Source of the DNA: Pseudodesulfovibrio sp. zrk46
GTDB lineage: Bacteria; Desulfobacterota; Desulfovibrionia; Desulfovibrionales; Desulfovibrionaceae
Assembly: GCF_012516435.1 (NCBI RefSeq)
Contig: NZ_CP051216.1
Span: forward strand, 2,002,001-2,066,000
Length of the DNA: 64,000 nt
Direction: 5' to 3'
Below, one piece after another: positions 1-64,000 of the stretch. Under the pieces are notes generated by a model, which searched no databases, was not told where the DNA came from, and was given only the letters and a program-made list of their open reading frames with translations. The position numbers and the translations under genes are program-made. Position 1 is the stretch's first letter, and each line of letters opens with the position of its first letter.

Positions 1-134
1 TCAGCTTCCTGCTGATCACCCCGAAGGAATACAGATTGCGTAGTAATATTTTCCAGCTCGTAAGCTGCTGACTTACTGAGTTGGCTTTTTGCGAAAGGGA
101 CGCTTTCGAAGACAAGTACTTTGTTACTAAGCAT
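1..134 (-). CDS. mcrC: McrC-like protein, N-terminal part (runs off window)
   Basis: A reading frame opens at an ATG on the minus strand eight bases before the end of the McrB-like gene and stays open for 44 codons to the window edge. It begins MLSNKVLVFESVPFAK and contains YELENITTQSVFL. I see no diagnostic motif in so short a piece. The call rests on context: McrC is the usual partner encoded directly downstream of McrB, commonly with a 4-8 base overlap as here, and McrC supplies the PD-(D/E)xK nuclease of the modification-dependent McrBC system. The C-terminal nuclease domain lies outside the window, so activity cannot be judged. It could also be a different McrB partner such as a LlaJI-type subunit. 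Confidence 0.6.
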   Translation of the reverse strand, partial: MLSNKVLVFESVPFAKSQLSKSAAYELENITTQSVFLRGDQQEA

Positions 135-2436
135 CACCTTGCTCGACTTTCAGGTCGTACTCATTTTGAAGAGCTCGAATGAACGACGAAATCTCTAGCC
201 TGTTAATTCGATATACTTTTCTTGTTGTGAAATTGTCAGGCAAGGATTTTAATTCAGCCTCATTAATAATCTCTTTCCCCAAAATCATTTGAATCTGCTC
301 GTAGTCATCGAAGAAGTACTCCTGTAGTTGAGGGAGTACTTTTTCCATGATCACATCGTAGAGCTCTTGGGATGTGTCTATTGTCTTATTTACACCCTTC
401 ATGAAATAGCCATGCCCAAGAGTATGTTCACGCCCAAGTAATGACTCAATTCGCTCGTTCATTTTGGTGAGAAGCGTTGTGAGGTTTACTCCTTCGATGG
501 TCTTACCGTTTAACAAGCTTGGGTTAGGCAGGAGTTCAATAAATTTAAAACGACGCCGTAAGGCAGTATCGAGATGTGTTAGTGAGCGATCTGCCGTATT
601 CATGGTTCCAACGATGAATAGATTTTGGGGAATCATTAAGGTTTTACCAGAAGCGAGCGTAATAGGTGTTTCACGCTTGTCTTCTTCGATAGCAGTAATG
701 AATTCGCCGAAGATCTTGGCAACATTGCCACGATTTATTTCATCAATCTTTAGAACGTAATCCTTGTCCTTACCTCGAGTCTTTGAGTTGAGGATTCGAA
801 TGAGCTCCTCATTTTTAAGTATGGAGTTTATGCTATAGAGCGTGCGCTGGGAGACTTGCTTGTTGAGTATTTTCTCTGACGGGATTGTTCTTTCATCATT
901 CACCCACAGCCAGTTTACTTTTCGGGCGTGAGTATAGTCTGAATTGAACCCAAACTCATCTGCTAGCTCCGGTTTGTATTCATATTGACCTTGCACTTCA
1001 CCAATTGCTCTAATTCCACCAGAATTACCTTTTGTCACAAGGACGATGTCGCCTTTACGCATTTCAATTGTAAATTGGCGCATCATTGTAGCAATGCTTT
1101 GGTTATCCACCTTGAGTTCATTCAATCGATCTCGAAGGGATTCAGTGCTGCTAATGCTTTTGCTTAAATCTTCGCCAACAAAGCCGAACAGCAAAAGGCT
1201 CTTCTCTATGCATGCTTCAAAAACCAAATCTCCATCGGCCGTTTTCGTGTTCCCTAATGACATTTTCCATTTGTTTACTTTGGATAGGTCAATGTTGGAG
1301 TCAATGGCGATGGAGTCCGATTGGGCGAGCTGTGCTAGTTGCTTTAAAACTCCATTCTTTCGTTCGTACTTGAGTGTGCCATCTGAATCATCTTTTAGAA
1401 CAGGGGTTATGCCTTCGATAAAGTCCTCGTAACTAAATGAAGGGTGAAATGTTACAAAACGCTGTTGCTCAGGGGGGAGGTCTTTTATGAACTCAAGGCC
1501 TGGAATTTTACCTGAGATCAATGCATGAGTTTTACCAGTCCCTGGGGGGCCATATAGAATAACATTCTTAGATTTCGAGTTGCTGATAGCCTTTTCGCTT
1601 TCGGGCTTGGCGCTGGGAGGGGTCTTAGCTTTTTTGTTGGGAGCATGTGTTTTCCACTGCTCAGCCCATGGTGATTGAAAAAAATGCTCAAACTGAGGGT
1701 GCTCAGCTTGGATTGCATTTCTTATGGCTAATAATTTTTTATCATCGTTGTCAGTTTCTTCTGCCTCCGGAGCTAGTGAGGAAAATGCTTTGATGATGTC
1801 TTTTCTTGCGCTGCCTCCAGATATCCGTTCAAAGGTGTCTGGGAATAGCAAGTGAAGGAGTACGTGTCTTAGAGGACGTTTTTTGGCAGTGTCAATTTGA
1901 TCAACAAAGTCTTGGAACAGCCAAGGATCACTAATCCGTTCTGTTTGCTGAGCTGCTGGCAATGCCTTCCACGCTTTTGCAAAGCGAGCGAAGAACGTTA
2001 TTTCATCAGGCCGTCCCGTATTGTAATACGTTCCAGTCTTTGCAAGGCCCGCATTAAAAGCTTTTGTAATTACATGGTCAACTGGAAGAACTAAGCCTGC
2101 CCATTCTAAGACATTGTTTAAATTTTCTTTTTTGGTTTTACTTTTCACCGAATAAGTTTCTGGAAACAAAAAGTATATAGCTAACATTTCAGCAGCCAAA
2201 ATGATCACATCATCATTTTGTCCTAAAAGCTGTTCTTCGAGTTTCGTCATGAAACTTTTGTCAGGAGTTAAATCTGGATTTTCCACAAAGGCCCTGAAGA
2301 AATAATCAACATTCTCAGGAGACCAAACAGTTCTACCTTCAAACAAAAGAGAACCATCGCTCATAAGGCATTTGTCGCGGAATATTTCGGCAGTCTGATA
2401 GATTTCAGCTGATCCAGGTTCGGTACTGCGTGCCAC
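127..2436 (-). CDS. mcrB: McrB-like AAA+ GTPase/ATPase of a modification-dependent restriction system
   Basis: This is the motor subunit of a McrBC-type restriction complex, which binds modified DNA and translocates it for its McrC nuclease partner. The AAA+ module shows a Walker A GPPGTGKT near residue 297, a Walker B region with KIDEINRGNVAKIFGE near 564, and the McrB signature MNTADRS followed by ALRRRF. About 290 residues precede Walker A and probably include the target-recognition part. Unusually, about 120 residues between Walker A and Walker B (roughly 385-505) look like a beta-rich insert of EVE/PUA-like style (GDIVLVTKG, IGEVQGQYEYK). Start is GTG with GAGGAG seven bases upstream. 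It overlaps the McrC start by eight bases. The DNA is more AT-rich than the glycan locus, in keeping with acquisition by transfer. Confidence 0.87.
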   Translation of the reverse strand: MARSTEPGSAEIYQTAEIFRDKCLMSDGSLLFEGRTVWSPENVDYFFRAFVENPDLTPDKSFMTKLEEQLLGQNDDVIILAAEMLAIYFLFPETYSVKSKTKKENLNNVLEWAGLVLPVDHVITKAFNAGLAKTGTYYNTGRPDEITFFARFAKAWKALPAAQQTERISDPWLFQDFVDQIDTAKKRPLRHVLLHLLFPDTFERISGGSARKDIIKAFSSLAPEAEETDNDDKKLLAIRNAIQAEHPQFEHFFQSPWAEQWKTHAPNKKAKTPPSAKPESEKAISNSKSKNVILYGPPGTGKTHALISGKIPGLEFIKDLPPEQQRFVTFHPSFSYEDFIEGITPVLKDDSDGTLKYERKNGVLKQLAQLAQSDSIAIDSNIDLSKVNKWKMSLGNTKTADGDLVFEACIEKSLLLFGFVGEDLSKSISSTESLRDRLNELKVDNQSIATMMRQFTIEMRKGDIVLVTKGNSGGIRAIGEVQGQYEYKPELADEFGFNSDYTHARKVNWLWVNDERTIPSEKILNKQVSQRTLYSINSILKNEELIRILNSKTRGKDKDYVLKIDEINRGNVAKIFGEFITAIEEDKRETPITLASGKTLMIPQNLFIVGTMNTADRSLTHLDTALRRRFKFIELLPNPSLLNGKTIEGVNLTTLLTKMNERIESLLGREHTLGHGYFMKGVNKTIDTSQELYDVIMEKVLPQLQEYFFDDYEQIQMILGKEIINEAELKSLPDNFTTRKVYRINRLEISSFIRALQNEYDLKVEQGDA

Positions 2437-2466
2437 TACTTTCTCCTCAAGCTATTTTATCCATAT

Positions 2467-3486
2467 TTAATAATCAGATGGGGGGAAGTTGTCACCAGCC
2501 CCTTGATTTTCAAACTGATCGTACTTTCCATTTTGATATGAATAAACTCCACGAAGGTAGTTTGTACGAGTTAACAGTTTTTCAAAATTACTTTGATCAA
2601 TACTCAAACCATGCTGTGAAGCATATTCAAAATCACATTCTGGAGTAGTCAAAATGGCAGGATTTACTATGAACCGTTTTTCAGTTCTGAGCCACACTCC
2701 TATAATAAAGTGCGGAAATAAAGCACCCTTTACGGCTACTTCAAACTGATCAGGAAAAAGTCCTTTTGGGTTATAGGTAGGAAGCCCAATGTCGGTGACA
2801 ATGCTGTAGTTCGCGGAAAGTAGCCAAGGAGCAATACAGTGAAATTCATATGGCCTAGGAAGATAATAATGAACAATTGAACTGTCTTTAATCTCTCTCT
2901 TGCTGTTGCATGAAAAATGACGTGTCATTTCATGTTGTGTGCTGGTTGAGACAAGGACTGTTTCTTTCCTAACACCTGCAGACCCACCAGTGTGTAACAA
3001 ATACAAATAATAATCTCTTACTTTCAATCGATTCTCTTCGGTGGCAATATTTTGTACCGAGTTACAGAATGCTGATTCATTTCCTTTTACAGCAAAGAAA
3101 TTAACAAATGGGGCAGGCAACCGTTCTTTAAAACGCTCTCTTTTCACTATACCAGCAATCCGATCGAACATTTCTCTAAAAGTCTTGCGAGAGCAATCAT
3201 TAATCCCATTTAAGTAATCTCGATCATCGGCATGCTTGTCTTTAAAAAAGTGTCTAGCCTTATCCCCGAAGAAGAAAAGGTCGGTTAATGTCTGGCCGGA
3301 CAGCCTTTTTTTGATATCACGTTGCCTATCTCCCCTATACAGAAACATGATTTCGTCAGCTTTCGACTTTTCGACGAGGAAACTACAAAAGGCTTCGTAA
3401 GCCTCCATTTGAGAATGACTTAGTAAGTTGTTGTCAGGAGTACAGTACTCTGCCCCTTTGTACATGATGAGATTCCCGTTATTCAT
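2467..3486 (-). CDS. Unrecognised 339-aa protein, possible ADP-ribosyltransferase-like fold
   Basis: I do not recognise a named family. The protein is soluble, with no signal peptide or membrane segment. Three patches in order resemble the R-S-E signature of arginine-type ADP-ribosyltransferases: FLYRGDRQ with R51, VLVSTSTQ with S180-T181-S182, and DQFEVAVKG...FPHFIIGV with E249. In that family the last patch would carry an ExE or QxE glutamate; here the residue two before E249 is Q247. This is a pattern match by eye, not a demonstrated fold. The gene sits between the type ISP enzyme (10 bases downstream of its stop) and mcrB, all on one strand, so a defence-associated effector or accessory role is plausible. 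No strong ribosome site precedes the ATG; an in-frame ATG seven codons later is an alternative start. Confidence 0.6.
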   Translation of the reverse strand: MNNGNLIMYKGAEYCTPDNNLLSHSQMEAYEAFCSFLVEKSKADEIMFLYRGDRQRDIKKRLSGQTLTDLFFFGDKARHFFKDKHADDRDYLNGINDCSRKTFREMFDRIAGIVKRERFKERLPAPFVNFFAVKGNESAFCNSVQNIATEENRLKVRDYYLYLLHTGGSAGVRKETVLVSTSTQHEMTRHFSCNSKREIKDSSIVHYYLPRPYEFHCIAPWLLSANYSIVTDIGLPTYNPKGLFPDQFEVAVKGALFPHFIIGVWLRTEKRFIVNPAILTTPECDFEYASQHGLSIDQSNFEKLLTRTNYLRGVYSYQNGKYDQFENQGAGDNFPPSDY

Positions 3487-3496
3487 TTGCTACTGG

Positions 3497-6400
3497 CTAA
3501 ATATCCAACTTAGGCAACCCATTCACGATCTTCATGGTCTCAAGACTGACCGTGATTACGCGCATAAAGAGCTCTAGCGGATAGCGCGGGTTGTTCATGG
3601 TTTCGATGGCCCAATCGTTAGCGTCGTTAATGATGCCAGATTTTTTGTCCTGCTTAACGCATTGACGCTCTACAACCCAATCGAGAGCAGGTTTGCCATT
3701 GACCACGTAGTCGTAGGCCTCCAAAGGAATGTCGCGTAACGTGATACGGGGGTTATAGATGAGGACCGTTTTGTCCTTGCCCTTGCCGTATTTCATCTTC
3801 TTGACTCGGTAGTCGCTGTTTTTGAGCTCTTTGCCATTCGTATCCACGGTGACGGGGTACATATCCACGGTTTCATAATTCAAATGCAGGTCTGCCAAGT
3901 CCCGGCCCGCTTTGCTGAAGGCCCAGAAATCGGTGGCGGTTTTCACGCATGGGATACGGGGCAACTCTTTGGTCAGGTTGTTCCTGAACCGTTCCCGGTA
4001 ATCCGGGGAATGGAGCAGGCCGTACACGTAATAGAAAATGTCTTCCTTGCTGATGAATTCACCGGGATAGGCCTGCTGGAATTCCTGCAAACCTTCGTCT
4101 GTTATGGCATCCCGCTTCGTGCGCTTGGCTTCTTTGGGATTGGGTTCGTCAAAGAGGCTGGCTTGTTTTTGATTTTTGGCGGGCTTTTCCTCTTCGTAGA
4201 GGTAGAGTGGGAAGCACAACCCATTGTAATGTGTTTTGTATTCTGGAACTGCATTAACCATTAAAACAGAATAGTCATTCTTTTCTCCGGTACCAGTTGC
4301 AACAATCACTAGGTTGTTTAGTTCGTCATTAGGAAATATGCGGGGCATTTGATATACCATTTCATTGAAGGAACGGTCAAAATATAGCCACCTTTTGGAA
4401 AATGGTCGATAGACACTTTGAGTTATTCCCTTCCCTTCGTATTGATATATCTTCCCTTGTGCTAACTGATTCTTTAAAGCGCGTGACCAACTGATCTTAG
4501 CGGGGTCTGTATCAATAAAATCGGCAATTTTTTTCTTACGGTCCCTTTTGTCTAGGTTCTCATAAAGACTTTGAAAGCGGTTTACTTCGTGGTTATAGAA
4601 GTCAATCATTCGCCGCATATTATTAGCTAAATCAGTCTTCGATGCATTAAAGCACCAAGCATCTCGGCAAGTCAGTACGCCACAAGAGTACTCTTCGACC
4701 ATCTTCTTTTGTTGATTTTTCTTGTCTCCAATAACTATATATTCGTCAAAACTATTATCACGTAGGTTCATCCAGTCACCGCGTTCGTCTGGCGTAATTT
4801 GATTCCAGCCAGTGATTTCGGCAATACCTTCGATACTTGCAAAGGCTTCAACCTTTTTCAGCTTGTCTTCGCGGCTAAGATAGTCACCAATATCATGGAA
4901 GAAAATTTGCCCAGTCTTATGGGCCTTTGGATTCTTGACTAATAAAGAAATGGCGATCGGAGCACGGCTTCCGCTTCCAAATATTTTTCCCCCTTCTTGC
5001 CGGGAACGCTCTCCAGACGTGCGTTGATTCCCACGAAGGTGAAAGACATAGATATTTGAAAATTCATCAGCAAGGCATTGCCTCATTCCAGCTGCGGTAT
5101 TTGCTTCTAAAAAACCGCCATTGGTGACAAAGCCGATTACACCCGTATTCCCTATTCGGTCGGAAGCCCACCGAATAGCCCGAATGTAGCTATCATACAG
5201 CCCTTTGGACAGCACAGCCTTGGATCGTGCGACATAAGTATTTCGTATGCTTTCATCTAAAGTGGGATAGACAATATTCTGGTTATTATCGTTTTCGTTT
5301 CCTTGTCCCACTGAGTACGGTGGGTTCCCCATAATAACCCGAATATCCAACTCTTTTTGTCGCTTCCTGCGGTCGCTGTTGTCCTCAAGAGCAACGCTAA
5401 TCAGGTCGTCTTTCTCATACATTTGGAAGGTGTCAGTCAGGCAAATGCCTTCGAACGGCTCATACTCTCCCTTGCCGCCCATGAGGGTGTGGTAGACCGC
5501 CTCGATATTGATTGCGGCGATGTAGTAGGCCAGCAAAACGATTTCATTGGCGTGAATCTCATGCCTGTACTTGTGGGGGAGCTGTTCCGGCGAAATCAGG
5601 CCGCTTTGCAGGAGGCGGGTAATAAAGGTGCCGGTGCCGGTGAAGGGGTCGATAATATGTACGCCCTCGCTGCCGAGGGTCTGGCCAAATTCGCTTTTCA
5701 GCACGTCATTGACGCTGTGAATGATGAAATCCACCACCTCGACTGGGGTATATACGATACCTAGGCGTTCGGTCATTTTCGGGAAGGCGTTCCGGAAAAA
5801 CTTGTCATAGAGTTCGACCACGATTTTTTGTTTGCCTTCGGCGCTGTCGATGCCCTCGGCCCGGAGTTTTACGCTGTCATAGAACTTTTCGAGCGTGTCG
5901 GCTTCTTTGTCTAGCCGGTGTTCCTGCAAGGTATCCAAGACCCCTTGCATGGCCTGTGAAATGGGATTGTTCTGGGCAAAGCTGTAGCCTTCAAAGAGCG
6001 AGTCGAAAACCGGCTTTGTGATTAGGTGCTGGGCCAGCATTTCTATGACTTCATCGTCTGTAATAGAGTCATTGAGATCGTCTCGTAACTCTTCGGCAAA
6101 GTCCTGAAACGCCTTGCGCTCCTGTACGTGGCTCTCGTCTTCAAGAATCGTGTGAATCCGGTTGATATGCGTCTGGGCGATCTTTGCAATATCGTTGGCC
6201 CAGTCTTCCCAGTGGTGCCGGTTGCCGCATTTCTGAACCAGCTTCGCATAAATGGCGCGTTCAAAGTCGCTGATTTCAAACGTAAGTTGTTTCGCTACCG
6301 GATCACGCCGCGTCGGTTCAGCAGCGCCAATAGTATGAGAGCCTTTGCCTGTGTCTCCCTTCTTTGCTGAGGTCTTTGCATTAATCTTATCCGTAATGGC

Positions 6401-8386
6401 AACGACTTCAATCTTGCTGATATCCGGACCGATCAGTTCGGTCTTGTTCACCATAGCGTCAAAGCGGTCATCGTGAGAACGCAAAGCCTGTAGCACTTGC
6501 CAAACGACTTTATAGGTCACGTTGTCATTCAGGGCCTCATGAGGCTCCTTACCTGCAGGAATAACTACAGGGAGAATGACATAGCCACGTTTCTTGCCCG
6601 GAGCGTTTCTCATTACGCGTCCGACAGACTGAACCACATCAACTTGTGAATTGCGGGGAGTGAGGAATAACACTGCATCAAGCGCGGGGACGTCAACGCC
6701 TTCGGAAAGGCAGCGGACATTGCTCAATATGCGGCAGGTGTTATCTGGGGATTCTGCTCGAAGCCAGTCAAGTTTCTCTTCCTTCTCACTGGCGTTCATG
6801 GAGCCGTCTACATGTTCGGCTTCACAGGCAAGAGTGGAGGCTAGTTCGTCATCTTCGGTCTTTTGATAGCTCGCCACTACCTGCTGAAACATGCCAGCAA
6901 TATTTTTTGAGCTGACCTTGTGTTTCCGTGCTTTCTTGGCAATCTCGATAACCTGACAAAAGGCAACCGCCCGTTTCATTGGGTCGGAATCGTCTACAAG
7001 GTCGGCGGTCACGTCCTGTTTTGAAAGAGCTTTCCAGCAACCAATTATTTTTGCGGCGTCGTCAACTTTGAGCTGGTTGTTCTCGTCAGAAAGCAAACTC
7101 TGAATACGGCGACTAACATGAGTTTCGTCAACGGATAAAACCAGCACCTTGTAATCACACAACAGTCCGAGTTTGACCGCTTCGGAGAAGTTAATGGTAT
7201 ATAGGTCTTTGCCGTATTGTTCTTCATTGTCCATGGAGCAAAGCACTATGTCATCGCGTTCGGCGGTGGTCTTAGCTGTGTCACTATAAAGGCGCGGGGT
7301 TGCGGTCATGTATATACGCTTTGCGCCTTTAAGGAAGCGGTCCTCATGGACTTTGACGAAGTTACTTTCATCCTCTCCAGCAAAAGTCGCGCCCGTAGTT
7401 CTATGCGCTTCATCACAAATAATAAGGTCGAACTCTGGTAAGTTGTGTTCATACTGTGCCCGACTGAGAACATCGATTGAGTGGTAGGTGGAAAACACAA
7501 CACTCATGTGCTCGCTGTCGTGACGTTTTTCCATTGCCCTCGCCAGTTTGTCTGCTTTCGTGGTGGCAGGGTAGCGCAACTCATGGGCGAACACCTGTAC
7601 GCTGTCATCGTCTTTTTTACGCTTTTTGCCGACGTCACTATCCGAACATACGGCAAAGCTGTGCAGGGGCGTTTTGCTCTGTTGTGTCCATTCTGTGAGG
7701 GTCTGAGAAAGCAAGGCAAGGCTTGGCACCATGAATAGGACTCGCTTTCCCTTGCCTGCCAGTCCTTCAGCGATTTTTAGGCTGGTGAAGGTCTTGCCGG
7801 TTCCGCAAGCCATAATGAGCTTGCCTCGGTCTGTCGTCTTCAGCCCTTTTTCAACGGCGTCATAAGCGGCTTTTTGGTGATCTCGAAGGTCGTACTTTTC
7901 CTTAATAATCGGTTCGGAATCTGGTTGGTATTGCGACCAATCGATTTGGCTGTTTTCAAGATCGTGCAAGTCGATTTTGAAAACCGGAGGATTTTGATTG
8001 CTCAAAGAGTTCTCTGCGGGCCCGCTCCATTTATTGGTCGTGCAAACGATGATTCGGCGGGAGAAATTAGTTTTGCCGGAAGCAGTAAAGAAGCTGTCGA
8101 TATCTTTCTTTTGGAGCGTGTGATCTTCAGCATAGAGTTTACACTGGATTGCGTGAAATTCATCCGTGCCTCTCGTCTTAGCAACAAGGTCAATGCCTGT
8201 GTCTGTCCCCTCAAGCCCTTCAAGCTCCGCCCATTCCGCATATGTCCAAACATCACTGTACAGGTCTTTGTATGTGGCTTCATTTTTGAGGTAGCAGATA
8301 GTCAATTCTTCAAAGTAGGTGCCTTTCTCGCGTTCGCTGGTGGCGGTTTCACGGAAGGTGTCGAGTATCTTTTGAAGGGCAGTCAT
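3497..8386 (-). CDS. Type ISP-like single-chain restriction-modification enzyme (nuclease-helicase-methylase)
   Basis: One 1629-aa chain combines all functions of a restriction-modification system. An Mrr-like nuclease domain at the N-terminus has GIDLVAKTRG (D66) followed by AIQCK (Q81, K83). A superfamily 2 helicase/translocase follows with Walker A ACGTGKTF near 195, DEAH near 326 and a motif VI-like QSVGRVMR. An N6-adenine methylase has DPFTGTGTF near 915 and NPPYS near 1020. The C-terminal 500 residues would be the target-recognition part. This order matches the LlaGI/LlaBIII type ISP enzymes, which translocate along DNA and cut after head-on collision. The frame opens 32 codons earlier, but the ATG at 8386 has AGGAG at good spacing. 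The stretch encoding the region after the methylase motif is more AT-rich than the helicase part, as expected for a swapped target-recognition segment. Confidence 0.9.
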   Translation of the reverse strand: MTALQKILDTFRETATSEREKGTYFEELTICYLKNEATYKDLYSDVWTYAEWAELEGLEGTDTGIDLVAKTRGTDEFHAIQCKLYAEDHTLQKKDIDSFFTASGKTNFSRRIIVCTTNKWSGPAENSLSNQNPPVFKIDLHDLENSQIDWSQYQPDSEPIIKEKYDLRDHQKAAYDAVEKGLKTTDRGKLIMACGTGKTFTSLKIAEGLAGKGKRVLFMVPSLALLSQTLTEWTQQSKTPLHSFAVCSDSDVGKKRKKDDDSVQVFAHELRYPATTKADKLARAMEKRHDSEHMSVVFSTYHSIDVLSRAQYEHNLPEFDLIICDEAHRTTGATFAGEDESNFVKVHEDRFLKGAKRIYMTATPRLYSDTAKTTAERDDIVLCSMDNEEQYGKDLYTINFSEAVKLGLLCDYKVLVLSVDETHVSRRIQSLLSDENNQLKVDDAAKIIGCWKALSKQDVTADLVDDSDPMKRAVAFCQVIEIAKKARKHKVSSKNIAGMFQQVVASYQKTEDDELASTLACEAEHVDGSMNASEKEEKLDWLRAESPDNTCRILSNVRCLSEGVDVPALDAVLFLTPRNSQVDVVQSVGRVMRNAPGKKRGYVILPVVIPAGKEPHEALNDNVTYKVVWQVLQALRSHDDRFDAMVNKTELIGPDISKIEVVAITDKINAKTSAKKGDTGKGSHTIGAAEPTRRDPVAKQLTFEISDFERAIYAKLVQKCGNRHHWEDWANDIAKIAQTHINRIHTILEDESHVQERKAFQDFAEELRDDLNDSITDDEVIEMLAQHLITKPVFDSLFEGYSFAQNNPISQAMQGVLDTLQEHRLDKEADTLEKFYDSVKLRAEGIDSAEGKQKIVVELYDKFFRNAFPKMTERLGIVYTPVEVVDFIIHSVNDVLKSEFGQTLGSEGVHIIDPFTGTGTFITRLLQSGLISPEQLPHKYRHEIHANEIVLLAYYIAAINIEAVYHTLMGGKGEYEPFEGICLTDTFQMYEKDDLISVALEDNSDRRKRQKELDIRVIMGNPPYSVGQGNENDNNQNIVYPTLDESIRNTYVARSKAVLSKGLYDSYIRAIRWASDRIGNTGVIGFVTNGGFLEANTAAGMRQCLADEFSNIYVFHLRGNQRTSGERSRQEGGKIFGSGSRAPIAISLLVKNPKAHKTGQIFFHDIGDYLSREDKLKKVEAFASIEGIAEITGWNQITPDERGDWMNLRDNSFDEYIVIGDKKNQQKKMVEEYSCGVLTCRDAWCFNASKTDLANNMRRMIDFYNHEVNRFQSLYENLDKRDRKKKIADFIDTDPAKISWSRALKNQLAQGKIYQYEGKGITQSVYRPFSKRWLYFDRSFNEMVYQMPRIFPNDELNNLVIVATGTGEKNDYSVLMVNAVPEYKTHYNGLCFPLYLYEEEKPAKNQKQASLFDEPNPKEAKRTKRDAITDEGLQEFQQAYPGEFISKEDIFYYVYGLLHSPDYRERFRNNLTKELPRIPCVKTATDFWAFSKAGRDLADLHLNYETVDMYPVTVDTNGKELKNSDYRVKKMKYGKGKDKTVLIYNPRITLRDIPLEAYDYVVNGKPALDWVVERQCVKQDKKSGIINDANDWAIETMNNPRYPLELFMRVITVSLETMKIVNGLPKLDI

Positions 8387-8405
8387 TGTGGCTCCTGTTG
8401 TAAAG

Positions 8406-8450
8406 GCGCTATCAGCGCAGGAAATATATACTTTGTTGGGTATTACCCAA
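8406..8450 (-). promoter_or_regulatory. Putative promoter and paired inverted repeats for the type ISP gene
   Basis: Reading the minus strand, TTGGGT (8445-8450) and TATATT (8423-8428) are separated by 16 bases and could be -35 and -10 elements placing transcription about 30 bases before the ATG. A perfect inverted repeat, six bases with a three-base spacer (TTGGGT-att-ACCCAA, 8436-8450), covers the -35 side. A second, GCGCT-atc-AGCGC (8406-8418), lies over the expected transcription start. The arrangement is typical of repressor control, but no controller protein is encoded next door. Confidence 0.4.
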
Positions 8451-8659
8451 AGAAGGAATAAGCGCAAGCCATCTATGGACATTTCTGTTGTTGGTATCGC
8501 TTGATATGGTTGACTATTTTTTGTTTGGTGTCGTTCTTCGAGTGACTTCTTGTTCCGTGCTTCAAGCGCTTAGCGCCTGCCAGTAATGACTGGTAATTAG
8601 TCATAATTGCATAACATACTTGAATATGTGACGGGGTGTTGATATGCAATTTTGCGCAA

Positions 8660-8679
8660 TATATGTGGCTACACATATA
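8660..8679. promoter_or_regulatory. Perfect 8-bp inverted repeat upstream of zorA
   Basis: TATATGTG and its exact complement CACATATA are separated by GCTA, ending 35 bases before the zorA ATG. A TTGATA at 8639-8644 with a TATATG/TATGTG about 15-17 bases on could be the promoter, in which case the repeat overlaps the -10 element and would act as an operator. A smaller repeat, ATGACT...AGTCAT, lies further upstream (8586-8604). Confidence 0.35.
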
Positions 8680-8714
8680 CATAAATCAACCGCTACAGCG
8701 CCGAGGAGGTTGCT

Positions 8715-10034
8715 ATGAATATTGAGTGGGCATCACTGCTGACTGAGGCGAATATGTTTTTCTTCGTTCCAATAGCTGTTTGCTTGGGGTTGGGATTGGT
8801 GAAAGGCGGAGGAGAAAGGAGTCGATTTACTTCCTCTCTTCCAGGTGTAGCGATCTCTCTGGGTATTCTTGGAACATTTACGGGCATTTTTATAGGACTT
8901 CTTGGTTTTCAGGAGTCAGACATCTCTGGGAGCATCCCTCGACTTCTTGGTGGGATGAAAACAGCTTTTGCAACCTCTCTGCTGGGTATGGCCACTTCCA
9001 TTGTATTGAAGGGGTATTATGCAATTCGAGATGACAGGAAGCCTCAAGGATCAGACGACCCGATCAAAAGTTTGCAAAAAATTGAATCCGCCATCGTGTC
9101 TTGTTTCAGATCTGATGAAGAGTATTCCTTGGTGTCACAGGTCAAATTAATTCGGCAGGAGCTGATAGACAGTAGACGTGAAACTAAGGCGGCTTTTCAG
9201 GATTTTGCAGAGCAGTTTTCCAAAATGGCTTCTGAGTCTCTTATCTCTGAGCTGCAACAGGTCGTTGATAAATTTAATGTGATGCTCAATGAATTAGTTA
9301 GTGAATCCTTTAAGGAGCTCTCTGACTCCACGATACGGCTGAATGAGTGGCAGCAGGAATACAAGACAATTATCGATAAGAATCAGGGGCAGCTTCGTGA
9401 GACTTTGACCCAGGTGGAAGAATTGCGGCGGACTTTTTCTGAAATCGCCTCCAGACTTGGTGAACTCGATTCTTCTTTTGAAAGCATTGATCTTAGTTTG
9501 ACGGCGATCTCTACATCAGGTTCAGAGCTTGATGAGCATTCTAAAGCTCTTTCCAGCCAGAATTTACTGTTGGAAGAGTCCATCAAATCCATTCGTGATG
9601 TTGGTCGTGAAGCTTCGCAGGTCGTGCCGACTATATCCGAAAAAATGAATACAATAATAACCGACATTGGTTCGTTGCAGTTGAAGACGAATGAATTTGT
9701 GCGTGAGGTCACTGATAGAATTGAATCTGGAGTTGAAGAAGTTACAGATACTCTCTCTGCACAGTCTGAAGAGTTACAAGCAACTACAAATGCATTTGTG
9801 AAGGATTCAACTAAGGAATTGAAAGCAGGTTTTGATCTTCTCGCAAAAGGGACTCAGGAGCATGTGGAGGCCATCGAGAAGGCGCTTGAAGAAGAGCTTA
9901 CTAAATCACTCAATTCTCTTGCTGGAGCTCTTACGGCACTCTCAAATCAGTTTGTGTCAGACTATACTCCGCTTACTGAAAGATTACGCGAGGTGATTGT
10001 ACTGGCGGAGAATGGCAATGTTCGCACGAACTAA
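8715..10034 (+). CDS. zorA: ZorA-like MotA/ExbB-family stator channel protein with coiled-coil tail
   Basis: ZorA forms the pentameric, ion-driven motor ring of Zorya anti-phage systems together with a ZorB dimer, anchored in the inner membrane with a long cytoplasmic tail. The first 105 residues hold three membrane segments (about 13-29, 44-65 and 80-101), with a MotA/TolQ-like glycine-rich second segment (GILGTFTGIFIGLLGF) and third segment (TAFATSLLGMATS). Residues 120-439 are highly charged heptad-like sequence rich in E, S, L and Q, predicted coiled coil. The tail of about 330 residues is clearly shorter than in type I ZorA proteins, matching the short-tailed type II form. A strong GAGGAGG site precedes the ATG. 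It overlaps zorB and is transcribed divergently from the type ISP gene. Confidence 0.85.
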   Translation: MNIEWASLLTEANMFFFVPIAVCLGLGLVKGGGERSRFTSSLPGVAISLGILGTFTGIFIGLLGFQESDISGSIPRLLGGMKTAFATSLLGMATSIVLKGYYAIRDDRKPQGSDDPIKSLQKIESAIVSCFRSDEEYSLVSQVKLIRQELIDSRRETKAAFQDFAEQFSKMASESLISELQQVVDKFNVMLNELVSESFKELSDSTIRLNEWQQEYKTIIDKNQGQLRETLTQVEELRRTFSEIASRLGELDSSFESIDLSLTAISTSGSELDEHSKALSSQNLLLEESIKSIRDVGREASQVVPTISEKMNTIITDIGSLQLKTNEFVREVTDRIESGVEEVTDTLSAQSEELQATTNAFVKDSTKELKAGFDLLAKGTQEHVEAIEKALEEELTKSLNSLAGALTALSNQFVSDYTPLTERLREVIVLAENGNVRTN

Positions 10035-10725
10035 GTCTGACTCAGAGGGATACTGGCCGACAATTTCTGATTTGATGTCGGGATTGATGCTGGTCTTTCT
10101 CCTTATAGCCATTGCTTACATGCACAATGTCGAGCAGGGGAAAAAGCGTATTGAAAAGGTGGCCGTTACTTATCAAAAGACACAAGTCAGTTTGTACGAA
10201 TCTTTGATGAATGAGTTCAAAACAGACCTACCTAAATGGAAAGCTGAGATCGATCCTGATACTTTGTCAGTCAAGTTTATGGAGCCAGAGGTCTTATTCC
10301 AATCTGGCTGTTCAGACGTCACACCTGCCTTCAAAGCCATACTCAACGATTTTTTCCCTCGGTATCTGAACATCCTTTTTTCTCCAGAATACGCGGATAG
10401 TATTAGCGAGATAAGGATCGAAGGGCATACTTCTTCAGAATGGGATAATGGCAAGGCTTCAAAAGAGGTCGCTTATTTCAATAACATGGCTCTCTCACAA
10501 GATAGAACGAGATCTGTTTTAGAGTATTGCTATCAAATTACGGGGGATGCTGAGCAAAGGGCTAGAATGAGAAAGTATGTTACCGCAAATGGGCTTTCAT
10601 CTAGCCATTTGGTTACTGATGGGACTGGTGTCGAGCAAAAGGCATTATCTAGAAGAGTTGAGTTTAGAACTAGAACAAATGCTGAACAGAAAATTGTCGA
10701 AATCATCATGGAAATTGAGCGATGA
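10018..10725 (+). CDS. zorB: ZorB-like MotB/OmpA-family peptidoglycan-anchored stator protein
   Basis: ZorB pairs with ZorA and fixes the motor to the cell wall. A single membrane helix (about residues 18-36, SDLMSGLMLVFLLIAIAY) carries the conserved acidic residue (D18) that in MotB-like proteins carries the ion. A short linker leads to a C-terminal OmpA-like peptidoglycan-binding domain with IRIEGHTSS and LSQDRTRSVLEYC, the usual GHT and R positions. The frame is open from a TTG at 9997, but GGAG placed seven bases before the ATG at 10018 makes that the better start. The gene overlaps the end of zorA by 17 bases and its own end overlaps the next start as ATGA, which indicates translational coupling of all three genes. 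Confidence 0.87.
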   Translation: MFARTKSDSEGYWPTISDLMSGLMLVFLLIAIAYMHNVEQGKKRIEKVAVTYQKTQVSLYESLMNEFKTDLPKWKAEIDPDTLSVKFMEPEVLFQSGCSDVTPAFKAILNDFFPRYLNILFSPEYADSISEIRIEGHTSSEWDNGKASKEVAYFNNMALSQDRTRSVLEYCYQITGDAEQRARMRKYVTANGLSSSHLVTDGTGVEQKALSRRVEFRTRTNAEQKIVEIIMEIER

Positions 10726-11603
10726 AGCTTCCAGATTATCTTAAATGTGTGGAGGTAAAAGAGTTACTGCTCAAAATGGGGATCGAGAAAATTCCCGAAC
10801 TAAAGCCTGTTGAATTTATTCGTGAGATTGTCAAAGTTCAAAAGGTTGAAGTCGAAAATCCGCAATTATCCTTTGGTAAAAGGTTAGAGCTTGAGGCTGT
10901 CCCTTTGAATCAGGCACAAGTCACTATCGGCAAAGACGGCACGATAGAAGTCAACGGTCTAAAGGCGTGTGCATATATTAAAAAACAAAGGCAGGGTATT
11001 GATCATTACCGCAAGACGTCAGAGTATCGTTTCCACCTTTGCAACTGCCACACAATTGAGCAAATGATATCTGGTGGTCGATTGAGCCGATATGTTTCTA
11101 CGACTCGAAGTGATGGGGTGTTCCCGGTTATCGATCAATCTGGCTACAAAGTGCGCGAACTGGAACTCAAACTTGAACTTTGTACCAATTGTAAAAGAAT
11201 CTTAGCAGACAGAGGCATGCTTCCATCGCCGTTTTCTTTGAAAGAGTTTTTTAAACGCTTCCAGCCAGAAATCCCCAAGACTATTCTTAAAACGGAGCAA
11301 GTAATCACTAGCGAAGCATATTCGCCAGATCACCAAGAGGTTGCGACGCGCTACAAAGAGGCTGAAAAGTATAAATGTCAAATATGTCGAGTGGATTGCA
11401 GCAGTAGTAAGGGGTGCTTACATTTACATCATGTCGATGGAAATGGACAAAACAACCACCATAGCAATTTGAGGGTCCTTTGCGCTGATTGTCATTCGAA
11501 GCAATTCATGCACACTCACATGGAGCCCAATCCAGAATTTGCAAAGCAGATTAGCTTGATAAAAAAGATGAGAAAGCAGCAGGGAATTGTTGGATTGCTT
11601 TGA
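10722..11603 (+). CDS. zorE: HNH endonuclease, ZorE-type effector of the Zorya operon
   Basis: Type II Zorya systems encode an HNH nuclease effector, ZorE, in place of ZorC-ZorD. Here a C-terminal HNH domain (about residues 224-275) has a first CxxC (CQIC), the LHLHHVDGNG catalytic region with adjacent histidines, an asparagine in HHSNLRVLC, and a closing CADCH zinc pair. Ahead of it is a second cysteine cluster (HLCNCH near 106 and CTNCK near 160), probably another zinc-binding fold. Residues 1-100 have no motif I know. The start codon overlaps the zorB stop (ATGA). I assign ZorE from domain and position; overall similarity to known ZorE was not tested. Confidence 0.78.
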   Translation: MKLPDYLKCVEVKELLLKMGIEKIPELKPVEFIREIVKVQKVEVENPQLSFGKRLELEAVPLNQAQVTIGKDGTIEVNGLKACAYIKKQRQGIDHYRKTSEYRFHLCNCHTIEQMISGGRLSRYVSTTRSDGVFPVIDQSGYKVRELELKLELCTNCKRILADRGMLPSPFSLKEFFKRFQPEIPKTILKTEQVITSEAYSPDHQEVATRYKEAEKYKCQICRVDCSSSKGCLHLHHVDGNGQNNHHSNLRVLCADCHSKQFMHTHMEPNPEFAKQISLIKKMRKQQGIVGLL

Positions 11604-11934
11604 TTCGCCCTTTTCGTCAATCTATGTAGTTGAGAAAATGGGAATGGTATATGCGATGGGTTATTTGATGGTGTGAGTAACTTTGTGCGTAACTATTGTT
11701 TTTCGAGTGTAGGATACTGTGTTAAATCAATAGTATGAAATATTTATTCACGTCCCTCCCCTGGTACCAGAATGAAATTAGCGGCTTACGATGGAAATCG
11801 TAAGCCGCTTTTTTGTTTGCGTAAGATCCACTGGCCGTTACTTGGTCCAATATCTGTTGTTTGTCGTTTGTCTTTCCCATGGAGAATGCGGCAGTGACAA
11901 ACCGAGTGAGTGAGGATTTGGCCCTTTTCTGCTG
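11604..11934. other. Gene-free boundary between defence island and conserved genes
   Basis: No convincing gene is present in these 331 bases. The left part is AT-rich like the island. Around 11748-11771 the sequence ends in GGTACCA followed by a hairpin terminator, an arrangement reminiscent of the 3' end of a tRNA and its terminator, which is where many islands integrate. However, the T-loop consensus is not satisfied, so I do not call a tRNA fragment. Confidence 0.4.
11780..11815 (+). terminator. Rho-independent terminator downstream of the Zorya operon
   Basis: A perfect 13-base stem (11780-11792 with 11797-11809) with loop GGAA is followed by TTTTTG on the plus strand. It would end plus-strand transcription from zorABE and, by its symmetry, may also stop the convergent acyltransferase gene. 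The arm sequence GCGGCTTACGAT recurs near 17018 and, with one change, at 17345. Confidence 0.8.
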
Positions 11935-12933
11935 TTATTTTTTAACAAGAAGCCAGGCTTGGATTGGAAGGTGTTTTTCTGTCCAATGTGTTTTGTATTC
12001 CATCTGTGGGCCTGACACTGGGCCCATGTCGTAGCGCTTGGCGCCTTCCTCGCTGAGCCATCTGATTTTTTCGATTTGCATCAGATTGCCGATGGAATAG
12101 TCTTTCCATTGATCGTCATAGCTAAACTGTTGTCCTCGATAGATGTTTCCGGCCATGGCTCCAAAGATGAAACCGATGTCCTTGCCTTCGTGTTTGGCAA
12201 AAATGACGCGTCCATCTCCTGAAGCAGACAGTCGTTTAAGCATGATGTCGTAGAACTCTCTTGCAGGAGTTTCTGCCATGCCGCACTTTTCGATTCCCTT
12301 CCAGCTCGTAAGCTCAACCTGGATCATGCGGGAGTATGTCGCTTCTGCCTCTTGAGCTGACATAGGACAGACTCTTTCATAGGAAATGCCCAGTTCGGTA
12401 GAACGGCGGGCCTGTTTTTTGAGCTTTTTGCGATGGTTGCCGGACCGGCGAGAAAGATATCCATCCAAGCCGTTTTGTAGTGAGGCTACTCCCTGAGTGC
12501 TTGAATTATATATGTAGATGTCAAATTTGGGGGCAAAGGCCTGAATAAGCCTTTGGGACAATACTCCATCGGGACGTATTCCACTGACGAGGATCTTGGG
12601 TGGAGTTGCGTATTTGTTTTCGATGTCTGGCAGGAAGGATATCAGCATTTCCACAGCATGCTTTCCCAGCAGGGGACATCCGAAGCACCAGTGAGACTCG
12701 ATGGGGGTCAGATATACCTCAGTCGGCGAGACAATATGTTCTGCAAAAGCAATATGAGAGTTGTCAGAAGACTCTATCAGAAGACGGCGTCCTGGGGCGA
12801 AAGCATCGTGAAATGTTATCTGCCATGCCGGGGTGGAGCAGAATGGGTCAGCCTGGTTGGTGCTGATGGCATTTTTTGTCCAAACGAGGTGATGACTGGG
12901 CAGAGCGTATTGAGAGTAGAGCTTGAATTCCAC
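11935..12933 (-). CDS. GNAT/FemAB-like N-acyltransferase (BioF2/CelD-type domain)
   Basis: The C-terminal half reads as a GNAT-fold acyltransferase of the Acetyltransf_6 (BioF2/CelD/FemAB-like) type: basic segment GNHRKKLKKQARR near residue 166, then DGRVIFAKHEGKDIGFIFG and a closing RYDMGPVSG...YKTHW typical of the second GNAT lobe. Such proteins transfer acyl or aminoacyl groups onto sugars or cell-surface precursors. The substrate cannot be told from sequence. Start is GTG with AGGA upstream; length 332 aa is normal for the family. It is alone on the minus strand, separated from the protease unit by a terminator-like hairpin, and is not obviously part of the glycan locus. Confidence 0.75.
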   Translation of the reverse strand: MEFKLYSQYALPSHHLVWTKNAISTNQADPFCSTPAWQITFHDAFAPGRRLLIESSDNSHIAFAEHIVSPTEVYLTPIESHWCFGCPLLGKHAVEMLISFLPDIENKYATPPKILVSGIRPDGVLSQRLIQAFAPKFDIYIYNSSTQGVASLQNGLDGYLSRRSGNHRKKLKKQARRSTELGISYERVCPMSAQEAEATYSRMIQVELTSWKGIEKCGMAETPAREFYDIMLKRLSASGDGRVIFAKHEGKDIGFIFGAMAGNIYRGQQFSYDDQWKDYSIGNLMQIEKIRWLSEEGAKRYDMGPVSGPQMEYKTHWTEKHLPIQAWLLVKK

Positions 12934-13030
12934 GTTATCATCCTATGATGATGTGCTGTTCTTGCGCAATGGGCACCCGAGAGATGTTCATTGCTGTTCT
13001 TAGCAATGAGTAAGTCCTTTTGAGCATAGA

Positions 13031-13055
13031 ACCGGGCGGAAGTCATCCGCCCGGT
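13031..13055 (-). terminator. Terminator-like hairpin after the protease gene
   Basis: A perfect 10-base GC-rich stem (ACCGGGCGGA with its complement, loop of five) lies 17 bases beyond the protease stop codon. A long T-run is lacking on the minus strand, so termination strength is uncertain. Confidence 0.6.
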
Positions 13056-13071
13056 CTAGATTATGAATGGG

Positions 13072-16000
13072 TTACTTGAGGACTTTGCCGTCCTTGTCGA
13101 AGCCCATGGTTATGGTTCTGGTGTTACCGTCCATCCCTTTTGCTTCAATACGGAAGGTCCATTTGCGGCTGCCAAGGAGCTTTCCAGGGATACGACAGAG
13201 CAGATTATTATCGACCTGAGCAGGGACCGGTCCCCATACCTGGTTGTAGCTGTTTTGGGAGGGATTTCGACCGTCAGCTACGGACACGGTATATGACTTC
13301 ACCGGGCCACTGACCACGCCATAGAGATCTACCCACTGCGCCTTGCGCTTGCCTTTTTTACGTCCGATGATCAGGTCGGTGATGCGGACGCCCAGGGCCT
13401 TGTTACCGTCGCCCTTCATTACACCGTAAGCATCAAGCAGGCCTGCTCCGGTTCGTACATCCCAGCCCTTATTGCCGATGTCCTTGGCTGTTGCCATGAG
13501 CAGATTGGCGATTTGGCGGTTGGTGAGCTTCGGATCCATGGCCCATTTGAGCGATGCCACGGCAGCTACCATGGGGGCCGAGAACGAAGTGCCGTCTAGC
13601 GTATGGTATTCGCTGGCGCCCATGGGGATGATGCGACCATCGCGTTTGCCGGTACTCGATGTCAGTGAGTAAATGCCTTCTCCCGGTGCAGAGATGACCA
13701 CGGTGCGGCCAAGGTTTGAGGTTCCCCGCTTTTCGTTATCGGCATCAAGTGCGCCGACAGAGAGGGCGCGTGGCACGCCGGGCGGGCCGTACTCGCTTAC
13801 CAGTCCGGCCTGATTGCCCGCGGCGACCACCACGAGGCAGCCCATGTTCCATGCGTAGTTGATGCCGATCTGCTCCAGATGCGAGATATCGTTTTTGCCG
13901 AGACTGATGTTGATGACTTTGGCTCCATTGTCCACGGCGTATCGGAGGCCGCGGTAGATGTTCAGGCTCTTGGCAAAACTGTCGCGGCCAGTGACCTTCA
14001 GCGTCATTATCCGCGCGCCAGGGTTTATGCCTGCGATGCCTTTACCGTTGTTTGTGGCAGCCGCGATGATGCCAGCCACAAACGTGCCGTGCCCATAGTC
14101 GTCCTGCACGTCAGGGCTCTCATTCAGGAAGTTCCAGCCGTGAATGTCGTCGACATATCCATTGCCGTCGTCATCCTTGCCATTGTTTGGAATTTCTCGC
14201 GGGTTCTTCCACAGGTACTTGGGGCGATCAGGGTGCTTGAGATCCAGTCCGGAATCAATGACTGCCACTGTTACGTTGGGGCGGGTGCCGTCGAACACAT
14301 CCCATGCCGAGCCTTTGCCAATAGGCTTCATGCCGATGACCGGCATGTACCACTGCCATGTAACCTCGTCGTCATCGTCGCCGCCCACGGAAATCGTCCC
14401 TTTGGTCAGCGCGCCGAAAAGGAATCCAACTCCTTTCTTGGCGACATCGGAGGCATCGGTTGTGTCGGCATTCTTTTGTTCTGCAAACAAGGGGTCGTTG
14501 GGGACGACTCTGGTTTGTACGTCGCGATTGAGATTTTTCTCAAAGAGAACGGAGTTAAGAGATTCCCATAACTCATCGTCTTCGGTCCTCGGGTCAGTGC
14601 ACTTTCCTCCAGCCCATTTCTGTGTTTCACAATCCGGGGCAAAGTGGTTCTCCCACAAGGAGCCGCTCGTGAACTGCTGGGCTCGCCGGCGTTTCATCAA
14701 GTCGCCGAAGATGTCTTCATCGACTCCTTGTTCTGATTTTGAGTCAGCCAATGAAAAACGTATCTTTGAGGAGCTGCTAGGCGGATCGTCAAGAGAGATA
14801 CCCAGCACCAGTTCGCTGGTTCCTTCCACTGCCACACAAAGACCATCGCCGCCTGAACTGCGCATTCCTCGATACTCACTGGGCGGTTTATCTTCCATAA
14901 GGGACGGGGTGAAATCACTGTCTGCAAATTTCACGTCAGGGTTGCCAGCAGAAGAGTCTGGCTTCAAGGCGTTTCCGGAGAGTACCTTGCCGGTAGCAGC
15001 AGGTGTGCCGCCGGTCCAAGCCTCGGCCCGTGCTCCCAGACGCCGAGCTTCAGCATCGCTGGCGCCTGCTCCTTTTGCCGCACCTGCAGCAGCAGAACCG
15101 ACATCTATCGACAATTTGCCAAATCCCAAATCCAAACCACTGAACAGGAATTCGGCCTCATTGTATGCTCCAATCCATGGGGGAAAGCCCTCAAGGGAAA
15201 TCCCCTTGTGTCGTTGACCTATCTTGTATCCTATTTCGACTGCCAGAGCGCCGCCTTCGAGCATGATGGCGATGTCCTGTATGCGTGCCGACAGCATGTT
15301 GTAGGGCGCACTTTTGGGATTCAGGAACGGGTCGGACAGATACTGGATGACCGAATCTTCCGGTTTTACGAGTTTGAGCGGTTCCTTTTCCGTGGCCTTG
15401 ACTGCTGCCATGTCTTTCTCGATCTCTTTTGCAACCGTGCCGGGCGAGGCAAAGTCAAACATCTCGAGATCATTGAGCAGGTCCGCTCCGTTCACGTCGC
15501 CGACAACGGCGGTCAGACATTCGCCATGATCGCAGTAATAAATGTCATAACTGATCGGCCCGCCGTACCACTTACTCCAATACTTCTCCCTGGCATTGAG
15601 CGAGAGGTCCGAGGCAACAGCGGTGGTGCGCTTGGTCGCACAGGCTTCCTTGCATTCCTTGAGGCGGGCCTCGGTATTCTTGATGTCCTGTCCCAGCATG
15701 TAGATTGCCTGATCATAGGCATCTTTGCCGTAGGCCGTCATATCGCTTTTTTCGGGCGCGGTTTTCCGTTCCTGTTTGAGTTCGCCCATCTTGCCTTTGT
15801 ATTTGGCGAGCAGTTCTTCGAGTTTGTCGCATTCTTCGCACAGCCAGTCCGTACTGTCGGGTGGGTTCATGGTCCCAGGCACCTTCATGGCCTTGCCGTA
15901 AGCAGTGTAGTGAACTGTGCTGGAGACAACAGGATTGTCTCCAATGTTGGAAGTTACCACGACCCTCTCGGGCTTGCTCACCTTGTATTCGTAGCCTTTC

Positions 16001-16419
16001 TTTGTGACTGGTATTTTGAACATGACCGTTCCGGAAGGCTTGTCTTCGGCTTCGCTGCTACAAGTGGACGTCACAAGGAGAAAACCGTCTTCCGAACCGG
16101 CCTTGGGCAGCCATTCGTATTTGAGAATGGTGGAATAATCGCTGAAGGTGGCGGTCTCTCCGAAACCCAACACCTGCAATTCACTATTCCAGACCGTCAT
16201 GCCGGCCTGTTCCATGCCGTAGCGTGTTACGCCTACCAGCCATCCGGCACCGGTTTGCTCCAGCCCCGTGGTGTTGAATTTGCTCAGAGCATCTGCCGAA
16301 TCTGATACCATTCGGGCGAACTCCTTGGTGGTCGGGGTCTTGGTGTCAGCGGAGTGACAGAGGATAGGAATAATGAATAGCGCGGTCACGACCAGCAGAA
16401 CTTTCAGGAAATATTTCAT
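13072..16419 (-). CDS. Exported subtilisin-like (S8) serine protease with very long N-terminal region
   Basis: A signal peptide (residues 1-23, KYFLKVLLVVTALFIIPILC ending HSA) sends this 1115-aa protein across the inner membrane. The peptidase S8 domain occupies about 685-1000 with the complete triad: D722 in VAVIDSGLD, H777 in DYGHGT, S945 in DGTSFSAP, plus oxyanion N869 in AAGN. A DDDGNGYVDD loop between D and H looks calcium binding. About 100 residues follow, possibly a beta domain. The first 680 residues match nothing I know; they include a coiled-coil stretch (195-262) framed by CEEC and KEACATK cysteines and an alanine-rich helical part near 440-465. It is co-transcribed with the small exported protein 9 bases upstream. 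Its role (processing of surface proteins, maturation of a partner) is not evident. Confidence 0.88.
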   Translation of the reverse strand: MKYFLKVLLVVTALFIIPILCHSADTKTPTTKEFARMVSDSADALSKFNTTGLEQTGAGWLVGVTRYGMEQAGMTVWNSELQVLGFGETATFSDYSTILKYEWLPKAGSEDGFLLVTSTCSSEAEDKPSGTVMFKIPVTKKGYEYKVSKPERVVVTSNIGDNPVVSSTVHYTAYGKAMKVPGTMNPPDSTDWLCEECDKLEELLAKYKGKMGELKQERKTAPEKSDMTAYGKDAYDQAIYMLGQDIKNTEARLKECKEACATKRTTAVASDLSLNAREKYWSKWYGGPISYDIYYCDHGECLTAVVGDVNGADLLNDLEMFDFASPGTVAKEIEKDMAAVKATEKEPLKLVKPEDSVIQYLSDPFLNPKSAPYNMLSARIQDIAIMLEGGALAVEIGYKIGQRHKGISLEGFPPWIGAYNEAEFLFSGLDLGFGKLSIDVGSAAAGAAKGAGASDAEARRLGARAEAWTGGTPAATGKVLSGNALKPDSSAGNPDVKFADSDFTPSLMEDKPPSEYRGMRSSGGDGLCVAVEGTSELVLGISLDDPPSSSSKIRFSLADSKSEQGVDEDIFGDLMKRRRAQQFTSGSLWENHFAPDCETQKWAGGKCTDPRTEDDELWESLNSVLFEKNLNRDVQTRVVPNDPLFAEQKNADTTDASDVAKKGVGFLFGALTKGTISVGGDDDDEVTWQWYMPVIGMKPIGKGSAWDVFDGTRPNVTVAVIDSGLDLKHPDRPKYLWKNPREIPNNGKDDDGNGYVDDIHGWNFLNESPDVQDDYGHGTFVAGIIAAATNNGKGIAGINPGARIMTLKVTGRDSFAKSLNIYRGLRYAVDNGAKVINISLGKNDISHLEQIGINYAWNMGCLVVVAAGNQAGLVSEYGPPGVPRALSVGALDADNEKRGTSNLGRTVVISAPGEGIYSLTSSTGKRDGRIIPMGASEYHTLDGTSFSAPMVAAVASLKWAMDPKLTNRQIANLLMATAKDIGNKGWDVRTGAGLLDAYGVMKGDGNKALGVRITDLIIGRKKGKRKAQWVDLYGVVSGPVKSYTVSVADGRNPSQNSYNQVWGPVPAQVDNNLLCRIPGKLLGSRKWTFRIEAKGMDGNTRTITMGFDKDGKVLK

Positions 16420-16428
16420 GGCGTCCTC

Positions 16429-16863
16429 CTAGTCCTTGAGCGTGCCGCGCTGGCGCATGAATTGAAGGGCCGCACCGTTTTGTGCCTGGCTTCGTTCTAG
16501 AGCACGTTGCAGCAAATACCGGAATTGGTCGGGGCGTTTCTTGACCTCTTTCATGAGCATGCCACCGACCAATGTCCCGGCGGCATCAAAGACCACGATG
16601 TACGGTTTTTTCCCCGCTCCACCCTTGGCGATGATCGGCCCGATAAGCCCGAGGCGTTCACCCGGCAGTTCCCTCGCCCCCTCGTACGGGTTGGCAGGGC
16701 GCAAGTCTTTCGGGATGTCTTTCCAGGCGATAGTGTCTTCCACTGACAGGAGCGACACCTTGGGCGGCAAAAAGCCATCATTGCTCCCGGCGTGAACGGC
16801 TCCAACCGCCATGAATAATGCAATAACCATAGCCATAATTAGGCGTGAACATATGTTTGGCAT
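16429..16863 (-). CDS. Small exported protein preceding the subtilase
   Basis: A 144-aa protein with a typical signal peptide (residues 1-25, hydrophobic core IMAMVIALFMAVGA, cleavage after VHA). The mature part contains PYIVVFDAAGTLVGGMLM, which reads like the central strand pair of a thioredoxin-like or DUF4174-like fold, but no CxxC is present, so a redox role is not supported. The frame is open 78 codons further upstream; the ATG at 16863 is chosen because GGGGGAGGA precedes it and the signal peptide starts there. The stop lies 9 bases before the protease start, so the two genes form an operon; a chaperone, inhibitor or substrate of the protease are all possible. Confidence 0.65.
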   Translation of the reverse strand: MPNICSRLIMAMVIALFMAVGAVHAGSNDGFLPPKVSLLSVEDTIAWKDIPKDLRPANPYEGARELPGERLGLIGPIIAKGGAGKKPYIVVFDAAGTLVGGMLMKEVKKRPDQFRYLLQRALERSQAQNGAALQFMRQRGTLKD

Positions 16864-17152
16864 AGTTTCCTCCCCCAAAAAAAGGCTACTGCATACATAG
16901 CAGAAACCGGGCATCGGGACCATGCATTGAAGGGGGTTTTCGGGACGGTAGTATAAGATTATAACATGCGGCTTCGGCGGAAATAGAGCATGATTTTCTT
17001 CTTTGAATGAGAGAAAAGGCGGCTTACGATGAAAAAGAAATTGATTCGCTCGAAAAGAAAATCTGTAAGTGGACAATCTGCGCGGTAAATAGCGCAACGT
17101 CGCAGCCTCATCACACCTTCAAACAAGGCCCCATCTATCGGGCGTCATCAGC

Positions 17153-17248
17153 ATGCCTACAGACAGACTGTGCGTAGTGTTCCGCTTCGACGACGCCAAT
17201 ACCTCCAAGGACGAACTGCCTGAATTCGAGTATGGGATAAATGAGTGA
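17153..17248 (+). pseudogene. Possible remnant of a gene start (31 codons)
   Basis: An ATG opens a 31-codon frame reading MPTDRLCVVFRFDD with a strongly gene-like, GC-rich codon choice unlike its AT-rich flanks, then stops. VFRFDDA resembles the first strand and metal-binding aspartates of polysaccharide deacetylase-type (NodB) domains, but the piece is too short for assignment. It has no clear ribosome site and no continuation in any frame. Could be a chance ORF. Confidence 0.2.
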
Positions 17249-17341
17249 AGGGCATCGTGGATAATCCGGTTAAGTATAAGGGACGCCAAATCATGTTGGG
17301 TTAGAATTCGATCTGTAATCAATGAATGAAGTATGAAATGA

Positions 17342-17376
17342 AAAGCGGTTTACGAGACATTCTCGTAAACCGCTTT
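17342..17376 (-). terminator. Terminator hairpin after the methyltransferase gene
   Basis: A perfect 16-base stem (17342-17357 with 17361-17376) closed by a three-base loop, 25 bases beyond the stop of the minus-strand methyltransferase. The stem includes GCGGTTTACGA, nearly the arm of the 11780 terminator, which suggests one terminator family in this genome. Confidence 0.75.
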
Positions 17377-17400
17377 AGATTTCAAAAATATGTGGCTTGG

Positions 17401-18243
17401 CTATTTCTTGACGAAAACAAATTCGTTGCAGCCGTGGCCTCCACCGCATGTGATGAGGTGTTCCAATTGAAACCCTTTGGCTCGCAAGTGGTTGAACACT
17501 TCTTCCGGCCTGGAGACTTCAAACGGGTAGCCTCCGATCCAGTCGATGTAGTTGTACCATTTACTCATGCCGCGGTTCTTCTGGTATTCTTTCCATTCCT
17601 TGAAAGGTAAGGGATTCTTCCCGTTGATTGCCCTGGCAGTGGCATACATGGTTTCCATGCCAGCCACCATGGAGTACAAAATAACCTTCTTAAAGAATGG
17701 GCTTGATTGAACGTATGTCTTCTTCAGTTTGGTCCAGAGTCTGCTTTTAAAGCCCTGATCATTGTAAAGAGCAATGATCAGTTTGCCTCCCGGAGATACC
17801 AAGGATTGCGCGTTGTCTATGGCAGTCCACATGTCGCCTGTATGGTGAAGAACGCCCCAGGAGTACACAATGTCGTGCTGCTCAAGTGAGTCAACAAAGG
17901 CTTGATCGAGAATCGATCCCTCGCTGACTTCCCATGAGTTGTCCCTTTGAGCGAAGCTGTTCTTCAAGTCCGACGTACAAGCGACAGACTGAGGATCGAA
18001 ATCAAAAGAGCGGACTTTGGCACCCATTCTGGCGGCTGCCAGCGAAAAGAGACCGCTGCCAGAGCCGATATCCAGAAAGGTTTTCCCCTCAAGGGTGTCC
18101 ACTTCAAGGAGCTCTCTGAGCGACTTCTCGGCTTCTGCTTTTCTGGCCTCTGTCAGTTGTGACAGGAAGTTGCGCCAATTTTTACCAAAGCGAAACCGCT
18201 TTTTCTGTTCAATGTCACCTGCGTGAGATTCGTTGTTGTGCAT
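17401..18243 (-). CDS. Class I SAM-dependent methyltransferase
   Basis: A 280-aa soluble enzyme with the Rossmann-type methyltransferase core: motif I FLDIGSGSGLFSLAAARMGA (about residues 56-75), acidic loop SFDFDPQSV, and post-I/II motif DIVYSWGVLHHTGD, followed by GGKLIIALYND. The C-terminal 90 residues form a lid-like region ending in GGGHGCNEFVFVKK. It belongs to the broad UbiE/Methyltransf_11 group; the acceptor is unknown. It lies 18 bases downstream of the radical SAM gene on the same strand and next to the glycan locus, so methylation of a sugar or lipid precursor is the likeliest role. Confidence 0.82.
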   Translation of the reverse strand: MHNNESHAGDIEQKKRFRFGKNWRNFLSQLTEARKAEAEKSLRELLEVDTLEGKTFLDIGSGSGLFSLAAARMGAKVRSFDFDPQSVACTSDLKNSFAQRDNSWEVSEGSILDQAFVDSLEQHDIVYSWGVLHHTGDMWTAIDNAQSLVSPGGKLIIALYNDQGFKSRLWTKLKKTYVQSSPFFKKVILYSMVAGMETMYATARAINGKNPLPFKEWKEYQKNRGMSKWYNYIDWIGGYPFEVSRPEEVFNHLRAKGFQLEHLITCGGGHGCNEFVFVKK

Positions 18244-18261
18244 GTTCTCTTCTCGCAGATG

Positions 18262-19650
18262 CTATCTGTGGCGGAAGCCTCGGAAGGCAACGTTCTTGTC
18301 CAGGTACAGGCTCCGCATGGATGAAAGAGCGTTCTCTACCTGCTTGTCGTAGTAGGACTTGATGAGCTGTTCATTGGCTTCCAACAGCCCTCGGTAGATG
18401 TCCTCTTCGCTCTCGGTTGTAAAGTTGACCGCCAGTAGATCAGAGTTGAGGTGCTTGTTCTCGTAGAAGTCTTCGACGTCTTTGATGAGCCCTTCTTTGA
18501 TTGCGTGATAGTAGAGAGGAGAACCCGGGTATGGGGTGACGGGACGGATCGTTCTCATCTGCGACCCATCAAGGTATTTGAGCAGGAATTCGGTACCGCT
18601 CTTCAGGGTTTCCATGGTTTCACCAATGTTACCGAAGATGATGTTGAGTCCCGGGCTGAGTCCTGCTGCGAGGGTGGCGTCAACGCCCTTATATACTTGA
18701 TCAACGGTGAGGGCCTTGTTCATGTTCCTGAGAGCATCATTATCCATGGATTCGATGCCGTAGTTGATGAAGACACATCCGGCCTTCTTCATATGTGCAA
18801 GAACATCCGGTTTGGCGTAGTTGAGCCTGCCGTTGCACCACCACTTCACGTTCGTCTTGTTCTTAATCATTGCATTACACAACGATATCGTTCGCTCTTC
18901 AGAAGACATGAGGAGCTCATCAATGAAGACAATGTAGGTGATTCCGAAGTCTTTTTTCAGACGCTCGATCTCTTCCAAAATGGACTCGTCGGAACGGATT
19001 CGCTGTCCCGGGTCCAGTCTGTAACAGAAGTTGCATTTGAACTTGCAGCCACGACCGGAGAGAACCGGCATGACAAAATCTGTGGAAAGCGAGTTGGGCA
19101 TCCTCTTTTGTCGATAGTACTCGATGGGGAAGAGGTCCCAGGCCGGGAAGGGAATGGCATCGATATCTTCAATGACAGGTCTGCGAGGAGTGATGTGAAC
19201 ATCGTCGCCTTCCCGGTAGGCAATTCCCAGGATGTCAGAGAAGGGTTTCTTGTTTTCAAGAGCGTCGATGATCTCGAGCATCGTCTCTTCACCTTCACCG
19301 ATGACCGCGCAATCAGCCTGGGTTTTTTTGAGATAGAACTCCGGTTCCGGTGCCGGGCCGTGTCCGCCAAGAATGAAGTAAGGCCTGTTTTTGGACTTGT
19401 TGATTGCTTCAGCGGCCGCGAGGGTCTTTCTGTACTGGTAGTATCCAGCAATAGTGCTGTATCCGATGACGTCGAACTTGTTTTCATCCAGGTATTCCGT
19501 GAGATGTTCGTCCGGATAGTGGTGGAAGTCCTGGCTGTAAATGACAACCTCATGGCCTGCTTCTCTAAGGACAGAAGCGATGTAGCCGAGTCCCATGGGG
19601 AAGTGATGTGTATCGGAAAGATTGTCGTATACTACTAGCAAGATTTTCAT
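18262..19650 (-). CDS. B12-binding-domain radical SAM enzyme
   Basis: An N-terminal cobalamin-binding-like Rossmann domain (MKILLVVYDN to about 150, with GHGPAPEPEFYLKK) is followed by a radical SAM barrel whose cluster motif is CKFKCNFC near residue 209. Members of this class perform methylations or other radical chemistry on unactivated carbons in lipid, cofactor and natural-product pathways. The frame is open 62 codons further upstream; the ATG at 19650 has a GAGG site and leaves a normal 155-base divergent promoter region. It pairs with the downstream methyltransferase. A second enzyme of the same class is at 42630. No classic DxHxxG cobalamin ligand motif is visible, so cobalamin use is inferred from family only. 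Confidence 0.83.
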   Translation of the reverse strand: MKILLVVYDNLSDTHHFPMGLGYIASVLREAGHEVVIYSQDFHHYPDEHLTEYLDENKFDVIGYSTIAGYYQYRKTLAAAEAINKSKNRPYFILGGHGPAPEPEFYLKKTQADCAVIGEGEETMLEIIDALENKKPFSDILGIAYREGDDVHITPRRPVIEDIDAIPFPAWDLFPIEYYRQKRMPNSLSTDFVMPVLSGRGCKFKCNFCYRLDPGQRIRSDESILEEIERLKKDFGITYIVFIDELLMSSEERTISLCNAMIKNKTNVKWWCNGRLNYAKPDVLAHMKKAGCVFINYGIESMDNDALRNMNKALTVDQVYKGVDATLAAGLSPGLNIIFGNIGETMETLKSGTEFLLKYLDGSQMRTIRPVTPYPGSPLYYHAIKEGLIKDVEDFYENKHLNSDLLAVNFTTESEEDIYRGLLEANEQLIKSYYDKQVENALSSMRSLYLDKNVAFRGFRHR

Positions 19651-19782
19651 TTGTGGCCTCGTGTATTGAGAATGGCGCTTTTTAATTAAGAAATATCTTG
19701 GCGTGGATAGCAGTTTAAGGGGGACGTGTCTATAACGTGTGCTGGTAGCCGACTGCATTATGAGATGGGGTGTGGTTGAAGT

Positions 19783-19803
19783 TTGTACAATTTTCTTGTA
19801 CAA
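19783..19803 (+). promoter_or_regulatory. Tandem TTGTACAA palindromes at the start of the glycan gene cluster
   Basis: Two identical eight-base perfect palindromes TTGTACAA (19783-19790 and 19796-19803) are spaced 13 bases centre to centre, and the second ends two bases before the regulator ATG. The first overlaps TACAAT, a possible -10 box, which would make the transcript almost leaderless. The position directly at a winged-helix gene suggests autoregulation. Confidence 0.5.
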
Positions 19804-19805
19804 CC

Positions 19806-20336
19806 ATGTGCATGCTTGCACAGTTATTTGCCTCAAAAACCAGAATCAGGGTTCTGTTGAAGTTGTTCTTGAATCCAGAAGTGTCCTGTTATCTCAGGGA
19901 ATTGGCTTCTGAGTTCGAGTTGTCCCCCAACTCGTTGAAGGTTGAGCTCGATAATTTGAGTGAAGCCGGATACCTCGTTCGAGAGCAGAGTGGGCGCTCG
20001 GTGTATTTCAGAGCGAACAAGAAGCATCCTTTTTTCCCGGAAGTGTCTTCGATTGTTCGAAAGTCTCTAGGGATAGATAAGCTGATTGATGAGGTTATCA
20101 AAAGCCTTGGCAGCGTCGAGGCTGCATACATCCTTGACGACTATGCAGTCGGCAAGGATTCGGGGCTTATCGATGTCCTCGTTGTCGGTGATATCAATAG
20201 AGAGAGACTGAACGAGCTACGTGGGATCGTGGAAGGCAAAATCAGCCGTAAGGTTCGAGTAATGGACGTTACTCCTGAGGATTTTGAGGCAAGCCGTGAT
20301 GTGTTTCTGAAACGTCCCAATTGGAAGGTGGTGTAA
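19806..20336 (+). CDS. Winged-helix regulator with degenerate nucleotidyltransferase-like domain
   Basis: Residues 1-75 form an ArsR-like winged helix (CYLRELASEFELSPNSLKVE, then wing region LVREQSGRSVYF). Residues 90-176 resemble the MNT/minimal nucleotidyltransferase fold often fused to such helices (YILDDYAVG...IDVLVVGD), but the glycine-serine of the active-site loop is replaced by DD and only one of the metal-binding aspartates remains, so it is probably inactive and perhaps a ligand sensor. It is the first gene of about 36 kb of co-directional glycan genes and lies on top of the TTGTACAA pair. No Shine-Dalgarno is visible; an ATG two codons later is an alternative. Its stop overlaps the next start (TAATG). 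Confidence 0.7.
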   Translation: MCMLAQLFASKTRIRVLLKLFLNPEVSCYLRELASEFELSPNSLKVELDNLSEAGYLVREQSGRSVYFRANKKHPFFPEVSSIVRKSLGIDKLIDEVIKSLGSVEAAYILDDYAVGKDSGLIDVLVVGDINRERLNELRGIVEGKISRKVRVMDVTPEDFEASRDVFLKRPNWKVV

Positions 20337-22060
20337 TGGGGCATAAAGCTCTCTTCAGGTTCGCTTGGGCCCTTTCCGAAGGCTATCGCGGACGTCTCTT
20401 GTTGTTTGTCTTTTTGCTGCTGATCGCCTCCTTGCTGGAGAGCGTTTCCATCACGCTTGTGTTACCCGTTCTTTCCGCTATTTCAGGTGGAAGTGGTGGT
20501 GGCTCCGTCGTGAAGATGCTCGAGGAAATGACAGCAGGCATCGATCAGATGACATTGATTTACAGTGTCGTCGGAATCCTGATCGTAGTGATGTTTTTCC
20601 GCTTCCTGTTTGGGCTCTTTGCAGAGTGCTACAAGGCCAAGCTCGCTCACCATATCAGGCTCAGTCTTCGTATGAAGATGTATGATCAATACATCAATGC
20701 CAAGTATGAGTTCGTTCAAAGAAAAAAGCATGGAGAGTTGCTCCATAATATTACCACCGAGGCTGCGTCCTCAGGCGGGTTTCTTGTCCAAAGTGCCAAT
20801 ATGTTCTTTGAGGGCATGGTGTTTTTGTCTCTCTATACGACCATCTTTTTTGCCGACGTCAAAATCGCCCTGTTCGCCACAGGGGTTGCGATCGTTGGTA
20901 TAATTGTCTCGAGGTGGCTCGGATCCAAGTACATGGTCATGATTGGCAGACGGCTCATTGAAGTGCAGCAGGTTCTCACTTCCTATTTGTCCGAGGCTTT
21001 CAGTTCTATTCGTGATGTGAAAATGCTTGGACTGGCCCCCTCATTCATGGGCAAGTATGAAAAAGAGTCTTTAAAATTTATCAGGCTTGCAGTTCTGTCC
21101 GTATTCCTCTCTGCGGTTCCGAGTAACTCGGCCCATGTGATCGTTGCATTGGCCTTTGGCGGGCTGCTTATGCACTACACGCAGAACGTAGGGCTTTCTC
21201 CGGAGGCCGCCATCCCCTTGTTGGGGTTCTTTGCTTTGGCTTTTCACCGCCTCGCAACCGCAATTATGAAGATGTCCACCGCGTGGATGACATTGTCGAA
21301 AAAGTTCCCTTCTCTAGAATTGCTCTGGAAAGTTTTTCAGGGCGATATGCCGAGAGAGGGATCTCGGGAGCGTGAAAGTATCGAGTCAATCGACGGCGAT
21401 ATTGTCTTCGAGAACGTATCATACGCCTACCCTGATGGTGCCAATGTCGTGAAAGACTTCAGTTGCACACTCCCGAAGGGAGATCTGTCTGTCATTATCG
21501 GTAAGTCTGGCGCAGGTAAGTCTACTTTGATCAATATGATTGTCCGGTTGATAGATCCGAGTTCCGGAAAAATTACAGTCGGCGGCAAGGATATTAATGC
21601 TTACGACATCGGTTCCTGGCGCAAGCGAATCGGCTTTGTTTCACAATCTCCATGTTTGTTCAGCGGCACTATTCGTGAAAATATGGAAGTCGTGGGCGTT
21701 ACCGATGAGGCAACTCTTCAAGAGGCGCTCGAAGTCGCAGGCTTTCATGAGATTGACAAGCAGCTCAGCAAGGGGCTCGACTCTGAAGTTGGAGAAGGAG
21801 GCGGTCAGGTCTCCGGTGGCCAGCGACAGAGGATTGTCATTGCAAGAGCACTGGCCCTTGAGCCAGATGTTTTGATTCTGGACGAAGCAACGAGTGCTTT
21901 GGATAAGGATAATGAAGAGTTGATCCTTGCGAATCTTCATCGGTACGCAAAAGAAAAAGGAATGACTGTCATCGCTGTTTCGCACCGTCAGGCGATCATG
22001 CGGTTTGCAGATAAAATCATAGATGTGCATGCCCTTGAAGCTGCACCGGGAGTTCTCTAG
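20336..22060 (+). CDS. ABC transporter, MsbA/PglK-type lipid-linked glycan flippase
   Basis: A 574-aa half-transporter: membrane domain with about six helices (first at residues 22-45, next near 80-100 and so on to about 310), then an ATP-binding domain with Walker A GKSGAGKST (near 389), Q-loop GFVSQSPCLFSGT, signature VSGGQRQR and Walker B VLILDEATSALD. Length and fusion order match MsbA and the Campylobacter PglK flippase, which turns lipid-linked oligosaccharide across the inner membrane. No Wzx/Wzy is seen in this locus, so this protein is the best export candidate. It is translationally coupled to the regulator and followed after two bases by the next gene. PglK versus another lipid/polysaccharide export role cannot be decided here. 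Confidence 0.85.
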   Translation: MGHKALFRFAWALSEGYRGRLLLFVFLLLIASLLESVSITLVLPVLSAISGGSGGGSVVKMLEEMTAGIDQMTLIYSVVGILIVVMFFRFLFGLFAECYKAKLAHHIRLSLRMKMYDQYINAKYEFVQRKKHGELLHNITTEAASSGGFLVQSANMFFEGMVFLSLYTTIFFADVKIALFATGVAIVGIIVSRWLGSKYMVMIGRRLIEVQQVLTSYLSEAFSSIRDVKMLGLAPSFMGKYEKESLKFIRLAVLSVFLSAVPSNSAHVIVALAFGGLLMHYTQNVGLSPEAAIPLLGFFALAFHRLATAIMKMSTAWMTLSKKFPSLELLWKVFQGDMPREGSRERESIESIDGDIVFENVSYAYPDGANVVKDFSCTLPKGDLSVIIGKSGAGKSTLINMIVRLIDPSSGKITVGGKDINAYDIGSWRKRIGFVSQSPCLFSGTIRENMEVVGVTDEATLQEALEVAGFHEIDKQLSKGLDSEVGEGGGQVSGGQRQRIVIARALALEPDVLILDEATSALDKDNEELILANLHRYAKEKGMTVIAVSHRQAIMRFADKIIDVHALEAAPGVL

Positions 22061-22062
22061 AT

Positions 22063-23631
22063 ATGCGCGTGTTTTTGATGGAAATGATGCCTAATTTTTG
22101 GGAAGGCATTGTACGCACCCTTGAACAGGAACATGGCTGGGATATTGCATATTGGACCTTTGGTCGAGCCGGGCAGCCTGCTATCAGAGAGCGTTTCCCC
22201 AATACTGTCGTACATAATGCGGCCAAGGCCCTTCGTGGTGTTGGTGCAACCGGCCTTCCCGAGATGGAAGCCATCCCCCTGGAAACCTCCATTCTCAATG
22301 AATATGCTGATGTTGAGAGTGAATTCCTGAAGATGTGCGACAGGTATGACGTGCTGGAAACCTTCGGCTATCCTGACCGCGTTCGTCTGTTCCACCAGTT
22401 GCTGCGATACTGGCTGGAGGTCGTGAACCACTTCAAGCCTGAGCTGGTCCTGTTCGATACCATCCCCCATATGGGATATGACTATATCCTCTACCAGATC
22501 TGCCAGAAGCAGGGCGTCAAGACAGCCTTCTGGGGGCGTGTTGCCATTCCCGGATACATCTATCTGATGGAAAGCTACGGCTCCGGTTTTGAATTTCTCA
22601 AGGAAGAGTATACCCGACGCCTTGAAGCTGGGGATGATTTCAAAGTTCAGTACACCCCGGATGTAGAAGAGTACTTTTCAAAGATTACCGGCTCTGCCTC
22701 AAGTGTTCATGAGGTCCATTACCAGAAGAAGATCGGTGGCAAGCTGGCTTCTGCTCATACTTCGTTGTCCAAGAAAGCCCGAGAGAGGTTCGACGACTTC
22801 TTGTATTACTTCAAGAGGTTGACCAACGGCGTTCCCCCGAGCAACATGAAAAAGATCGGTAAGCCGTTCGAGAAATCCTTCTTTGGCTTGTTCGGCTATT
22901 ACACCTACAGGGATTTATCCACTCTCCGCAGGATGTGGGTCCGTAGGCACTACGACTCTCTTGCCACCAAGCCGGAGCACGACAAACCCTATGTTTTCTT
23001 TGCTCTCAGCTACCAGCCAGAGATGAACACCTCCCCATGCGCCGGTCAGTGGGTGCATTCCCAGTTGATGGTCGAAGCCATTAGCAAGGCTCTTCCTGAA
23101 GGGTGGCTTCTGTATGTGAAAGAGCACCCTGTTGTCCTCAATGGAGCAAAGCCGTTCTTTAGGTCCAGAAGCTGCACTTTCTATGACGATATCGCGAAAG
23201 TGGATAACGTCCGAATTATGCCCCTTGAGCTTTCGTCCACTGAACTGATTGACGGTGCACAGGCTGTTGCCACCGCAACAGGAACTGCTGGCTGGGAGGC
23301 CGTGGTCAGAGGAAAACAGACCATGATCTTTGGGCATTGCTGGTACCGTTTCTGTGAAGGTGTTCATCGTGTTGATTCCTATGAAGAATGCGTGGACTTT
23401 TTCAAGAAACTTGATGAGATGGGCACTGTGGAATTGGAGAAGGTGAAAAAGTATTTCCAGACGGTTGTTGACGTCTCTTACCGCGGATACTTTGACCGCA
23501 TCTTTGCTCGTATGGTTGATATTCCCCAGGAAGATAACGCTCGTCTGTTGGTTCAGGCTTTGGCCGATTATGCAGAGCATGGCGATACCTGTGAAATGCA
23601 GCGTGTCCGTCGCCTCGGAGATGAGGGATAG
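22063..23631 (+). CDS. Capsule-type glycosyltransferase-like protein
   Basis: A 522-aa soluble protein. The C-terminal half has the pattern of KpsC/KpsS and related capsular polysaccharide transferases: YVKEHPVVLNG near residue 350, then a Ser/Thr-rich ATATGTAGWEAVVRGK loop and FGHCWYRF, in which the conserved nucleotide-binding lobe and an adjacent acidic helix usually lie. The N-terminal half has no known motif. Donor and acceptor are unknown. It starts two bases after the flippase gene and ends two bases before another GT-B-like gene, so the three are clearly co-translated. Confidence 0.6.
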   Translation: MRVFLMEMMPNFWEGIVRTLEQEHGWDIAYWTFGRAGQPAIRERFPNTVVHNAAKALRGVGATGLPEMEAIPLETSILNEYADVESEFLKMCDRYDVLETFGYPDRVRLFHQLLRYWLEVVNHFKPELVLFDTIPHMGYDYILYQICQKQGVKTAFWGRVAIPGYIYLMESYGSGFEFLKEEYTRRLEAGDDFKVQYTPDVEEYFSKITGSASSVHEVHYQKKIGGKLASAHTSLSKKARERFDDFLYYFKRLTNGVPPSNMKKIGKPFEKSFFGLFGYYTYRDLSTLRRMWVRRHYDSLATKPEHDKPYVFFALSYQPEMNTSPCAGQWVHSQLMVEAISKALPEGWLLYVKEHPVVLNGAKPFFRSRSCTFYDDIAKVDNVRIMPLELSSTELIDGAQAVATATGTAGWEAVVRGKQTMIFGHCWYRFCEGVHRVDSYEECVDFFKKLDEMGTVELEKVKKYFQTVVDVSYRGYFDRIFARMVDIPQEDNARLLVQALADYAEHGDTCEMQRVRRLGDEG

Positions 23632-23633
23632 GG

Positions 23634-25061
23634 ATGAAGACGATTGCGTTTTACGCCCTTGCAGCTAAGCATTGTCGTGATCTTTTGGCGTTGGCCAAGA
23701 TGATGGCACCGCTTGTTGATGCAAGGATGGTCTTTTACCTGCCTGGAGGTGCAGCTTTTGCCGATGTGGAAGTTGCCGTCAAAGAGGCTGGTTTCGACTG
23801 CGTGAACCGGAAATCCGTGACGTTGCGCCCGGGTACAAAGCGTCATCCTCTCATCCGCAAGTCCTTGGATGCCGTAATGACGGCATACGTCACAGGACGG
23901 AGATACGTACAGCAAGTTCAGTTGAAGTTCGAAGCTCTCAAAACAGATGCTTCAGGCAGTAAGTTTGAGAGCAAGGTCGATCAGCATATGAAGGCACACG
24001 CTTCGTTGGTGACTCGACATCGCAAGTTCCTGGATGAAGTGAAGCCCGACTATATCTTTACTGAAAGCGACCGGTCATCTGCCGATTTGTTGCTGCTTCT
24101 TCAGGAATGCAAAAAGAGAGGCGTTAAGATTGTCCTGCCACACCTCGTGTGGAGTTCCGCTCATGGCGAATTGTGGTTTAACCGCGTTCGCTACGGGCGT
24201 TGTCTGTTGAGCAATTTTCAACTGACCCGATTCTCTTCTGCCCAAAAGAAGAAGATGTTCGGGGAGATTGAAAACCATGCGTACCGCGGAGTGACATTTT
24301 TCCCGGTGGCGGAAACCGTTGCGTTGAACAAGTCGGTAGCGAACTTCACGCCTTCATGGGTGAGTGGAACCGGAATGGCCGACGTCGTCTGTGTTGATAG
24401 CGAGTTCACCCGTAAACGGATTGTCTCCCAGGGAGTGCCTGAAAGTAAAATCTGCGAAGTGGGCGATGTCTCGTACGATTATCTGTACGCATGTCAGGTG
24501 GATCGTGAGGCCAGACTGAAATCGCTTCGGAGTGTGTATCAACTTGCCGAGGGGCGAAAGATCGTTATTTGTTCTTTGCCGCAGTATATTAAGCTGAATT
24601 TCGATTCAAAAAAGCAGTATTGCCAAGAAATGGATGCGCTGTTGGAGCGCATCGCCTTGCCTGACGTTGAATGTCTTGTCTCTCTCCATCCCATGGCACG
24701 GGAGAATGAGATCAAGCATGTTTTGGATAAGCACGGTGCAAAGGTTTTGAAAGAGCGCCTGTTCGATGTGCTGCCTTTGGCTGATGCATTTGTTGCGTCT
24801 GCGTCGAGCACGTTGACCTGGGCTTTGGCTGCCGGAGTTCCTGCCATTAACATTGATTATTATCGTGTAGCAGCCGTGACCAAAGGGTTTTGGGATGACT
24901 TTACATGCCTTTCTCAGGTGAAGGCTCCGGAACAATTGGAGCAGGCCTTGAGAACGGCTTTGGATTCTGATTTGGATTTCACTCATGATTGGCATTTGCT
25001 CTCACGCGATGCCCTGTTCGATGGAAACACGGCGTCTCGCTATGCCGAGATCGTGAAGTAG
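23634..25061 (+). CDS. GT-B-fold-like glycosyl- or glycerophosphotransferase
   Basis: A 475-aa soluble protein whose C-terminal half contains VSLHPMARENE, LFDVLPLADAFVASASST and GVPAINIDYYRV, the arrangement of nucleotide-sugar epimerase/CDP-glycerol transferase-like GT-B lobes. It is a paralogue of the protein at 34098: both have SLHP, LPxAD and SSTxxWAxxxxxP in the same order and spacing. Function beyond surface-carbohydrate assembly cannot be stated. It lies between another putative transferase and legB. Confidence 0.6.
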   Translation: MKTIAFYALAAKHCRDLLALAKMMAPLVDARMVFYLPGGAAFADVEVAVKEAGFDCVNRKSVTLRPGTKRHPLIRKSLDAVMTAYVTGRRYVQQVQLKFEALKTDASGSKFESKVDQHMKAHASLVTRHRKFLDEVKPDYIFTESDRSSADLLLLLQECKKRGVKIVLPHLVWSSAHGELWFNRVRYGRCLLSNFQLTRFSSAQKKKMFGEIENHAYRGVTFFPVAETVALNKSVANFTPSWVSGTGMADVVCVDSEFTRKRIVSQGVPESKICEVGDVSYDYLYACQVDREARLKSLRSVYQLAEGRKIVICSLPQYIKLNFDSKKQYCQEMDALLERIALPDVECLVSLHPMARENEIKHVLDKHGAKVLKERLFDVLPLADAFVASASSTLTWALAAGVPAINIDYYRVAAVTKGFWDDFTCLSQVKAPEQLEQALRTALDSDLDFTHDWHLLSRDALFDGNTASRYAEIVK

Positions 25062-25079
25062 CTCCATAAGGAGATTGAT

Positions 25080-26090
25080 ATGCAGTTGAAAGGAAAAAAG
25101 ATTCTTGTGACCGGGGCTGATGGCTTCATCGGCTCTCACCTTACCGAGTATCTCGTCCGGATGGGATGTGATGTTAAGGCATTCACATTGTATAATTCGT
25201 TCAATTCCTGGGGATGGCTTGATGACAGTCCCAAGGAAATCTTGGATGAAATAGAAATTTTCTCCGGAGATATCCGTGACCCCAATGGCGTCAGGCAGGC
25301 TGTGTCTGGATGCGATGTGGTCCTGCACCTTGCTGCTTTGATTGCTATTCCCTACTCGTATCACTCTCCTGATACCTATGTTGATACCAATGTGAAGGGC
25401 ACGCTGAACATCGTTCAGGCTGCCCGGGATCTAGGGGTTGAGCGTGTGGTGAATACTTCCACCAGTGAAGTGTACGGTACAGCTCGTTTTGTTCCCATTC
25501 ATGAAGAACATCCGCTTCAGGGACAGTCGCCTTACTCTGCATCAAAGATTGGCGCTGATCAGATCGCATTGAGCTTTCACAACTCCTTTGAAACACCAGT
25601 GACTGTTATCCGACCGTTCAACACCTACGGCCCCAGGCAGTCTGCGCGCGCGGTCATCCCGACCATCATTACCCAGATTGCCAACGGCGCTCGCTCCATC
25701 AAGCTTGGCGCGCTGCACCCCACGAGAGATTTCAACTATGTGCTCGACACGGTTCGCGGCTTTGTTGCGGTGGCAGAAGCTGATGCGTGCGTCGGTGAAG
25801 TCACCAATGTCGGCAGCGGTTTTGAGATTTCCATTGGTGACACTGCAGCACTGATCGCCAAGGTCATGGGCGTTGATATTGAGATTACTTGTGACGAGCA
25901 GCGTCTCAGGCCTGAAGGCAGCGAAGTGGAAAGGCTTTTCGCGGACAATTCCAAGGTGAATAAGTTGGCAGGCTGGGAACCAGAATTCGGCGGAGTCGAA
26001 GGGTTTGAGAAAGGTCTCAAACTGACTGCCGAGTGGTTTGCCGACGAAAGAAACATCAAGAAATACAAGGCAAACATCTACAACGTCTAA
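25080..26090 (+). CDS. legB: LegB-type nucleotide-GlcNAc 4,6-dehydratase
   Basis: An extended short-chain dehydrogenase of 336 aa: NAD-binding GADGFIGSH (residues 11-19), STSEVYG with the active-site Ser/Thr, and YSASK (Tyr-Lys pair near 157), followed by RPFNTYGPRQ. This is the first committed enzyme of legionaminic-type nonulosonate synthesis, giving the 4-keto-6-deoxy sugar nucleotide. The assignment as LegB rather than a generic epimerase comes from sequence style and from the exact neighbour order: legC, formyltransferase, legI, legG and ptmE follow. AAGGAG precedes the ATG. The nucleotide (GDP or UDP) is not visible from sequence; ptmE nearby argues for GDP. Confidence 0.83.
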   Translation: MQLKGKKILVTGADGFIGSHLTEYLVRMGCDVKAFTLYNSFNSWGWLDDSPKEILDEIEIFSGDIRDPNGVRQAVSGCDVVLHLAALIAIPYSYHSPDTYVDTNVKGTLNIVQAARDLGVERVVNTSTSEVYGTARFVPIHEEHPLQGQSPYSASKIGADQIALSFHNSFETPVTVIRPFNTYGPRQSARAVIPTIITQIANGARSIKLGALHPTRDFNYVLDTVRGFVAVAEADACVGEVTNVGSGFEISIGDTAALIAKVMGVDIEITCDEQRLRPEGSEVERLFADNSKVNKLAGWEPEFGGVEGFEKGLKLTAEWFADERNIKKYKANIYNV

Positions 26091-26093
26091 GTC

Positions 26094-27251
26094 ATGAACG
26101 ATAAGATTATTTCATTTATTCGCGAGCTCTATGGTGAGCAGGAGAACCTGATCCCGTTGCACGCCCCGCTCTTTCTCGGAAAGGAGAAAGCTTACCTTGA
26201 GCATTGTGTTGATACGACCTTTGTCTCAAGCGTCGGAAAATTCGTTGACCAGTTCGAGGAAATGGTCACGGATTACACGGGAGTGGCAGGGGCCATCGCA
26301 TGCGTGAACGGTACGTGTGCTCTTCAGGCAGCACTCACGCTTTCCGGAGTTGAGCCTGGGGATTTGGTCATCACTCAGGCCTTGAGCTTTGTCGCCACAG
26401 CCAATGCCATCAGTCACTGTGGTGCCGAGCCGGTCTTTCTTGATAGCGATGCAGACACCATGGGCCTCTCCCCGAAAGCCCTGAAGGCTTTCCTTGAAGG
26501 TGAAACAAAGCCCGGTGCTAATGGGCCTGTTCTGAAAGCGACTGGTCAAAGAGTGGCGGCGGTCGTTCCCATGCATGTCTTTGGTCATTCCTGCCAAATA
26601 GAAGAAATCGTCTCTATATGCAGTGAATGGGATGTTGAACTTGTGGAGGACGCGGCCGAGGCGTTGGGGAGCTACCGTAATGACAGGCACCTTGGTTCGT
26701 TTGGCCGTTACGGCGTCTTGAGCTTCAACGGTAACAAGACGATTACCACCGGTGGTGGCGGAATGCTTCTGGTGAATGATCCAGAGCTGATTGCTTCTGC
26801 ACGTCACAAGATGACAACGGCTAAGCTGCCGCACCCCTGGGAGTTCAATCATGACCAAGTCGCCTGGAACTTCCGCATGCCGAATATCAATGCCGCACTT
26901 GGCTGCGCTCAGATGGAATATCTTGATGACATTCTGGCGAGCAAGCGGGCTGTGGCAATGCAGTACAGAGACTTTTTCGCCGACATCCCTGAGATTCACT
27001 TCTATGAGGATTTGCCGGGGTCAAAAGGCAACTACTGGCTTTGTGCCATCGGCATGAAGGACAAGAGCGCACGCGATCAACTGCTGGAAGAAGCCAACGG
27101 AGCTGGCGTGATGATGCGTCCTGTTTGGCGTCTTCTATCTGATCTGCCCATGTATAAGAATGCGATGCGAGATGATCTGAGTGTTGCTGAAGATCTCGTC
27201 AATCGTGTTGTGAACATCCCTAGCAGTGCCCAGGAGAAGATGATTTCATGA
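26094..27251 (+). CDS. legC: LegC-type DegT/DnrJ sugar aminotransferase
   Basis: A 385-aa PLP-dependent aminotransferase of the DegT/DnrJ/EryC1/StrS family: DLVITQALSFVATANAI near residue 95, VEDAAEALGS (PLP pyridine-N aspartate) near 185, and Schiff-base lysine in SFNGNKTIT near 216. It would transfer an amino group to C4 of the LegB product. It begins four bases after legB and overlaps the formyltransferase start by four bases (ATGA), indicating translational coupling of the pathway. Confidence 0.85.
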   Translation: MNDKIISFIRELYGEQENLIPLHAPLFLGKEKAYLEHCVDTTFVSSVGKFVDQFEEMVTDYTGVAGAIACVNGTCALQAALTLSGVEPGDLVITQALSFVATANAISHCGAEPVFLDSDADTMGLSPKALKAFLEGETKPGANGPVLKATGQRVAAVVPMHVFGHSCQIEEIVSICSEWDVELVEDAAEALGSYRNDRHLGSFGRYGVLSFNGNKTITTGGGGMLLVNDPELIASARHKMTTAKLPHPWEFNHDQVAWNFRMPNINAALGCAQMEYLDDILASKRAVAMQYRDFFADIPEIHFYEDLPGSKGNYWLCAIGMKDKSARDQLLEEANGAGVMMRPVWRLLSDLPMYKNAMRDDLSVAEDLVNRVVNIPSSAQEKMIS

Positions 27252-27919
27252 CCGAAGATTGGAAAGTCGCTTTACTGGCCAAAGAGGGCAAGCCTGGTGT
27301 CCCAGAAGTCTCGGAGCTTCTTGAACAATTGTTCGGAGATGTAGATTTTTTCTTGGGAAAATTGGGCGATGAGTATCCTGAGGCTCTATTGAACGATTCC
27401 TATGACATGGTGGTTTCCTGGCTCTCTCCGTGGATTGTGCCTGCGAAAACGCTGTCTAATACCAAGCAGTTCAATCTGAATTTTCACCCGGCCCCTCCCG
27501 AGTATCCCGGTATCGGATGCTTCAACTTCGCGTTGTATGATGAAGTGGAGGAATATGGCGTTACCGGACATGTGATGGAACCCAGGGTAGATACCGGAGT
27601 TATTGTGGGCGTCTCCAGGTTCCCTGTGACCGAGGGCGATACCGTACTGTCGCTGAGCATTAAAAGTTACGATGCCATGTTGGCATTATTTAATCAGGTT
27701 CTCCGACAGATCGCTGAAACCGGAGCACTTCCGGAAACTGACGAAAAATGGACGCGAGCTCCGTTCAAGCGAACCGAGTTGGAAGCGTTGTGCGTTTTGG
27801 ACATGGAAATGTCCGAATCAGAAATTCATCGAAGGGTGAGGGCGACCACATACCCCGGTATGCCTGGGGCCTACTTTGAAATTGGAGGGATGAAGTTTGA
27901 GTACAACCCCGATAGATAA
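27248..27919 (+). CDS. Sugar N-formyltransferase (10-formyl-THF dependent)
   Basis: A 223-aa formyltransferase-fold protein with the catalytic Asn-His-Asp set: LNFHPAPPEYPGIG near residues 76-89, then TGHVMEPRVDTGVIV near 108-121. In related enzymes (methionyl-tRNA formyltransferase, ArnA, WlaRD, FdtF) these residues move the formyl group from 10-formyl-tetrahydrofolate to an amine. It stands exactly between legC and legI, the place where LegH N-acetyltransferase is expected, so it probably formylates the C4 amine, which becomes N-7 of the nonulosonic acid. The short C-terminal part is unlike the tRNA enzyme's anticodon domain. It overlaps both neighbours. Confidence 0.78.
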   Translation: MTEDWKVALLAKEGKPGVPEVSELLEQLFGDVDFFLGKLGDEYPEALLNDSYDMVVSWLSPWIVPAKTLSNTKQFNLNFHPAPPEYPGIGCFNFALYDEVEEYGVTGHVMEPRVDTGVIVGVSRFPVTEGDTVLSLSIKSYDAMLALFNQVLRQIAETGALPETDEKWTRAPFKRTELEALCVLDMEMSESEIHRRVRATTYPGMPGAYFEIGGMKFEYNPDR

Positions 27920-28931
27920 TTCAGAGCGTGTCTTCATCATTGCGGAAGCTGGAGTCAATCACAACGGTGATATGGATTTGGCTTTCAAGATGATCGATAT
28001 CGCAGCCGAAGCAGGGGCTGATGCCGTCAAGTTTCAATCTTTCAAGGCGGAAAAACTGGTGACGAAAACGGCTGATAAGGCCCGTTACCAGGAAGACGCA
28101 CTTGGAGGCACGGAAACCCAGTTTGAGATGCTCAAGCGTTTGGAGTTGCGTCAGGACATGCATCAGGTTCTCAAAGACCATTGCGAGCAGGCAGGAATTC
28201 AGTTCATGTCGACTCCCTTTGATGAGAGTAGCGCTGATTTCCTGGTCGATCTCGGCGTGGATGTAATGAAAATCCCCTCTGGTGAGATAACCAATCTTCC
28301 TTATCTGCGGCATATGGGGCAGCTGGGCAAACGTATCATTCTCTCCACCGGAATGAGTTCCTTGGATGAGGTCCGTGAGGCTGTGGCTGTACTGGAAAAA
28401 GCTGGCACTGGCCGCGATCACATCTCCCTTCTCCATTGCAACACCCAGTATCCTACTCCTCTGAGCGATGCCAACTTGCTTGCTATTCGTTCTTTGGCTG
28501 AAGAATTTCCAGATTGTTCAATTGGCTTTTCCGATCATACGCTGGGAGTGGAATGCGCTGTCGCTGCTGTTGGTCTGGGAGCCAAGTTGGTCGAGAAACA
28601 TTTTACCCTCGACAAGTCCATGGAAGGCCCGGACCACGGTGCCTCCGCAGAGCCTGATGAGCTTCGACTGATGATCAAGTTGATTCGCAATACAGAATTG
28701 GCTCTGGGAACCGGTCACAAGGAGCCGTCTCCTTCCGAAAAGGAAAATGTGGACATTGCTCGCAAGTATCTGGTGGCAGGCTGTGACATTGCCAAGGGCG
28801 AGAGCTTTAGCCCGGAAAATGTCCGCGCACTCCGAACCGGGCGTCGTGGCGTGAGCCCCATGCGTTGGGATGAAGTAATGGGCAGTACGGCTGATCGGGA
28901 TTATTCCGAAGGCGACATGTTGGTTTTTTAA
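27897..28931 (+). CDS. legI: Legionaminic/nonulosonic acid synthase (NeuB family), copy 1
   Basis: A 344-aa NeuB-family synthase condensing phosphoenolpyruvate with a six-carbon amino sugar. It shows IIAEAGVNHNGD at the start, DAVKFQSF, MSTPFD, KIPSGEITN, GFSDHTLG near residue 200, KHFTLDK, and a C-terminal SAF antifreeze-like domain (about 285-344, YLVAGCDIAKGESF). The start is an unusual TTG, supported by GGAGGG seven bases upstream and by overlap of 23 bases with the formyltransferase gene. With legG next it completes the sugar part of the legionaminic pathway. Substrate choice (Leg versus Pse versus Neu) is assigned from neighbours. Confidence 0.85.
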   Translation: MSTTPIDNSERVFIIAEAGVNHNGDMDLAFKMIDIAAEAGADAVKFQSFKAEKLVTKTADKARYQEDALGGTETQFEMLKRLELRQDMHQVLKDHCEQAGIQFMSTPFDESSADFLVDLGVDVMKIPSGEITNLPYLRHMGQLGKRIILSTGMSSLDEVREAVAVLEKAGTGRDHISLLHCNTQYPTPLSDANLLAIRSLAEEFPDCSIGFSDHTLGVECAVAAVGLGAKLVEKHFTLDKSMEGPDHGASAEPDELRLMIKLIRNTELALGTGHKEPSPSEKENVDIARKYLVAGCDIAKGESFSPENVRALRTGRRGVSPMRWDEVMGSTADRDYSEGDMLVF

Positions 28932-28960
28932 TCTCTCTTAGGTAGGCGGGATAGAAGACT

Positions 28961-30127
28961 ATGAAGAAAATATGCGTATTTACGGGGACTCGTGCCGAGT
29001 ATGGGCTTTTGCGTGGTGTCCTTGAGAAGTTGCGTGATGCAAGCGAAGTGGAGTTGGCCATTCTTGCTTCAGGCAGTCATCTTAGCCCAGAGTTCGGGAA
29101 TACGTTCACCGAAATCGAGAACGACGGGTTCGTAATAGACGAGAAAGTCGAAATGCTGCTGAGTTCAGATAGCGAGGTAGGCATGGTCAAATCCATGGGG
29201 CTTGGCCTCATTGGATATGGCGACGCTTTTGCGCGTTTGAAGCCGGATATGCTTGTCGTTCTGGGAGATCGTTTTGAAGCCTTCTCTGTCTGCGCGGCAG
29301 CTTTGGCCATGCGGTTGCCTGTTGCGCATATTCATGGTGGTGAGGTGACAGAAGGTGCCATCGATGAAGGAATTCGCCATTCCATAACCAAGATGAGCCA
29401 GCTTCACTTTTGCACCACTGAAGAGCACCGCCGCCGGATTATCCAACTGGGCGAAGACCCTGTGACTGTCTTTAACGTGGGTTCTCCCGGTGTGGAGAAC
29501 ATCAAGAAAGTCCCCTTGATGTCGAAGAGCGAGTTGGCTGAGTCAATCGGTTTTGACTTGAGTGAGCCCTACCTTGTCGCGACCTATCATCCTGTGACGT
29601 TGTCCTCAGCGACCCTGCCTGAATTTAACAACTTTCTGAGCGTCATGGCTGAAACCGGCTGCCGTCTTGTCTTTACTAAAGCCAATGCGGATGCCGAGGG
29701 ACGCTTCATCAATGAGCGTATTGATGAGTTTGCCGCTGAGAATCCTGAGCTGAGATTTTCTACAGAGTCCTTGGGACTTGTCAGATATCTATCTGCCATG
29801 AAGTACTCGGCAGGAGTCGTAGGTAACTCCTCCAGTGGCATTATCGAAGCTCCAAGCCTTGGGGTACCTACTGTAAACATTGGAGATCGACAGAAGGGCA
29901 GGGTGCGGGCCGAGAGTGTTATTGATTGTGGTACTGACGCGGATTCTATCCGCGCTGCCCTTGAGCGGGCCCTGTCTCCCGAATTTTCCTCCTTTGCAAA
30001 GCAGATAAAAAATCCCTATGAAGGCGACGCTCCCAGTTCGACTATTGTTGAACAGCTGCTGCGATTCAATGGAGGAGTGATGAAACGGTTTTACGATTTA
30101 CCTTGTGACGTGAAACAAGGGGATTAA
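28961..30127 (+). CDS. legG: Hydrolysing nucleotide-sugar 2-epimerase (LegG/NeuC family), copy 1
   Basis: A 388-aa member of the UDP-GlcNAc 2-epimerase family, hydrolysing type, that releases the free 2-epimerised sugar for LegI. Seen are FTGTRAEYGLLRGVL at the N-terminus, VLGDRFEAFS near 90, HIHGGEVTEGAIDEGIRHSITK near 112 and GNSSSGIIEAPSLGVPTVNIGDRQKGR near 285, all standard for NeuC/LegG. It follows legI by 29 bases and precedes ptmE by one base. A paralogue is at 37222, so this locus has two NeuB/NeuC pairs. Confidence 0.85.
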   Translation: MKKICVFTGTRAEYGLLRGVLEKLRDASEVELAILASGSHLSPEFGNTFTEIENDGFVIDEKVEMLLSSDSEVGMVKSMGLGLIGYGDAFARLKPDMLVVLGDRFEAFSVCAAALAMRLPVAHIHGGEVTEGAIDEGIRHSITKMSQLHFCTTEEHRRRIIQLGEDPVTVFNVGSPGVENIKKVPLMSKSELAESIGFDLSEPYLVATYHPVTLSSATLPEFNNFLSVMAETGCRLVFTKANADAEGRFINERIDEFAAENPELRFSTESLGLVRYLSAMKYSAGVVGNSSSGIIEAPSLGVPTVNIGDRQKGRVRAESVIDCGTDADSIRAALERALSPEFSSFAKQIKNPYEGDAPSSTIVEQLLRFNGGVMKRFYDLPCDVKQGD

Positions 30128-30128
30128 T

Positions 30129-31196
30129 ATGCGTGATTGGAGAAAAACACTTATTGGCGCGGATGCTACTATCTTTGATGCTGTTGAAAGTCTTAACAAA
30201 TCTTCCGCTCAGATAGCACTCGTTGTTGACGAGAATGAGTCCCTGCTGGGTATCATTACTGATGGTGATATTCGTCGTGGTCTTCTTGCCGGCAATGATT
30301 TCCAGTCTCCTGCCACGGGGATCATGTGCCGGACCTATCAATCTGTAGGCGAGGACGAAATCAACGCGAATATCCTTCGCCTGATGAGTGAAAAGGAAAT
30401 ACGCCAGGTGCCTGTAGTGGGTGAAAACGGGCGTGTGCTCGGATTGAAGCTGCTCCTCGACATGGTGTCTGCCCCCAAACACGACAATCATGTTGTACTC
30501 ATGGCTGGTGGACTTGGAACCCGTTTGCGTCCGTTGACGAATGATTGTCCCAAACCGCTGCTGGCTGTCGGTGGGCGTCCGATTCTGGAAACCATTTTGC
30601 GCCAGTTCATTGATCACGGTTTCGAGCATTTCCACCTTTCGGTGAATTATCGTGCAGAGATGGTTCAGGACTACTTCGGTGATGGCTCGAAATTTGGCGT
30701 CCAGATTGAATATATCCACGAAAAAGAGCAGTTGGGTACTGCCGGTGCACTGGGGCTTTTGCCTGAAGTGCCAAATGCTCCCATTTTTGTCATGAATGGC
30801 GACCTGCTGACCAACGTGGATTACGGCAAAATGATGGACTTTCACATTGCCAATGAAGCCGTAGCGACCATGGCTGTAAGGAACCTTGAGATGCAGGTGC
30901 CCTATGGTGTGGTGGAGGTTGAAGAAGGCCGTGTGCAGGCCATTCAGGAAAAGCCCATCAAATCCTTCTTCGTCAATGCCGGGGTGTATGTCCTGTCTCC
31001 TGAGATTGTGGCTGAGATTCCCAAAGACGAATACCTCGATATGCCTACCCTGTTTGATAAGCAGATTGAATTGAATAGAAAGGCTGCGGCGTTCCCCGTC
31101 CACGAGTACTGGGTGGATATTGGTCAGATGAAGGACTTTGAGCAGGCCAATAGCGATTATGAGGTGCATTTCGATCTTCCTGGCAGCTCTGAGTAG
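30129..31196 (+). CDS. ptmE: PtmE-like CBS-domain sugar-phosphate nucleotidyltransferase
   Basis: Residues 1-115 hold two CBS repeats (LGIITDGDIRRGLL and the ILRLMSEKEIRQVPVV region), and residues 120-355 a nucleotidyltransferase domain with MAGGLGTRLRPLTNDCPKPLL and MNGDLLTN. This fusion is that of Campylobacter PtmE, the guanylyltransferase that makes GDP-glucosamine-type precursors for legionaminic acid. Its position after legG supports the same role and implies a GDP-linked pathway. The CBS pair may sense adenine nucleotides. It ends the first pathway block; a 131-base gap follows. Confidence 0.82.
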   Translation: MRDWRKTLIGADATIFDAVESLNKSSAQIALVVDENESLLGIITDGDIRRGLLAGNDFQSPATGIMCRTYQSVGEDEINANILRLMSEKEIRQVPVVGENGRVLGLKLLLDMVSAPKHDNHVVLMAGGLGTRLRPLTNDCPKPLLAVGGRPILETILRQFIDHGFEHFHLSVNYRAEMVQDYFGDGSKFGVQIEYIHEKEQLGTAGALGLLPEVPNAPIFVMNGDLLTNVDYGKMMDFHIANEAVATMAVRNLEMQVPYGVVEVEEGRVQAIQEKPIKSFFVNAGVYVLSPEIVAEIPKDEYLDMPTLFDKQIELNRKAAAFPVHEYWVDIGQMKDFEQANSDYEVHFDLPGSSE

Positions 31197-31262
31197 GGCT
31201 GTTGGGCAAGGCAATTGTATTTTAAGTGGCTGGCTTACACTCGTTGATCGATTGGAAAGCTA

Positions 31263-31278
31263 TTCACCGTTTGGTGAA
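31263..31278. promoter_or_regulatory. Small inverted repeat in the gap before the HisF-like gene
   Basis: TTCACC-gttt-GGTGAA is a perfect 6-base inverted repeat in the 131-base gap between ptmE and the HisF-like gene, one of the largest gaps in this plus-strand cluster. Downstream a TTGACG lies 17 bases from TAGGCG, a weak promoter-like pair. It may mark an internal promoter; evidence is slight. Confidence 0.25.
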
Positions 31279-31327
31279 ATGAACAGTTAATTGACGGTAT
31301 GTAGACCGCTTGATAGGCGTAGCTGAT

Positions 31328-32197
31328 ATGAATTTTCGAATTATCCCACGGCTTGATATTAAAGGGCCGAACCTTGTAAAAGGTATTCATTTTGAAGGTT
31401 TGAGAGTCCTCGGTAAACCTGAGGATTTTGCGCAGTATTACTATAATGAAGGCGCGGATGAACTCTTCTTTCAGGATGCCGTTGCAAGTCTATACGATCG
31501 AAATAGTCTGCATGACATCATAAGCAGCACATCATCTCAGATACTTATCCCTCTTTGTGTCGGTGGCGGGCTTCGAAATGTCGAAGATATTCGCAAGGTG
31601 CTCAGGGCTGGAGCCGACAAGGTCGCAATCAATACCGAGGCCATTAAACGGCCCGAGTTCATCCGTGAAGCTGCTTCAACTTTTGGGTCTTCAACCATTG
31701 TCGTGTCCATTGAGGCCGTGCGCCGGGGGGATGGCAAGTGGGAAGCGCTTATCGAGTATGGCCGCGAAACCACCGGTGTTGATGCTCTTGAGTGGGCCAA
31801 GCAGGCTCATTCTCTGGGCGCTGGCGAGTTAATGGTCACAAGTATCGACCAGGAAGGCACCGGAAAAGGGTATGATCTGGAGTTGACCAGACAGATCGCA
31901 GAAAGTGTCTCTATCCCCGTCATTGCCGGCGGTGGCTGCGGCAGCCCTGCGGATGCCGCACAGTCTGTTGTGGAAGGCAAGGCAGATGCCGTGAGCATGG
32001 CTTCGGTTCTGCACTACGACGCAGTAGACTATTTGCTCGAGACCTCCAGAGGCCGTGAGTATTCGACTGAAGGTAATATCGAGTTTCTCAAATCCAAGCA
32101 GACCACTACTTCCAGGAAATCCTGTTCAATAATGGATATCAAACGGGAAATGAGCGCCCAAGGCCTGCCCTGTCGCATGGGGGGAAACAATGCATAA
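31328..32197 (+). CDS. HisF-like cyclase/ammonia-channel subunit for sugar amidotransfer
   Basis: A 289-aa HisF-fold barrel: IIPRLDIKGPNLVKG at the start, IPLCVGGGLRNVEDI, VAINTEAI, MVTSIDQEGTGKGYD (the second catalytic-type aspartate) and IPVIAGGGCGSPADA. It is not the histidine enzyme by context: hisH-like and pseA/wbpG-like genes follow with overlap, a trio known from nonulosonate and Pseudomonas O-antigen loci in which HisH and HisF supply ammonia to the PP-loop amidotransferase. A C-terminal extension of about 35 residues is rich in Ser, Thr and Lys. The frame is open from a TTG at 31310; the ATG at 31328 fits the family start. Confidence 0.78.
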   Translation: MNFRIIPRLDIKGPNLVKGIHFEGLRVLGKPEDFAQYYYNEGADELFFQDAVASLYDRNSLHDIISSTSSQILIPLCVGGGLRNVEDIRKVLRAGADKVAINTEAIKRPEFIREAASTFGSSTIVVSIEAVRRGDGKWEALIEYGRETTGVDALEWAKQAHSLGAGELMVTSIDQEGTGKGYDLELTRQIAESVSIPVIAGGGCGSPADAAQSVVEGKADAVSMASVLHYDAVDYLLETSRGREYSTEGNIEFLKSKQTTTSRKSCSIMDIKREMSAQGLPCRMGGNNA

Positions 32198-32864
32198 CTT
32201 GGACGTCGCCATCATTGATTACGGTGTAGGTAATCTGTTCTCCATCAAGCATGCATGCACCTATGTAGGGTTGAATGCAGGCGTGACCAATGACAAGCAG
32301 GAACTGCTGAATGCCAAAGTGGTTATCCTGCCAGGAGTCGGAGCTTTCGGTGATGCGATGCAGGCCCTGAAGAAGCTCGATCTGGTGGAACCTATCCATG
32401 ACATCGTCGCAAAGGGAACCCGCCTGCTGGGAATTTGTCTTGGGCAGCAATTGCTTTTTGATGAGAGTGAAGAATTCGGAAGTCATCCCGGGTTGGGATT
32501 GATTCCCGGTGTCGTTAAATATTTCCCTGTGCAGGAGATAGACGGGCGTACATACAAGGTGCCTCAAGTAGGTTGGAATACCATTGAACCTCCCTCTGGT
32601 GGGAGTGTCGAGAGTTGGAATTCGACGCTGCTTGAAGGGGTCAAACCCGGTGTGGAAATGTACTTTGTCCACTCTTGCTATGTCGCGCCGGAAAATCCTG
32701 AAACGGTGTTGACTGAAAGCCAGTACGGCGATGTCCGTTTTTGTTCTGCCTGCTCTTCAGGCAATGTTACAGCATTTCAATTTCACCCGGAACGAAGCGG
32801 TGAGGTTGGAATTTCAATATATAAGAATTTAGCAAATTACATCCAGTCCGAGGAGATGAAATAA
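32190..32864 (+). CDS. HisH-like glutaminase subunit for sugar amidotransfer
   Basis: A 224-aa class I glutamine amidotransferase: VAIIDYGVGNLFSI, PGVGAFGDAM, nucleophile cysteine in GICLGQQLLF near residue 82, and the His-Glu pair in FQFHPERSGEVG near 195. It liberates ammonia from glutamine and delivers it through the HisF-like barrel. It overlaps the HisF-like gene by eight bases and touches the next gene without a gap, so the three subunits are made together. Confidence 0.82.
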   Translation: MHNLDVAIIDYGVGNLFSIKHACTYVGLNAGVTNDKQELLNAKVVILPGVGAFGDAMQALKKLDLVEPIHDIVAKGTRLLGICLGQQLLFDESEEFGSHPGLGLIPGVVKYFPVQEIDGRTYKVPQVGWNTIEPPSGGSVESWNSTLLEGVKPGVEMYFVHSCYVAPENPETVLTESQYGDVRFCSACSSGNVTAFQFHPERSGEVGISIYKNLANYIQSEEMK

Positions 32865-34073
32865 ATGTCCAAAACTCTTTTTGGTCTTCCGGAAGAAGTG
32901 CGCTTTTGCAAAAAATGCGTCATGTCCAACCAGAGGCCGTCTTCGTATCCCGAGTTCAAGCATACCAAAGATCGAATCACCCCGACTCTGCACATCGACG
33001 AAGAAGGTGTGTGCGATGCCTGTCGCTACAACGAGCAGAAGAAAGTTGATATCGATTGGGAAGCTCGTGAACAGAAGCTCATCAAGCTGTGTGATGAACA
33101 CCGTAGGTCTGATGGCGGCTATGACTGCATCGTTCCCGGCAGTGGTGGCAAGGATAGCGCCTTGGCCGCTCATGTACTCAAGTACAAATACGGAATGAAT
33201 CCGTTGACCGTGACCTGGCCTCCCATCATGTATACTGACTACGGTTACAAGAATTTCCGTAATTGGGTCGAGGTCGGTGGTTTTGACAACATTACGTTCA
33301 ATCAGAATGGCCGCGCGCATAAGCTGCTGACCAAGCTTGCCATCGAGAATCTTCTCCACCCGTTCCAGACCTTCATTCTCGGTCAGAAGAACCTGGCTCC
33401 CAAGCTCGCCCTTGATTACAACATCCCTCTCATTTTCTACGGAGAGCCCGAGGCTGAGTACGGTAACCCCATTGCAGAGACGTCAACCTCTCTTCGTGAC
33501 AAGTCCTACTACAGCATGAAGAACATCGATGACCTCTACCTTGGTGGCGTGTCCATCAAAGAACTGATGGAAGTCCATGGGCTTCGCTTGAACGAACTGT
33601 CCGCATACTTCCCCGCGGAAGCTGACAAGCTGGCCAAATCCAACATTGAGGTGCACTACCTCGGCTACTATGTGCCGTGGACTCCTCAGGAAGCATACTA
33701 CTACGCAGTAGAAAATACCGGTTTCTCTGCACGTCCCTTCCGTACGCAGGGCACTTACAGCAAATACAACAGCATCGACGACAAGGTCGACGATCTGCAC
33801 TACTACACTACCTACGTGAAGTTCGGTATCGGACGAACCACTTACGATGCCTCCCAGGAGATCAGGAACAAGCACCTGACCAGGGAAGAAGGCGTGGCCC
33901 TCGTAAAGAAGTATGATGGTGAATTCCCTGACAAGTACTTCGCTGAACTGATGGACTTCCTTGAGATGGATCCTGACTACTTCCATGAACTGTGCGACCG
34001 CAACCGTTCTCCCCACCTTTGGGAAAAGGTGAACGGCGAGTGGGAATTGAAGCATAAGGTTTGGGAAGAGTAG
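32865..34073 (+). CDS. N-acetyl sugar amidotransferase (PseA/WbpG family)
   Basis: A 402-aa PP-loop ATPase of the N-acetyl sugar amidotransferase family. Zinc-type cysteines are seen in FCKKCVMSNQRPS and GVCDACRYNE, the ATP pyrophosphate loop in VPGSGGKDSAL near residue 90, and the family's YGEPEAEYGNP near 193. These enzymes turn an acetamido group into an acetamidino group on pseudaminic acid, legionaminic acid or mannuronic acid derivatives, using ammonia from HisH-HisF partners such as those just upstream. The target here is probably the nonulosonic acid. Codon use is strongly biased, as in well expressed genes. Which of PseA, LegA-like or WbpG is closest needs alignment. Confidence 0.85.
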   Translation: MSKTLFGLPEEVRFCKKCVMSNQRPSSYPEFKHTKDRITPTLHIDEEGVCDACRYNEQKKVDIDWEAREQKLIKLCDEHRRSDGGYDCIVPGSGGKDSALAAHVLKYKYGMNPLTVTWPPIMYTDYGYKNFRNWVEVGGFDNITFNQNGRAHKLLTKLAIENLLHPFQTFILGQKNLAPKLALDYNIPLIFYGEPEAEYGNPIAETSTSLRDKSYYSMKNIDDLYLGGVSIKELMEVHGLRLNELSAYFPAEADKLAKSNIEVHYLGYYVPWTPQEAYYYAVENTGFSARPFRTQGTYSKYNSIDDKVDDLHYYTTYVKFGIGRTTYDASQEIRNKHLTREEGVALVKKYDGEFPDKYFAELMDFLEMDPDYFHELCDRNRSPHLWEKVNGEWELKHKVWEE

Positions 34074-34097
34074 CGCGAACGAAAGGTGCCAGAAAGT

Positions 34098-35489
34098 ATG
34101 ATGCCATACTCTGTTTTGTTTGTTCCCCATCAGGTGCCGGCGGCGCGGGAAATGAAACTCGTTGCCGACCAGTGCGTCAAGGGTGGACTGAACACAATCT
34201 TTCTCTCTTTGCGGGAGGATCTGAAGGAATGCCTCCTTACCGAAGGCGTTCCTTCAGACAATATTCTTTCCCTGAAAGCCGCTGGTAATGGGGCTGAAGT
34301 GAGAAAGGAGAGGAGTTGGCTTGCTGAGCTTAAATCCTATCTGGGAAATACAACGATAGGTAACTATATCCACAAGAGACGACTGAGCGACAACGGGCGG
34401 GTTCAAACCCGCATCGAACAGGAGTTAGCCTCCCAACAGTCTTTGAAAGCTGAACTGGAAGCCGTACTTGATCGGTGTGAACCTGATGTCGTTGGTCTGG
34501 TTTCAGATCGTACAGTGGTTGACGCGCTGCTCGTTATGCTTTGCGAGGAGCGAGGCATTCCCACTGTTCTGATTCCTTTCGCTGTGGGCGCTGACAAAAT
34601 GGATCTTCCTCGGTTCAGATCCCAGCCCGAATACGATGCCAAGCTGTTCAGCAGTTGGGCTGCGAAGTTCCCAGGGCAGGTCCAGCCGGATATCCGGACA
34701 GGGACGCCACGATTCTATTATCCTCCGTGGGTGATGGGAGCGCTCGATACAATGGGTTGCCTGCCGGAGAACCCTTGGGTGAACGGCGGTGGCGGCGTCA
34801 ACTTTGTGCTGGCTGAAAGCCACAACGTCCGCGAACGGTATATTGATGGCGGGTGTCCCGAGGAAAAGATCGTTGTCACGGGTATGTGCAGCCATGACAA
34901 CCTGTATGAAGTTTATACCCGTAGGGATGAAGTCAGAAAGGAGCTTGCTGCTAAGTATCAGTTTGACTCAGCTTCGCCCCTGGTCGTCTTCAGTGTCTCT
35001 GCCTTTTACGAGTTGGGCATGAAGACCTGGGATGAACAGTATGATTTCGTGACCAAGCAAGCGCGTGTGCTGGAGAGATTCGACGGGCCGGTTCTTGCCT
35101 CGCTGCATCCCAAGATGAATCCGGCCGATTACGGATTTCTTGAGGAGCGTTTCGGGATCAAGCTGCTTTCTGAGAGATTGTCGAATGTTCTGCCGGTTGC
35201 CGATGTCTTCATCGCCACCATAGCATCGACGACTGCTGGCTGGGCTGAGCTGTGTCGCATTCCCTTAATTCTGGTCGATGATCTGATTAATGAGTGTGAG
35301 TATTATACCCCAACGGATACAGCTGTATTTTTTGAAAGTTTGAAGGATTCGACTTCGTTTGAAAGGAATTTGGGACAAGCGCTCAATGTGGTCAATGCCA
35401 CTGATGCGGCTCCGTCCATGTTTGACGGAAATAGTTCCGTAAGAATTTGTTCTGCCTTGAAAACTGCCTGTGGCGGAAATCCTAACTAG
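34098..35489 (+). CDS. GT-B-fold-like transferase, paralogue of the 23634 gene
   Basis: A 463-aa soluble protein with no named family by eye. The C-terminal half has LASLHPKMNPADYG, LSNVLPVADVFIATIASTTAGWAEL and IPLILVDD, aligned in order with the protein at 23634, so the two arose by duplication. The N-terminal half contains VGLVSDRTVVDALLVMLCEERGIP. A role as glycosyltransferase acting on the locus glycan is likely. The open frame starts at a GTG at 34086; the ATG at 34098 with AAAGG upstream is preferred, and another ATG follows at once. It lies between pseA-like and neuB2 genes. Confidence 0.55.
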   Translation: MMPYSVLFVPHQVPAAREMKLVADQCVKGGLNTIFLSLREDLKECLLTEGVPSDNILSLKAAGNGAEVRKERSWLAELKSYLGNTTIGNYIHKRRLSDNGRVQTRIEQELASQQSLKAELEAVLDRCEPDVVGLVSDRTVVDALLVMLCEERGIPTVLIPFAVGADKMDLPRFRSQPEYDAKLFSSWAAKFPGQVQPDIRTGTPRFYYPPWVMGALDTMGCLPENPWVNGGGGVNFVLAESHNVRERYIDGGCPEEKIVVTGMCSHDNLYEVYTRRDEVRKELAAKYQFDSASPLVVFSVSAFYELGMKTWDEQYDFVTKQARVLERFDGPVLASLHPKMNPADYGFLEERFGIKLLSERLSNVLPVADVFIATIASTTAGWAELCRIPLILVDDLINECEYYTPTDTAVFFESLKDSTSFERNLGQALNVVNATDAAPSMFDGNSSVRICSALKTACGGNPN

Positions 35490-35507
35490 CGAGATAGTGT
35501 GAAACTG

Positions 35508-36518
35508 ATGCAACATACAGAAATCATTGCTGAGATTGGCAACACTCATGAAGGCTCTCTTGGATTGGCCAAAGCCTTTATCAAGGCTGCTGCTGATTGC
35601 GGTGTCGACAGAGTCAAGTTCCAGACCCACATCTTTGATGCTGAGAGTTTGCCGGATGCTCCGAATCCACCGTATTTCAAGGACGAAACTCGAAAAGAAT
35701 ACTTCGACCGGACCGGGTTCTCTCTGGAAAACTGGCGAGAGCTGAAGCGCTACTCGGAAGAGGAATGCGGCGTGGGTTTCATGTCTTCCCCCTTTTCTCT
35801 TGAGGCAGTTGATCTGCTTGAGGCCATCGAAGTCGATTCTTACAAGGTTGCATCAGGCGAAGTTTCCAATACTCCTTTACTTGAGAAATTGGCCCAGACT
35901 GGGAAGAAAATTTATCTGTCGAGTGGCATGAGTTCCTGGGATGAGATCGACGAAGCCGTGGAAATCCTGAAAAAGGGTGGCGGCGAGGTCCTGATGATGC
36001 AGTGCACTTCCGACTATCCCTGCAAGCCAGAGAATGCTGGACTGGGGCTACTCAAAGAGATGGCCAAACGCTACCAGTTGCCTGTTGGCTTTTCAGATCA
36101 CACCCTCGGCCTTGCAGTGCCTATTGCAGCTGTTGCAGCCGGTGCCTGTGTGGTGGAGAAACACTTTACCTTGAGCAAGGTCATGTATGGCCCTGATGCT
36201 CAGTTCTCCGTCACTCCTGAGGAGATGACCGCCTTGGTCAAGGCCATCAGGGATGTGGAGAAAGCCTTGGCGTCTGAGGTCAACAAAGATGAGAAGGCTG
36301 CTCAGCTGTCGACCATGAAGACCACGTTTGAAAAGAGCATAGTCTCTGTTACGGAGATTCCGGCAGGAACAGTTATCGGACCTGAGCATCTTGGATACAA
36401 AAAGCCTGGCCTGGGCATCCCGGCGGCACAGTTTCGGAAGGTTATCGGCAAAGTAGCCGCTGTAGATATCGAAAACAATATCCGCCTGTCTTGGGATATG
36501 CTTGAATCGGAGAAATAA
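35508..36518 (+). CDS. neuB: NeuB-family nonulosonic/sialic acid synthase, copy 2
   Basis: A 336-aa NeuB-family synthase: EIIAEIGNTHEGSLGLAKAF, RVKFQTHIFD, MSSPFSLEAVD, KVASGEVSNT, GFSDHTLGLAVPIAA and KHFTLSK, then a C-terminal SAF domain (about 280-336). It is clearly divergent from copy 1 at 27897, for example IGNTHEG in place of AGVNHNG, so it probably uses another hexosamine substrate. It is coupled to neuA by a TAATG overlap and followed by a second NeuC-type epimerase, a self-contained set. The ATG at 35508 is chosen over an upstream GTG at 35499; neither has a strong ribosome site. Confidence 0.83.
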   Translation: MQHTEIIAEIGNTHEGSLGLAKAFIKAAADCGVDRVKFQTHIFDAESLPDAPNPPYFKDETRKEYFDRTGFSLENWRELKRYSEEECGVGFMSSPFSLEAVDLLEAIEVDSYKVASGEVSNTPLLEKLAQTGKKIYLSSGMSSWDEIDEAVEILKKGGGEVLMMQCTSDYPCKPENAGLGLLKEMAKRYQLPVGFSDHTLGLAVPIAAVAAGACVVEKHFTLSKVMYGPDAQFSVTPEEMTALVKAIRDVEKALASEVNKDEKAAQLSTMKTTFEKSIVSVTEIPAGTVIGPEHLGYKKPGLGIPAAQFRKVIGKVAAVDIENNIRLSWDMLESEK

Positions 36519-37219
36519 TGAAAATTCTTGGTCTTATCGTTGCCCGTGGAGGCTCCAAAGGGATTCCCGGGAAGAATATAGCATTGGTGGGCGGCAAGCC
36601 CATGATTGCCCACTCTGCTGAAGCCGCAAAAGGCTGCAAGCACATTGACCGGGTGATCGTGTCTTCGGACGCCCAGGACATCATTGATGCTGCCACGGCT
36701 GCTGGCGCCGAGGCCCCGTTTGTGAGGCCCGCAGAGCTGGCAGAAGATAATACCCCGGCACTGCCTGTCATTGAGCATGCCGTGAAGTGGATGCAGGAGC
36801 AGGAGGGCTACAATCCGGATGCCATCGTGCTGCTGCAGGCAACTTCACCCCTGCGCACTTCCAGGCATTTGGACGAGGCGCTGGAATTGTTCATGGCATC
36901 GGATGCAGATTCTCTCGTAAGTGTCGTTGAGGTTGAGCACAATGTCAGCCCTGCATCTGCAATGGTGAGGGAAGGCGACGAAGTGAAGCCGTTCATGCCT
37001 CGTGATGAGCTTCGTGAAATGCGTCAGAACAAGCCGGTATTTTTTGCCCGAAATGGGGCGGTATATGCGTTTAGAACAAAATGCTTACAAGAGAAGCACA
37101 GTATATATGGTGACAAGACCATTTGCTATGAGATGAGCCGACAGGATTCGGTCGATGTGGATGAGCCTTTTGATCTTGAACTGTGTAACTGGTTGATCTC
37201 AAAGCGTAGTGAGGGATAA
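36518..37219 (+). CDS. neuA: CMP-nonulosonate/N-acylneuraminate cytidylyltransferase
   Basis: A 233-aa NeuA/LegF/PseF-family enzyme activating a nonulosonic acid with CTP. Evidence is the N-terminal LIVARGGSKGIPGKNI, HSAEAAKGC, VSSDAQDI, LLQATSPLRTS near 108 and SVDVDEPFDL near the end. It is the only cytidylyltransferase seen in the window, while two synthase/epimerase pairs exist, so it may serve both sugars or a second one may lie elsewhere. The start overlaps the neuB stop. Confidence 0.87.
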   Translation: MKILGLIVARGGSKGIPGKNIALVGGKPMIAHSAEAAKGCKHIDRVIVSSDAQDIIDAATAAGAEAPFVRPAELAEDNTPALPVIEHAVKWMQEQEGYNPDAIVLLQATSPLRTSRHLDEALELFMASDADSLVSVVEVEHNVSPASAMVREGDEVKPFMPRDELREMRQNKPVFFARNGAVYAFRTKCLQEKHSIYGDKTICYEMSRQDSVDVDEPFDLELCNWLISKRSEG

Positions 37220-37221
37220 TC

Positions 37222-38394
37222 GTGAAAAAAGTATGTGTATTTTGTGGTAGTCGAGCTAATTATTCGAGCTGCAAACCGTTGATGAAGGCCATTCAGGCTC
37301 ACCCCGATCTTTCTCTTCAAGTCGTTCTTGGTGGGGCCGCAGTGCTTCAGCGTTACGGCAATATCGAGGACCTCATTCGCAAAGATGGTTTTGAGATCGA
37401 TGCCAAGTTCCACATGATCGTCGAGGGTGAAACCCCTGCTACCATGTCCAAGTCCACAGGTCTGGGCATCATCGAAATGACCATGGTTCTGAACAACCTG
37501 ACTCCGGACGTTGTGCTGGTTGTCGGTGATCGCTTCGACATTATGGCTCCTGCGGTTGCTGCGACCATGATGAATATTCCCCTTGCTCATACCATGGGCG
37601 GCGAGGTGTCCGGTACCATTGATGAAAGCATCCGCCACGCAGTGACCAAGCTGGCTCACATCCACTTCCCGGCCAACGAAGACGCCAAGCAGCGCATCAT
37701 CAAGTTGGGTGAACCTGAAGATATGGTTTTTAACGTCGGCTGCCCGCGTATGGATCTGGTTAGTGAGATTCTGTCGAATCACAAGAACGGCGAGCGTCTG
37801 TGCCAGGAGCGTTTCTGGCAGGAGAACCAGGGCCTTGGTTCCGGGTTCGACATCGAGAAAGAACCTTTCCTTCTCGTTTCCCACCATCCGGTTACCACCG
37901 AATACGGTTCCAACCGTCAGCAGGTGGAAAGCGTACTGTATGCTCTTGAAGAGCTGCAGATGCCCGTCATCATGATCTGGCCCAACGTAGACGCCGGTTC
38001 TGACGAAGTCTCGAAAGGTATCAGAACATTCCGTGAAAACAGAAAACCGGAATGGCTCAACCTGTTCATCAACCTGCCGGTCGATGTTTATACGAAGCTG
38101 ATGGACCTGTGTGCCTGTATGGTTGGTAACTCCAGTAGTGCTTTGCGCGAAGGCGCTTTCGTCGGCGTGCCCGCGGTTAACGTTGGTACTCGTCAGAATA
38201 GCAGGGTGCATGGCGATAACGTCATCTACTGTGCTGCGGACAAGGATGAAATTGTCACAACTATCAAGAAGCAGCTGGAACACGGAAAGTATGACAGAAG
38301 CACGATCTACGGTGCTGGAGATTCCGGTCAGAAGATCGCGTCCATTCTCTCTGAATTGGAATCCGTTTCTGTTCAGAAACTCATCTGCTATTAA
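37222..38394 (+). CDS. neuC: Hydrolysing UDP-GlcNAc-type 2-epimerase (NeuC/LegG family), copy 2
   Basis: A 390-aa NeuC-family enzyme: VCVFCGSRANYSSCKPLM, VVVGDRFD-like VLVVGDRFDIMAPAVAATM, HTMGGEVSGTIDESIRHAVTKLAH, and GNSSSALREGAFVGVPAVNVGTRQNSR near 300. It would produce ManNAc or a related 2-epimer for the synthase at 35508. GTG start preceded by GAGGGAT. Codon use is highly biased and leaves a long open frame on the other strand, as in pseA and dsrAB, suggesting strong expression. Confidence 0.85.
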   Translation: MKKVCVFCGSRANYSSCKPLMKAIQAHPDLSLQVVLGGAAVLQRYGNIEDLIRKDGFEIDAKFHMIVEGETPATMSKSTGLGIIEMTMVLNNLTPDVVLVVGDRFDIMAPAVAATMMNIPLAHTMGGEVSGTIDESIRHAVTKLAHIHFPANEDAKQRIIKLGEPEDMVFNVGCPRMDLVSEILSNHKNGERLCQERFWQENQGLGSGFDIEKEPFLLVSHHPVTTEYGSNRQQVESVLYALEELQMPVIMIWPNVDAGSDEVSKGIRTFRENRKPEWLNLFINLPVDVYTKLMDLCACMVGNSSSALREGAFVGVPAVNVGTRQNSRVHGDNVIYCAADKDEIVTTIKKQLEHGKYDRSTIYGAGDSGQKIASILSELESVSVQKLICY

Positions 38395-38409
38395 GGCGGG
38401 AACTACATC

Positions 38410-39408
38410 ATGAAAATCGATTACAAAGACGAAATCGAATACCAGAATATTGACATCAATCAGCTTCGACCGAACAAGTCGTATGACTACTTGATTGAGA
38501 ATCGCAATGCCTCTCTCAAGGATGTCCTCGAAGATGAGGAAAAACTGAATGAATTCCTGATCGAACGCGATTGTCCATGCTGCCGTTCAGGTGATTATTC
38601 TTTCCTCTACAGCAAGGATAACTTGAAGATCGTTCAGTGCAACGAGTGCGATATCGTCTACGTTAACCCCGTTTTCGATGATGACAAATATCAAGAGATT
38701 TATCGCAGCGAAGACTACCAGAAAATAGTCAAACGCCTGGGTGAAGACAGCCATCTGTATAGGAAGCAGCGGTTTGGTGCTGAGCGTGTCTCCGTCATTG
38801 ACAAGTTCCATGACCCTAAACTCCCAAAGACGCTGTTTGAGGTCGGTTGCTCGACTGGTTTCGTGATCGAGGAGGCTATTGAGCGCGGATGGACTGCCAC
38901 GGGTGTGGAACTGAATCCCTCAGCAGCTGCATTCGCACAGGAGCGGGGGCTTCCGGTCGTGAGCGCCCCCGTGGAAGAGTTTGAAGCTGATGAGCCGTTC
39001 TCTGCGGTGGCCATGTATGATGTTTTGGAGCACCTCATCAATCCGATGGAGCTGCTTAACAACGTCGTGTCCATGATGCAGAAGGGGGGCGCGTTGTACA
39101 TCTATGTTCCCAACTACAACAGCGCCTCCAGGCAGTTGTTGGGTAATGATAATTCACACTTCATCTGGCCGACTCACCACCTGACTTACTTCACTCCTGA
39201 TACGTTGAAAGGCTTCCTCGAAAGAGCTGGTCTTGAGGTGTTTCATTGGGAAACGCAGGGGCTGGATCTTAATGACTGGATGTGGTTCCTCGATGAGAAG
39301 ACCGACCACAATACCGACCTTGTAAAAGAGAATCTCGAGACGTTGCAGTTTTACATTAATGCCGCTGGTCATGGTAAGAACCTGCGGATGTATGCACGTA
39401 AAGTGTAA
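38410..39408 (+). CDS. Zinc-ribbon plus SAM methyltransferase, sugar C-methyltransferase type
   Basis: A 332-aa protein. The N-terminal third carries two cysteine pairs, CPCCRSG near residue 56 and CNEC near 77, forming a probable zinc ribbon. The rest is a class I methyltransferase with FEVGCSTGFVIEEAIERGW (motif I), VAMYDVLEHLINP and GGALYIYVPNYNS. Similar two-part proteins include sugar C- and N-methyltransferases of antibiotic and O-antigen loci; the C-terminal putative-donor domain of the C-methyltransferases is not evident here. Together with two other methyl-transfer candidates in the locus it predicts methylated sugars or acyl groups. Confidence 0.78.
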   Translation: MKIDYKDEIEYQNIDINQLRPNKSYDYLIENRNASLKDVLEDEEKLNEFLIERDCPCCRSGDYSFLYSKDNLKIVQCNECDIVYVNPVFDDDKYQEIYRSEDYQKIVKRLGEDSHLYRKQRFGAERVSVIDKFHDPKLPKTLFEVGCSTGFVIEEAIERGWTATGVELNPSAAAFAQERGLPVVSAPVEEFEADEPFSAVAMYDVLEHLINPMELLNNVVSMMQKGGALYIYVPNYNSASRQLLGNDNSHFIWPTHHLTYFTPDTLKGFLERAGLEVFHWETQGLDLNDWMWFLDEKTDHNTDLVKENLETLQFYINAAGHGKNLRMYARKV

Positions 39409-39419
39409 GGGTGGCATTG

Positions 39420-40895
39420 ATGGCAAAGGCTAAGGTCGGCATTGTCCTTTCGGATATTTTTTCCGTCAGGAACTTCTTTTTTACGCCGCTATGGGATGAG
39501 CTCAATCGTGCGGAAGATTACGAATTCGTTTTCGTGACCTTCGATGATGAGCATGAAGCTTATGTCTCGGAAAATGGTGGGAGCCATATTTCGTGGCAGA
39601 AGTTGGGGCGGCGTGAAGGGTTGGGCCAGTCCGTTAAGCACTTTCTCAAAGCTCCCAGCCTGGCTGCAGCCGGGCAGTGCGCCCGTCTGGTTTTTGAGAA
39701 GATCAATTCGTATATGCGTCTCCTGACGTACAAGCAGATTTGCTACCGTTTCAATGAGGTCGCCGGATTTTCCACTCACCGGATCAAAAAGGAGCTTCAT
39801 AAGGAGTTCGACGAAACAGGCGTCTCCCCTCTGTATGGCTGGCCCATGCCGGAGAGCCCGTCCCTGTTGGCCTTGCTGCGAAAAGTCTATCAGGCTGACT
39901 TCTGGCCCACAGCAGAGTGGATCAAGACGCTGTTCGATGACGCTGAGCTGGATAGAATTCTCATTGCTCTTCCGCAAAGTGTGACTGGTTTTGATTTAAC
40001 CAGAGAAGCGCGCCGGAGAGGTGTGCCGGTCTCTGTATACGTCAACAGTTGGGACCAGCCCACGATCAAAGGGCCTTTCCCGCCGGGAATTGACGACTTC
40101 ATGGTGTGGAACGCTCAGATGAAAGAGGAATTGATTCGCTACCACGGGATTCCCGGAGACAAAGTGGAAGTTGTTGGCGCAGCTCATCTTGATGTGTTTG
40201 CCGACAAGGGCCTTCTCCTTCCCCGCGAAGAGTTTCTTGTTCACTTAGGTTTGCCGTCCAATGCGAAGTTTGTTTTGTATGGAGCCTATGTACCCAGCGT
40301 TTCCCCGAATGAACCTGAGATCATCGATTATCTGGCAGATCAGTTTGAAAAGGGTACGTTTGGGGAAGACGTCTATGTGATATTCCGGCCGCATCCGGTG
40401 GATGAAGGGTGGAAGACGCGTTTTGCCGCAGCACTGAATTCTGATCGCATTATCGGTCGTCCTTCAAATTCCTACGCCAATGAGACCGGATTGAGTGATC
40501 TCCAGGAACTCACGAACCTGCTGAATCATGCGCAGTTTGTTTGTACGGGCCCCAGCACGTTGACGCTGGACTCACTCTGCTTCGGCACTCCTGTTATCAA
40601 TGTTGCCTTTGATGGCAGCGAGGGTGAGGGCTGTCTGGGTCAGTTTTACGGGGTGACGCATTACGTACCGGTGATGCAAAGCGGCGGCTGTAAGGTTGTC
40701 AAAAATTTTGATGAGTTGGACGCCGCCATTTTTGCGTACGTTGAGAACCGTGACAAGGATATGGAACTCAGGGTTTCTGCAAAGGCAAGGTTTTGTGATC
40801 CTTTTGACGGATCGGCCGGCAATAGAATTTATAATGCCATGATCAAGGGTGTGACTTTGACCGGAGAGGGGAGCCATGCGGTTAAGCAGCCTTAA
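39420..40895 (+). CDS. GT-B-like surface polysaccharide transferase
   Basis: A 491-aa soluble protein in the style of CDP-glycerol/UDP-sugar transferases: [10 protein letters not shown] near residue 260, [13 protein letters not shown] near 325, and [29 protein letters not shown] near 380, the last being the usual nucleotide-binding lobe with its Ser-Thr loop and acidic residue. Related in plan to the proteins at 22063, 23634 and 34098. Substrate unknown. The frame opens at a GTG at 39411; the ATG at 39420 is better placed relative to AGGG. Overlaps the next gene by 20 bases. Confidence 0.6.
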
Positions 40896-41457
40896 GTATT
40901 ATCTGAAAGATGTTGCACTGACAGCCATACGCGCAGTGCCAACGCGACTCGGTGTCTTCCTGCGGAGGCTGATATACCGTCCGTTGATGGGGAGCTGTGG
41001 GAGTATGGATATTCTTTCGGATGTCGAAATCTCCTGCTTTAAGAACATGCACATGGGCGAAGCCGTTACTGTTGAGCGTCGTTGCTCGCTGTTTTGCGCC
41101 AATGCTGAGCTTCGCATTGGCGATGATGTTTATCTCAACAAGAATGTCCAATTGGGGTCAGACGGTGGCGGCAAAGTTGTAGTTGGCTCCCATGTCATGT
41201 TCGGCCCGAACACTGTGGTCGTGACGGCTATCCACAATAATGATCGCCTTGATATTCCCATGCGGCGACAGGGCATGACTTATGATTCTGTCATTATCGA
41301 AGATGATGTGTGGATCGGGGCCAATGTCGTTGTGCTGCCTGGTGTAACCATCGGGCAAGGGGCCATCATTGGGGCCGGATCTGTAGTGACCTCTGACGTG
41401 GAAGCGTTTTCTGTCGTCGGAGGAGTTCCTGCCAAGCTTATCCGTAAGCGAGGATAG
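40876..41457 (+). CDS. Hexapeptide-repeat acyltransferase (left-handed beta helix)
   Basis: A 193-aa acyltransferase with the isoleucine-patch repeats of the maltose/serine O-acetyltransferase type: [30 protein letters not shown] (catalytic-type histidine), [33 protein letters not shown] and the closing [10 protein letters not shown]. It most likely O-acetylates a sugar of the locus glycan with acetyl-CoA. It could replace LegH functionally, but it lies far from the legBC genes, which already have a formyltransferase at that position. Overlaps the preceding gene; GT4 gene follows after two bases. Confidence 0.82.
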
Positions 41458-41459
41458 CA

Positions 41460-42554
41460 GTGAAGGTCGCTCTCGTTATTGCCAGCCTGGAGCAGGGAGG
41501 GGCTGAAAAGAACATCGTGCTCATAGCCAATTGGTTGGCTGAGCACGGGCACCAGGTTGTTTTGATGACTCTCTCAGGGGATGAGAGCCCTGTCGCATAT
41601 GAGTTGTCGTCACTGATTCATTTTCGGCGTCTTGGTTGCAGGGGGAATTCTTCTGGAATTACCGCTGCTGTCAGCAACAACTGGTTGCGGATTCGAACCA
41701 TAAGAAAGGCGCTTCAGGAAGAGACTCCGGAAGTGGTGTTGTCATTTGTTGAGCAGACCAATGTTCTTGTTGCTTTGGCTGCCGTCGGTCTTGATATCCG
41801 ATGTGTGGTTGGAGAGCGCAATGACCCCGTTTTATACGAGATTGGAAGAATGTGGCGTTTGCTTCGAAAAATTGCGTACTTGCTGACAGATAAGGTGGTC
41901 GTTCAGGCTCCCTATTTTATCAAGTCTTTCTCTGGAGCTATTAGAAAGAAGACGGTGGCGATACCCAATCCTGTGTTACCCATGGTGAGCGACGACGGGG
42001 CGGATCGAGGACACTCCATTGTGGCCGCAGGGAGACTGGACGCACAAAAGGGCTTTGATCTGTTGCTTGAAGCTTTTCAGCGGGTAAGCTCTTTTGAGCC
42101 CGAGTGGACATTGAAAATATTTGGTGAAGGGCATGCGCGAGGCGAACTGGAGGAGATGGTCGAGTCGTATGGCTTGCAAGAGAGGGTGTCCCTTCCTGGA
42201 CATACGACAGAGTTGGACAAGGAAATGGCTCAAGCCGGAATCTTTGTCCTGTCTTCTCGTTTTGAAGGATTTCCGAATGTGCTCGCAGAGGCCATGGCCA
42301 GTGGCGTTCCTGTTGTCGCTACTCGTTGCCATGGTGCCGAATTATTGATCGAAGAAGATCGTAACGGACTGTTGTGTCCGTTGGATGATGCTGGCGCCCT
42401 TGGAGACAAGTTGTTGCAGTTGATGCGTGATGACGCTTTGAGAACACGCTTGTCTGGCGCGGCGCGAAACGTTACCTCGCAGTTTGGCTTGGATTCGATT
42501 ATGGAAGAGTGGCTCAACGTCTTAAGTGCGAAGAGCGGTGCGGTAGCCGGTTAA
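41460..42554 (+). CDS. GT4-family glycosyltransferase
   Basis: A 364-aa GT-B enzyme of family 4: N-terminal IASLEQGGAEKNIVLIANWL, hinge VAAGRLDAQKGFDLLLEAF near residue 182, and donor-site FVLSSRFEGFPNVLAEAMASGVPVVAT with the E-x7-E pair near 260-268. Such retaining transferases use NDP-sugars at the cytoplasmic face of the membrane. GTG start two bases after the acyltransferase. Donor sugar unknown. A second GT4 enzyme is at 52293. Confidence 0.85.
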   Translation: MKVALVIASLEQGGAEKNIVLIANWLAEHGHQVVLMTLSGDESPVAYELSSLIHFRRLGCRGNSSGITAAVSNNWLRIRTIRKALQEETPEVVLSFVEQTNVLVALAAVGLDIRCVVGERNDPVLYEIGRMWRLLRKIAYLLTDKVVVQAPYFIKSFSGAIRKKTVAIPNPVLPMVSDDGADRGHSIVAAGRLDAQKGFDLLLEAFQRVSSFEPEWTLKIFGEGHARGELEEMVESYGLQERVSLPGHTTELDKEMAQAGIFVLSSRFEGFPNVLAEAMASGVPVVATRCHGAELLIEEDRNGLLCPLDDAGALGDKLLQLMRDDALRTRLSGAARNVTSQFGLDSIMEEWLNVLSAKSGAVAG

Positions 42555-42629
42555 GGCCGGCTGTCTGGGTGAACACGAGAAGATCCAATACATCTTCTTG
42601 GACTGAAAAAGCTTGTAGGACGTTAGTGT

Positions 42630-44156
42630 ATGTCTGTTCTATTTATCAATCCTGCCTTTAGGTTTGAGCCTCCGGAGCAAAAGGGAGGGCATGTCCTGTT
42701 CCCGTTCGGGATCGGCTACATCGCGTCTTACATAAGAGAACGTGACCATGAAGTGGGCGTGTGGGATATCCTGATCGAGGAGAAAGGATATGACGACGTT
42801 CTGCGGCAGATTCGCTCAGGAATTCTGGATGGCTATGACTACATAGGCATTACTGCAATTGTTACTCAGTTCTCCTATGTCAAACGCCTTATTGAAGACA
42901 TCAAGGCCCATACCGATGTGCCCGTCATGGTGGGCGGCGCGTTGTCGACGCATTCCCATGAATTGCTTTTGAAGCATACCAAGACAGACATTTGTATCCT
43001 TGGTCCCGGCGAAGTTTCGACTGAAGAAATCTTGAGTGGCGCCAATCTGGCGGATGTCGAGGGGATTGCCTTCCGGACGGATGATGGCGCAATCGTTCGG
43101 ACTCCCGATAGAAAGCTGCCCAAGGATCTGAACATATTTCCCCCGCCCGCCTACGATCTTTTCGATGTCGAATTCTATGTGACCCATACGGGGCTGATGG
43201 ATGTCGTACGGCCATTTTACAAAGGTCTGAGAGTTGCGGCCATGATCACTGCACGCGGGTGTCCATACTCGTGCAACTTCTGCTCGAAGTCAGTTCACGG
43301 AGTGGGAGTACGGGATATTGATTCCATCATGGAAGAGGTCGACTACTTCGTCCGTGAACATAAGGTTCAAGCCATTCACTTCGTTGATGAATTGTTGGTA
43401 ATAACCAAGAAGCGTCTTCTGGAAATATGCCGACGCTTGAAGCCCCTGGGCTTGAAGTGGGACTGCCAGGCCCGCGTTAATCTCGTGGATGAAGAGATGC
43501 TCAGAGCAATGAAAGACGCCGGGTGTGTCTGTGTTGGCTTTGGAATCGAATCAGGCAGCCAGAAAATTCTGAAGCGAATGAACAAGCAGATTACGGTCGA
43601 GCAGATAAGGAGTGCTCTCTCCATCTGTCGAGAGATCAATTTGCCGGTCAAAGCGCAGCTGATCTATGGCTACCCCGGTGAAAGCCTAGAAACCCTTGAT
43701 GAAACGGTTAATCTTTTCAAAGAGTTGAAATGCCCTGTCAGGAGATTCTCTGTAATCAAGCCATTGCCTGGGGCTGAACTATGGGAAGAAGCAAAACAAG
43801 ATGGCCATATCGGGCTGAAGTTTACTGAACTAGAATACATTGAGAGGCTCTGTGCTTACTTCCAGGACAAGGGTATTCAGTACAACAAAACCGAATTGAG
43901 CGATGAGGTCTTCTTTGAGTTGGTCGGTGAATATGAATTGAAGTCCATCACCAATTTCTTGAAAGAGTCGATCAAAAATCCGGTTGATTTTTTTGCTCAT
44001 TGGGAAATTTCAAAGTGCTACCTTCGTCACCTCTTGTGGGAGAATAACAATATCCCTCAATTGCGATTCATTGCTTATATCAGGCAGGGCGTGCGTCACC
44101 CTGATCAGATCTTGCCTTTTATTGTCAGAAAGGTTCGGGAAGCCTTTAGCGGTTAG
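42630..44156 (+). CDS. B12-binding-domain radical SAM enzyme, second copy
   Basis: A 508-aa protein with an N-terminal cobalamin-type domain (FPFGIGYIASYIRERDHEV, GGALSTHSHELLLKHT) and a radical SAM core with CPYSCNFC near residue 210, then VHFVDELL-like AIHFVDELLV and GFGIESGSQKILKRMNK. It has the same plan as the enzyme at 18262-19650. The two lie at different places in the same locus and may install methyl groups or rearrange carbon in the glycan or its lipid carrier. It follows a 75-base gap and precedes fkbH, so it could also act on the acyl group made by the following genes. Confidence 0.82.
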   Translation: MSVLFINPAFRFEPPEQKGGHVLFPFGIGYIASYIRERDHEVGVWDILIEEKGYDDVLRQIRSGILDGYDYIGITAIVTQFSYVKRLIEDIKAHTDVPVMVGGALSTHSHELLLKHTKTDICILGPGEVSTEEILSGANLADVEGIAFRTDDGAIVRTPDRKLPKDLNIFPPPAYDLFDVEFYVTHTGLMDVVRPFYKGLRVAAMITARGCPYSCNFCSKSVHGVGVRDIDSIMEEVDYFVREHKVQAIHFVDELLVITKKRLLEICRRLKPLGLKWDCQARVNLVDEEMLRAMKDAGCVCVGFGIESGSQKILKRMNKQITVEQIRSALSICREINLPVKAQLIYGYPGESLETLDETVNLFKELKCPVRRFSVIKPLPGAELWEEAKQDGHIGLKFTELEYIERLCAYFQDKGIQYNKTELSDEVFFELVGEYELKSITNFLKESIKNPVDFFAHWEISKCYLRHLLWENNNIPQLRFIAYIRQGVRHPDQILPFIVRKVREAFSG

Positions 44157-44183
44157 CGACGTTCCCACCCGGAGGATTAACTA

Positions 44184-45971
44184 ATGAAAGATGTCTTGGA
44201 TTACCCATTTGATTTTCGAGAAATATTGATGGCCAAGAGGGAGCTGCGCAAGAAGTTTTCCAGTCATGACTCCTATTTGGAAAAAAAGGTCGCCATTTTA
44301 GGTGGCTCTACGACCGCAGAAGTTCGGGATTTGTTGGATCTCTTTCTTCTTCAGAAGGGGATCAAAGCATCTTTTTATGAGTCCAGTTACAACCGGTACT
44401 ACGAAGAAGCTGTTTTTGATTCTGCTGAGTTAGATCAGTTCAATCCGGACCTGGTGTTCATTCACACATCCGTCAGAAATCTGTTTGCTGCCCCGCAGGT
44501 TGGTGATTCCAAGGAAGCCATTGATGGATTGGTCTCCGATGTACTCGATCACTTCAGCACAGTTTGGGATCGCCTGACCGAGAAATTTAATTGTACCATT
44601 ATTCAAAACAATTTCGAGCTTCCGGCCTTCCGGTCACTGGGCAATATTGACGGTGTTGATGGCCGAGGCCTGACTACGTTTGTTGGAAAATTGAATGACG
44701 CTTTTGCAGATAAGGCAACTGAAAGACAAAGTCTTATCATCAACGACATCCACTACCTTTCTGCTCAGATCGGGCTGGACCGTTGGCACGATACGCAGAT
44801 GTGGCATGCGTACAAATATGCCTTGAGCCATGAGGGCATGCCTTATCTCGCCAATCAGGTCGCAGGAATCGCGTCTGCCGCATTTGGCAAGAGCAACAAA
44901 TGTTTGGTCCTGGATCTGGACAACACTTTGTGGGGCGGTGTGATTGGTGATGATGGTGTCGATGGTATCCGAATTGGTTCTGAAGGCACGGAAGCCGCTG
45001 CATACCTTGAATTTCAAAAGTACATTCTTGCATTGAAAGAGCGAGGCATTATTCTCGCAGTTTGTTCCAAGAACGAGCACGAGAATGCCCTTGAAGGGTT
45101 GAATCATCCCGATTGTCTGTTGAAGCCGGATGACTTCGCTGTGATTCAGGCAAACTGGGAACCCAAGGCCGGTAATATCGAGGCGATCGCCGAGACCATC
45201 AATATCGGTAAAGACAGCTTGGTGTTCGTGGACGACAATCCTGTGGAGCGAAAAGCGGTCCGCGAGTGGGTCCCTGAAGTGACCGTGGTGGAACCTGACG
45301 GAGACATCGCTTCATACATCCGGTGCCTTGATCGCATGCAATTGTTCGAGACCGTAGGGGTTGCCTCTGAGGATCTGGCGCGGAGCCAGTACTATGTGGA
45401 GAATGCAAAGCGGGCTCAGGTTAAGAAGAGCTTCAGCGACTATGGAGATTTCCTTGATTCTCTTGAGATGACGATGCAGGTGTCGGGGTTTGAAGGTCAG
45501 TATCAGGAGCGTATTACCCAGCTGACGAATAAAACCAATCAGTTCAATCTCACGACTAAGCGGTGTTCCTCTGCAGAGGTCGCGGAGATGGAGAACGACG
45601 CAAACACGATCTCTTTGTGCGCTCGATTGACTGATAAGTTTGGAGATAATGGCATCATTTCGGTCATGGTTGGTTCCATTGAAGATGCGGTTTGTTCCAT
45701 AGACTTGTGGCTGATGAGTTGCCGCGTTTTCAAGAGAGAAGCTGAATATGCCATGTTTGATGTGTTCGTTGAACACGCTTTGCGGCATGGGGTAAAAGAG
45801 CTGAGGGGTACATACAAGCGAACCCCGAAGAACGATATTGTCTCCAAGTTGTATGAGGAACTTGGGTTCGAGTGTGAGCAAAGCGAAGAAAATGATGAAT
45901 CTCGTTGGACAATGGTCATAGGACCTGATTACAAGCCAATGAATAAGCACATTAAGGTAGAACAGATATGA
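44184..45971 (+). CDS. FkbH-like HAD-superfamily acyl-ACP forming enzyme
   Basis: A 595-aa FkbH-family protein. Residues 30-215 resemble an SGNH-like N-terminal domain (KVAILGGSTTAEVRDLL). The HAD-IIIC phosphatase-like core follows with LVLDLDNTLWGGVIGDDG near 240 and VFVDDNPVERKAVR near 348, then a GNAT-like C-terminal region ending SKLYEELGFE. Characterised FkbH proteins take the glyceryl group of 1,3-bisphosphoglycerate onto an acyl carrier protein. The next gene, overlapping by four bases, is an ACP, exactly the partner needed. A glyceryl-ACP product used to decorate a sugar is the best inference. Confidence 0.83.
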   Translation: MKDVLDYPFDFREILMAKRELRKKFSSHDSYLEKKVAILGGSTTAEVRDLLDLFLLQKGIKASFYESSYNRYYEEAVFDSAELDQFNPDLVFIHTSVRNLFAAPQVGDSKEAIDGLVSDVLDHFSTVWDRLTEKFNCTIIQNNFELPAFRSLGNIDGVDGRGLTTFVGKLNDAFADKATERQSLIINDIHYLSAQIGLDRWHDTQMWHAYKYALSHEGMPYLANQVAGIASAAFGKSNKCLVLDLDNTLWGGVIGDDGVDGIRIGSEGTEAAAYLEFQKYILALKERGIILAVCSKNEHENALEGLNHPDCLLKPDDFAVIQANWEPKAGNIEAIAETINIGKDSLVFVDDNPVERKAVREWVPEVTVVEPDGDIASYIRCLDRMQLFETVGVASEDLARSQYYVENAKRAQVKKSFSDYGDFLDSLEMTMQVSGFEGQYQERITQLTNKTNQFNLTTKRCSSAEVAEMENDANTISLCARLTDKFGDNGIISVMVGSIEDAVCSIDLWLMSCRVFKREAEYAMFDVFVEHALRHGVKELRGTYKRTPKNDIVSKLYEELGFECEQSEENDESRWTMVIGPDYKPMNKHIKVEQI

Positions 45972-46207
45972 GTAATGATATTCTGAATAAGGTGACTGAG
46001 ATAGTTCGAGGCATCCTTGCTCAAGACGATCTGGTGTTGACTCCGGAGACTGTCGTGAAAGAGGTGGAACGATGGGATTCCCTGATGAACATCAATATCG
46101 TCATGGCCTTGGAAGCTGAGTTTAATTTCCGTTTTGATCTGGGCGAGCTTGATTCTTTGCAGACAGTTGGGGACATCCTGTCCACCATCGAAAGCAAAAC
46201 GAACTAG
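45968..46207 (+). CDS. Acyl carrier protein
   Basis: A 79-aa acidic helical protein with the phosphopantetheine attachment serine S38 in RWDSLMNINIVMALE. The motif DSL is the standard ACP signature; the surrounding sequence differs from the fatty-acid ACP (no LGADSLDTVELV), indicating a dedicated carrier. Start overlaps fkbH (ATGA). It would hold the acyl intermediate between FkbH, the MaoC-SDR protein and the membrane O-acyltransferase. Confidence 0.88.
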   Translation: MSNDILNKVTEIVRGILAQDDLVLTPETVVKEVERWDSLMNINIVMALEAEFNFRFDLGELDSLQTVGDILSTIESKTN

Positions 46208-46223
46208 GCAGAATGGTAGTCTG

Positions 46224-47633
46224 ATGGAGCGAATCTTTACTGCGCAGGATCAGGGACTGTTTGCGCAGTTGTCCGGTGACAGAAATCCTGTACACGTCGA
46301 TCCCGAGGCCGCACGTCGGACTCTTTTCGGGAACGTTGTCGTTCATGGCGTGCATATGCTGCTTTGGGCACTCGATTGTGCCTTCAAGGATCAGGAAGCA
46401 GCAGTCATTGAATCGGTATCTGCTCACTTCATGAAGAGCCTTGAGGTAGGCGAGGCTGTTTGCACTAACCATGAATGGAATGAGGACACACTCACTGTCG
46501 AACTGCTCCGTGATGGCGAGCTTGTTTTAAAAGGGCAGGTCGTCATTAGCGCTCCAGATGAGGCCTTTGGGAAAGGGATCGGGGCCATCGAGGTGAAGGA
46601 TGAGGTGCAGCACCTCACGAGTGCCGACTTGGAGTCCGAGTGTTCCGGTGAATTTGAATTGGCCTACGATGGACAGGTGGGGAAAGAACTCTTTCCAGAG
46701 TTGGTCGAAAAAATACCGCAGCGACAGTTGGCTTCATTGCTCGGGGCAACCCGTGTCGTGGGCATGCGGTGTCCTGGACTGCACTCCATCTTCTCCCGTT
46801 TGGATTTGAAAAAGAGCTCTATGGATGATTCCTCGGTTGTTCGCTACAGCGTTGGTCGATTTGAACCTCGTTTCTCGCTGGTGGAAGTTGATTACAATGC
46901 TTCCGGCCTCGAAGGGCGTATTCATGCATTTCTCCGACCTGCGCCTGTCGAGCAGCCTTCCTGCGCAACCATAGCTGCCCACGTTGAAGAGGGAGAGTTT
47001 GCCCATATCAAGGGCCTTGTGGTGGCAGGCTCCCGCGGACTTGGTGAAGTGGTAACCAAGCTGTTGGCTGCGGGCGGGGCTGATGTACGCTTTACTTTCC
47101 ACTCCGGTGAAAAGGATGCCCATGCACTGCAAGCCGAGGTCAGGGGCTGCGGTGGAGCATGTGAGGCCTTCAAGTTGGATGTCCTTGCCCCTGAGGAAGG
47201 GATACAGGCGATTCAGAAAGATGATTGGCACCCGACCCATATGTTTTATTTTGCCACGCCCAAGATTGCTGAATCTGAAGGAACGCTGTTCTCTCATGAG
47301 GATTTTCAGCGGTTCTCATCCTACTACGTTGATGCCCTTTTCAAGCTGGTAGAGACCGTGGAGAAGGCCTCGCAGATCCATGTCTTCAATCCCTCGACAG
47401 TATTTGTAGATAATTGTCCACATGGTTTGGCGGCATACGCTGCAGCAAAGGCTTCCAGTGAATTTTTGTGTCGTCATCTGCATGAGGCAAAGCGTGTGGC
47501 TGAAGTCTCAATGCCGCGTCTTCCCAAAATGAAAACCGATCAGACGAACAGCCTTATTCCTACACAGAGGGAAGAGCCGCTGGCCGTCATGCTTAAAGCC
47601 CTGAGAGATGTCGTAGCTAAAGACAAAAAGTAG
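46224..47633 (+). CDS. MaoC-like hydratase fused to short-chain dehydrogenase
   Basis: A two-domain protein of 469 aa. Residues 1-140 form a MaoC-type hot-dog domain with GDRNPVHVDPEAARRTLFG and VVHGVH, carrying the Asp-His hydratase pair. Residues 270-440 form an SDR-like domain: LVVAGSRGLGEVVTKLL (nucleotide loop) and YAAAKASSEF (Tyr-Lys). Between them is a segment of about 130 residues, perhaps a second hot-dog half. It fits an enzyme that dehydrates/hydrates and reduces an ACP-bound acyl chain. The open frame starts upstream at 46134 inside the ACP gene; the ATG at 46224 begins the recognisable domain, although its ribosome site is weak. Confidence 0.76.
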   Translation: MERIFTAQDQGLFAQLSGDRNPVHVDPEAARRTLFGNVVVHGVHMLLWALDCAFKDQEAAVIESVSAHFMKSLEVGEAVCTNHEWNEDTLTVELLRDGELVLKGQVVISAPDEAFGKGIGAIEVKDEVQHLTSADLESECSGEFELAYDGQVGKELFPELVEKIPQRQLASLLGATRVVGMRCPGLHSIFSRLDLKKSSMDDSSVVRYSVGRFEPRFSLVEVDYNASGLEGRIHAFLRPAPVEQPSCATIAAHVEEGEFAHIKGLVVAGSRGLGEVVTKLLAAGGADVRFTFHSGEKDAHALQAEVRGCGGACEAFKLDVLAPEEGIQAIQKDDWHPTHMFYFATPKIAESEGTLFSHEDFQRFSSYYVDALFKLVETVEKASQIHVFNPSTVFVDNCPHGLAAYAAAKASSEFLCRHLHEAKRVAEVSMPRLPKMKTDQTNSLIPTQREEPLAVMLKALRDVVAKDKK

Positions 47634-47681
47634 CGAGAACAACAATGCGTTTTGTCTCATATATGACGCAGGCAGCCAGAA

Positions 47682-49148
47682 ATGCTATTTAATTCATTCG
47701 AATATATATTCATCTTCCTCCCGTGTGTGCTGGTCTTCTACTTTCTGCTTTGTCGGAGAGAATCTCCTCACTGGGCAAAAGTTTTCTTACTTTTTGCATC
47801 GTTGACCTTCTACTCGTATTGGGACATCCGCTATCTCCCCATTCTATTGGGGTCCATTTGCTGTAACTATTTCATCGGAATGAAAGCGCAGGAGACGAGA
47901 TCGTCTCAGTGGATGTGGATCGGCGTTGGGTTGAACGTTCTGCTGCTCGCATACTTCAAGTATGTGGACTTCTTCATTGGCAATTTCAATTTCGTCACCG
48001 ATTCCAAGTGGGATACTCTGGGCATAGCGATTCCATTGGGGATCAGTTTCTTTACATTCCAACAAATCGCCTATGTCGTGGATTGCAGCGAGGGGCGAGC
48101 CGACAAGTGCTCGTTCTCGGACTATGCGCTGTTCGTTTCCTTTTTTCCGCAGTTGATCGCCGGGCCCATTGTGCACCATCGGGAGATGATGCCCCAATTC
48201 AAGGCGCCTGACTCCATGAAGGTCGATATTGAGAATGTCATACGAGGAGGCAGTCTATTCGTTATTGGCCTGGCAAAGAAGGTCGTTGTGGCGGATTCAC
48301 TTGCGACGTATGCCAACAATGTTTTTGCGAGCGCAGATGAGGCTACGCTGATCTCATCATGGCTTGGGGCGCTGGCGTATACCTTCCAGTTGTATTTTGA
48401 TTTTAGTGGCTACTCGGACATGGCCATTGGTGCAGCGAGAATTTTTAACATCAAGATTCCGTTCAATTTTGATGCGCCTTTGCGATCTCCGAACATCATT
48501 GAATTTTGGCGTCGTTGGCATATCACCCTCAGCAATTTCATCACCTCGTACATCTACACGCCAATGGTCAGGGCCTGGGGGAAATTCAGTCTTTCCTACT
48601 CTCTGATCAGCCTGGTTCTCACCATGCTTATCGCTGGCTTGTGGCATGGAGCTGGCTGGACGTTTGTCATCTTCGGTGGGATCAATGGTGTGGCCTTGGC
48701 TGTAAACCACTATTGGCGTCACCGTAGATATGGCATGCCCAGAGTTTTGGGGATTGTCTTAACGTTCCTGACGTTCATGATCTCTCTGGTCTGGTTCAGA
48801 GCAGAGTCCTGCGGTGTTGCCCTTGATCTGCTTGCAGGAATGGTGGGGCTGCATGGTGTGGCGCTCCCCGCATCACTTGCAGGATGGCTCAATGGCATCG
48901 GACTCGGAAGTGTAATGGAAGGGAATACCTTCGCATACTTAACGGACTGGGGTTTCAGAGGCGACATTCTCGAGTTCTTCTTCTTTTTTATGGTGGCCGT
49001 GCTCCTTGCTTTCTTTGGAAAAAGTTCGCACAAGCTGGCGTACGAAATGCCCCTTACTTCAAGAAACGCCGTATTTCTGGGCTTGCTGACCACGCTTGCC
49101 GTAGTGCATTTGAAGAATGCCAAGGTGTTTTTGTATTTTCAGTTTTAA
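47682..49148 (+). CDS. MBOAT-family membrane O-acyltransferase (AlgI/DltB type), copy 1
   Basis: A 488-aa membrane protein with about 11 helices. N-terminal FNSFEYIFIFLPCVLVFYF and FYSYWDIRYLPIL, the central PQLIAGPIVHHREMMPQ and YFDFSGYSDMAIG, FWRRWHITLSNFITSYIYTP, and the catalytic histidine in LWHGAGW near residue 321 are all typical AlgI/DltB features. Such enzymes move acyl groups across the membrane to extracytoplasmic sugars. With FkbH, ACP and MaoC-SDR upstream, and an SGNH protein downstream, it is the transfer step of an acyl-decoration module. Confidence 0.88.
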   Translation: MLFNSFEYIFIFLPCVLVFYFLLCRRESPHWAKVFLLFASLTFYSYWDIRYLPILLGSICCNYFIGMKAQETRSSQWMWIGVGLNVLLLAYFKYVDFFIGNFNFVTDSKWDTLGIAIPLGISFFTFQQIAYVVDCSEGRADKCSFSDYALFVSFFPQLIAGPIVHHREMMPQFKAPDSMKVDIENVIRGGSLFVIGLAKKVVVADSLATYANNVFASADEATLISSWLGALAYTFQLYFDFSGYSDMAIGAARIFNIKIPFNFDAPLRSPNIIEFWRRWHITLSNFITSYIYTPMVRAWGKFSLSYSLISLVLTMLIAGLWHGAGWTFVIFGGINGVALAVNHYWRHRRYGMPRVLGIVLTFLTFMISLVWFRAESCGVALDLLAGMVGLHGVALPASLAGWLNGIGLGSVMEGNTFAYLTDWGFRGDILEFFFFFMVAVLLAFFGKSSHKLAYEMPLTSRNAVFLGLLTTLAVVHLKNAKVFLYFQF

Positions 49149-49157
49149 TAGGACGCT

Positions 49158-50339
49158 ATGCATAAAAGATTCATCCTGACATACATCGGCGCTTGTCTGC
49201 TGACGGCATTGCCGTTTCTAATGAACCTGGCTGTCTCATGGAGAGCAGGGGAGTTCATGAGCGTTGACGAGATTGTAGCGATGCAATCAGAGCAAGAAGC
49301 CATCTACGGTTGTGCAATGAGTTCAATGTCAGTCATGTGCAGCTTGAAAAGGATCGAGCAGGACAAGCCTGATGTGATAGCGGTTGGCTCCTCTCGTTCG
49401 TTGGAGTTTCGCGAAGAATTCTTTTCCTCCTCTTTCGTCAATGCAGGCGGCTCAGTGGGTAACATCTATTCGTTGAAGCCCTTCCTCAAAGTCCTTTTTG
49501 AACTGCACAAGCCCAAGATGTTGGTGTTGAGCGTTGATCCGTGGTGGTTCAACGATGCTGTTCCTGCCAAAGGGCTCACCTTTGAGAAACCGTACGATAA
49601 GCGACCGGAACTCTCGACCGACCACCTGTTGAATCCCATGAAATACGTCTTGAACAGCAAAATAGAAGCCGCTCAGTACATGGATTTATTGACCAAGGGG
49701 ATGCATACTCCCAATGAGGTGACAGCCTCAAAGGGAATAGGCCTTGCCGGTATTTTGTGGTCGGATGGCTTCAGAAAAGATGGCTCCCGATTGTATGGTA
49801 AGCGATTGTTCTTTCAGAACGATATCCCACCCGGGTTTCAGGATACCCTGCGGTTCGTCCGGGACGGCATTAAGAATTTCCAGCCAGGGCGGAGTCTCTC
49901 CGAAGAGCGGATTGCGGCATATGAAGATGTCTTGAGATTCTGTGAGGAGCAGGGAGTGCCTGTGGCCGCCGTTGTGGTCCCGCTTGCAAAGCCTGTGTTG
50001 GATGCGATGCTTACCCGGAATGGCGAGTACGATTACCTCTCGTCAGTTGAGCAATATTTTACAGGCAAGAAAGATCATTTTTACTTCCTTGCTCCTGAAA
50101 GCATCGGGGCTATAGATTGTGAGTTCCTTGATGGCTCGCATCCTGGAGATGTTATATACCAACGTGTGTTGTTGGCCGCAGCGAAGGATTCAACATTGGT
50201 TGCTGATTTCATTCGTCGTGACAAGATGCGAGAAGTGGTTGATCAGTTTGCGGGTCGCCCCATGAGCTATTACGAAAAGAGACCAGAAGAAGGTCTGGAA
50301 CGAGATTACCTTGGGCTGGGCTGTCAGCCCGCCAAGTGA
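49158..50339 (+). CDS. Membrane-anchored SGNH-like protein, partner of the MBOAT enzyme
   Basis: A 393-aa protein with an N-terminal signal-anchor helix (residues 5-28) and a periplasmic domain. DVIAVGSSRSLEFREEFF near residue 73 supplies the nucleophile-type Ser of an SGNH/DltD-AlgJ-like fold, and LVLSVDPWWFND and FLDGSHPGDVIY (late DxxH) provide the other blocks. MBOAT acyltransferases commonly work with such periplasmic partners to complete O-acylation. It begins nine bases after the MBOAT gene. Confidence 0.72.
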   Translation: MHKRFILTYIGACLLTALPFLMNLAVSWRAGEFMSVDEIVAMQSEQEAIYGCAMSSMSVMCSLKRIEQDKPDVIAVGSSRSLEFREEFFSSSFVNAGGSVGNIYSLKPFLKVLFELHKPKMLVLSVDPWWFNDAVPAKGLTFEKPYDKRPELSTDHLLNPMKYVLNSKIEAAQYMDLLTKGMHTPNEVTASKGIGLAGILWSDGFRKDGSRLYGKRLFFQNDIPPGFQDTLRFVRDGIKNFQPGRSLSEERIAAYEDVLRFCEEQGVPVAAVVVPLAKPVLDAMLTRNGEYDYLSSVEQYFTGKKDHFYFLAPESIGAIDCEFLDGSHPGDVIYQRVLLAAAKDSTLVADFIRRDKMREVVDQFAGRPMSYYEKRPEEGLERDYLGLGCQPAK

Positions 50340-50388
50340 TGACTGGTCGGATTGATATGATGAACAGAGAGTCGATAGGGAGTGCCGT

Positions 50389-52290
50389 ATGTGCGGTATA
50401 ACGGGATTCCTGCTGAAAAATGCAGCCTGGTCCGATGAGGTGATGTCGCAGGCAGTGCACGAGATGAACGATACGCTCGCGCACAGAGGTCCTGATGATT
50501 CGGGCATTTGGGTCGACAAGACCGCCGGAGTCGCATTCGGGCATCGCCGTCTGTCTATTCTTGACCTGTCGCCTTTGGGGCATCAGCCGATGCAGTCAGT
50601 CTCGAAGCGATATTCGCTGATCTTCAATGGAGAAGTGTATAACCACCTCTCCCTTCGTGAAGAGCTGGCTGCCTCTGGCTATGAATTCCGTGGCGGCTCA
50701 GACACCGAGACCATGTTGGCGGCCTTTGAAGCGTGGGGCATTCGCAAGGCGGTGACGCGTTTCATAGGGATGTTCGCCTTTGCCCTTTGGGACAACGTCA
50801 ACAGGAAGTTGTTCCTTTGCCGGGACCGTATGGGAATCAAACCACTGTATTATGGCTTGGTTTCCAGTGCACTGGTGTTCGGCTCGGAGCTGAAAGCGAT
50901 TCGAGCTTTTCCTGAAATTTCTCTCTCTGTTGACCGTGAAGCCCTTTCCCTGTTCTTCAGGCACAACTATATTCCCGCTCCATACAGTATCTACAAAGAG
51001 ATCAAGAAGCTTGAGCCCGGCATGCTGGTGCAGTTTGATGGCTCCGGTCGCCTGATTGACGAGGATAAATATTGGTCGCCAAGCGATGTCTGGGACCATG
51101 GCATTCGTAATCCGTTTCTCGGTACGGAAGAAGATGCCGTCGTCGAGCTGGAAAAAATTCTGACTGATGCCGTCGGCCTCCGCATGCTTTCTGATGTGCC
51201 CTTGGGAGCCTTGCTCTCTGGCGGAATAGATTCTTCCGTTGTCACTGCCTTGATGCAGAAGCAGAGTGCTCAGCCTGTGAAAACTTTTTCGGTAGGATTT
51301 CAGGAAGCCGCATTTAACGAAGCAGAATTTGCACGCAAAGTGGCATCCCATCTAGGAACTGACCACACGGAGTTGATGGTCAGCCCGCAGAATTTGCTTG
51401 ATGCCGTTTCTGAGATGCCCACAATTTGGGATGAACCTTTTGCTGATTCTTCCCAGTTGCCAACCCTGTGCGTCAGTCGGTTGGCCCGCCAGAGCGTGAC
51501 GGTGTGTCTTTCCGGCGATGGCGGGGATGAGCTTTTCTATGGATATCAGCGTTATCAGTGGATGGATTCTGTCTGGCGTCAGCTTTCCCGATTCCCACTC
51601 TCTGTGAGGAAGCTACTGGCGCATGCCCGACACCTTCCCAAAGAACTCTTTTCCTTGTTGGGAAGCAAAGGAACCAAGATACACTGGCGACTCGAAGCGT
51701 TGGGGCTTGAGTCCTTTTCCGATCTGTATCGCTACTTCGTTTCACATCATAAAAATCCGGCGACATTCGTGCTTGGGGGCAGTGAGCCTCAAGTGCATCC
51801 GTTTAAGGCCATTGTTGGCTCAGACAGAATGTCGGACATGGCTTTGTGTGATGTGCAGACATATCTGCCTGATGATATCCTTACCAAGGTCGATCGTGCG
51901 AGCATGGCAACGAGTCTGGAAATGCGAGTGCCTATTTTGGACCATCGGGTGGCTGAATTTGCATCCACTTTGCCAACTTCATATAAATATGAGAACGGCA
52001 AGGGAAAGAGAGTCCTGCGCGAAGTGTTGTACAAGCATGTTCCAAGGGAGTTGGTGGAACGCCCGAAGATGGGCTTCGGTGTTCCCATTGAACGATGGTT
52101 GAAGGCCGAGTTGAGAGACTGGGCTGAAGCGCTTCTTGATGAAAACCTGCTCCGTTCACAAGGTTATCTTGATGCTGGTGCTGTCACGAAGATGTGGCGT
52201 GAATATCTTCAGGGTCAAGTGAACTGGAACTACTATCTTTGGGACGTATTGATGTTCCAGCTGTGGCTGAAAGAGAATCATCAAATCTAA
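50389..52290 (+). CDS. asnB: Glutamine-hydrolysing asparagine synthetase-like amidotransferase
   Basis: A 633-aa AsnB-family enzyme. The Ntn glutaminase starts MCGITGFLL with the Cys2 nucleophile and has LAHRGPDDSG and FNGEVYNH. The synthetase domain has the PP-loop LLSGGIDSSVV near residue 277 and CLSGDGGDELFYGY. Homologues placed in O-antigen loci (WbpS-like) amidate uronic-acid sugars rather than aspartate. Context therefore suggests modification of a sugar carboxyl group, possibly a nonulosonate or hexuronate, but true asparagine synthesis is not excluded. GT4 gene begins two bases after the stop. Confidence 0.86.
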   Translation: MCGITGFLLKNAAWSDEVMSQAVHEMNDTLAHRGPDDSGIWVDKTAGVAFGHRRLSILDLSPLGHQPMQSVSKRYSLIFNGEVYNHLSLREELAASGYEFRGGSDTETMLAAFEAWGIRKAVTRFIGMFAFALWDNVNRKLFLCRDRMGIKPLYYGLVSSALVFGSELKAIRAFPEISLSVDREALSLFFRHNYIPAPYSIYKEIKKLEPGMLVQFDGSGRLIDEDKYWSPSDVWDHGIRNPFLGTEEDAVVELEKILTDAVGLRMLSDVPLGALLSGGIDSSVVTALMQKQSAQPVKTFSVGFQEAAFNEAEFARKVASHLGTDHTELMVSPQNLLDAVSEMPTIWDEPFADSSQLPTLCVSRLARQSVTVCLSGDGGDELFYGYQRYQWMDSVWRQLSRFPLSVRKLLAHARHLPKELFSLLGSKGTKIHWRLEALGLESFSDLYRYFVSHHKNPATFVLGGSEPQVHPFKAIVGSDRMSDMALCDVQTYLPDDILTKVDRASMATSLEMRVPILDHRVAEFASTLPTSYKYENGKGKRVLREVLYKHVPRELVERPKMGFGVPIERWLKAELRDWAEALLDENLLRSQGYLDAGAVTKMWREYLQGQVNWNYYLWDVLMFQLWLKENHQI

Positions 52291-52292
52291 TT

Positions 52293-53432
52293 ATGAAAGT
52301 ACTATTTCTGATTCGCAGTCTTGATCCCGGAGGGGCAGAACTACAATTGGTGACTCTGGCCAATGGTTTGGCCGGGTCGGGCCATGATGTTTCTGTCGCA
52401 GTTTTTTATCCGGGCGGCGAACTGGAATCCAAGCTTGAAGGCGTCTCGCTGCACTCTTTGAATAAAGGTGGACGCTGGGATTTGATACCTTTCTTACTGC
52501 GCTTGAAGCGGCTGGTGAACACTCTCGGGCCGGATGTGCTTCACAGTTTTCTTGGGACAGCCAATGCATTTGGGGCACTCCTTCGCCCGTTCTTGCCGGG
52601 GGTGAAGGTCGTGTGGGGCGTTCGTTCCGCTGAAATGAATTTAGAGAATTACGGGTGGGTGCACAGGGCGCATTACAAGGCGGAGTGCCTGCTTTCCCGT
52701 TTTGCATCCAAGATCATTGCAAATTCTGAGGCCGGGCTGGAGTATGCAGTGAAGTCCGGATTCCCACGGGGGCGTTGTGTTTTTATTCCAAACGGTATCG
52801 ATGTGGAGTCCTTCCGTCCGATGCCGGAAGAGGGCAAGGCGCTCCGGGCAGAGTGGGGCGTTTCCGACGATGAACTGCTCGTTGGAATAGTGGCTCGTAT
52901 CGATCCGATCAAAAACTATGACATGTTTCTCCGAGCTGCAGCACGTGCCTCCGAAAGCTTGCCTAAGTTGCGGTTCGTGTGTGTAGGCTCTGGGGGCAAT
53001 TCAGAGTATGCAGCTACTCTTCTAGCCACCTCTCGCGAATTGGGGCTGGAACAGTCTCTGATTTGGGCCGGGCATATAGGTGATATGCCGAGCGTCTATA
53101 GTGCGCTGGATGTGACGTGTTTAACTTCTTCGGGGGAAGGGTTTCCCAATGCCTTGTGTGAATCCATGGCTTGCGGGACTGTATGCATTTCGACCGACGT
53201 TGGTGATGCAGCCCAGATTGTGGGAGAAATTGGCCAGGTCGTACCTTCCGGTCAGCCGGTTGCTTTGGGAGAGGCTCTTTGTTCTTTGTTGCGACAGCCT
53301 CGGGAGCGTCTTGCGGAACTAGGGCGTGCTTCGAGGATGCGTATAAAAGAAAAGTACGGCGTCTCACTGATGGTACAACGTACCGAAAGTGTGCTGCATG
53401 AAGTTCTTGGTGGGCCTGATGAGACGAAATAA
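52293..53432 (+). CDS. GT4-family glycosyltransferase, second copy
   Basis: A 379-aa GT4 enzyme: N-terminal FLIRSLDPGGAELQLVTLANGL, acceptor-side VVWGVRSAEMNLENY, hinge GIVARIDPIKNYDMFLRAA near 208 and donor-site CLTSSGEGFPNALCESMACGTVCISTDVGDA near 285 with the E-x7-E pair. The frame is open from 52239 inside asnB; the ATG at 52293 just after the asnB stop starts the family sequence. Overlaps the next gene by 14 bases. Confidence 0.85.
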   Translation: MKVLFLIRSLDPGGAELQLVTLANGLAGSGHDVSVAVFYPGGELESKLEGVSLHSLNKGGRWDLIPFLLRLKRLVNTLGPDVLHSFLGTANAFGALLRPFLPGVKVVWGVRSAEMNLENYGWVHRAHYKAECLLSRFASKIIANSEAGLEYAVKSGFPRGRCVFIPNGIDVESFRPMPEEGKALRAEWGVSDDELLVGIVARIDPIKNYDMFLRAAARASESLPKLRFVCVGSGGNSEYAATLLATSRELGLEQSLIWAGHIGDMPSVYSALDVTCLTSSGEGFPNALCESMACGTVCISTDVGDAAQIVGEIGQVVPSGQPVALGEALCSLLRQPRERLAELGRASRMRIKEKYGVSLMVQRTESVLHEVLGGPDETK

Positions 53433-54504
53433 TCCTAATATCTTGAAATGGTGGCTGTTTGGGGCCATTGGGAGCTTTTTCGTGATCTGGGGGCTCTCCT
53501 TTTTCTTTTTGGATACCATCCGGCCTATCATCTATTATCCTGAGTTGCAGCTTCACGCACCGCCTGCCGGAACCGTATATCGGTACAGAGATGAAGGGGG
53601 CGGGACTACCGTTTACGGGAAGTATGGCATCCCCGGTATTCCTGATGTCGGTGTGCTTGATGGCGAAAAAATCTGCATATGGGGTGATTCCCATGTTGAA
53701 GCGCTTCAAGTCGACGACAAGGATAAACCGGGTCAGGTGCTGACCCGCCTCCTGCAAGAAAAGGGATACTCCAACAGCGTTGGCGTCGGCGTTGCCCGAA
53801 GCGGCGAAAGTGTTGCTGACTACGTTTTTCGAATCCCTCTGTACGAGAACGTCATTGGCCATGTTCAGGCCCATGTCATTTTGCTGTCTGGCATTGATGA
53901 CGTCATGCCGGATCAGGACAGGAGTTGCCACAGTCGCTTCGACAGCACTCCGCAGCCGAGTCTGACATTTTCGGAGTGTTTTCCTTCTGACACCGCTATT
54001 CAATACACGCCTTTCCTTTATGAAACAGGGACAAGTTTTCTCTACGAGATATATAATCAGCTGCGTAACCTGCACATTAGAATTGCCCCGGGTCCTGTTG
54101 TGAGCACGGCGTCTGCAGCAGGCGAACCGCAGCAGATGAATGGAGAGCGCCTGAAGGATGCGTGGCGCTTCCTTCTTGGAGAACTGAAGGCAGTCACCAC
54201 TGCCCCCATTATTTTTTTGTATGTCCCTCCCAGTCCTCCCGGAGAGAATCTCATAACAAAATTCGATGATCCTGATAGGCCTTATGTCGACGCCTTCTCA
54301 TCCCTTTGCAATGAATCCGGCGTTGGTTTTGTCGACAGCAGTCAACAGTACAAGGAGCTTTATGATGATTTGGGGTTGTTGCCCCGTGGATTCGATAATA
54401 CCCGTCCGGGGCTTGGTCATCTCAACAAGCAGGGCTTGAAGGTGGTCACTGAAGTGCTTGCTCAATATTTAATGGAGAATGGTTATGTTGTTCTCCCAAA
54501 TTGA
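53419..54504 (+). CDS. Membrane-anchored SGNH/AlgX-like acetylation partner
   Basis: A 361-aa protein with one N-terminal helix (about residues 12-34, WWLFGAIGSFFVIWGLSFFF) and a periplasmic SGNH-type domain: nucleophile block CIWGDSHVEALQVDD near residue 92, glycine block GVARSGESVADY, asparagine-type block ILLSGIDD, and GLGHLNKQGLKVV with the late His. It resembles AlgX/AlgJ-type partners of MBOAT acyltransferases. The MBOAT gene follows with 20 bases of overlap. The ATG at 53419 is favoured by GGTGGG; two earlier starts in the GT4 gene are possible. Confidence 0.72.
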   Translation: MRRNNPNILKWWLFGAIGSFFVIWGLSFFFLDTIRPIIYYPELQLHAPPAGTVYRYRDEGGGTTVYGKYGIPGIPDVGVLDGEKICIWGDSHVEALQVDDKDKPGQVLTRLLQEKGYSNSVGVGVARSGESVADYVFRIPLYENVIGHVQAHVILLSGIDDVMPDQDRSCHSRFDSTPQPSLTFSECFPSDTAIQYTPFLYETGTSFLYEIYNQLRNLHIRIAPGPVVSTASAAGEPQQMNGERLKDAWRFLLGELKAVTTAPIIFLYVPPSPPGENLITKFDDPDRPYVDAFSSLCNESGVGFVDSSQQYKELYDDLGLLPRGFDNTRPGLGHLNKQGLKVVTEVLAQYLMENGYVVLPN

Positions 54505-55885
54505 GTTCTTTATCTTTTTCGTCCTGGTGTTGACCTTTCTTGGTGTCGTGAAAAACAACACCACTCGGAAGGTATTTCTTCTGGGGGCCAGCTATTATTT
54601 CTACAGCTACTGGGATTATAGATTCTTATCGCTTATCCTGATTTCAACGCTGGTTGATTTTTGCGTAGGACTGGGACTCGAGAAATACAGGGATGCCTTG
54701 ACTCGCAGGGTGCTTTTGATCGTGAGCATAAGTGTTAATCTCGGGCTGCTGGTTTTTTTCAAATACTATAATTTCTTTATTGACTCATTCGCCCCGGCAT
54801 TCCAGATGATTGGGTTGCACCCCGGTACGCTGGATATCATCCTTCCAGTTGGTATTTCCTTCTATACATTCCAAACCTTGTCCTACTCCATAGACGTTTA
54901 CAGAGGGCGCCTCAAGACCACGAAGAGCTTGTTGGATTTTGCTTTGTTCGTCAGCTTTTTCCCACAGCTTGTCGCAGGTCCCATTGTGCGTGCCTCCCAT
55001 TTTCTACCTCAGTTGGAGGAGGCAAGAAGCACACGCTGGGATGACTTCTACCAAGGGGCAAGGCAGTTTGTTTTTGGACTGGGCAAGAAAGTGCTTATTG
55101 CGGATCGGTTGGCTACTTTTGTTGATCCGGTTTTTGCTTCGCCAGAGCTCTATAGTTCCGGCACCTTGTGGCTCGCTGCGGCAAGCTATTCACTCCAGAT
55201 CTATTTCGATTTCTCCGGGTACTCGGATATGGCTATCGGTGTCGCGAGATGCATGGGGTATGATCTGGGTAAGAACTTCAATTTCCCATATCTTTCACGT
55301 TCCTTGTCGGAGTTCTGGCAAAGATGGCACATCTCCCTTTCCTCATGGGTGCGCGACTATTTGTATATCCCGTTGGGAGGAAGCAGGTGTGGGCTTGCTC
55401 GTAATTGCTTCAATCTCATGCTGACCATGGTGGTGATGGGAGCCTGGCATGGTGCTGCTTGGACGTTTGTTGCCTGGGGCGCCCTTCATGGTTTTGGTCA
55501 AGTGGCCGCAAGACTGAAGATGGCCATTGTGGGTAGAAACGAAGGAGAAGTGGGGGGCGGAGTAAAGTTGGCGAATTGGGCCGGAACAATGTTGTTTGTG
55601 TTGGTCGGATGGATTTTGTTCCGTGCGGAAACATTCGGGCATGCAAAGGTGATGGTGGAGAGAATGCTGGTACTGTCGGATGGAGTGCGGTGGATGCCTG
55701 CTTTTGCGATATATGCAATAATAGGGACCGCTGTGATTCATTTAGTAGAGCTTTCAGGGCGAATGTCCTGGTTTTTTCTTAAAGAAGAAAAATGGTATGC
55801 TCCGGCTCTATTGCTCTCCATTGTGTGGGCTGTCATATTATTTCAGCCCAAAGGATTTAGCCCTTTTATTTATTTCCAGTTTTAA
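54485..55885 (+). CDS. MBOAT-family membrane O-acyltransferase (AlgI type), copy 2
   Basis: A 466-aa polytopic protein with FSQIEFFIFFVLVLTFLG, YYFYSYWDYRFLSL, LPVGISFYTFQTLSYSIDVYRG, FFPQLVAGPIVRASHFLPQ, YFDFSGYSDMAIGVAR, FWQRWHISLSSWVRDYLYIPLGG and the catalytic histidine of GAWHGAAW near 322. The YIPLGGSR loop is the true AlgI/PatA form and is lacking in copy 1, so the two probably transfer different acyl groups; this one may use acetyl-CoA. It is the last plus-strand gene before a strong bidirectional terminator. GGAG seven bases before the ATG at 54485 decides the start. Confidence 0.88.
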   Translation: MLFSQIEFFIFFVLVLTFLGVVKNNTTRKVFLLGASYYFYSYWDYRFLSLILISTLVDFCVGLGLEKYRDALTRRVLLIVSISVNLGLLVFFKYYNFFIDSFAPAFQMIGLHPGTLDIILPVGISFYTFQTLSYSIDVYRGRLKTTKSLLDFALFVSFFPQLVAGPIVRASHFLPQLEEARSTRWDDFYQGARQFVFGLGKKVLIADRLATFVDPVFASPELYSSGTLWLAAASYSLQIYFDFSGYSDMAIGVARCMGYDLGKNFNFPYLSRSLSEFWQRWHISLSSWVRDYLYIPLGGSRCGLARNCFNLMLTMVVMGAWHGAAWTFVAWGALHGFGQVAARLKMAIVGRNEGEVGGGVKLANWAGTMLFVLVGWILFRAETFGHAKVMVERMLVLSDGVRWMPAFAIYAIIGTAVIHLVELSGRMSWFFLKEEKWYAPALLLSIVWAVILFQPKGFSPFIYFQF

Positions 55886-55897
55886 GGTTTAAATGAA

Positions 55898-55934
55898 AAG
55901 GGCTGCCTTGGATAAAATATCAAAGGCAGCCCTT
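55898..55934. terminator. Bidirectional terminator closing the glycan locus
   Basis: A 17-base stem with one mismatch (55898-55914 with 55918-55934, loop AAA), flanked by A-rich and T-containing sequence on both sides (TTAAAAATTG after, TTAAATGAAAAG before). It separates the plus-strand MBOAT gene from the convergent 86-aa gene. Confidence 0.85.
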
Positions 55935-55956
55935 AAAAATTGATAGTCAAATCGCT

Positions 55957-56217
55957 CTAAGCGTTGCTCAACAACTTCTTCGCAATATCTAAATCATACA
56001 GACCGAGCGGGTTGCGTTCGGCGCTGCGTTCCTTCTTGTACATCTCGGCGGCAGCCTGAATGGCTTCGTAGGGGACCCACTGGTGCTTTTCCCAGATGAT
56101 GGGTTCTTGGGGGTTGTACATGCGAAATTCGATGGAGCCGTTGTTGTCGCGCACGTACATGCGCACATCAGGGTGCTGGAGGGACGGGGTGTAGTAGTGC
56201 CCGCGTTCATCTTTCAT
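55957..56217 (-). CDS. Small conserved-looking hypothetical protein
   Basis: An 86-aa soluble protein, MKDERGHYYTPSL at the start, with aromatic-rich middle (VRMYVRDNNG, IEFRMYNPQEPIIWEK) and a helical C-terminus rich in Glu, Arg and Leu. I recognise no domain. It begins two bases after the YkgJ-type gene's stop codon with GGGAGAAT upstream, so the two are co-translated. Its codon use is normal for the genome, which supports a real gene. Confidence 0.65.
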   Translation of the reverse strand: MKDERGHYYTPSLQHPDVRMYVRDNNGSIEFRMYNPQEPIIWEKHQWVPYEAIQAAAEMYKKERSAERNPLGLYDLDIAKKLLSNA

Positions 56218-56219
56218 AT

Positions 56220-56912
56220 CTATTCTCCCTGGGCGAAGCTGAACCGGATGGAGTCGCCCATTTCATATACTTTAATGTTCATGGTGAGCAGCAGGGTCTT
56301 CAAGGGGCGGCCGAAAAGGAATTCGGTCATCTCTTGAGATATGCCGGCCTTTTCCACGACGAGTCGGCGGATCTCCATGTCGTAGGTTACCATCTCCTTG
56401 AGCTCTCGACCTGCTTCGGCGTCACCTTCACGCGCCTTCTTGGCGATCTCTTCCATGCCGATGGGAGGACATTTGGCGTCGTGCTCCTCGACCAACTCGA
56501 GGAGAGGGTGGCCTTCGGGAAGAAGATCGTGGCGGGTGAGTCGATCCTGATTGTAGATGTCGCGAAGCGGACCAATATCACCACAGAACAATTTTTCACA
56601 TTCTACCGGACGCGACTCGTAGATGCCGCAACTGCACCCCTCAGGGCTATAAAAATGACATGTCCAGCGGCCGTCGCGTCCCTTGATTTTGAGTATCTCA
56701 GCTTCGAGGGGGCGGACGCTCATGGCGATCTGATCGTAAGCCCGTTCGCCGGGGCGAAGTGTAACGATATTGGCTAGTTCGATAGTGCCGTCCTCGATGA
56801 GGGGCATATCTTCCTTATGAAGGGCTGGGCCGCCCTTGCGGCAGCATTCGCCGCAACGCTTACAGATGTCGTTGTTTTCGTACTCGTTTTGCAAGTTTGT
56901 GTTGCTCCTCAT
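56220..56912 (-). CDS. YkgJ-family cysteine-cluster protein
   Basis: A 230-aa protein with the zinc/iron-chelating cluster of the YkgJ family: CKRCGECCRKGGPAL near residue 18 and CHFYSPEGCSCGIYESRPVEC near 82-102, plus a further Cys in LFCGD. These proteins are thought to bind a metal or iron-sulfur cluster, but their role is not established. The C-terminal half is helical and lacks known motifs. It is divergent from dsrAB with a 350-base intergenic region, which may reflect a function in the same sulfur-reducing metabolism. Confidence 0.82.
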   Translation of the reverse strand: MRSNTNLQNEYENNDICKRCGECCRKGGPALHKEDMPLIEDGTIELANIVTLRPGERAYDQIAMSVRPLEAEILKIKGRDGRWTCHFYSPEGCSCGIYESRPVECEKLFCGDIGPLRDIYNQDRLTRHDLLPEGHPLLELVEEHDAKCPPIGMEEIAKKAREGDAEAGRELKEMVTYDMEIRRLVVEKAGISQEMTEFLFGRPLKTLLLTMNIKVYEMGDSIRFSFAQGE

Positions 56913-57070
56913 ATCCTTTTCGGGTATCGATTATGTCGATCCATAACCTACTGCCAAGGACCGATACTCTGCCTGGGAGGCGAAGGCAAGTCCGGGCATG
57001 AAAAAAGGGCAGGATCCGTAGCGGGAGATGGTCCCGCAAAATAAGGATTGGCAATGCTTTTTGGGCAATT

Positions 57071-57104
57071 ACCGGTTGACATAAAACCGGTACGTCCATT
57101 ACAT
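57071..57104 (+). promoter_or_regulatory. dsr operon promoter with paired ACCGGT motif
   Basis: TTGACA (57076-57081) and TTACAT (57099-57104) are separated by exactly 17 bases, a near-consensus sigma-70 promoter placing the start near 57111 and giving a leader of about 150 bases. Two copies of the palindrome ACCGGT (57071-57076 and 57086-57091), 15 bases apart, straddle the -35 box, as expected for a regulator site. Confidence 0.65.
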
Positions 57105-57179
57105 TGGCACCCCTGCATACTTTGTGAATAGCGGCGCAAATGCCCTGTTCAACGCACTATGCGTCATGTAGCAAAGGTG

Positions 57180-57240
57180 TCCGGGCTCCGGTAAAAACTG
57201 TTGATGGCCCGGATTAAAATGGTTGATGGCAACATCTTAA
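57180..57240 (+). other. dsr leader: hairpin and 9-bp direct repeat
   Basis: In the leader, TCCGGGC (57180-57186) can pair with GCCCGGA (57207-57213). The nonamer GTTGATGGC occurs twice, at 57200-57208 and 57232-57240, the first copy overlapping the hairpin arm. This may affect stability or translation of the mRNA. No known riboswitch is recognised. Confidence 0.4.
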
Positions 57241-57262
57241 TCAAACAATGGAGGTTAAGGGA

Positions 57263-58582
57263 ATGGCGAAACACAAGACTCCTCTGTTGGATCAGCTGGA
57301 AAGCGGCCCGTGGCCCAGCTTCGTATCCGACATCAAACAGGAGGCAGCTAACCGAGCCAAGAACGAGAAAGGCATTGATTATCAGGTAGCAGTGGACTGC
57401 CCTGAAGATCTGCTCGGCGTTCTTGAAATGTCTTACACCGATGGTGAAACTCACTGGAAACACGGCGGCATCGTCGGCGTTTTCGGTTACGGCGGCGGCG
57501 TTATTGGCCGTTACTGTGACCAGCCCGAGATGTTCCCCGGTGTTGCTCACTTCCATACCGTTCGCGTGGCTCAGCCCGCTGGTATGTGGTACACCACTGA
57601 TTTCCTTCGCGGTATCATGGACATCTGGGACCTCCGCGGTTCCGGTCTGACCAACATGCATGGCGCCACTGGCGACATCGTTATGCTCGGTACTTCCACC
57701 CCGCAGCTCGAAGAAATCTTCTGGGAACTGACCCACAACATGGACGTTGACCTTGGTGGTTCCGGTTCCAACCTGCGTACTCCTGCTGCTTGCATGGGTA
57801 TGTCTCGCTGCCAGTACGCCTGTTACGACTCTCAGGAGCTGTGCTACAATCTGACCCAGGAATACCAGGACGAACTTCACCGTCCCGCATTCCCCTACAA
57901 GTTCAAGTTCAAGTTCGACGGTTGCCCGAATGGTTGCGTAGCTTCCATCGCCCGTTCCGACCTGTCCTTCATCGGTACCTGGAAAGATCCCATTAAGGTC
58001 GACCAGGAAAAGGTCGCTGCCTACGTTGGCGGTGAGATCGCTCCTAACGCTGGCGCTCACGCCGGTCGTGACTGGGGTGCATTTGACATCCAGAAAGAAG
58101 TCATCGACCTGTGTCCGTCCCAGTGCATCTCCTACGAAGATGGCAAGCTGGTCATGGATCACAAAGAGTGTGTCCGTTGCATGCACTGCATCAACACCAT
58201 GCCTCAGGCCCTGCGCATCGGCGACGAGCGCGGCTGCTCCATCCTCTGTGGTGCAAAGGCCCCGATCCTCGACGGTCCCCAGATGGGTTCCCTGCTCGTA
58301 CCCTTCGTTGAAGTCAACAAGGACGACGACTTCCAGGCCATCAAAGACATCGTTGAAAACGTTTGGGACTGGTGGATGGACGAAGGTAAGAACCGTGAGC
58401 GTATCGGTGAGACCATGAAGCGTCTCGGCTTTGCCGCTCTGGCAGATGCTGTCGGCATTGATGCTGACCCGCGCCACGTTCAGGAGCCCCGTCACAACCC
58501 CTACATCTTCTGGAAAGCTGAAGATGTTACCGGTGGTTGGGAACGCGACATCGCTGACTTCCGTAAACGCCACCAGCGCTAA
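57263..58582 (+). CDS. dsrA: Dissimilatory sulfite reductase, alpha subunit
   Basis: DsrA, with DsrB, forms the cytoplasmic alpha2beta2 siroheme enzyme that reduces sulfite in sulfate respiration. The 439-aa chain has the siroheme/[4Fe-4S] cysteines CMGMSRCQYAC (near residue 177) and DGCPNGCVA (near 221), and an inserted ferredoxin domain with CPSQCISY and CVRCMHCINTMP (near 284-312). KHGGIVGVFGYGGGVIGRY is the standard alpha-subunit N-terminal region. GGAGG precedes the ATG at 57263; an ATG at 57248 lies at that ribosome site and is rejected. Codon use is extremely biased, as in the most expressed genes. Reductive rather than oxidative use is indicated by dsrD. Confidence 0.98.
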   Translation: MAKHKTPLLDQLESGPWPSFVSDIKQEAANRAKNEKGIDYQVAVDCPEDLLGVLEMSYTDGETHWKHGGIVGVFGYGGGVIGRYCDQPEMFPGVAHFHTVRVAQPAGMWYTTDFLRGIMDIWDLRGSGLTNMHGATGDIVMLGTSTPQLEEIFWELTHNMDVDLGGSGSNLRTPAACMGMSRCQYACYDSQELCYNLTQEYQDELHRPAFPYKFKFKFDGCPNGCVASIARSDLSFIGTWKDPIKVDQEKVAAYVGGEIAPNAGAHAGRDWGAFDIQKEVIDLCPSQCISYEDGKLVMDHKECVRCMHCINTMPQALRIGDERGCSILCGAKAPILDGPQMGSLLVPFVEVNKDDDFQAIKDIVENVWDWWMDEGKNRERIGETMKRLGFAALADAVGIDADPRHVQEPRHNPYIFWKAEDVTGGWERDIADFRKRHQR

Positions 58583-58600
58583 AGATTGGAGGAAAATAAT

Positions 58601-59746
58601 ATGGCTTTCATTTCTTCCGGATACAATCCTGAAAAACCGATGGAAGGTCGTATCTCTGATATCGGCCCCCGCCACTTCACGGATTTCCTTCCCCCGGTTA
58701 TCGCCAAGAACTTCGGCAAGTGGGACTACCACGAGATCCTCGAGCCGGGCATGCTGTGCCACACCGCCGAATCCGGCGATAAGGTCTACACCGTCCGTTG
58801 CGGTGCTGCCCGTCTGATGTCCGTCACCATGATCCGCGAGATCTGTGACATCGCAGATAAGTTCTGCGGCGGACACCTGCGTTTCACCACTCGTAACAAC
58901 ATCGAGTTCATGGTTGAAACCCTTGAAGAAGCTCAAGCTCTTCGTGACTTCCTGAACGAACAGAAGTTCGAAGCTGGCTCTTACAAGTTCCCCGTCGGTG
59001 GTACCGGTGCTGGTGTTACCAACATCGTTCACACCCAGGGTTGGATTCACTGCCACACCCCCGCAACTGATGCTTCCGGTACCGTTAAGGTCACCATGGA
59101 TGCATGCTTTGACGACTTCAAAGACATGAAGCTGCCCGCTCCCGTGCGCATCTCCATGGCTTGCTGTCTGAACATGTGTGGTGCTGTACACTGCTCCGAC
59201 ATCGCTATCCTCGGTGTCCACCGCAAGCCGCCCATCATCGACCACGAATACCTGGACAACCTGTGCGAAATCCCGCTGGCCGTCGCTTCCTGCCCGACCG
59301 GTGCTGTTCGTCCGTCCAAGGTTGAGCTCGATGGCAAAACCTACAAGACCGTCGCAATTAAGGAAGAGCGCTGCATGTTCTGTGGTAACTGCTACACCAT
59401 GTGCCCCTCCCTGCCTCTGTCTGACGGTGAAGGCGACGGTATCGCCATCATGGTCGGTGGTAAGATCTCCAACCGTATCACCAAGCCTGCCTTCTCCAAG
59501 GTCGTTGTTCCGTTCATCCCGAACGAAACTCCGAACTGGCCCACCATGACCAAGGTGATCAAGAAGATCCTCGACACCTACGCAGCCGATGCTAACAAGT
59601 ACGAGCGCCTGGGTGACTGGGCTAATCGTATCGGTTGGGAACGTTTCTTCGAGAAGTGTGAGCTGGAATTCTCCTCTCACCTGATCGATGACTTCCGTGA
59701 CCCGGCTTACTACACCTGGCGTCAGACCACTCAGTTCAAGTGGTAA
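58601..59746 (+). CDS. dsrB: Dissimilatory sulfite reductase, beta subunit
   Basis: DsrB, 381 aa, carries the catalytic siroheme-[4Fe-4S] site. Seen are [30 protein letters not shown], the cysteine set [13 protein letters not shown] (near residue 188-198), CPTGAVRPS (near 232) and the ferredoxin motif [12 protein letters not shown] near 259. The start follows GGAGG by nine bases; the frame extends five codons upstream only because the ribosome site is in frame. It is 18 bases after dsrA and has the same strong codon bias. Confidence 0.98.
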
Positions 59747-59760
59747 GATAATAAAGCTCC

Positions 59761-59785
59761 GGGGTACGGCGTCTTGCCGTACCCC
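59761..59785 (+). terminator. Hairpin between dsrB and dsrD (attenuator or processing site)
   Basis: A perfect 10-base GC-rich stem (GGGGTACGGC with its complement, loop GTCTT) lies 14 bases after the dsrB stop. The following GTCTTTG has only a short T-run, so partial termination or protection of the dsrAB mRNA is more likely than full termination. It would lower dsrD relative to dsrAB. Confidence 0.65.
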
Positions 59786-59811
59786 GTCTTTGAAAAAGAA
59801 GGAGTCCTATT

Positions 59812-60057
59812 ATGGCACTCGACGTTGAAGCCGCAAAGGCTGAAATCATTGCTTTTTGCGAATCCAAGTCTAAAAGCAAATCTAAGTTCTACTTCAATGA
59901 CTTCACCAAGCTTTTCCCGGAAGAGAAGAGCCGTGCAGTCAAGAAGATCCTGACCGCTCTGGTTCAGGAAGAAAAGATGGTGTTCTGGTCCTCCGGTTCC
60001 ACCACCATGTACGGCCTTGCCGGTGCCGGCAAGCAGGCCGAAGCCGAGGGCGAATAG
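59812..60057 (+). CDS. dsrD: DsrD, winged-helix activator of sulfite reductase
   Basis: An 81-aa basic protein with winged-helix character: AEIIAFCESKSKSKSKFYFNDFTKLFPEEKSRAVKKIL, then VFWSSGSTTMYGL forming the wing. Length and sequence match DsrD, found only in sulfite reducers of the reductive type and shown to stimulate DsrAB rather than to bind DNA. AAGGAG precedes the ATG. The Lys-Ser repeat KSKSKSKSK at residues 19-27 and the acidic tail (AEAEGE) are visible. A terminator follows. Confidence 0.96.
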   Translation: MALDVEAAKAEIIAFCESKSKSKSKFYFNDFTKLFPEEKSRAVKKILTALVQEEKMVFWSSGSTTMYGLAGAGKQAEAEGE

Positions 60058-60081
60058 TAGTCTCTCGATTTTTCGGTTATC

Positions 60082-60116
60082 AAGCCTTGCCCGTTGCCGG
60101 GCAAGGCTTTTCTTAA
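60082..60116 (+). terminator. Rho-independent terminator of the dsrABD operon
   Basis: A perfect 12-base stem AAGCCTTGCCCG (60082-60093 with 60098-60109), loop TTGC, followed by TTTCTTAATTT. It lies 24 bases after the dsrD stop and 36 bases before the amidase start. Confidence 0.9.
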
Positions 60117-60145
60117 TTTAGACGGATAGAAATTTTTGTAATTAC

Positions 60146-61534
60146 GTGTCCAATTCTCTCCCCAGATTCATCCTTGCTGGCCTCTCTGGCGGTACAGGAA
60201 AGACAATTGTTTCCTTGGCCTTAACGCGCGCATTCAAGCGTCGTGGGTTAGCTGTGGCTCCTTTCAAGAAAGGGCCAGACTACATTGATGCGAAATGGCT
60301 TGGCATTGCTGCCGGTCGCAATTGCTCCAATCTTGACCCATATTTCCACACAGATGAAGTGATTCGGTCGTTGTTCTGGCACAAGTCAGAAGGGCTCGAT
60401 ATTGCCATCATCGAGGGCAATCGCGGCCTGTTTGACGGCAAAGATGAGCACGGATCGTGCTCCACAGCAGAGTTGTCCAGACAGTTGGATGCGCCGGTCA
60501 TTTTGACCATAGATTGCACAAAGATGACACGTACCGTGGCTGCAGTGATACAAGGGTGCACCATGTTTGAGCCGGGCCTTAAGCTCGCTGGTGTTATTCT
60601 TAATCGGACTGCAGGTCAGCGGCATCGCTCCGTCTTGAAGAAGAGCATTGAAACCCACACCGATGTGCCCGTATTAGGTATGTTGCCGAAGATTTCACAG
60701 AATCCAATCCCAGAAAGGCACATGGGGCTCATGTCCGATCAGGAGTATGATGGCAGCGACTACGGAGATGAGCAGAAAGCACTCGATTCTTTAGCTGAGA
60801 TGGCAGAAGAGTGGTTGGATCTCGATGCAATTGAAAAGGTGGCCCGTACTGCATCCGATTTTGGTGCGGTGCCGCCACCTGTCTACAGCGGCGAGCCTGC
60901 AGAGAAGCAAGTTCGTATCGGATATGTTCATGACGCTGCTTTGTGGTTTTACTACCCGGAGAACCTTGAAGCCTTGGAACATGCCGGTGCGGAACTCGTT
61001 CGACTCTCGATTTTGTCTGACGAGCCTTGGCCGGAGATTGATGGACTCTATCTGGGAGGTGGCTTTCCTGAGGTCTTCGCTGAACGTATCGCCGCTAATA
61101 AGGGTGTGCTGAGCCAGATCAAGTCCCTTTCTGATGCAGGCAAGCCGATCTATGCTGAGTGCGGAGGCTTCATGGTCCTGTGCGACACCCTTGAGTACGA
61201 AGGGCGCAACTACCCGATGGCAGGTGTCTTTCCTGTGGGGACTACGTTCTGTCCCAAGCCGCAAGGACTGGGCTATACAGAGGCTGTAGCTGACAAAGAT
61301 ACAGTGTTCTACCCTAAGGGAACTACTGTGCTCGGCCACGAATTTCATTACTCCGTCTGTGTGGCGGAGAGCGATCTGAATGCTGAATTCGCCATGAAGA
61401 TGGCGCGAGGAAAAGGCATCCTCAATGGTCGCGACGGCCTGCTTTCGAAAAACACATTTGCAGGGTATAACCACATCCACGCACTCGCAGTGCCCGGCTG
61501 GGCAGAGCGTTTTGTGAGTGCGGCTAGCAAATAG
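60146..61534 (+). CDS. CobB/CbiA-family a,c-diamide synthase, likely siroheme amidase (DsrN-like)
   Basis: A 462-aa enzyme with an N-terminal dethiobiotin-synthetase-like ATPase (GLSGGTGKTIVSLALTRAF, FKKGPDYIDAKWLG, IIEGNRGLFDGKD) and a C-terminal class I glutaminase-like domain (YLGGGFPEVFAERI, nucleophile Cys in YAECGGFMVLCDTL near 341, late GHEFHYS). This is cobyrinate a,c-diamide synthase. Its fixed place after dsrABD in Desulfovibrio and the presence of siroheme amide in Dsr proteins make amidation of siroheme (the role of DsrN) the likelier job; a dual cobalamin role is possible. GTG start without an obvious ribosome site. Transcription is from readthrough of the preceding terminator or from its own promoter. 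Confidence 0.85.
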   Translation: MSNSLPRFILAGLSGGTGKTIVSLALTRAFKRRGLAVAPFKKGPDYIDAKWLGIAAGRNCSNLDPYFHTDEVIRSLFWHKSEGLDIAIIEGNRGLFDGKDEHGSCSTAELSRQLDAPVILTIDCTKMTRTVAAVIQGCTMFEPGLKLAGVILNRTAGQRHRSVLKKSIETHTDVPVLGMLPKISQNPIPERHMGLMSDQEYDGSDYGDEQKALDSLAEMAEEWLDLDAIEKVARTASDFGAVPPPVYSGEPAEKQVRIGYVHDAALWFYYPENLEALEHAGAELVRLSILSDEPWPEIDGLYLGGGFPEVFAERIAANKGVLSQIKSLSDAGKPIYAECGGFMVLCDTLEYEGRNYPMAGVFPVGTTFCPKPQGLGYTEAVADKDTVFYPKGTTVLGHEFHYSVCVAESDLNAEFAMKMARGKGILNGRDGLLSKNTFAGYNHIHALAVPGWAERFVSAASK

Positions 61535-61571
61535 AATATGCTGAGATTGAAATTTATCGGATAGGGAAATA

Positions 61572-63815
61572 ATGAATATAAAAGAGACGTATGAAACCTT
61601 TCTGGAGTCCAAAGCAAAGAGTTTCTCTTGGGCTAACGATTGGCGTTGGATGTCCATTTGTTGTTTATGTATTTATGCTGCTGTATTGGCGCTGAGAGTT
61701 TCATTTGCTGGTCGGTGGGATAACGAACTTCTTTGGGTTGGAGGCGAGCGACTCCTCTCCACTCATGATGCTTATTTTTGGTTAGCAAAAGCTAAGGGGC
61801 TCGGCTCTCTGGTTGGGTATCCCTTGGCGGAAGCTGCCAAGATTATCAGCGAATGGACCGGCGCGAGTCTCGGTACCGTAGGATTCTGGGCTCCCGCCTT
61901 CTTAGGGGCTTTGGTTGCGGTTGTGTGTGCTCTTTGGGGTTGGCTGTTGGCTGGGCGTGAAGCCGCAATTTTTGCAGGACTAGCAGGGGCACTCACTCCC
62001 GGATTCTTTTATCGTTCCCGTTTAGGATACTTTGACACCGACTTATTCACGCTGCTGGGCCCCTTGGTGGTCGCGTGGATGCTTGCCTATTGGAGCGAGC
62101 TTCATACCAAACGTGGTTGGTTTTTAGGCTCCCGGACTAATGATGAGAGAGAGTTCTCCCCCCTTAAGTCCATGAGCATGGCATTAGTCTTTGGTTTGGT
62201 AACCCGGTTCGTTTGCCTTTGGCACTATGATATTCAGAATATGAGTGTGTGCTACTTCCTGCTTACACTTATGGTTGTCGTAGTTAATAGCGTTCCTGAG
62301 CGAAGAGCATGGGGCTTGTGGAGCTTGGCGATATATTTGATCGCTGCTTTCCCTGGTACTGTATACGGCGGCCCAGGGTATTGGTTTGTCAAGGAGCTCC
62401 TCCATCTGGATTCTTACTGGGCACTATTTTATATCGCTATGGCTGTTGTTGTTATGGCTGGCTGCTGGTTTGCTGATTCCCGAAACGTTGCCCTCGTCAG
62501 TAATCTTTGGGTTGCTTGTGCAGGACTGTTTGTTTTCATCCTGTTGACAGGTGTTGTTAATTCGCCCGTTATTGCAACCCTTGATAAGCTTGGTGATTAT
62601 TTTAATCATATTGCGGTATCTTCTAGTGGCGGTGGAGCGGTTGAAGGCCCTGCATTCCCGTCAATTTTACAGAGTGTCATTGAGGCCAAGCTGATTCCCT
62701 TATCTGAGATACTTGAACGTGGGGCATTCAATTCGTTTGTCGGTGGAGTGGCTCTCTTGCTAGCCTTGCCGATTGTTGTATTGCGACCTGCTGCAATCTT
62801 CTTACTTCCTCTGATCGTTCTCCAATTACTTGGAATTAAGATGGGTGTTCGTTTCTCCATGTTTGGTGGCGCAGCCATGATGGTGTGCCTCGGTGTGGGA
62901 GTCTACTGGGCATCTGAACTGGTCTTGAAAAAGTTTGCGTGGAAGCAATGGGGACACATAGGGATACAAGTAGCGTTGGGGATTATCGTGCTTTTGTACT
63001 GTCATGCCCAATATTCCAAGCAGCCTTTGACCCCTGTTATTACGAAGAGCCATGCGGAGGCGTTGCAAATTCTAGAGAAGATCAGTCCTGCTGATAGTCG
63101 TGTATGGACTTGGTGGGATTGGGGATACGCTACTCAGTATTATGCAGGACGAGTTACGACGATCGACGGTGGTGAACATTCAGGTCAGGATGTCTTCCCA
63201 ACCGCTTTAGTCATGAGTACTCATTCGCCACAACAGGCAAGTCAATTGATCGGAGCGTATTCGACGTTTAAAACAAAGAATCTATGGAAAGGTCAATCCG
63301 GTGCGCAGATGATGGGCGCCATAGACCAGATGAAGAATTCTGAGAAAACCTACGCATTCAGAGCGCCTCAGTATATCGTTGTCACCTGGAAAGACCTTAC
63401 CATTTCGAAATGGATAACCTTTTACGGTAATTGGAATCTGGCGACTGGCGACACCAAGCAGGCAAGATTGAGCAATTTTGCTCCAGGCCAGTTAGGTTTC
63501 AATATTAAGAAAGGCGCAGTCTTGAACCGCGATGGTGGTGGTGGGCTTGTCAGTGACATCACAATACTTAGCGAGCAAGGCGTCGATAAGAAAGAGTATT
63601 ACTTGAACAAATTGTCTCCTCAGCTGCTGCCTAGAACGAGGCATTTGTTGATTAATGAAGTTTCCAGACAGAGCGTTCTTATGGATCGAACTGCATACCG
63701 AAGTCTGTTGACCCGATTATTGACGGGCGATGCCGACGATCCTGAAATCAGTAAATACTTTAAGTTAGTCGTTGATAAATTACCCTTTGTACGAATCTAC
63801 GAAGTGGTTCAATAA
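61572..63815 (+). CDS. pglB: STT3/PglB-type oligosaccharyltransferase
   Basis: A 747-aa membrane protein: about 12-13 helices in residues 25-480, then a periplasmic C-terminal domain. The first external loop has STHDAYFWLAKAKG, YFDTDLFTLLGPLVVAW is the DxD-like site of external loop 2, and the acceptor-site motif is WWDWGYATQYYAG near residue 513 (the WWDYG motif of STT3). This family moves an oligosaccharide from polyprenyl pyrophosphate to Asn in NxS/T sequons, and Desulfovibrio PglB proteins are functional. AGGG precedes the ATG. It follows the siroheme amidase gene by 37 bases and begins a new functional block with the aminotransferase downstream. The archaeal AglB-like size is normal for this clade. 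Confidence 0.9.
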   Translation: MNIKETYETFLESKAKSFSWANDWRWMSICCLCIYAAVLALRVSFAGRWDNELLWVGGERLLSTHDAYFWLAKAKGLGSLVGYPLAEAAKIISEWTGASLGTVGFWAPAFLGALVAVVCALWGWLLAGREAAIFAGLAGALTPGFFYRSRLGYFDTDLFTLLGPLVVAWMLAYWSELHTKRGWFLGSRTNDEREFSPLKSMSMALVFGLVTRFVCLWHYDIQNMSVCYFLLTLMVVVVNSVPERRAWGLWSLAIYLIAAFPGTVYGGPGYWFVKELLHLDSYWALFYIAMAVVVMAGCWFADSRNVALVSNLWVACAGLFVFILLTGVVNSPVIATLDKLGDYFNHIAVSSSGGGAVEGPAFPSILQSVIEAKLIPLSEILERGAFNSFVGGVALLLALPIVVLRPAAIFLLPLIVLQLLGIKMGVRFSMFGGAAMMVCLGVGVYWASELVLKKFAWKQWGHIGIQVALGIIVLLYCHAQYSKQPLTPVITKSHAEALQILEKISPADSRVWTWWDWGYATQYYAGRVTTIDGGEHSGQDVFPTALVMSTHSPQQASQLIGAYSTFKTKNLWKGQSGAQMMGAIDQMKNSEKTYAFRAPQYIVVTWKDLTISKWITFYGNWNLATGDTKQARLSNFAPGQLGFNIKKGAVLNRDGGGGLVSDITILSEQGVDKKEYYLNKLSPQLLPRTRHLLINEVSRQSVLMDRTAYRSLLTRLLTGDADDPEISKYFKLVVDKLPFVRIYEVVQ

Positions 63816-63834
63816 GTAAAAAGAGAGAAAATAT

Positions 63835-64000
63835 ATGAGTATTCCTTTCATCGATCTGAAAGCACAGTACAAACTCGTCGAAGACTCCGTGAAAAGCGGT
63901 ATCGACGGCGTGTTGGAGCACGGTGCATATGTTATGGGCCCTGAAATTAAGGACTTGGAAGAAAGGCTTTCGAGCTTTTCTGCTGTTCGTCACGCTGTTG
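63835..64000 (+). CDS. DegT/DnrJ-family sugar aminotransferase, N-terminal part (runs off window)
   Basis: Fifty-five codons open to the window edge, reading MSIPFIDLKAQYKLVEDSVK then LEHGAYVMGPEIKDLEERL, the standard N-terminus of WbpE/PglE-type nucleotide-sugar aminotransferases. The catalytic lysine lies outside. Immediately downstream of the oligosaccharyltransferase it probably makes an amino sugar (for example bacillosamine-type) of the transferred glycan. AGAGAGAA lies before the ATG. Confidence 0.85.
   Translation, partial: MSIPFIDLKAQYKLVEDSVKSGIDGVLEHGAYVMGPEIKDLEERLSSFSAVRHAV

Follow-up and report, generated by a model that had tools for sequence, protein, structure and literature searches.

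Three consecutive genes of Pseudodesulfovibrio sp. zrk46, encoding a HisF-like protein, a HisH-like protein and a PP-loop N-acetyl sugar amidotransferase (NASAT), probably form a module for N5 amidination in legionaminic acid synthesis, with CMP-5-acetamidino-7-formamido-legionaminic acid (Leg5Am7Fo) as the product predicted from sequence. We regard this as the best explanation because the NASAT falls in an insert-bearing clade with the Legionella enzyme LpNASAT (8WEX), the trio lies in a legionaminic (leg) gene context, and it contrasts with the pse-linked trios of its own genome. The window, i.e., the whole stretch of 64,000 nucleotides that was analysed (contig NZ_CP051216.1), carries a new combination of known modules. 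Statements on published systems refer to the accessible portions of the cited papers.

The trio and its amidotransferase lineage

A check of the open reading frames revealed three intact genes on one strand (Table 1). The hisF gene starts with ATG, preceded by an in-frame TTG at 31310, and overlaps hisH by 8 nt; the NASAT gene directly abuts hisH with no overlap. The first-pass annotation had placed an ammonia-channelling pair and a sugar amidotransferase between two nonulosonate blocks, and the genes are indeed found there, leg-linked, between LegB-LegC-FT-NeuB-NeuC-PtmE (25080-31196) and NeuB2-NeuA-NeuC2 (35499-38394). Of the best 80 among 320 relatives, 66 loci have HisF, HisH and NASAT in this order on a single strand, which excludes chance for the trio. 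In the other 14, one or both partners are absent within 2.5 kb, some of these loci being at contig ends or having the partners elsewhere in the locus. All such context counts describe near kin, as the best 80 of the 320 relatives are at least 63% identical.

Table 1. Genes of the trio and of the flanking nonulosonate blocks (positions in the window)
Feature	Coordinates	Strand	Evidence
LegB, NDP-GlcNAc 4,6-dehydratase	25080..26090	+	TIGR04180 534 bits, cut-off 475
LegC aminotransferase, predicted to make 4-amino group	26094..27251	+	TIGR04181 514 bits, cut-off 420
N-formyltransferase FT1 in LegH slot	27248..27919	+	PF00551 36.4 bits (cut-off 26.1), triad, model fold
NeuB1, LegI-type nonulosonate synthase	27897..28931	+	TIGR03569 458 bits, cut-off 400
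NeuC1, LegG-type hydrolysing 2-epimerase	28961..30127	+	TIGR03568 461 bits
PtmE-like CBS-nucleotidyltransferase	30129..31196	+	PF00483 and two CBS stretches
HisF-like ammonia-channel subunit, C-terminally extended	31328..32197	+	NCBIfam, motif, alignment
HisH-like glutaminase subunit	32190..32864	+	TIGR01855 191.5 bits, cut-off 105; motifs
NASAT, PP-loop N-acetyl sugar amidotransferase, Legionella-type lid insert	32865..34073	+	TIGR03573 (WbuX) 356.3 bits, cut-off 203.2; 8WEX E=3e-159; tree
Putative glycosyltransferase, function guessed	34086..35489	+	position after trio; relatives after trio in L126
NeuB2, second nonulosonate synthase	35499..36518	+	TIGR03569 342 bits, below cut-off 400
NeuA, CMP-nonulosonate synthetase	36518..37219	+	family scans
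NeuC2, second hydrolysing 2-epimerase, GNE-like	37222..38394	+	TIGR03568 388 bits

The NASAT carries the PP-loop motif SGGKDS and a CxxC...CxxC zinc motif with a spacing of 31, and its gene adjoins those of HisF and HisH partners, as expected of a member of the family. HisH retains Cys and His-x-Glu motifs, which we take to be catalytic. HisF remained below the cut-offs of both NCBIfam models, TIGR00735 (267 bits; cut-off 295) and TIGR03572 WbuZ (262 bits; cut-off 300). In the alignment it keeps the first of the two cyclase aspartates, presumably Asp11 and Asp130, and has Glu at the second position, which argues against a HisF of histidine biosynthesis; the true HisF of the genome (L142) keeps both. 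Among 84 insert-type cases, the C-terminal tail of HisF has a length of 45-65 residues in 80 and of 21-24 in four. The match between the long tail and the NASAT insert is imperfect.

In the tree, the window NASAT joined 8WEX in the insert-bearing clade of 64 rows with a support of 100/100, and the match to 8WEX extended over residues 3-399 (534 bits). The lid insert consists of 15 extra residues between the cysteine pairs. The CxxC-CxxC spacing was 31-32 in 100 of 102 rows of the window type and 16-17 in 19 of 22 distant members, the other three being unmeasured, where overlapping loci entered the row counts more than once. More distant kin were taken from plasmid matches (10 of 13 plasmid records examined). 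According to the structural report, the insert is confined to LpNASAT, in an alignment that included two unnamed Campylobacter proteins (PMC10607449).

Two other trios in the genome flank pseI, next to pseC-pseF-pseG. Their PseA-type NASATs (L088) have a spacing of 16-17 and lie outside the insert clade, and the window enzyme did not group with them, in a tree sample from which the WbpG, WbuX, PseA (including that of Campylobacter) and PtmG reference sequences were absent. The name “PseA/WbpG” in the first-pass annotation is thus rejected by the tree and the cysteine spacing, since the PseA-type enzymes of the genome lie elsewhere. Exclusive grouping with enzymes acting on mannuronic acid derivatives, which would have spoken against that annotation, was not seen in this tree lacking WbpG.

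Legionaminic context and the formyltransferase

The window cluster contains the leg genes expected beside a legionaminic acid N5-amidotransferase, and at least two of five leg markers occur in 67 of 80 loci from many phyla (best 80 of 320 relatives); 62 of the same 80 have a PtmE-like gene no more than 10 kb from the amidotransferase. Counting against our explanation, 13 of these best 80 have fewer than two markers, three of them (L030, L060, L061) exceeding 21 kb, and in L055, L127, and L128 an insert-type NASAT stands beside NeuB- and NeuC-type genes with no strong LegB or LegC. In L091, from a plasmid of Azospirillum lipoferum, the annotation shows neither nonulosonate genes nor hisF or hisH up to 9 kb from the insert-type NASAT. 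Within the genus, 9 of 12 mapped stretches (L118-L126) encode an 86-90% identical enzyme, and all nine contain LegB, PtmE, and the trio; neither LegH nor a formyltransferase was found beside the trio.

NeuC1 is LegG-like: among proteins of solved structure, GDP/UDP-diacetylbacillosamine 2-epimerases score highest (355 bits), against 171 bits for human GNE. The best solved relative of NeuB1 is SpsE (1vli); its listed start is TTG. A NeuA-type gene, found between PtmE and HisF in relatives, is missing here, so CMP activation is probably common to both blocks. NCBIfam and Pfam scans gave no match for the open reading frame following the trio. A further (fourth) NeuB lies 12 kb beyond the window, where six scanned neighbours were not leg or neu genes (7 of 32 open reading frames of at least 150 aa scanned).

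The formyltransferase (FT) occupies the slot where many relatives have the N7 acetyltransferase LegH. Its gene overlaps legC by 4 nt and, through the listed start, neuB. It has a Formyl_trans_N domain, its Asn78, His80, and Asp115 are invariant in all six aligned sequences, and its modelled fold matches the C4-amino sugar formyltransferases WbkC, Rv3404c, VioF, and ArnA (TM-scores 0.5-0.6), as expected of a sugar N-formyltransferase. From its slot and kin, we infer that the LegC product is its substrate, with formylation at the 4-amino group. The same position between LegC and NeuB is seen in L044, L078, L130, and L131. Strong FT1 matches all lie in leg clusters, 3/3 in the own phylum (395 genomes) and 6/6 in Omnitrophota (384 genomes, a survey starting from FT); four of the latter six, including that in the L078 genome, lie between LegC and NeuB. 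FT1 is repeatedly found in leg clusters, some of which contain the trio; the stretches seen around G563, G670, and G710 lack the trio, indicating no obligatory link between formyl and amidine. L019 (FT2 beside another aminotransferase) and L132, L133, L169, and L170 (weak FT outside leg clusters) were excluded from FT1; G209 is a weak match outside the mapped set.

LegH and N7-type FT tend to be mutually exclusive. With a LegH threshold of 60 bits, which misses at least L042, and N7-type FT assigned by hand, LegH was present in 0/7 loci with N7-type FT versus 40/73 others among the best 80 of 320 relatives (Fisher 0.006); counting the L082 fusion, it was present in 1/8 (Fisher 0.028). The own genome contains no NeuD/LegH-family match above the cut-off (best 60.9 bits; cut-off 160.8), which five of six LegH genes of relatives exceed, the sixth, in L042, scoring 159.6 bits; nor does it contain a PIG-L deacetylase match. 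The formyl part of our reading rests on the recurrence of FT between LegC and NeuB, the LegH/FT exclusion, the fold match, and the absence of a LegH-family match from the genome.

Proposed pathway and alternatives

From these genes we infer the following substrates, positions, ammonia channel, and order of steps. LegB and LegC would make a 4-amino sugar, the amine of which would be formylated by FT in place of LegH and become N7 once LegG and LegI act; NeuA would then activate the sugar. HisF, having given up its cyclase role, would conduct the ammonia that HisH frees from glutamine, and NASAT would perform an ATP-dependent exchange of oxygen for nitrogen on the N5-acetyl group, probably of CMP-legionaminic acid. 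Some Campylobacter papers are said to write the pseudaminic amidine as Pse5Ac7Am, positions in the series reportedly being not fully settled. Since Leg and Pse amidines are at N5 in the cited work (PMC3766260, PMC6388019), the original acetyl should remain there, and no PIG-L match was found, an acetamidino group is predicted at N5; formyl is predicted at N7 because FT occupies the LegH slot. A residue carrying both N-formyl and acetamidino groups, as the first-pass annotation proposed, is therefore the product favoured by the leg-linked trio and the FT slot. Its other suggestion, a formamidino group derived from N-formyl, is not favoured for this organism, as FT points to N7, the cited amidines are at N5, and PIG-L matches are absent. 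Amidination of the N7 formyl group would agree with the wide, open pocket of 8WEX (PMC10607449) and the recurrence of FT together with the trio; nevertheless, the N5 position of the published amidines, the mixing of NASATs from FT- and LegH-bearing clusters in the tree, and FT1 clusters with no trio in the stretch (L164, L165, L166) make it very improbable.

That the trio acts instead on the sugar made by the second block (NeuB2-NeuA-NeuC2), which might be of Neu5Ac type, is unlikely: 67 of the best 80 of 320 loci combine it with leg markers, and the nine same-genus loci have LegB, PtmE, and the trio without a NeuC2-best gene. The adjacency of the blocks and their apparently single NeuA would suit such a role, as would L055 and L128, which combine insert-type NASAT with NeuC2-like genes. 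NeuC2 is closer to human GNE (4zht, its best solved relative, 248 bits) than to the bacillosamine epimerases (208 bits), whereas NeuC1 shows the opposite order, and the sialic acid synthase SiaC is the best solved relative of NeuB2; however, NeuB2/NeuC2-type genes themselves pair with LegB/LegC in L072. The GNE-like score of NeuC2 speaks for a sialic acid second block, and the L072 pairing against it. Should the trio act on legionaminic acid with FT serving another amino sugar, an unlinked enzyme would acetylate N7, giving Leg5Am7Ac as in Legionella. The nine same-genus loci lack FT and LegH beside legC, so that the genus probably has an acyltransferase encoded elsewhere, and weak hexapeptide transferases are present in the genome; yet none of its matches reaches the LegH-family cut-off, FT overlaps both legC and neuB, and the confinement of strong FT1 to leg clusters further renders this distinctly improbable. 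A WbpG- or WbuX-type enzyme leading to ManNAc3NAmA or L-FucNAm is extremely unlikely: the broad family TIGR03573 is shared and the tree sample lacked both enzymes, but the lid insert is reportedly absent from other family members in an alignment including them (PMC10607449), and the trio has a leg context.

Possible modular clusters and known systems

Beyond Leg5Am7Fo, a wider reading, which we hold tentatively and consider doubtful as a whole, is that leg clusters are modular for each nitrogen, the window giving Leg5Am7Fo and the trio giving formamidino groups in L044, L084, and possibly L012, L068, and L070. N7 would bear acetyl (LegH) or formyl (FT1 or FT2a), and N5 acetyl, or formyl where a PIG-L deacetylase and FT2b adjoin neuB/neuC; the trio may amidinate N5. 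L044 and L084 contain the trio, and formyl groups are predicted at both of their sugar's nitrogens. The five clusters with PIG-L deacetylase and FT2b are better formamidine candidates than the window, and in them such a sugar could be sought directly. Neither Leg5Am7Fo, which would be a surface sugar with a charged amidine, nor a formamidino sugar was found in the literature searched, which mostly left out subscription journals; a formamidine, if true, would be a natural sugar type new to that literature. Where a sialic-acid-like sugar bears amidino and formyl groups, charge and size at both of its nitrogens change, with potential consequences for phage adsorption and recognition. The lineage with the insert and a Glu-bearing HisF is tied to leg genes in many phyla, so that a likely substrate can be read from sequence for the broad name “N-acetyl sugar amidotransferase”.

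The reaction type proposed for the window trio is that of Campylobacter PseA/PtmG, which presumably also have HisF/HisH partners. ArnA, WbkC, VioF, and Rv3404c share the fold and the Asn-His-Asp triad with the window FT at approximately 20% identity and act on other NDP-4-amino sugars. LpNASAT resembles the window enzyme in its PP-loop, tetracysteine motif, 31-residue spacing with lid insert, and clade. The Legionella LPS locus likewise has leg genes, and its ORF 28, a ptmG homologue in L. pneumophila, was assigned the conversion of Leg5Ac7Ac to Leg5Am7Ac; there, the acetyltransferase gene neuD was proposed for the precursor, where the window has a formyltransferase (PMC3766260). P. aeruginosa WbpG and E. 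coli WbuX belong to the same family and convert N-acetyl to acetamidino, but act on a mannuronic acid derivative and L-FucNAc, respectively, and lack the lid insert (PMC10607449). The 5-N-formyl-legionaminic acid pathway of Halorubrum sp. PV6 combines leg genes with a predicted formyltransferase, like the window; unlike it, formyl is assigned to N5, a NeuD homologue is present, and the accessible text mentions neither amidotransferase nor acetamidino (PMC6137143). The pathway is closer to the PIG-L/FT2b clusters than to the window. In Tannerella forsythia, the amidine gene was proposed to be AsnB-like (PMC6120980), unlike the window NASAT, and the sugar is a pseudaminic acid with a glyceroyl group; its Pse5Am7Gra nonetheless provides a precedent for an N5 amidine with an unusual, non-acetyl N7 acyl group, as predicted here (PMC6388019).

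The trio and its legionaminic acid setting

The first-pass annotation claimed overlapping genes for HisF- and HisH-like proteins and a PP-loop sugar amidotransferase at 31328-34073. All three genes are present as described in the 4.08-Mb, single-contig genome (window, C1:2002001-2066000); HisF and HisH overlap, while HisH and the amidotransferase only abut. Judged by the amidotransferase, the closest named relatives are Pseudodesulfovibrio MAGs (86-87% identity).

Features of the window and of relatives in which PIG-L adjoins FT2b
Locus	Feature	Position	Remark
Window	ABC exporter gene	20321-22060	MsbA- and PglK-type matches, all below cut-off
Window	LegB	upstream of trio	TIGR04180
Window	LegC	upstream of trio	TIGR04181
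Window	Formyltransferase	upstream of trio	223 residues
Window	NeuB1	upstream of trio	
Window	NeuC1	upstream of trio	LegG-like among solved structures
Window	CBS-nucleotidyltransferase	upstream of trio	PtmE-like
Window	HisF-like	31328-32197	overlaps HisH by 8 nt
Window	HisH-like	32190-32864	abuts amidotransferase
Window	Amidotransferase	32865-34073	NCBIfam TIGR03573 WbuX 356 bits, cut-off 203
Window	Putative glycosyltransferase	downstream of trio	no family match
Window	NeuB2, NeuA, NeuC2, methyltransferase, more transferases	downstream of trio	
Window	STT3/PglB-type oligosaccharyltransferase	61572-63815	near window end
L012	PIG-L + FT2b	4946-6522	
L044	PIG-L + FT2b	5700-7249	
L068	PIG-L + FT2b	3205-4658	
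L070	PIG-L + FT2b	595-2201	
L084	PIG-L + FT2b	4650-6199	

The window trio is a real, well-placed amidination trio of a known kind, most likely acting on legionaminic acid. The single solved relative of its amidotransferase is 8WEX of Legionella pneumophila (E 3e-159). We infer that 8WEX is encoded by ORF 28, a ptmG homologue lying in the LPS locus, to which the step from CMP-Leg5Ac7Ac to CMP-Leg5Am7Ac has been assigned (PMC3766260, in excerpt). Residues 55-69 of 8WEX, above the pocket, are reported as missing from other family members (PMC10607449, in excerpt), and a matching insert is present in the window enzyme. We scored the insert as the spacing between both CxxC pairs, with some genes counted twice in overlapping loci. 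Of 102 window-type rows, 100 had a value of 31-32 and the remaining two 27 and 28; 19 of 22 distant members had 16-17 (three unmeasured); and the 14 intermediate rows split into seven at 30-31 and five at 16 (two unmeasured). An 89-row tree, covering the window-type enzyme from 47 of the best 80 of 320 relatives, placed the insert-bearing rows, including the window enzyme and 8WEX, in a single clade of 64 members (100/100). The two further family members encoded in the genome fell outside it, with long branches leaving their exact position unsure; they sit in trios flanking PseI, beside PseC, PseF and PseG at 3.80 Mb, so that the genome provides its own internal contrast.

In that pseudaminic acid locus (L088, G000:C1:3800001-3810000), the two HisH/HisF/amidotransferase trios on either side of pseI possibly reflect two amidinations or two substrates. 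Tandem trios also occur within one leg cluster of the same genus (L008 5674-11197, the same as L126), where a 514-aa HisF frame (probably HisF fused to HisH) and an amidotransferase of spacing 16 are followed by an insert-type trio.

Scanning genome contigs with the window amidotransferase yielded the 320 relatives, the best 80 of which were used for context counts. At least two LegB-, LegC-, NeuB1-, NeuC1- or PtmE-like genes lay within 10 kb in 67 of these 80 loci; HisF was nearby in 74 and HisH in 71, and the same-strand order HisF-HisH-amidotransferase within 2.5 kb was found in 66. Of the 13 loci with fewer than two leg markers, 10 are shorter than 18 kb and perhaps incomplete, and three (L030, L060, L061) exceed 21 kb. 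The same gene set is annotated on a Rhizobium plasmid. Counter to the link with leg genes, three loci (L055, L127, L128) combine an insert-type enzyme with NeuB and NeuC relatives, with no strong LegB or LegC found, and around the insert-type enzyme of an Azospirillum lipoferum plasmid, no nonulosonate, HisF or HisH gene is annotated within 9 kb.

The trio HisF fits an ammonia conduit rather than an enzyme of histidine synthesis. In the alignment, the HisF nearest each of 84 insert-type amidotransferases carried Glu at the second cyclase aspartate position in 84/84 and kept the first aspartate in 82/84, while those nearest nine insert-less distant members kept the second in 7/9 and lost the first in 7/9; in the two exceptions, L052 and L037, nearness seems to have picked the HisF belonging to an adjoining insert-type trio. 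Two further distant members of unmeasured spacing had likewise lost the first and kept the second, and in three intermediate members without the insert HisF resembles the insert type. The genome's true HisF retains both. We take Asp11 and Asp130 to be the catalytic cyclase pair; given the opposite losses, each repurposed kind has therefore lost one residue of it.

A formyltransferase in the LegH position

The genome's best match to the NeuD family, which includes LegH, the usual N7 acetyltransferase, scored 60.9 bits versus a cut-off of 160.8, which LegH-slot genes of relatives exceeded in five of six controls (the sixth, 159.6 bits). Among the best 80 of 320 relatives, a LegH-type gene was found in 35 of the 45 loci having LegC and NeuB; it stands immediately between them in loci such as L040, L042, L053 and L071. 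A formyltransferase occupies this slot in the window, L044, L078, L130 and L131. An Asn-His-Asp triad is present in 6/6 aligned members, and the model of the window protein (pLDDT 79.7) best matched the sugar N-formyltransferases Rv3404c, WbkC, VioF and ArnA (TM-scores 0.5-0.6), methionyl-tRNA formyltransferases ranking lower.

LegH occurred in 0/7 loci with an N7-type formyltransferase versus 40/73 others (Fisher 0.006; best 80 of 320), or in 1/8 when the L082 fusion is counted (Fisher 0.028), although these loci are related, some incomplete, and thus not independent samples. In that fusion (L082 3293-4771), a formyltransferase is joined to a NeuD/LegH-type acetyltransferase (Pfam); in L044 2272-4695, the window-type formyltransferase (FT1) is fused to a long second domain, carbamoyltransferase-like by eye. 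Beside legC, the same-genus leg/trio clusters L118-L126 lack both LegH and a formyltransferase.

Searches starting from the formyltransferase matched 6 of 395 genomes of the own phylum. The three strong matches (own, 46% and 44% identity) all lie in leg clusters with a trio; of the three weak ones, the two that were mapped lie outside leg clusters. In Omnitrophota, 9 of 384 genomes matched, and 6/6 strong matches lie in leg clusters: between LegC and NeuB in G454, G563, G670 and G826 (the last with an extra gene-sized gap), after LegC and beside PIG-L in G710, and after NeuC in G764. An insert-type trio accompanies G454, G826 has a trio of a different type, HisF stands at the contig end in G764, and no trio was found within the stretch examined in G563, G670 and G710. 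Among the weaker matches, G625 is the L082 cluster, with an insert-type trio, and G537 and G485 lie outside leg clusters. Judged by gene context, the formyltransferase behaves as a putative LegH substitute independent of amidination, since leg clusters bearing it occur with and without the insert-type trio.

The predicted sugar and its surroundings

NeuC1 is LegG-like by its scores against solved structures (diacetylbacillosamine 2-epimerases, 355 bits, versus human GNE, 171). In L118-L125, the interval from PtmE to HisF contains PtmF-, NeuA/PseF- and PtmA-like genes (in L120 the PtmF slot carries no label), and the window has none of the three there. CTP-transferase matches in the genome comprise one that we labelled KdsB-like, PseF, the window NeuA and a 534-residue frame that matches over a short stretch. 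Because of this absence and the few matches genome-wide, NeuA is probably common to both blocks. NeuB2, whose best solved relative is a sialic acid synthase, and NeuC2, closer to human GNE, look like a sialic-acid-type pair; counter to this reading, L072 pairs genes of these types with LegB and LegC. As the window holds an ABC exporter gene and an STT3/PglB-type oligosaccharyltransferase, the sugar may be destined for N-linked protein glycosylation. A single run at 42630-55885 (B12-radical SAM, FkbH N-terminal domain, MaoC, two MBOAT acyltransferases, asparagine-synthase-like amidotransferase) may provide further acyl tailoring.

In five relatives, a PIG-L deacetylase adjoins a formyltransferase, FT2b, inside the leg/trio cluster. 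The pair could exchange the N5 acetyl for formyl by deacetylation and then formylation. In L044 (FT1) and L084 (FT2a), formyl is the predicted acyl at N7 as well, so any amidine there would have to derive from N-formyl; LegH is present in L012, L068 and L070, and the pair may possibly serve another sugar. L166 has FT1, PIG-L and FT2, the latter two separated by NeuC, with no trio in the stretch; thus, the formyl and amidine modules are separable.

No PIG-L match was found in the own genome; therefore, N5 should retain acetyl until the amidotransferase acts, and the predicted product of the window is CMP-Leg5Am7Fo. The formyl-for-acetyl swap together with the amidination trio would likely yield a sugar absent from the literature searched, in which no published report of the Leg5Am7Fo combination was found. 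Excerpted sources give precedents for its parts: Leg5Am7Ac in L. pneumophila (PMC3766260), Pse5Am7Gra in Tannerella (PMC6388019) and a pseudaminic-type acid with a 7-formamido group (PMC3210612). Halorubrum also has an N-formyl legionaminic acid, but the formyl is assigned to N5 there (PMC6137143, in excerpt).
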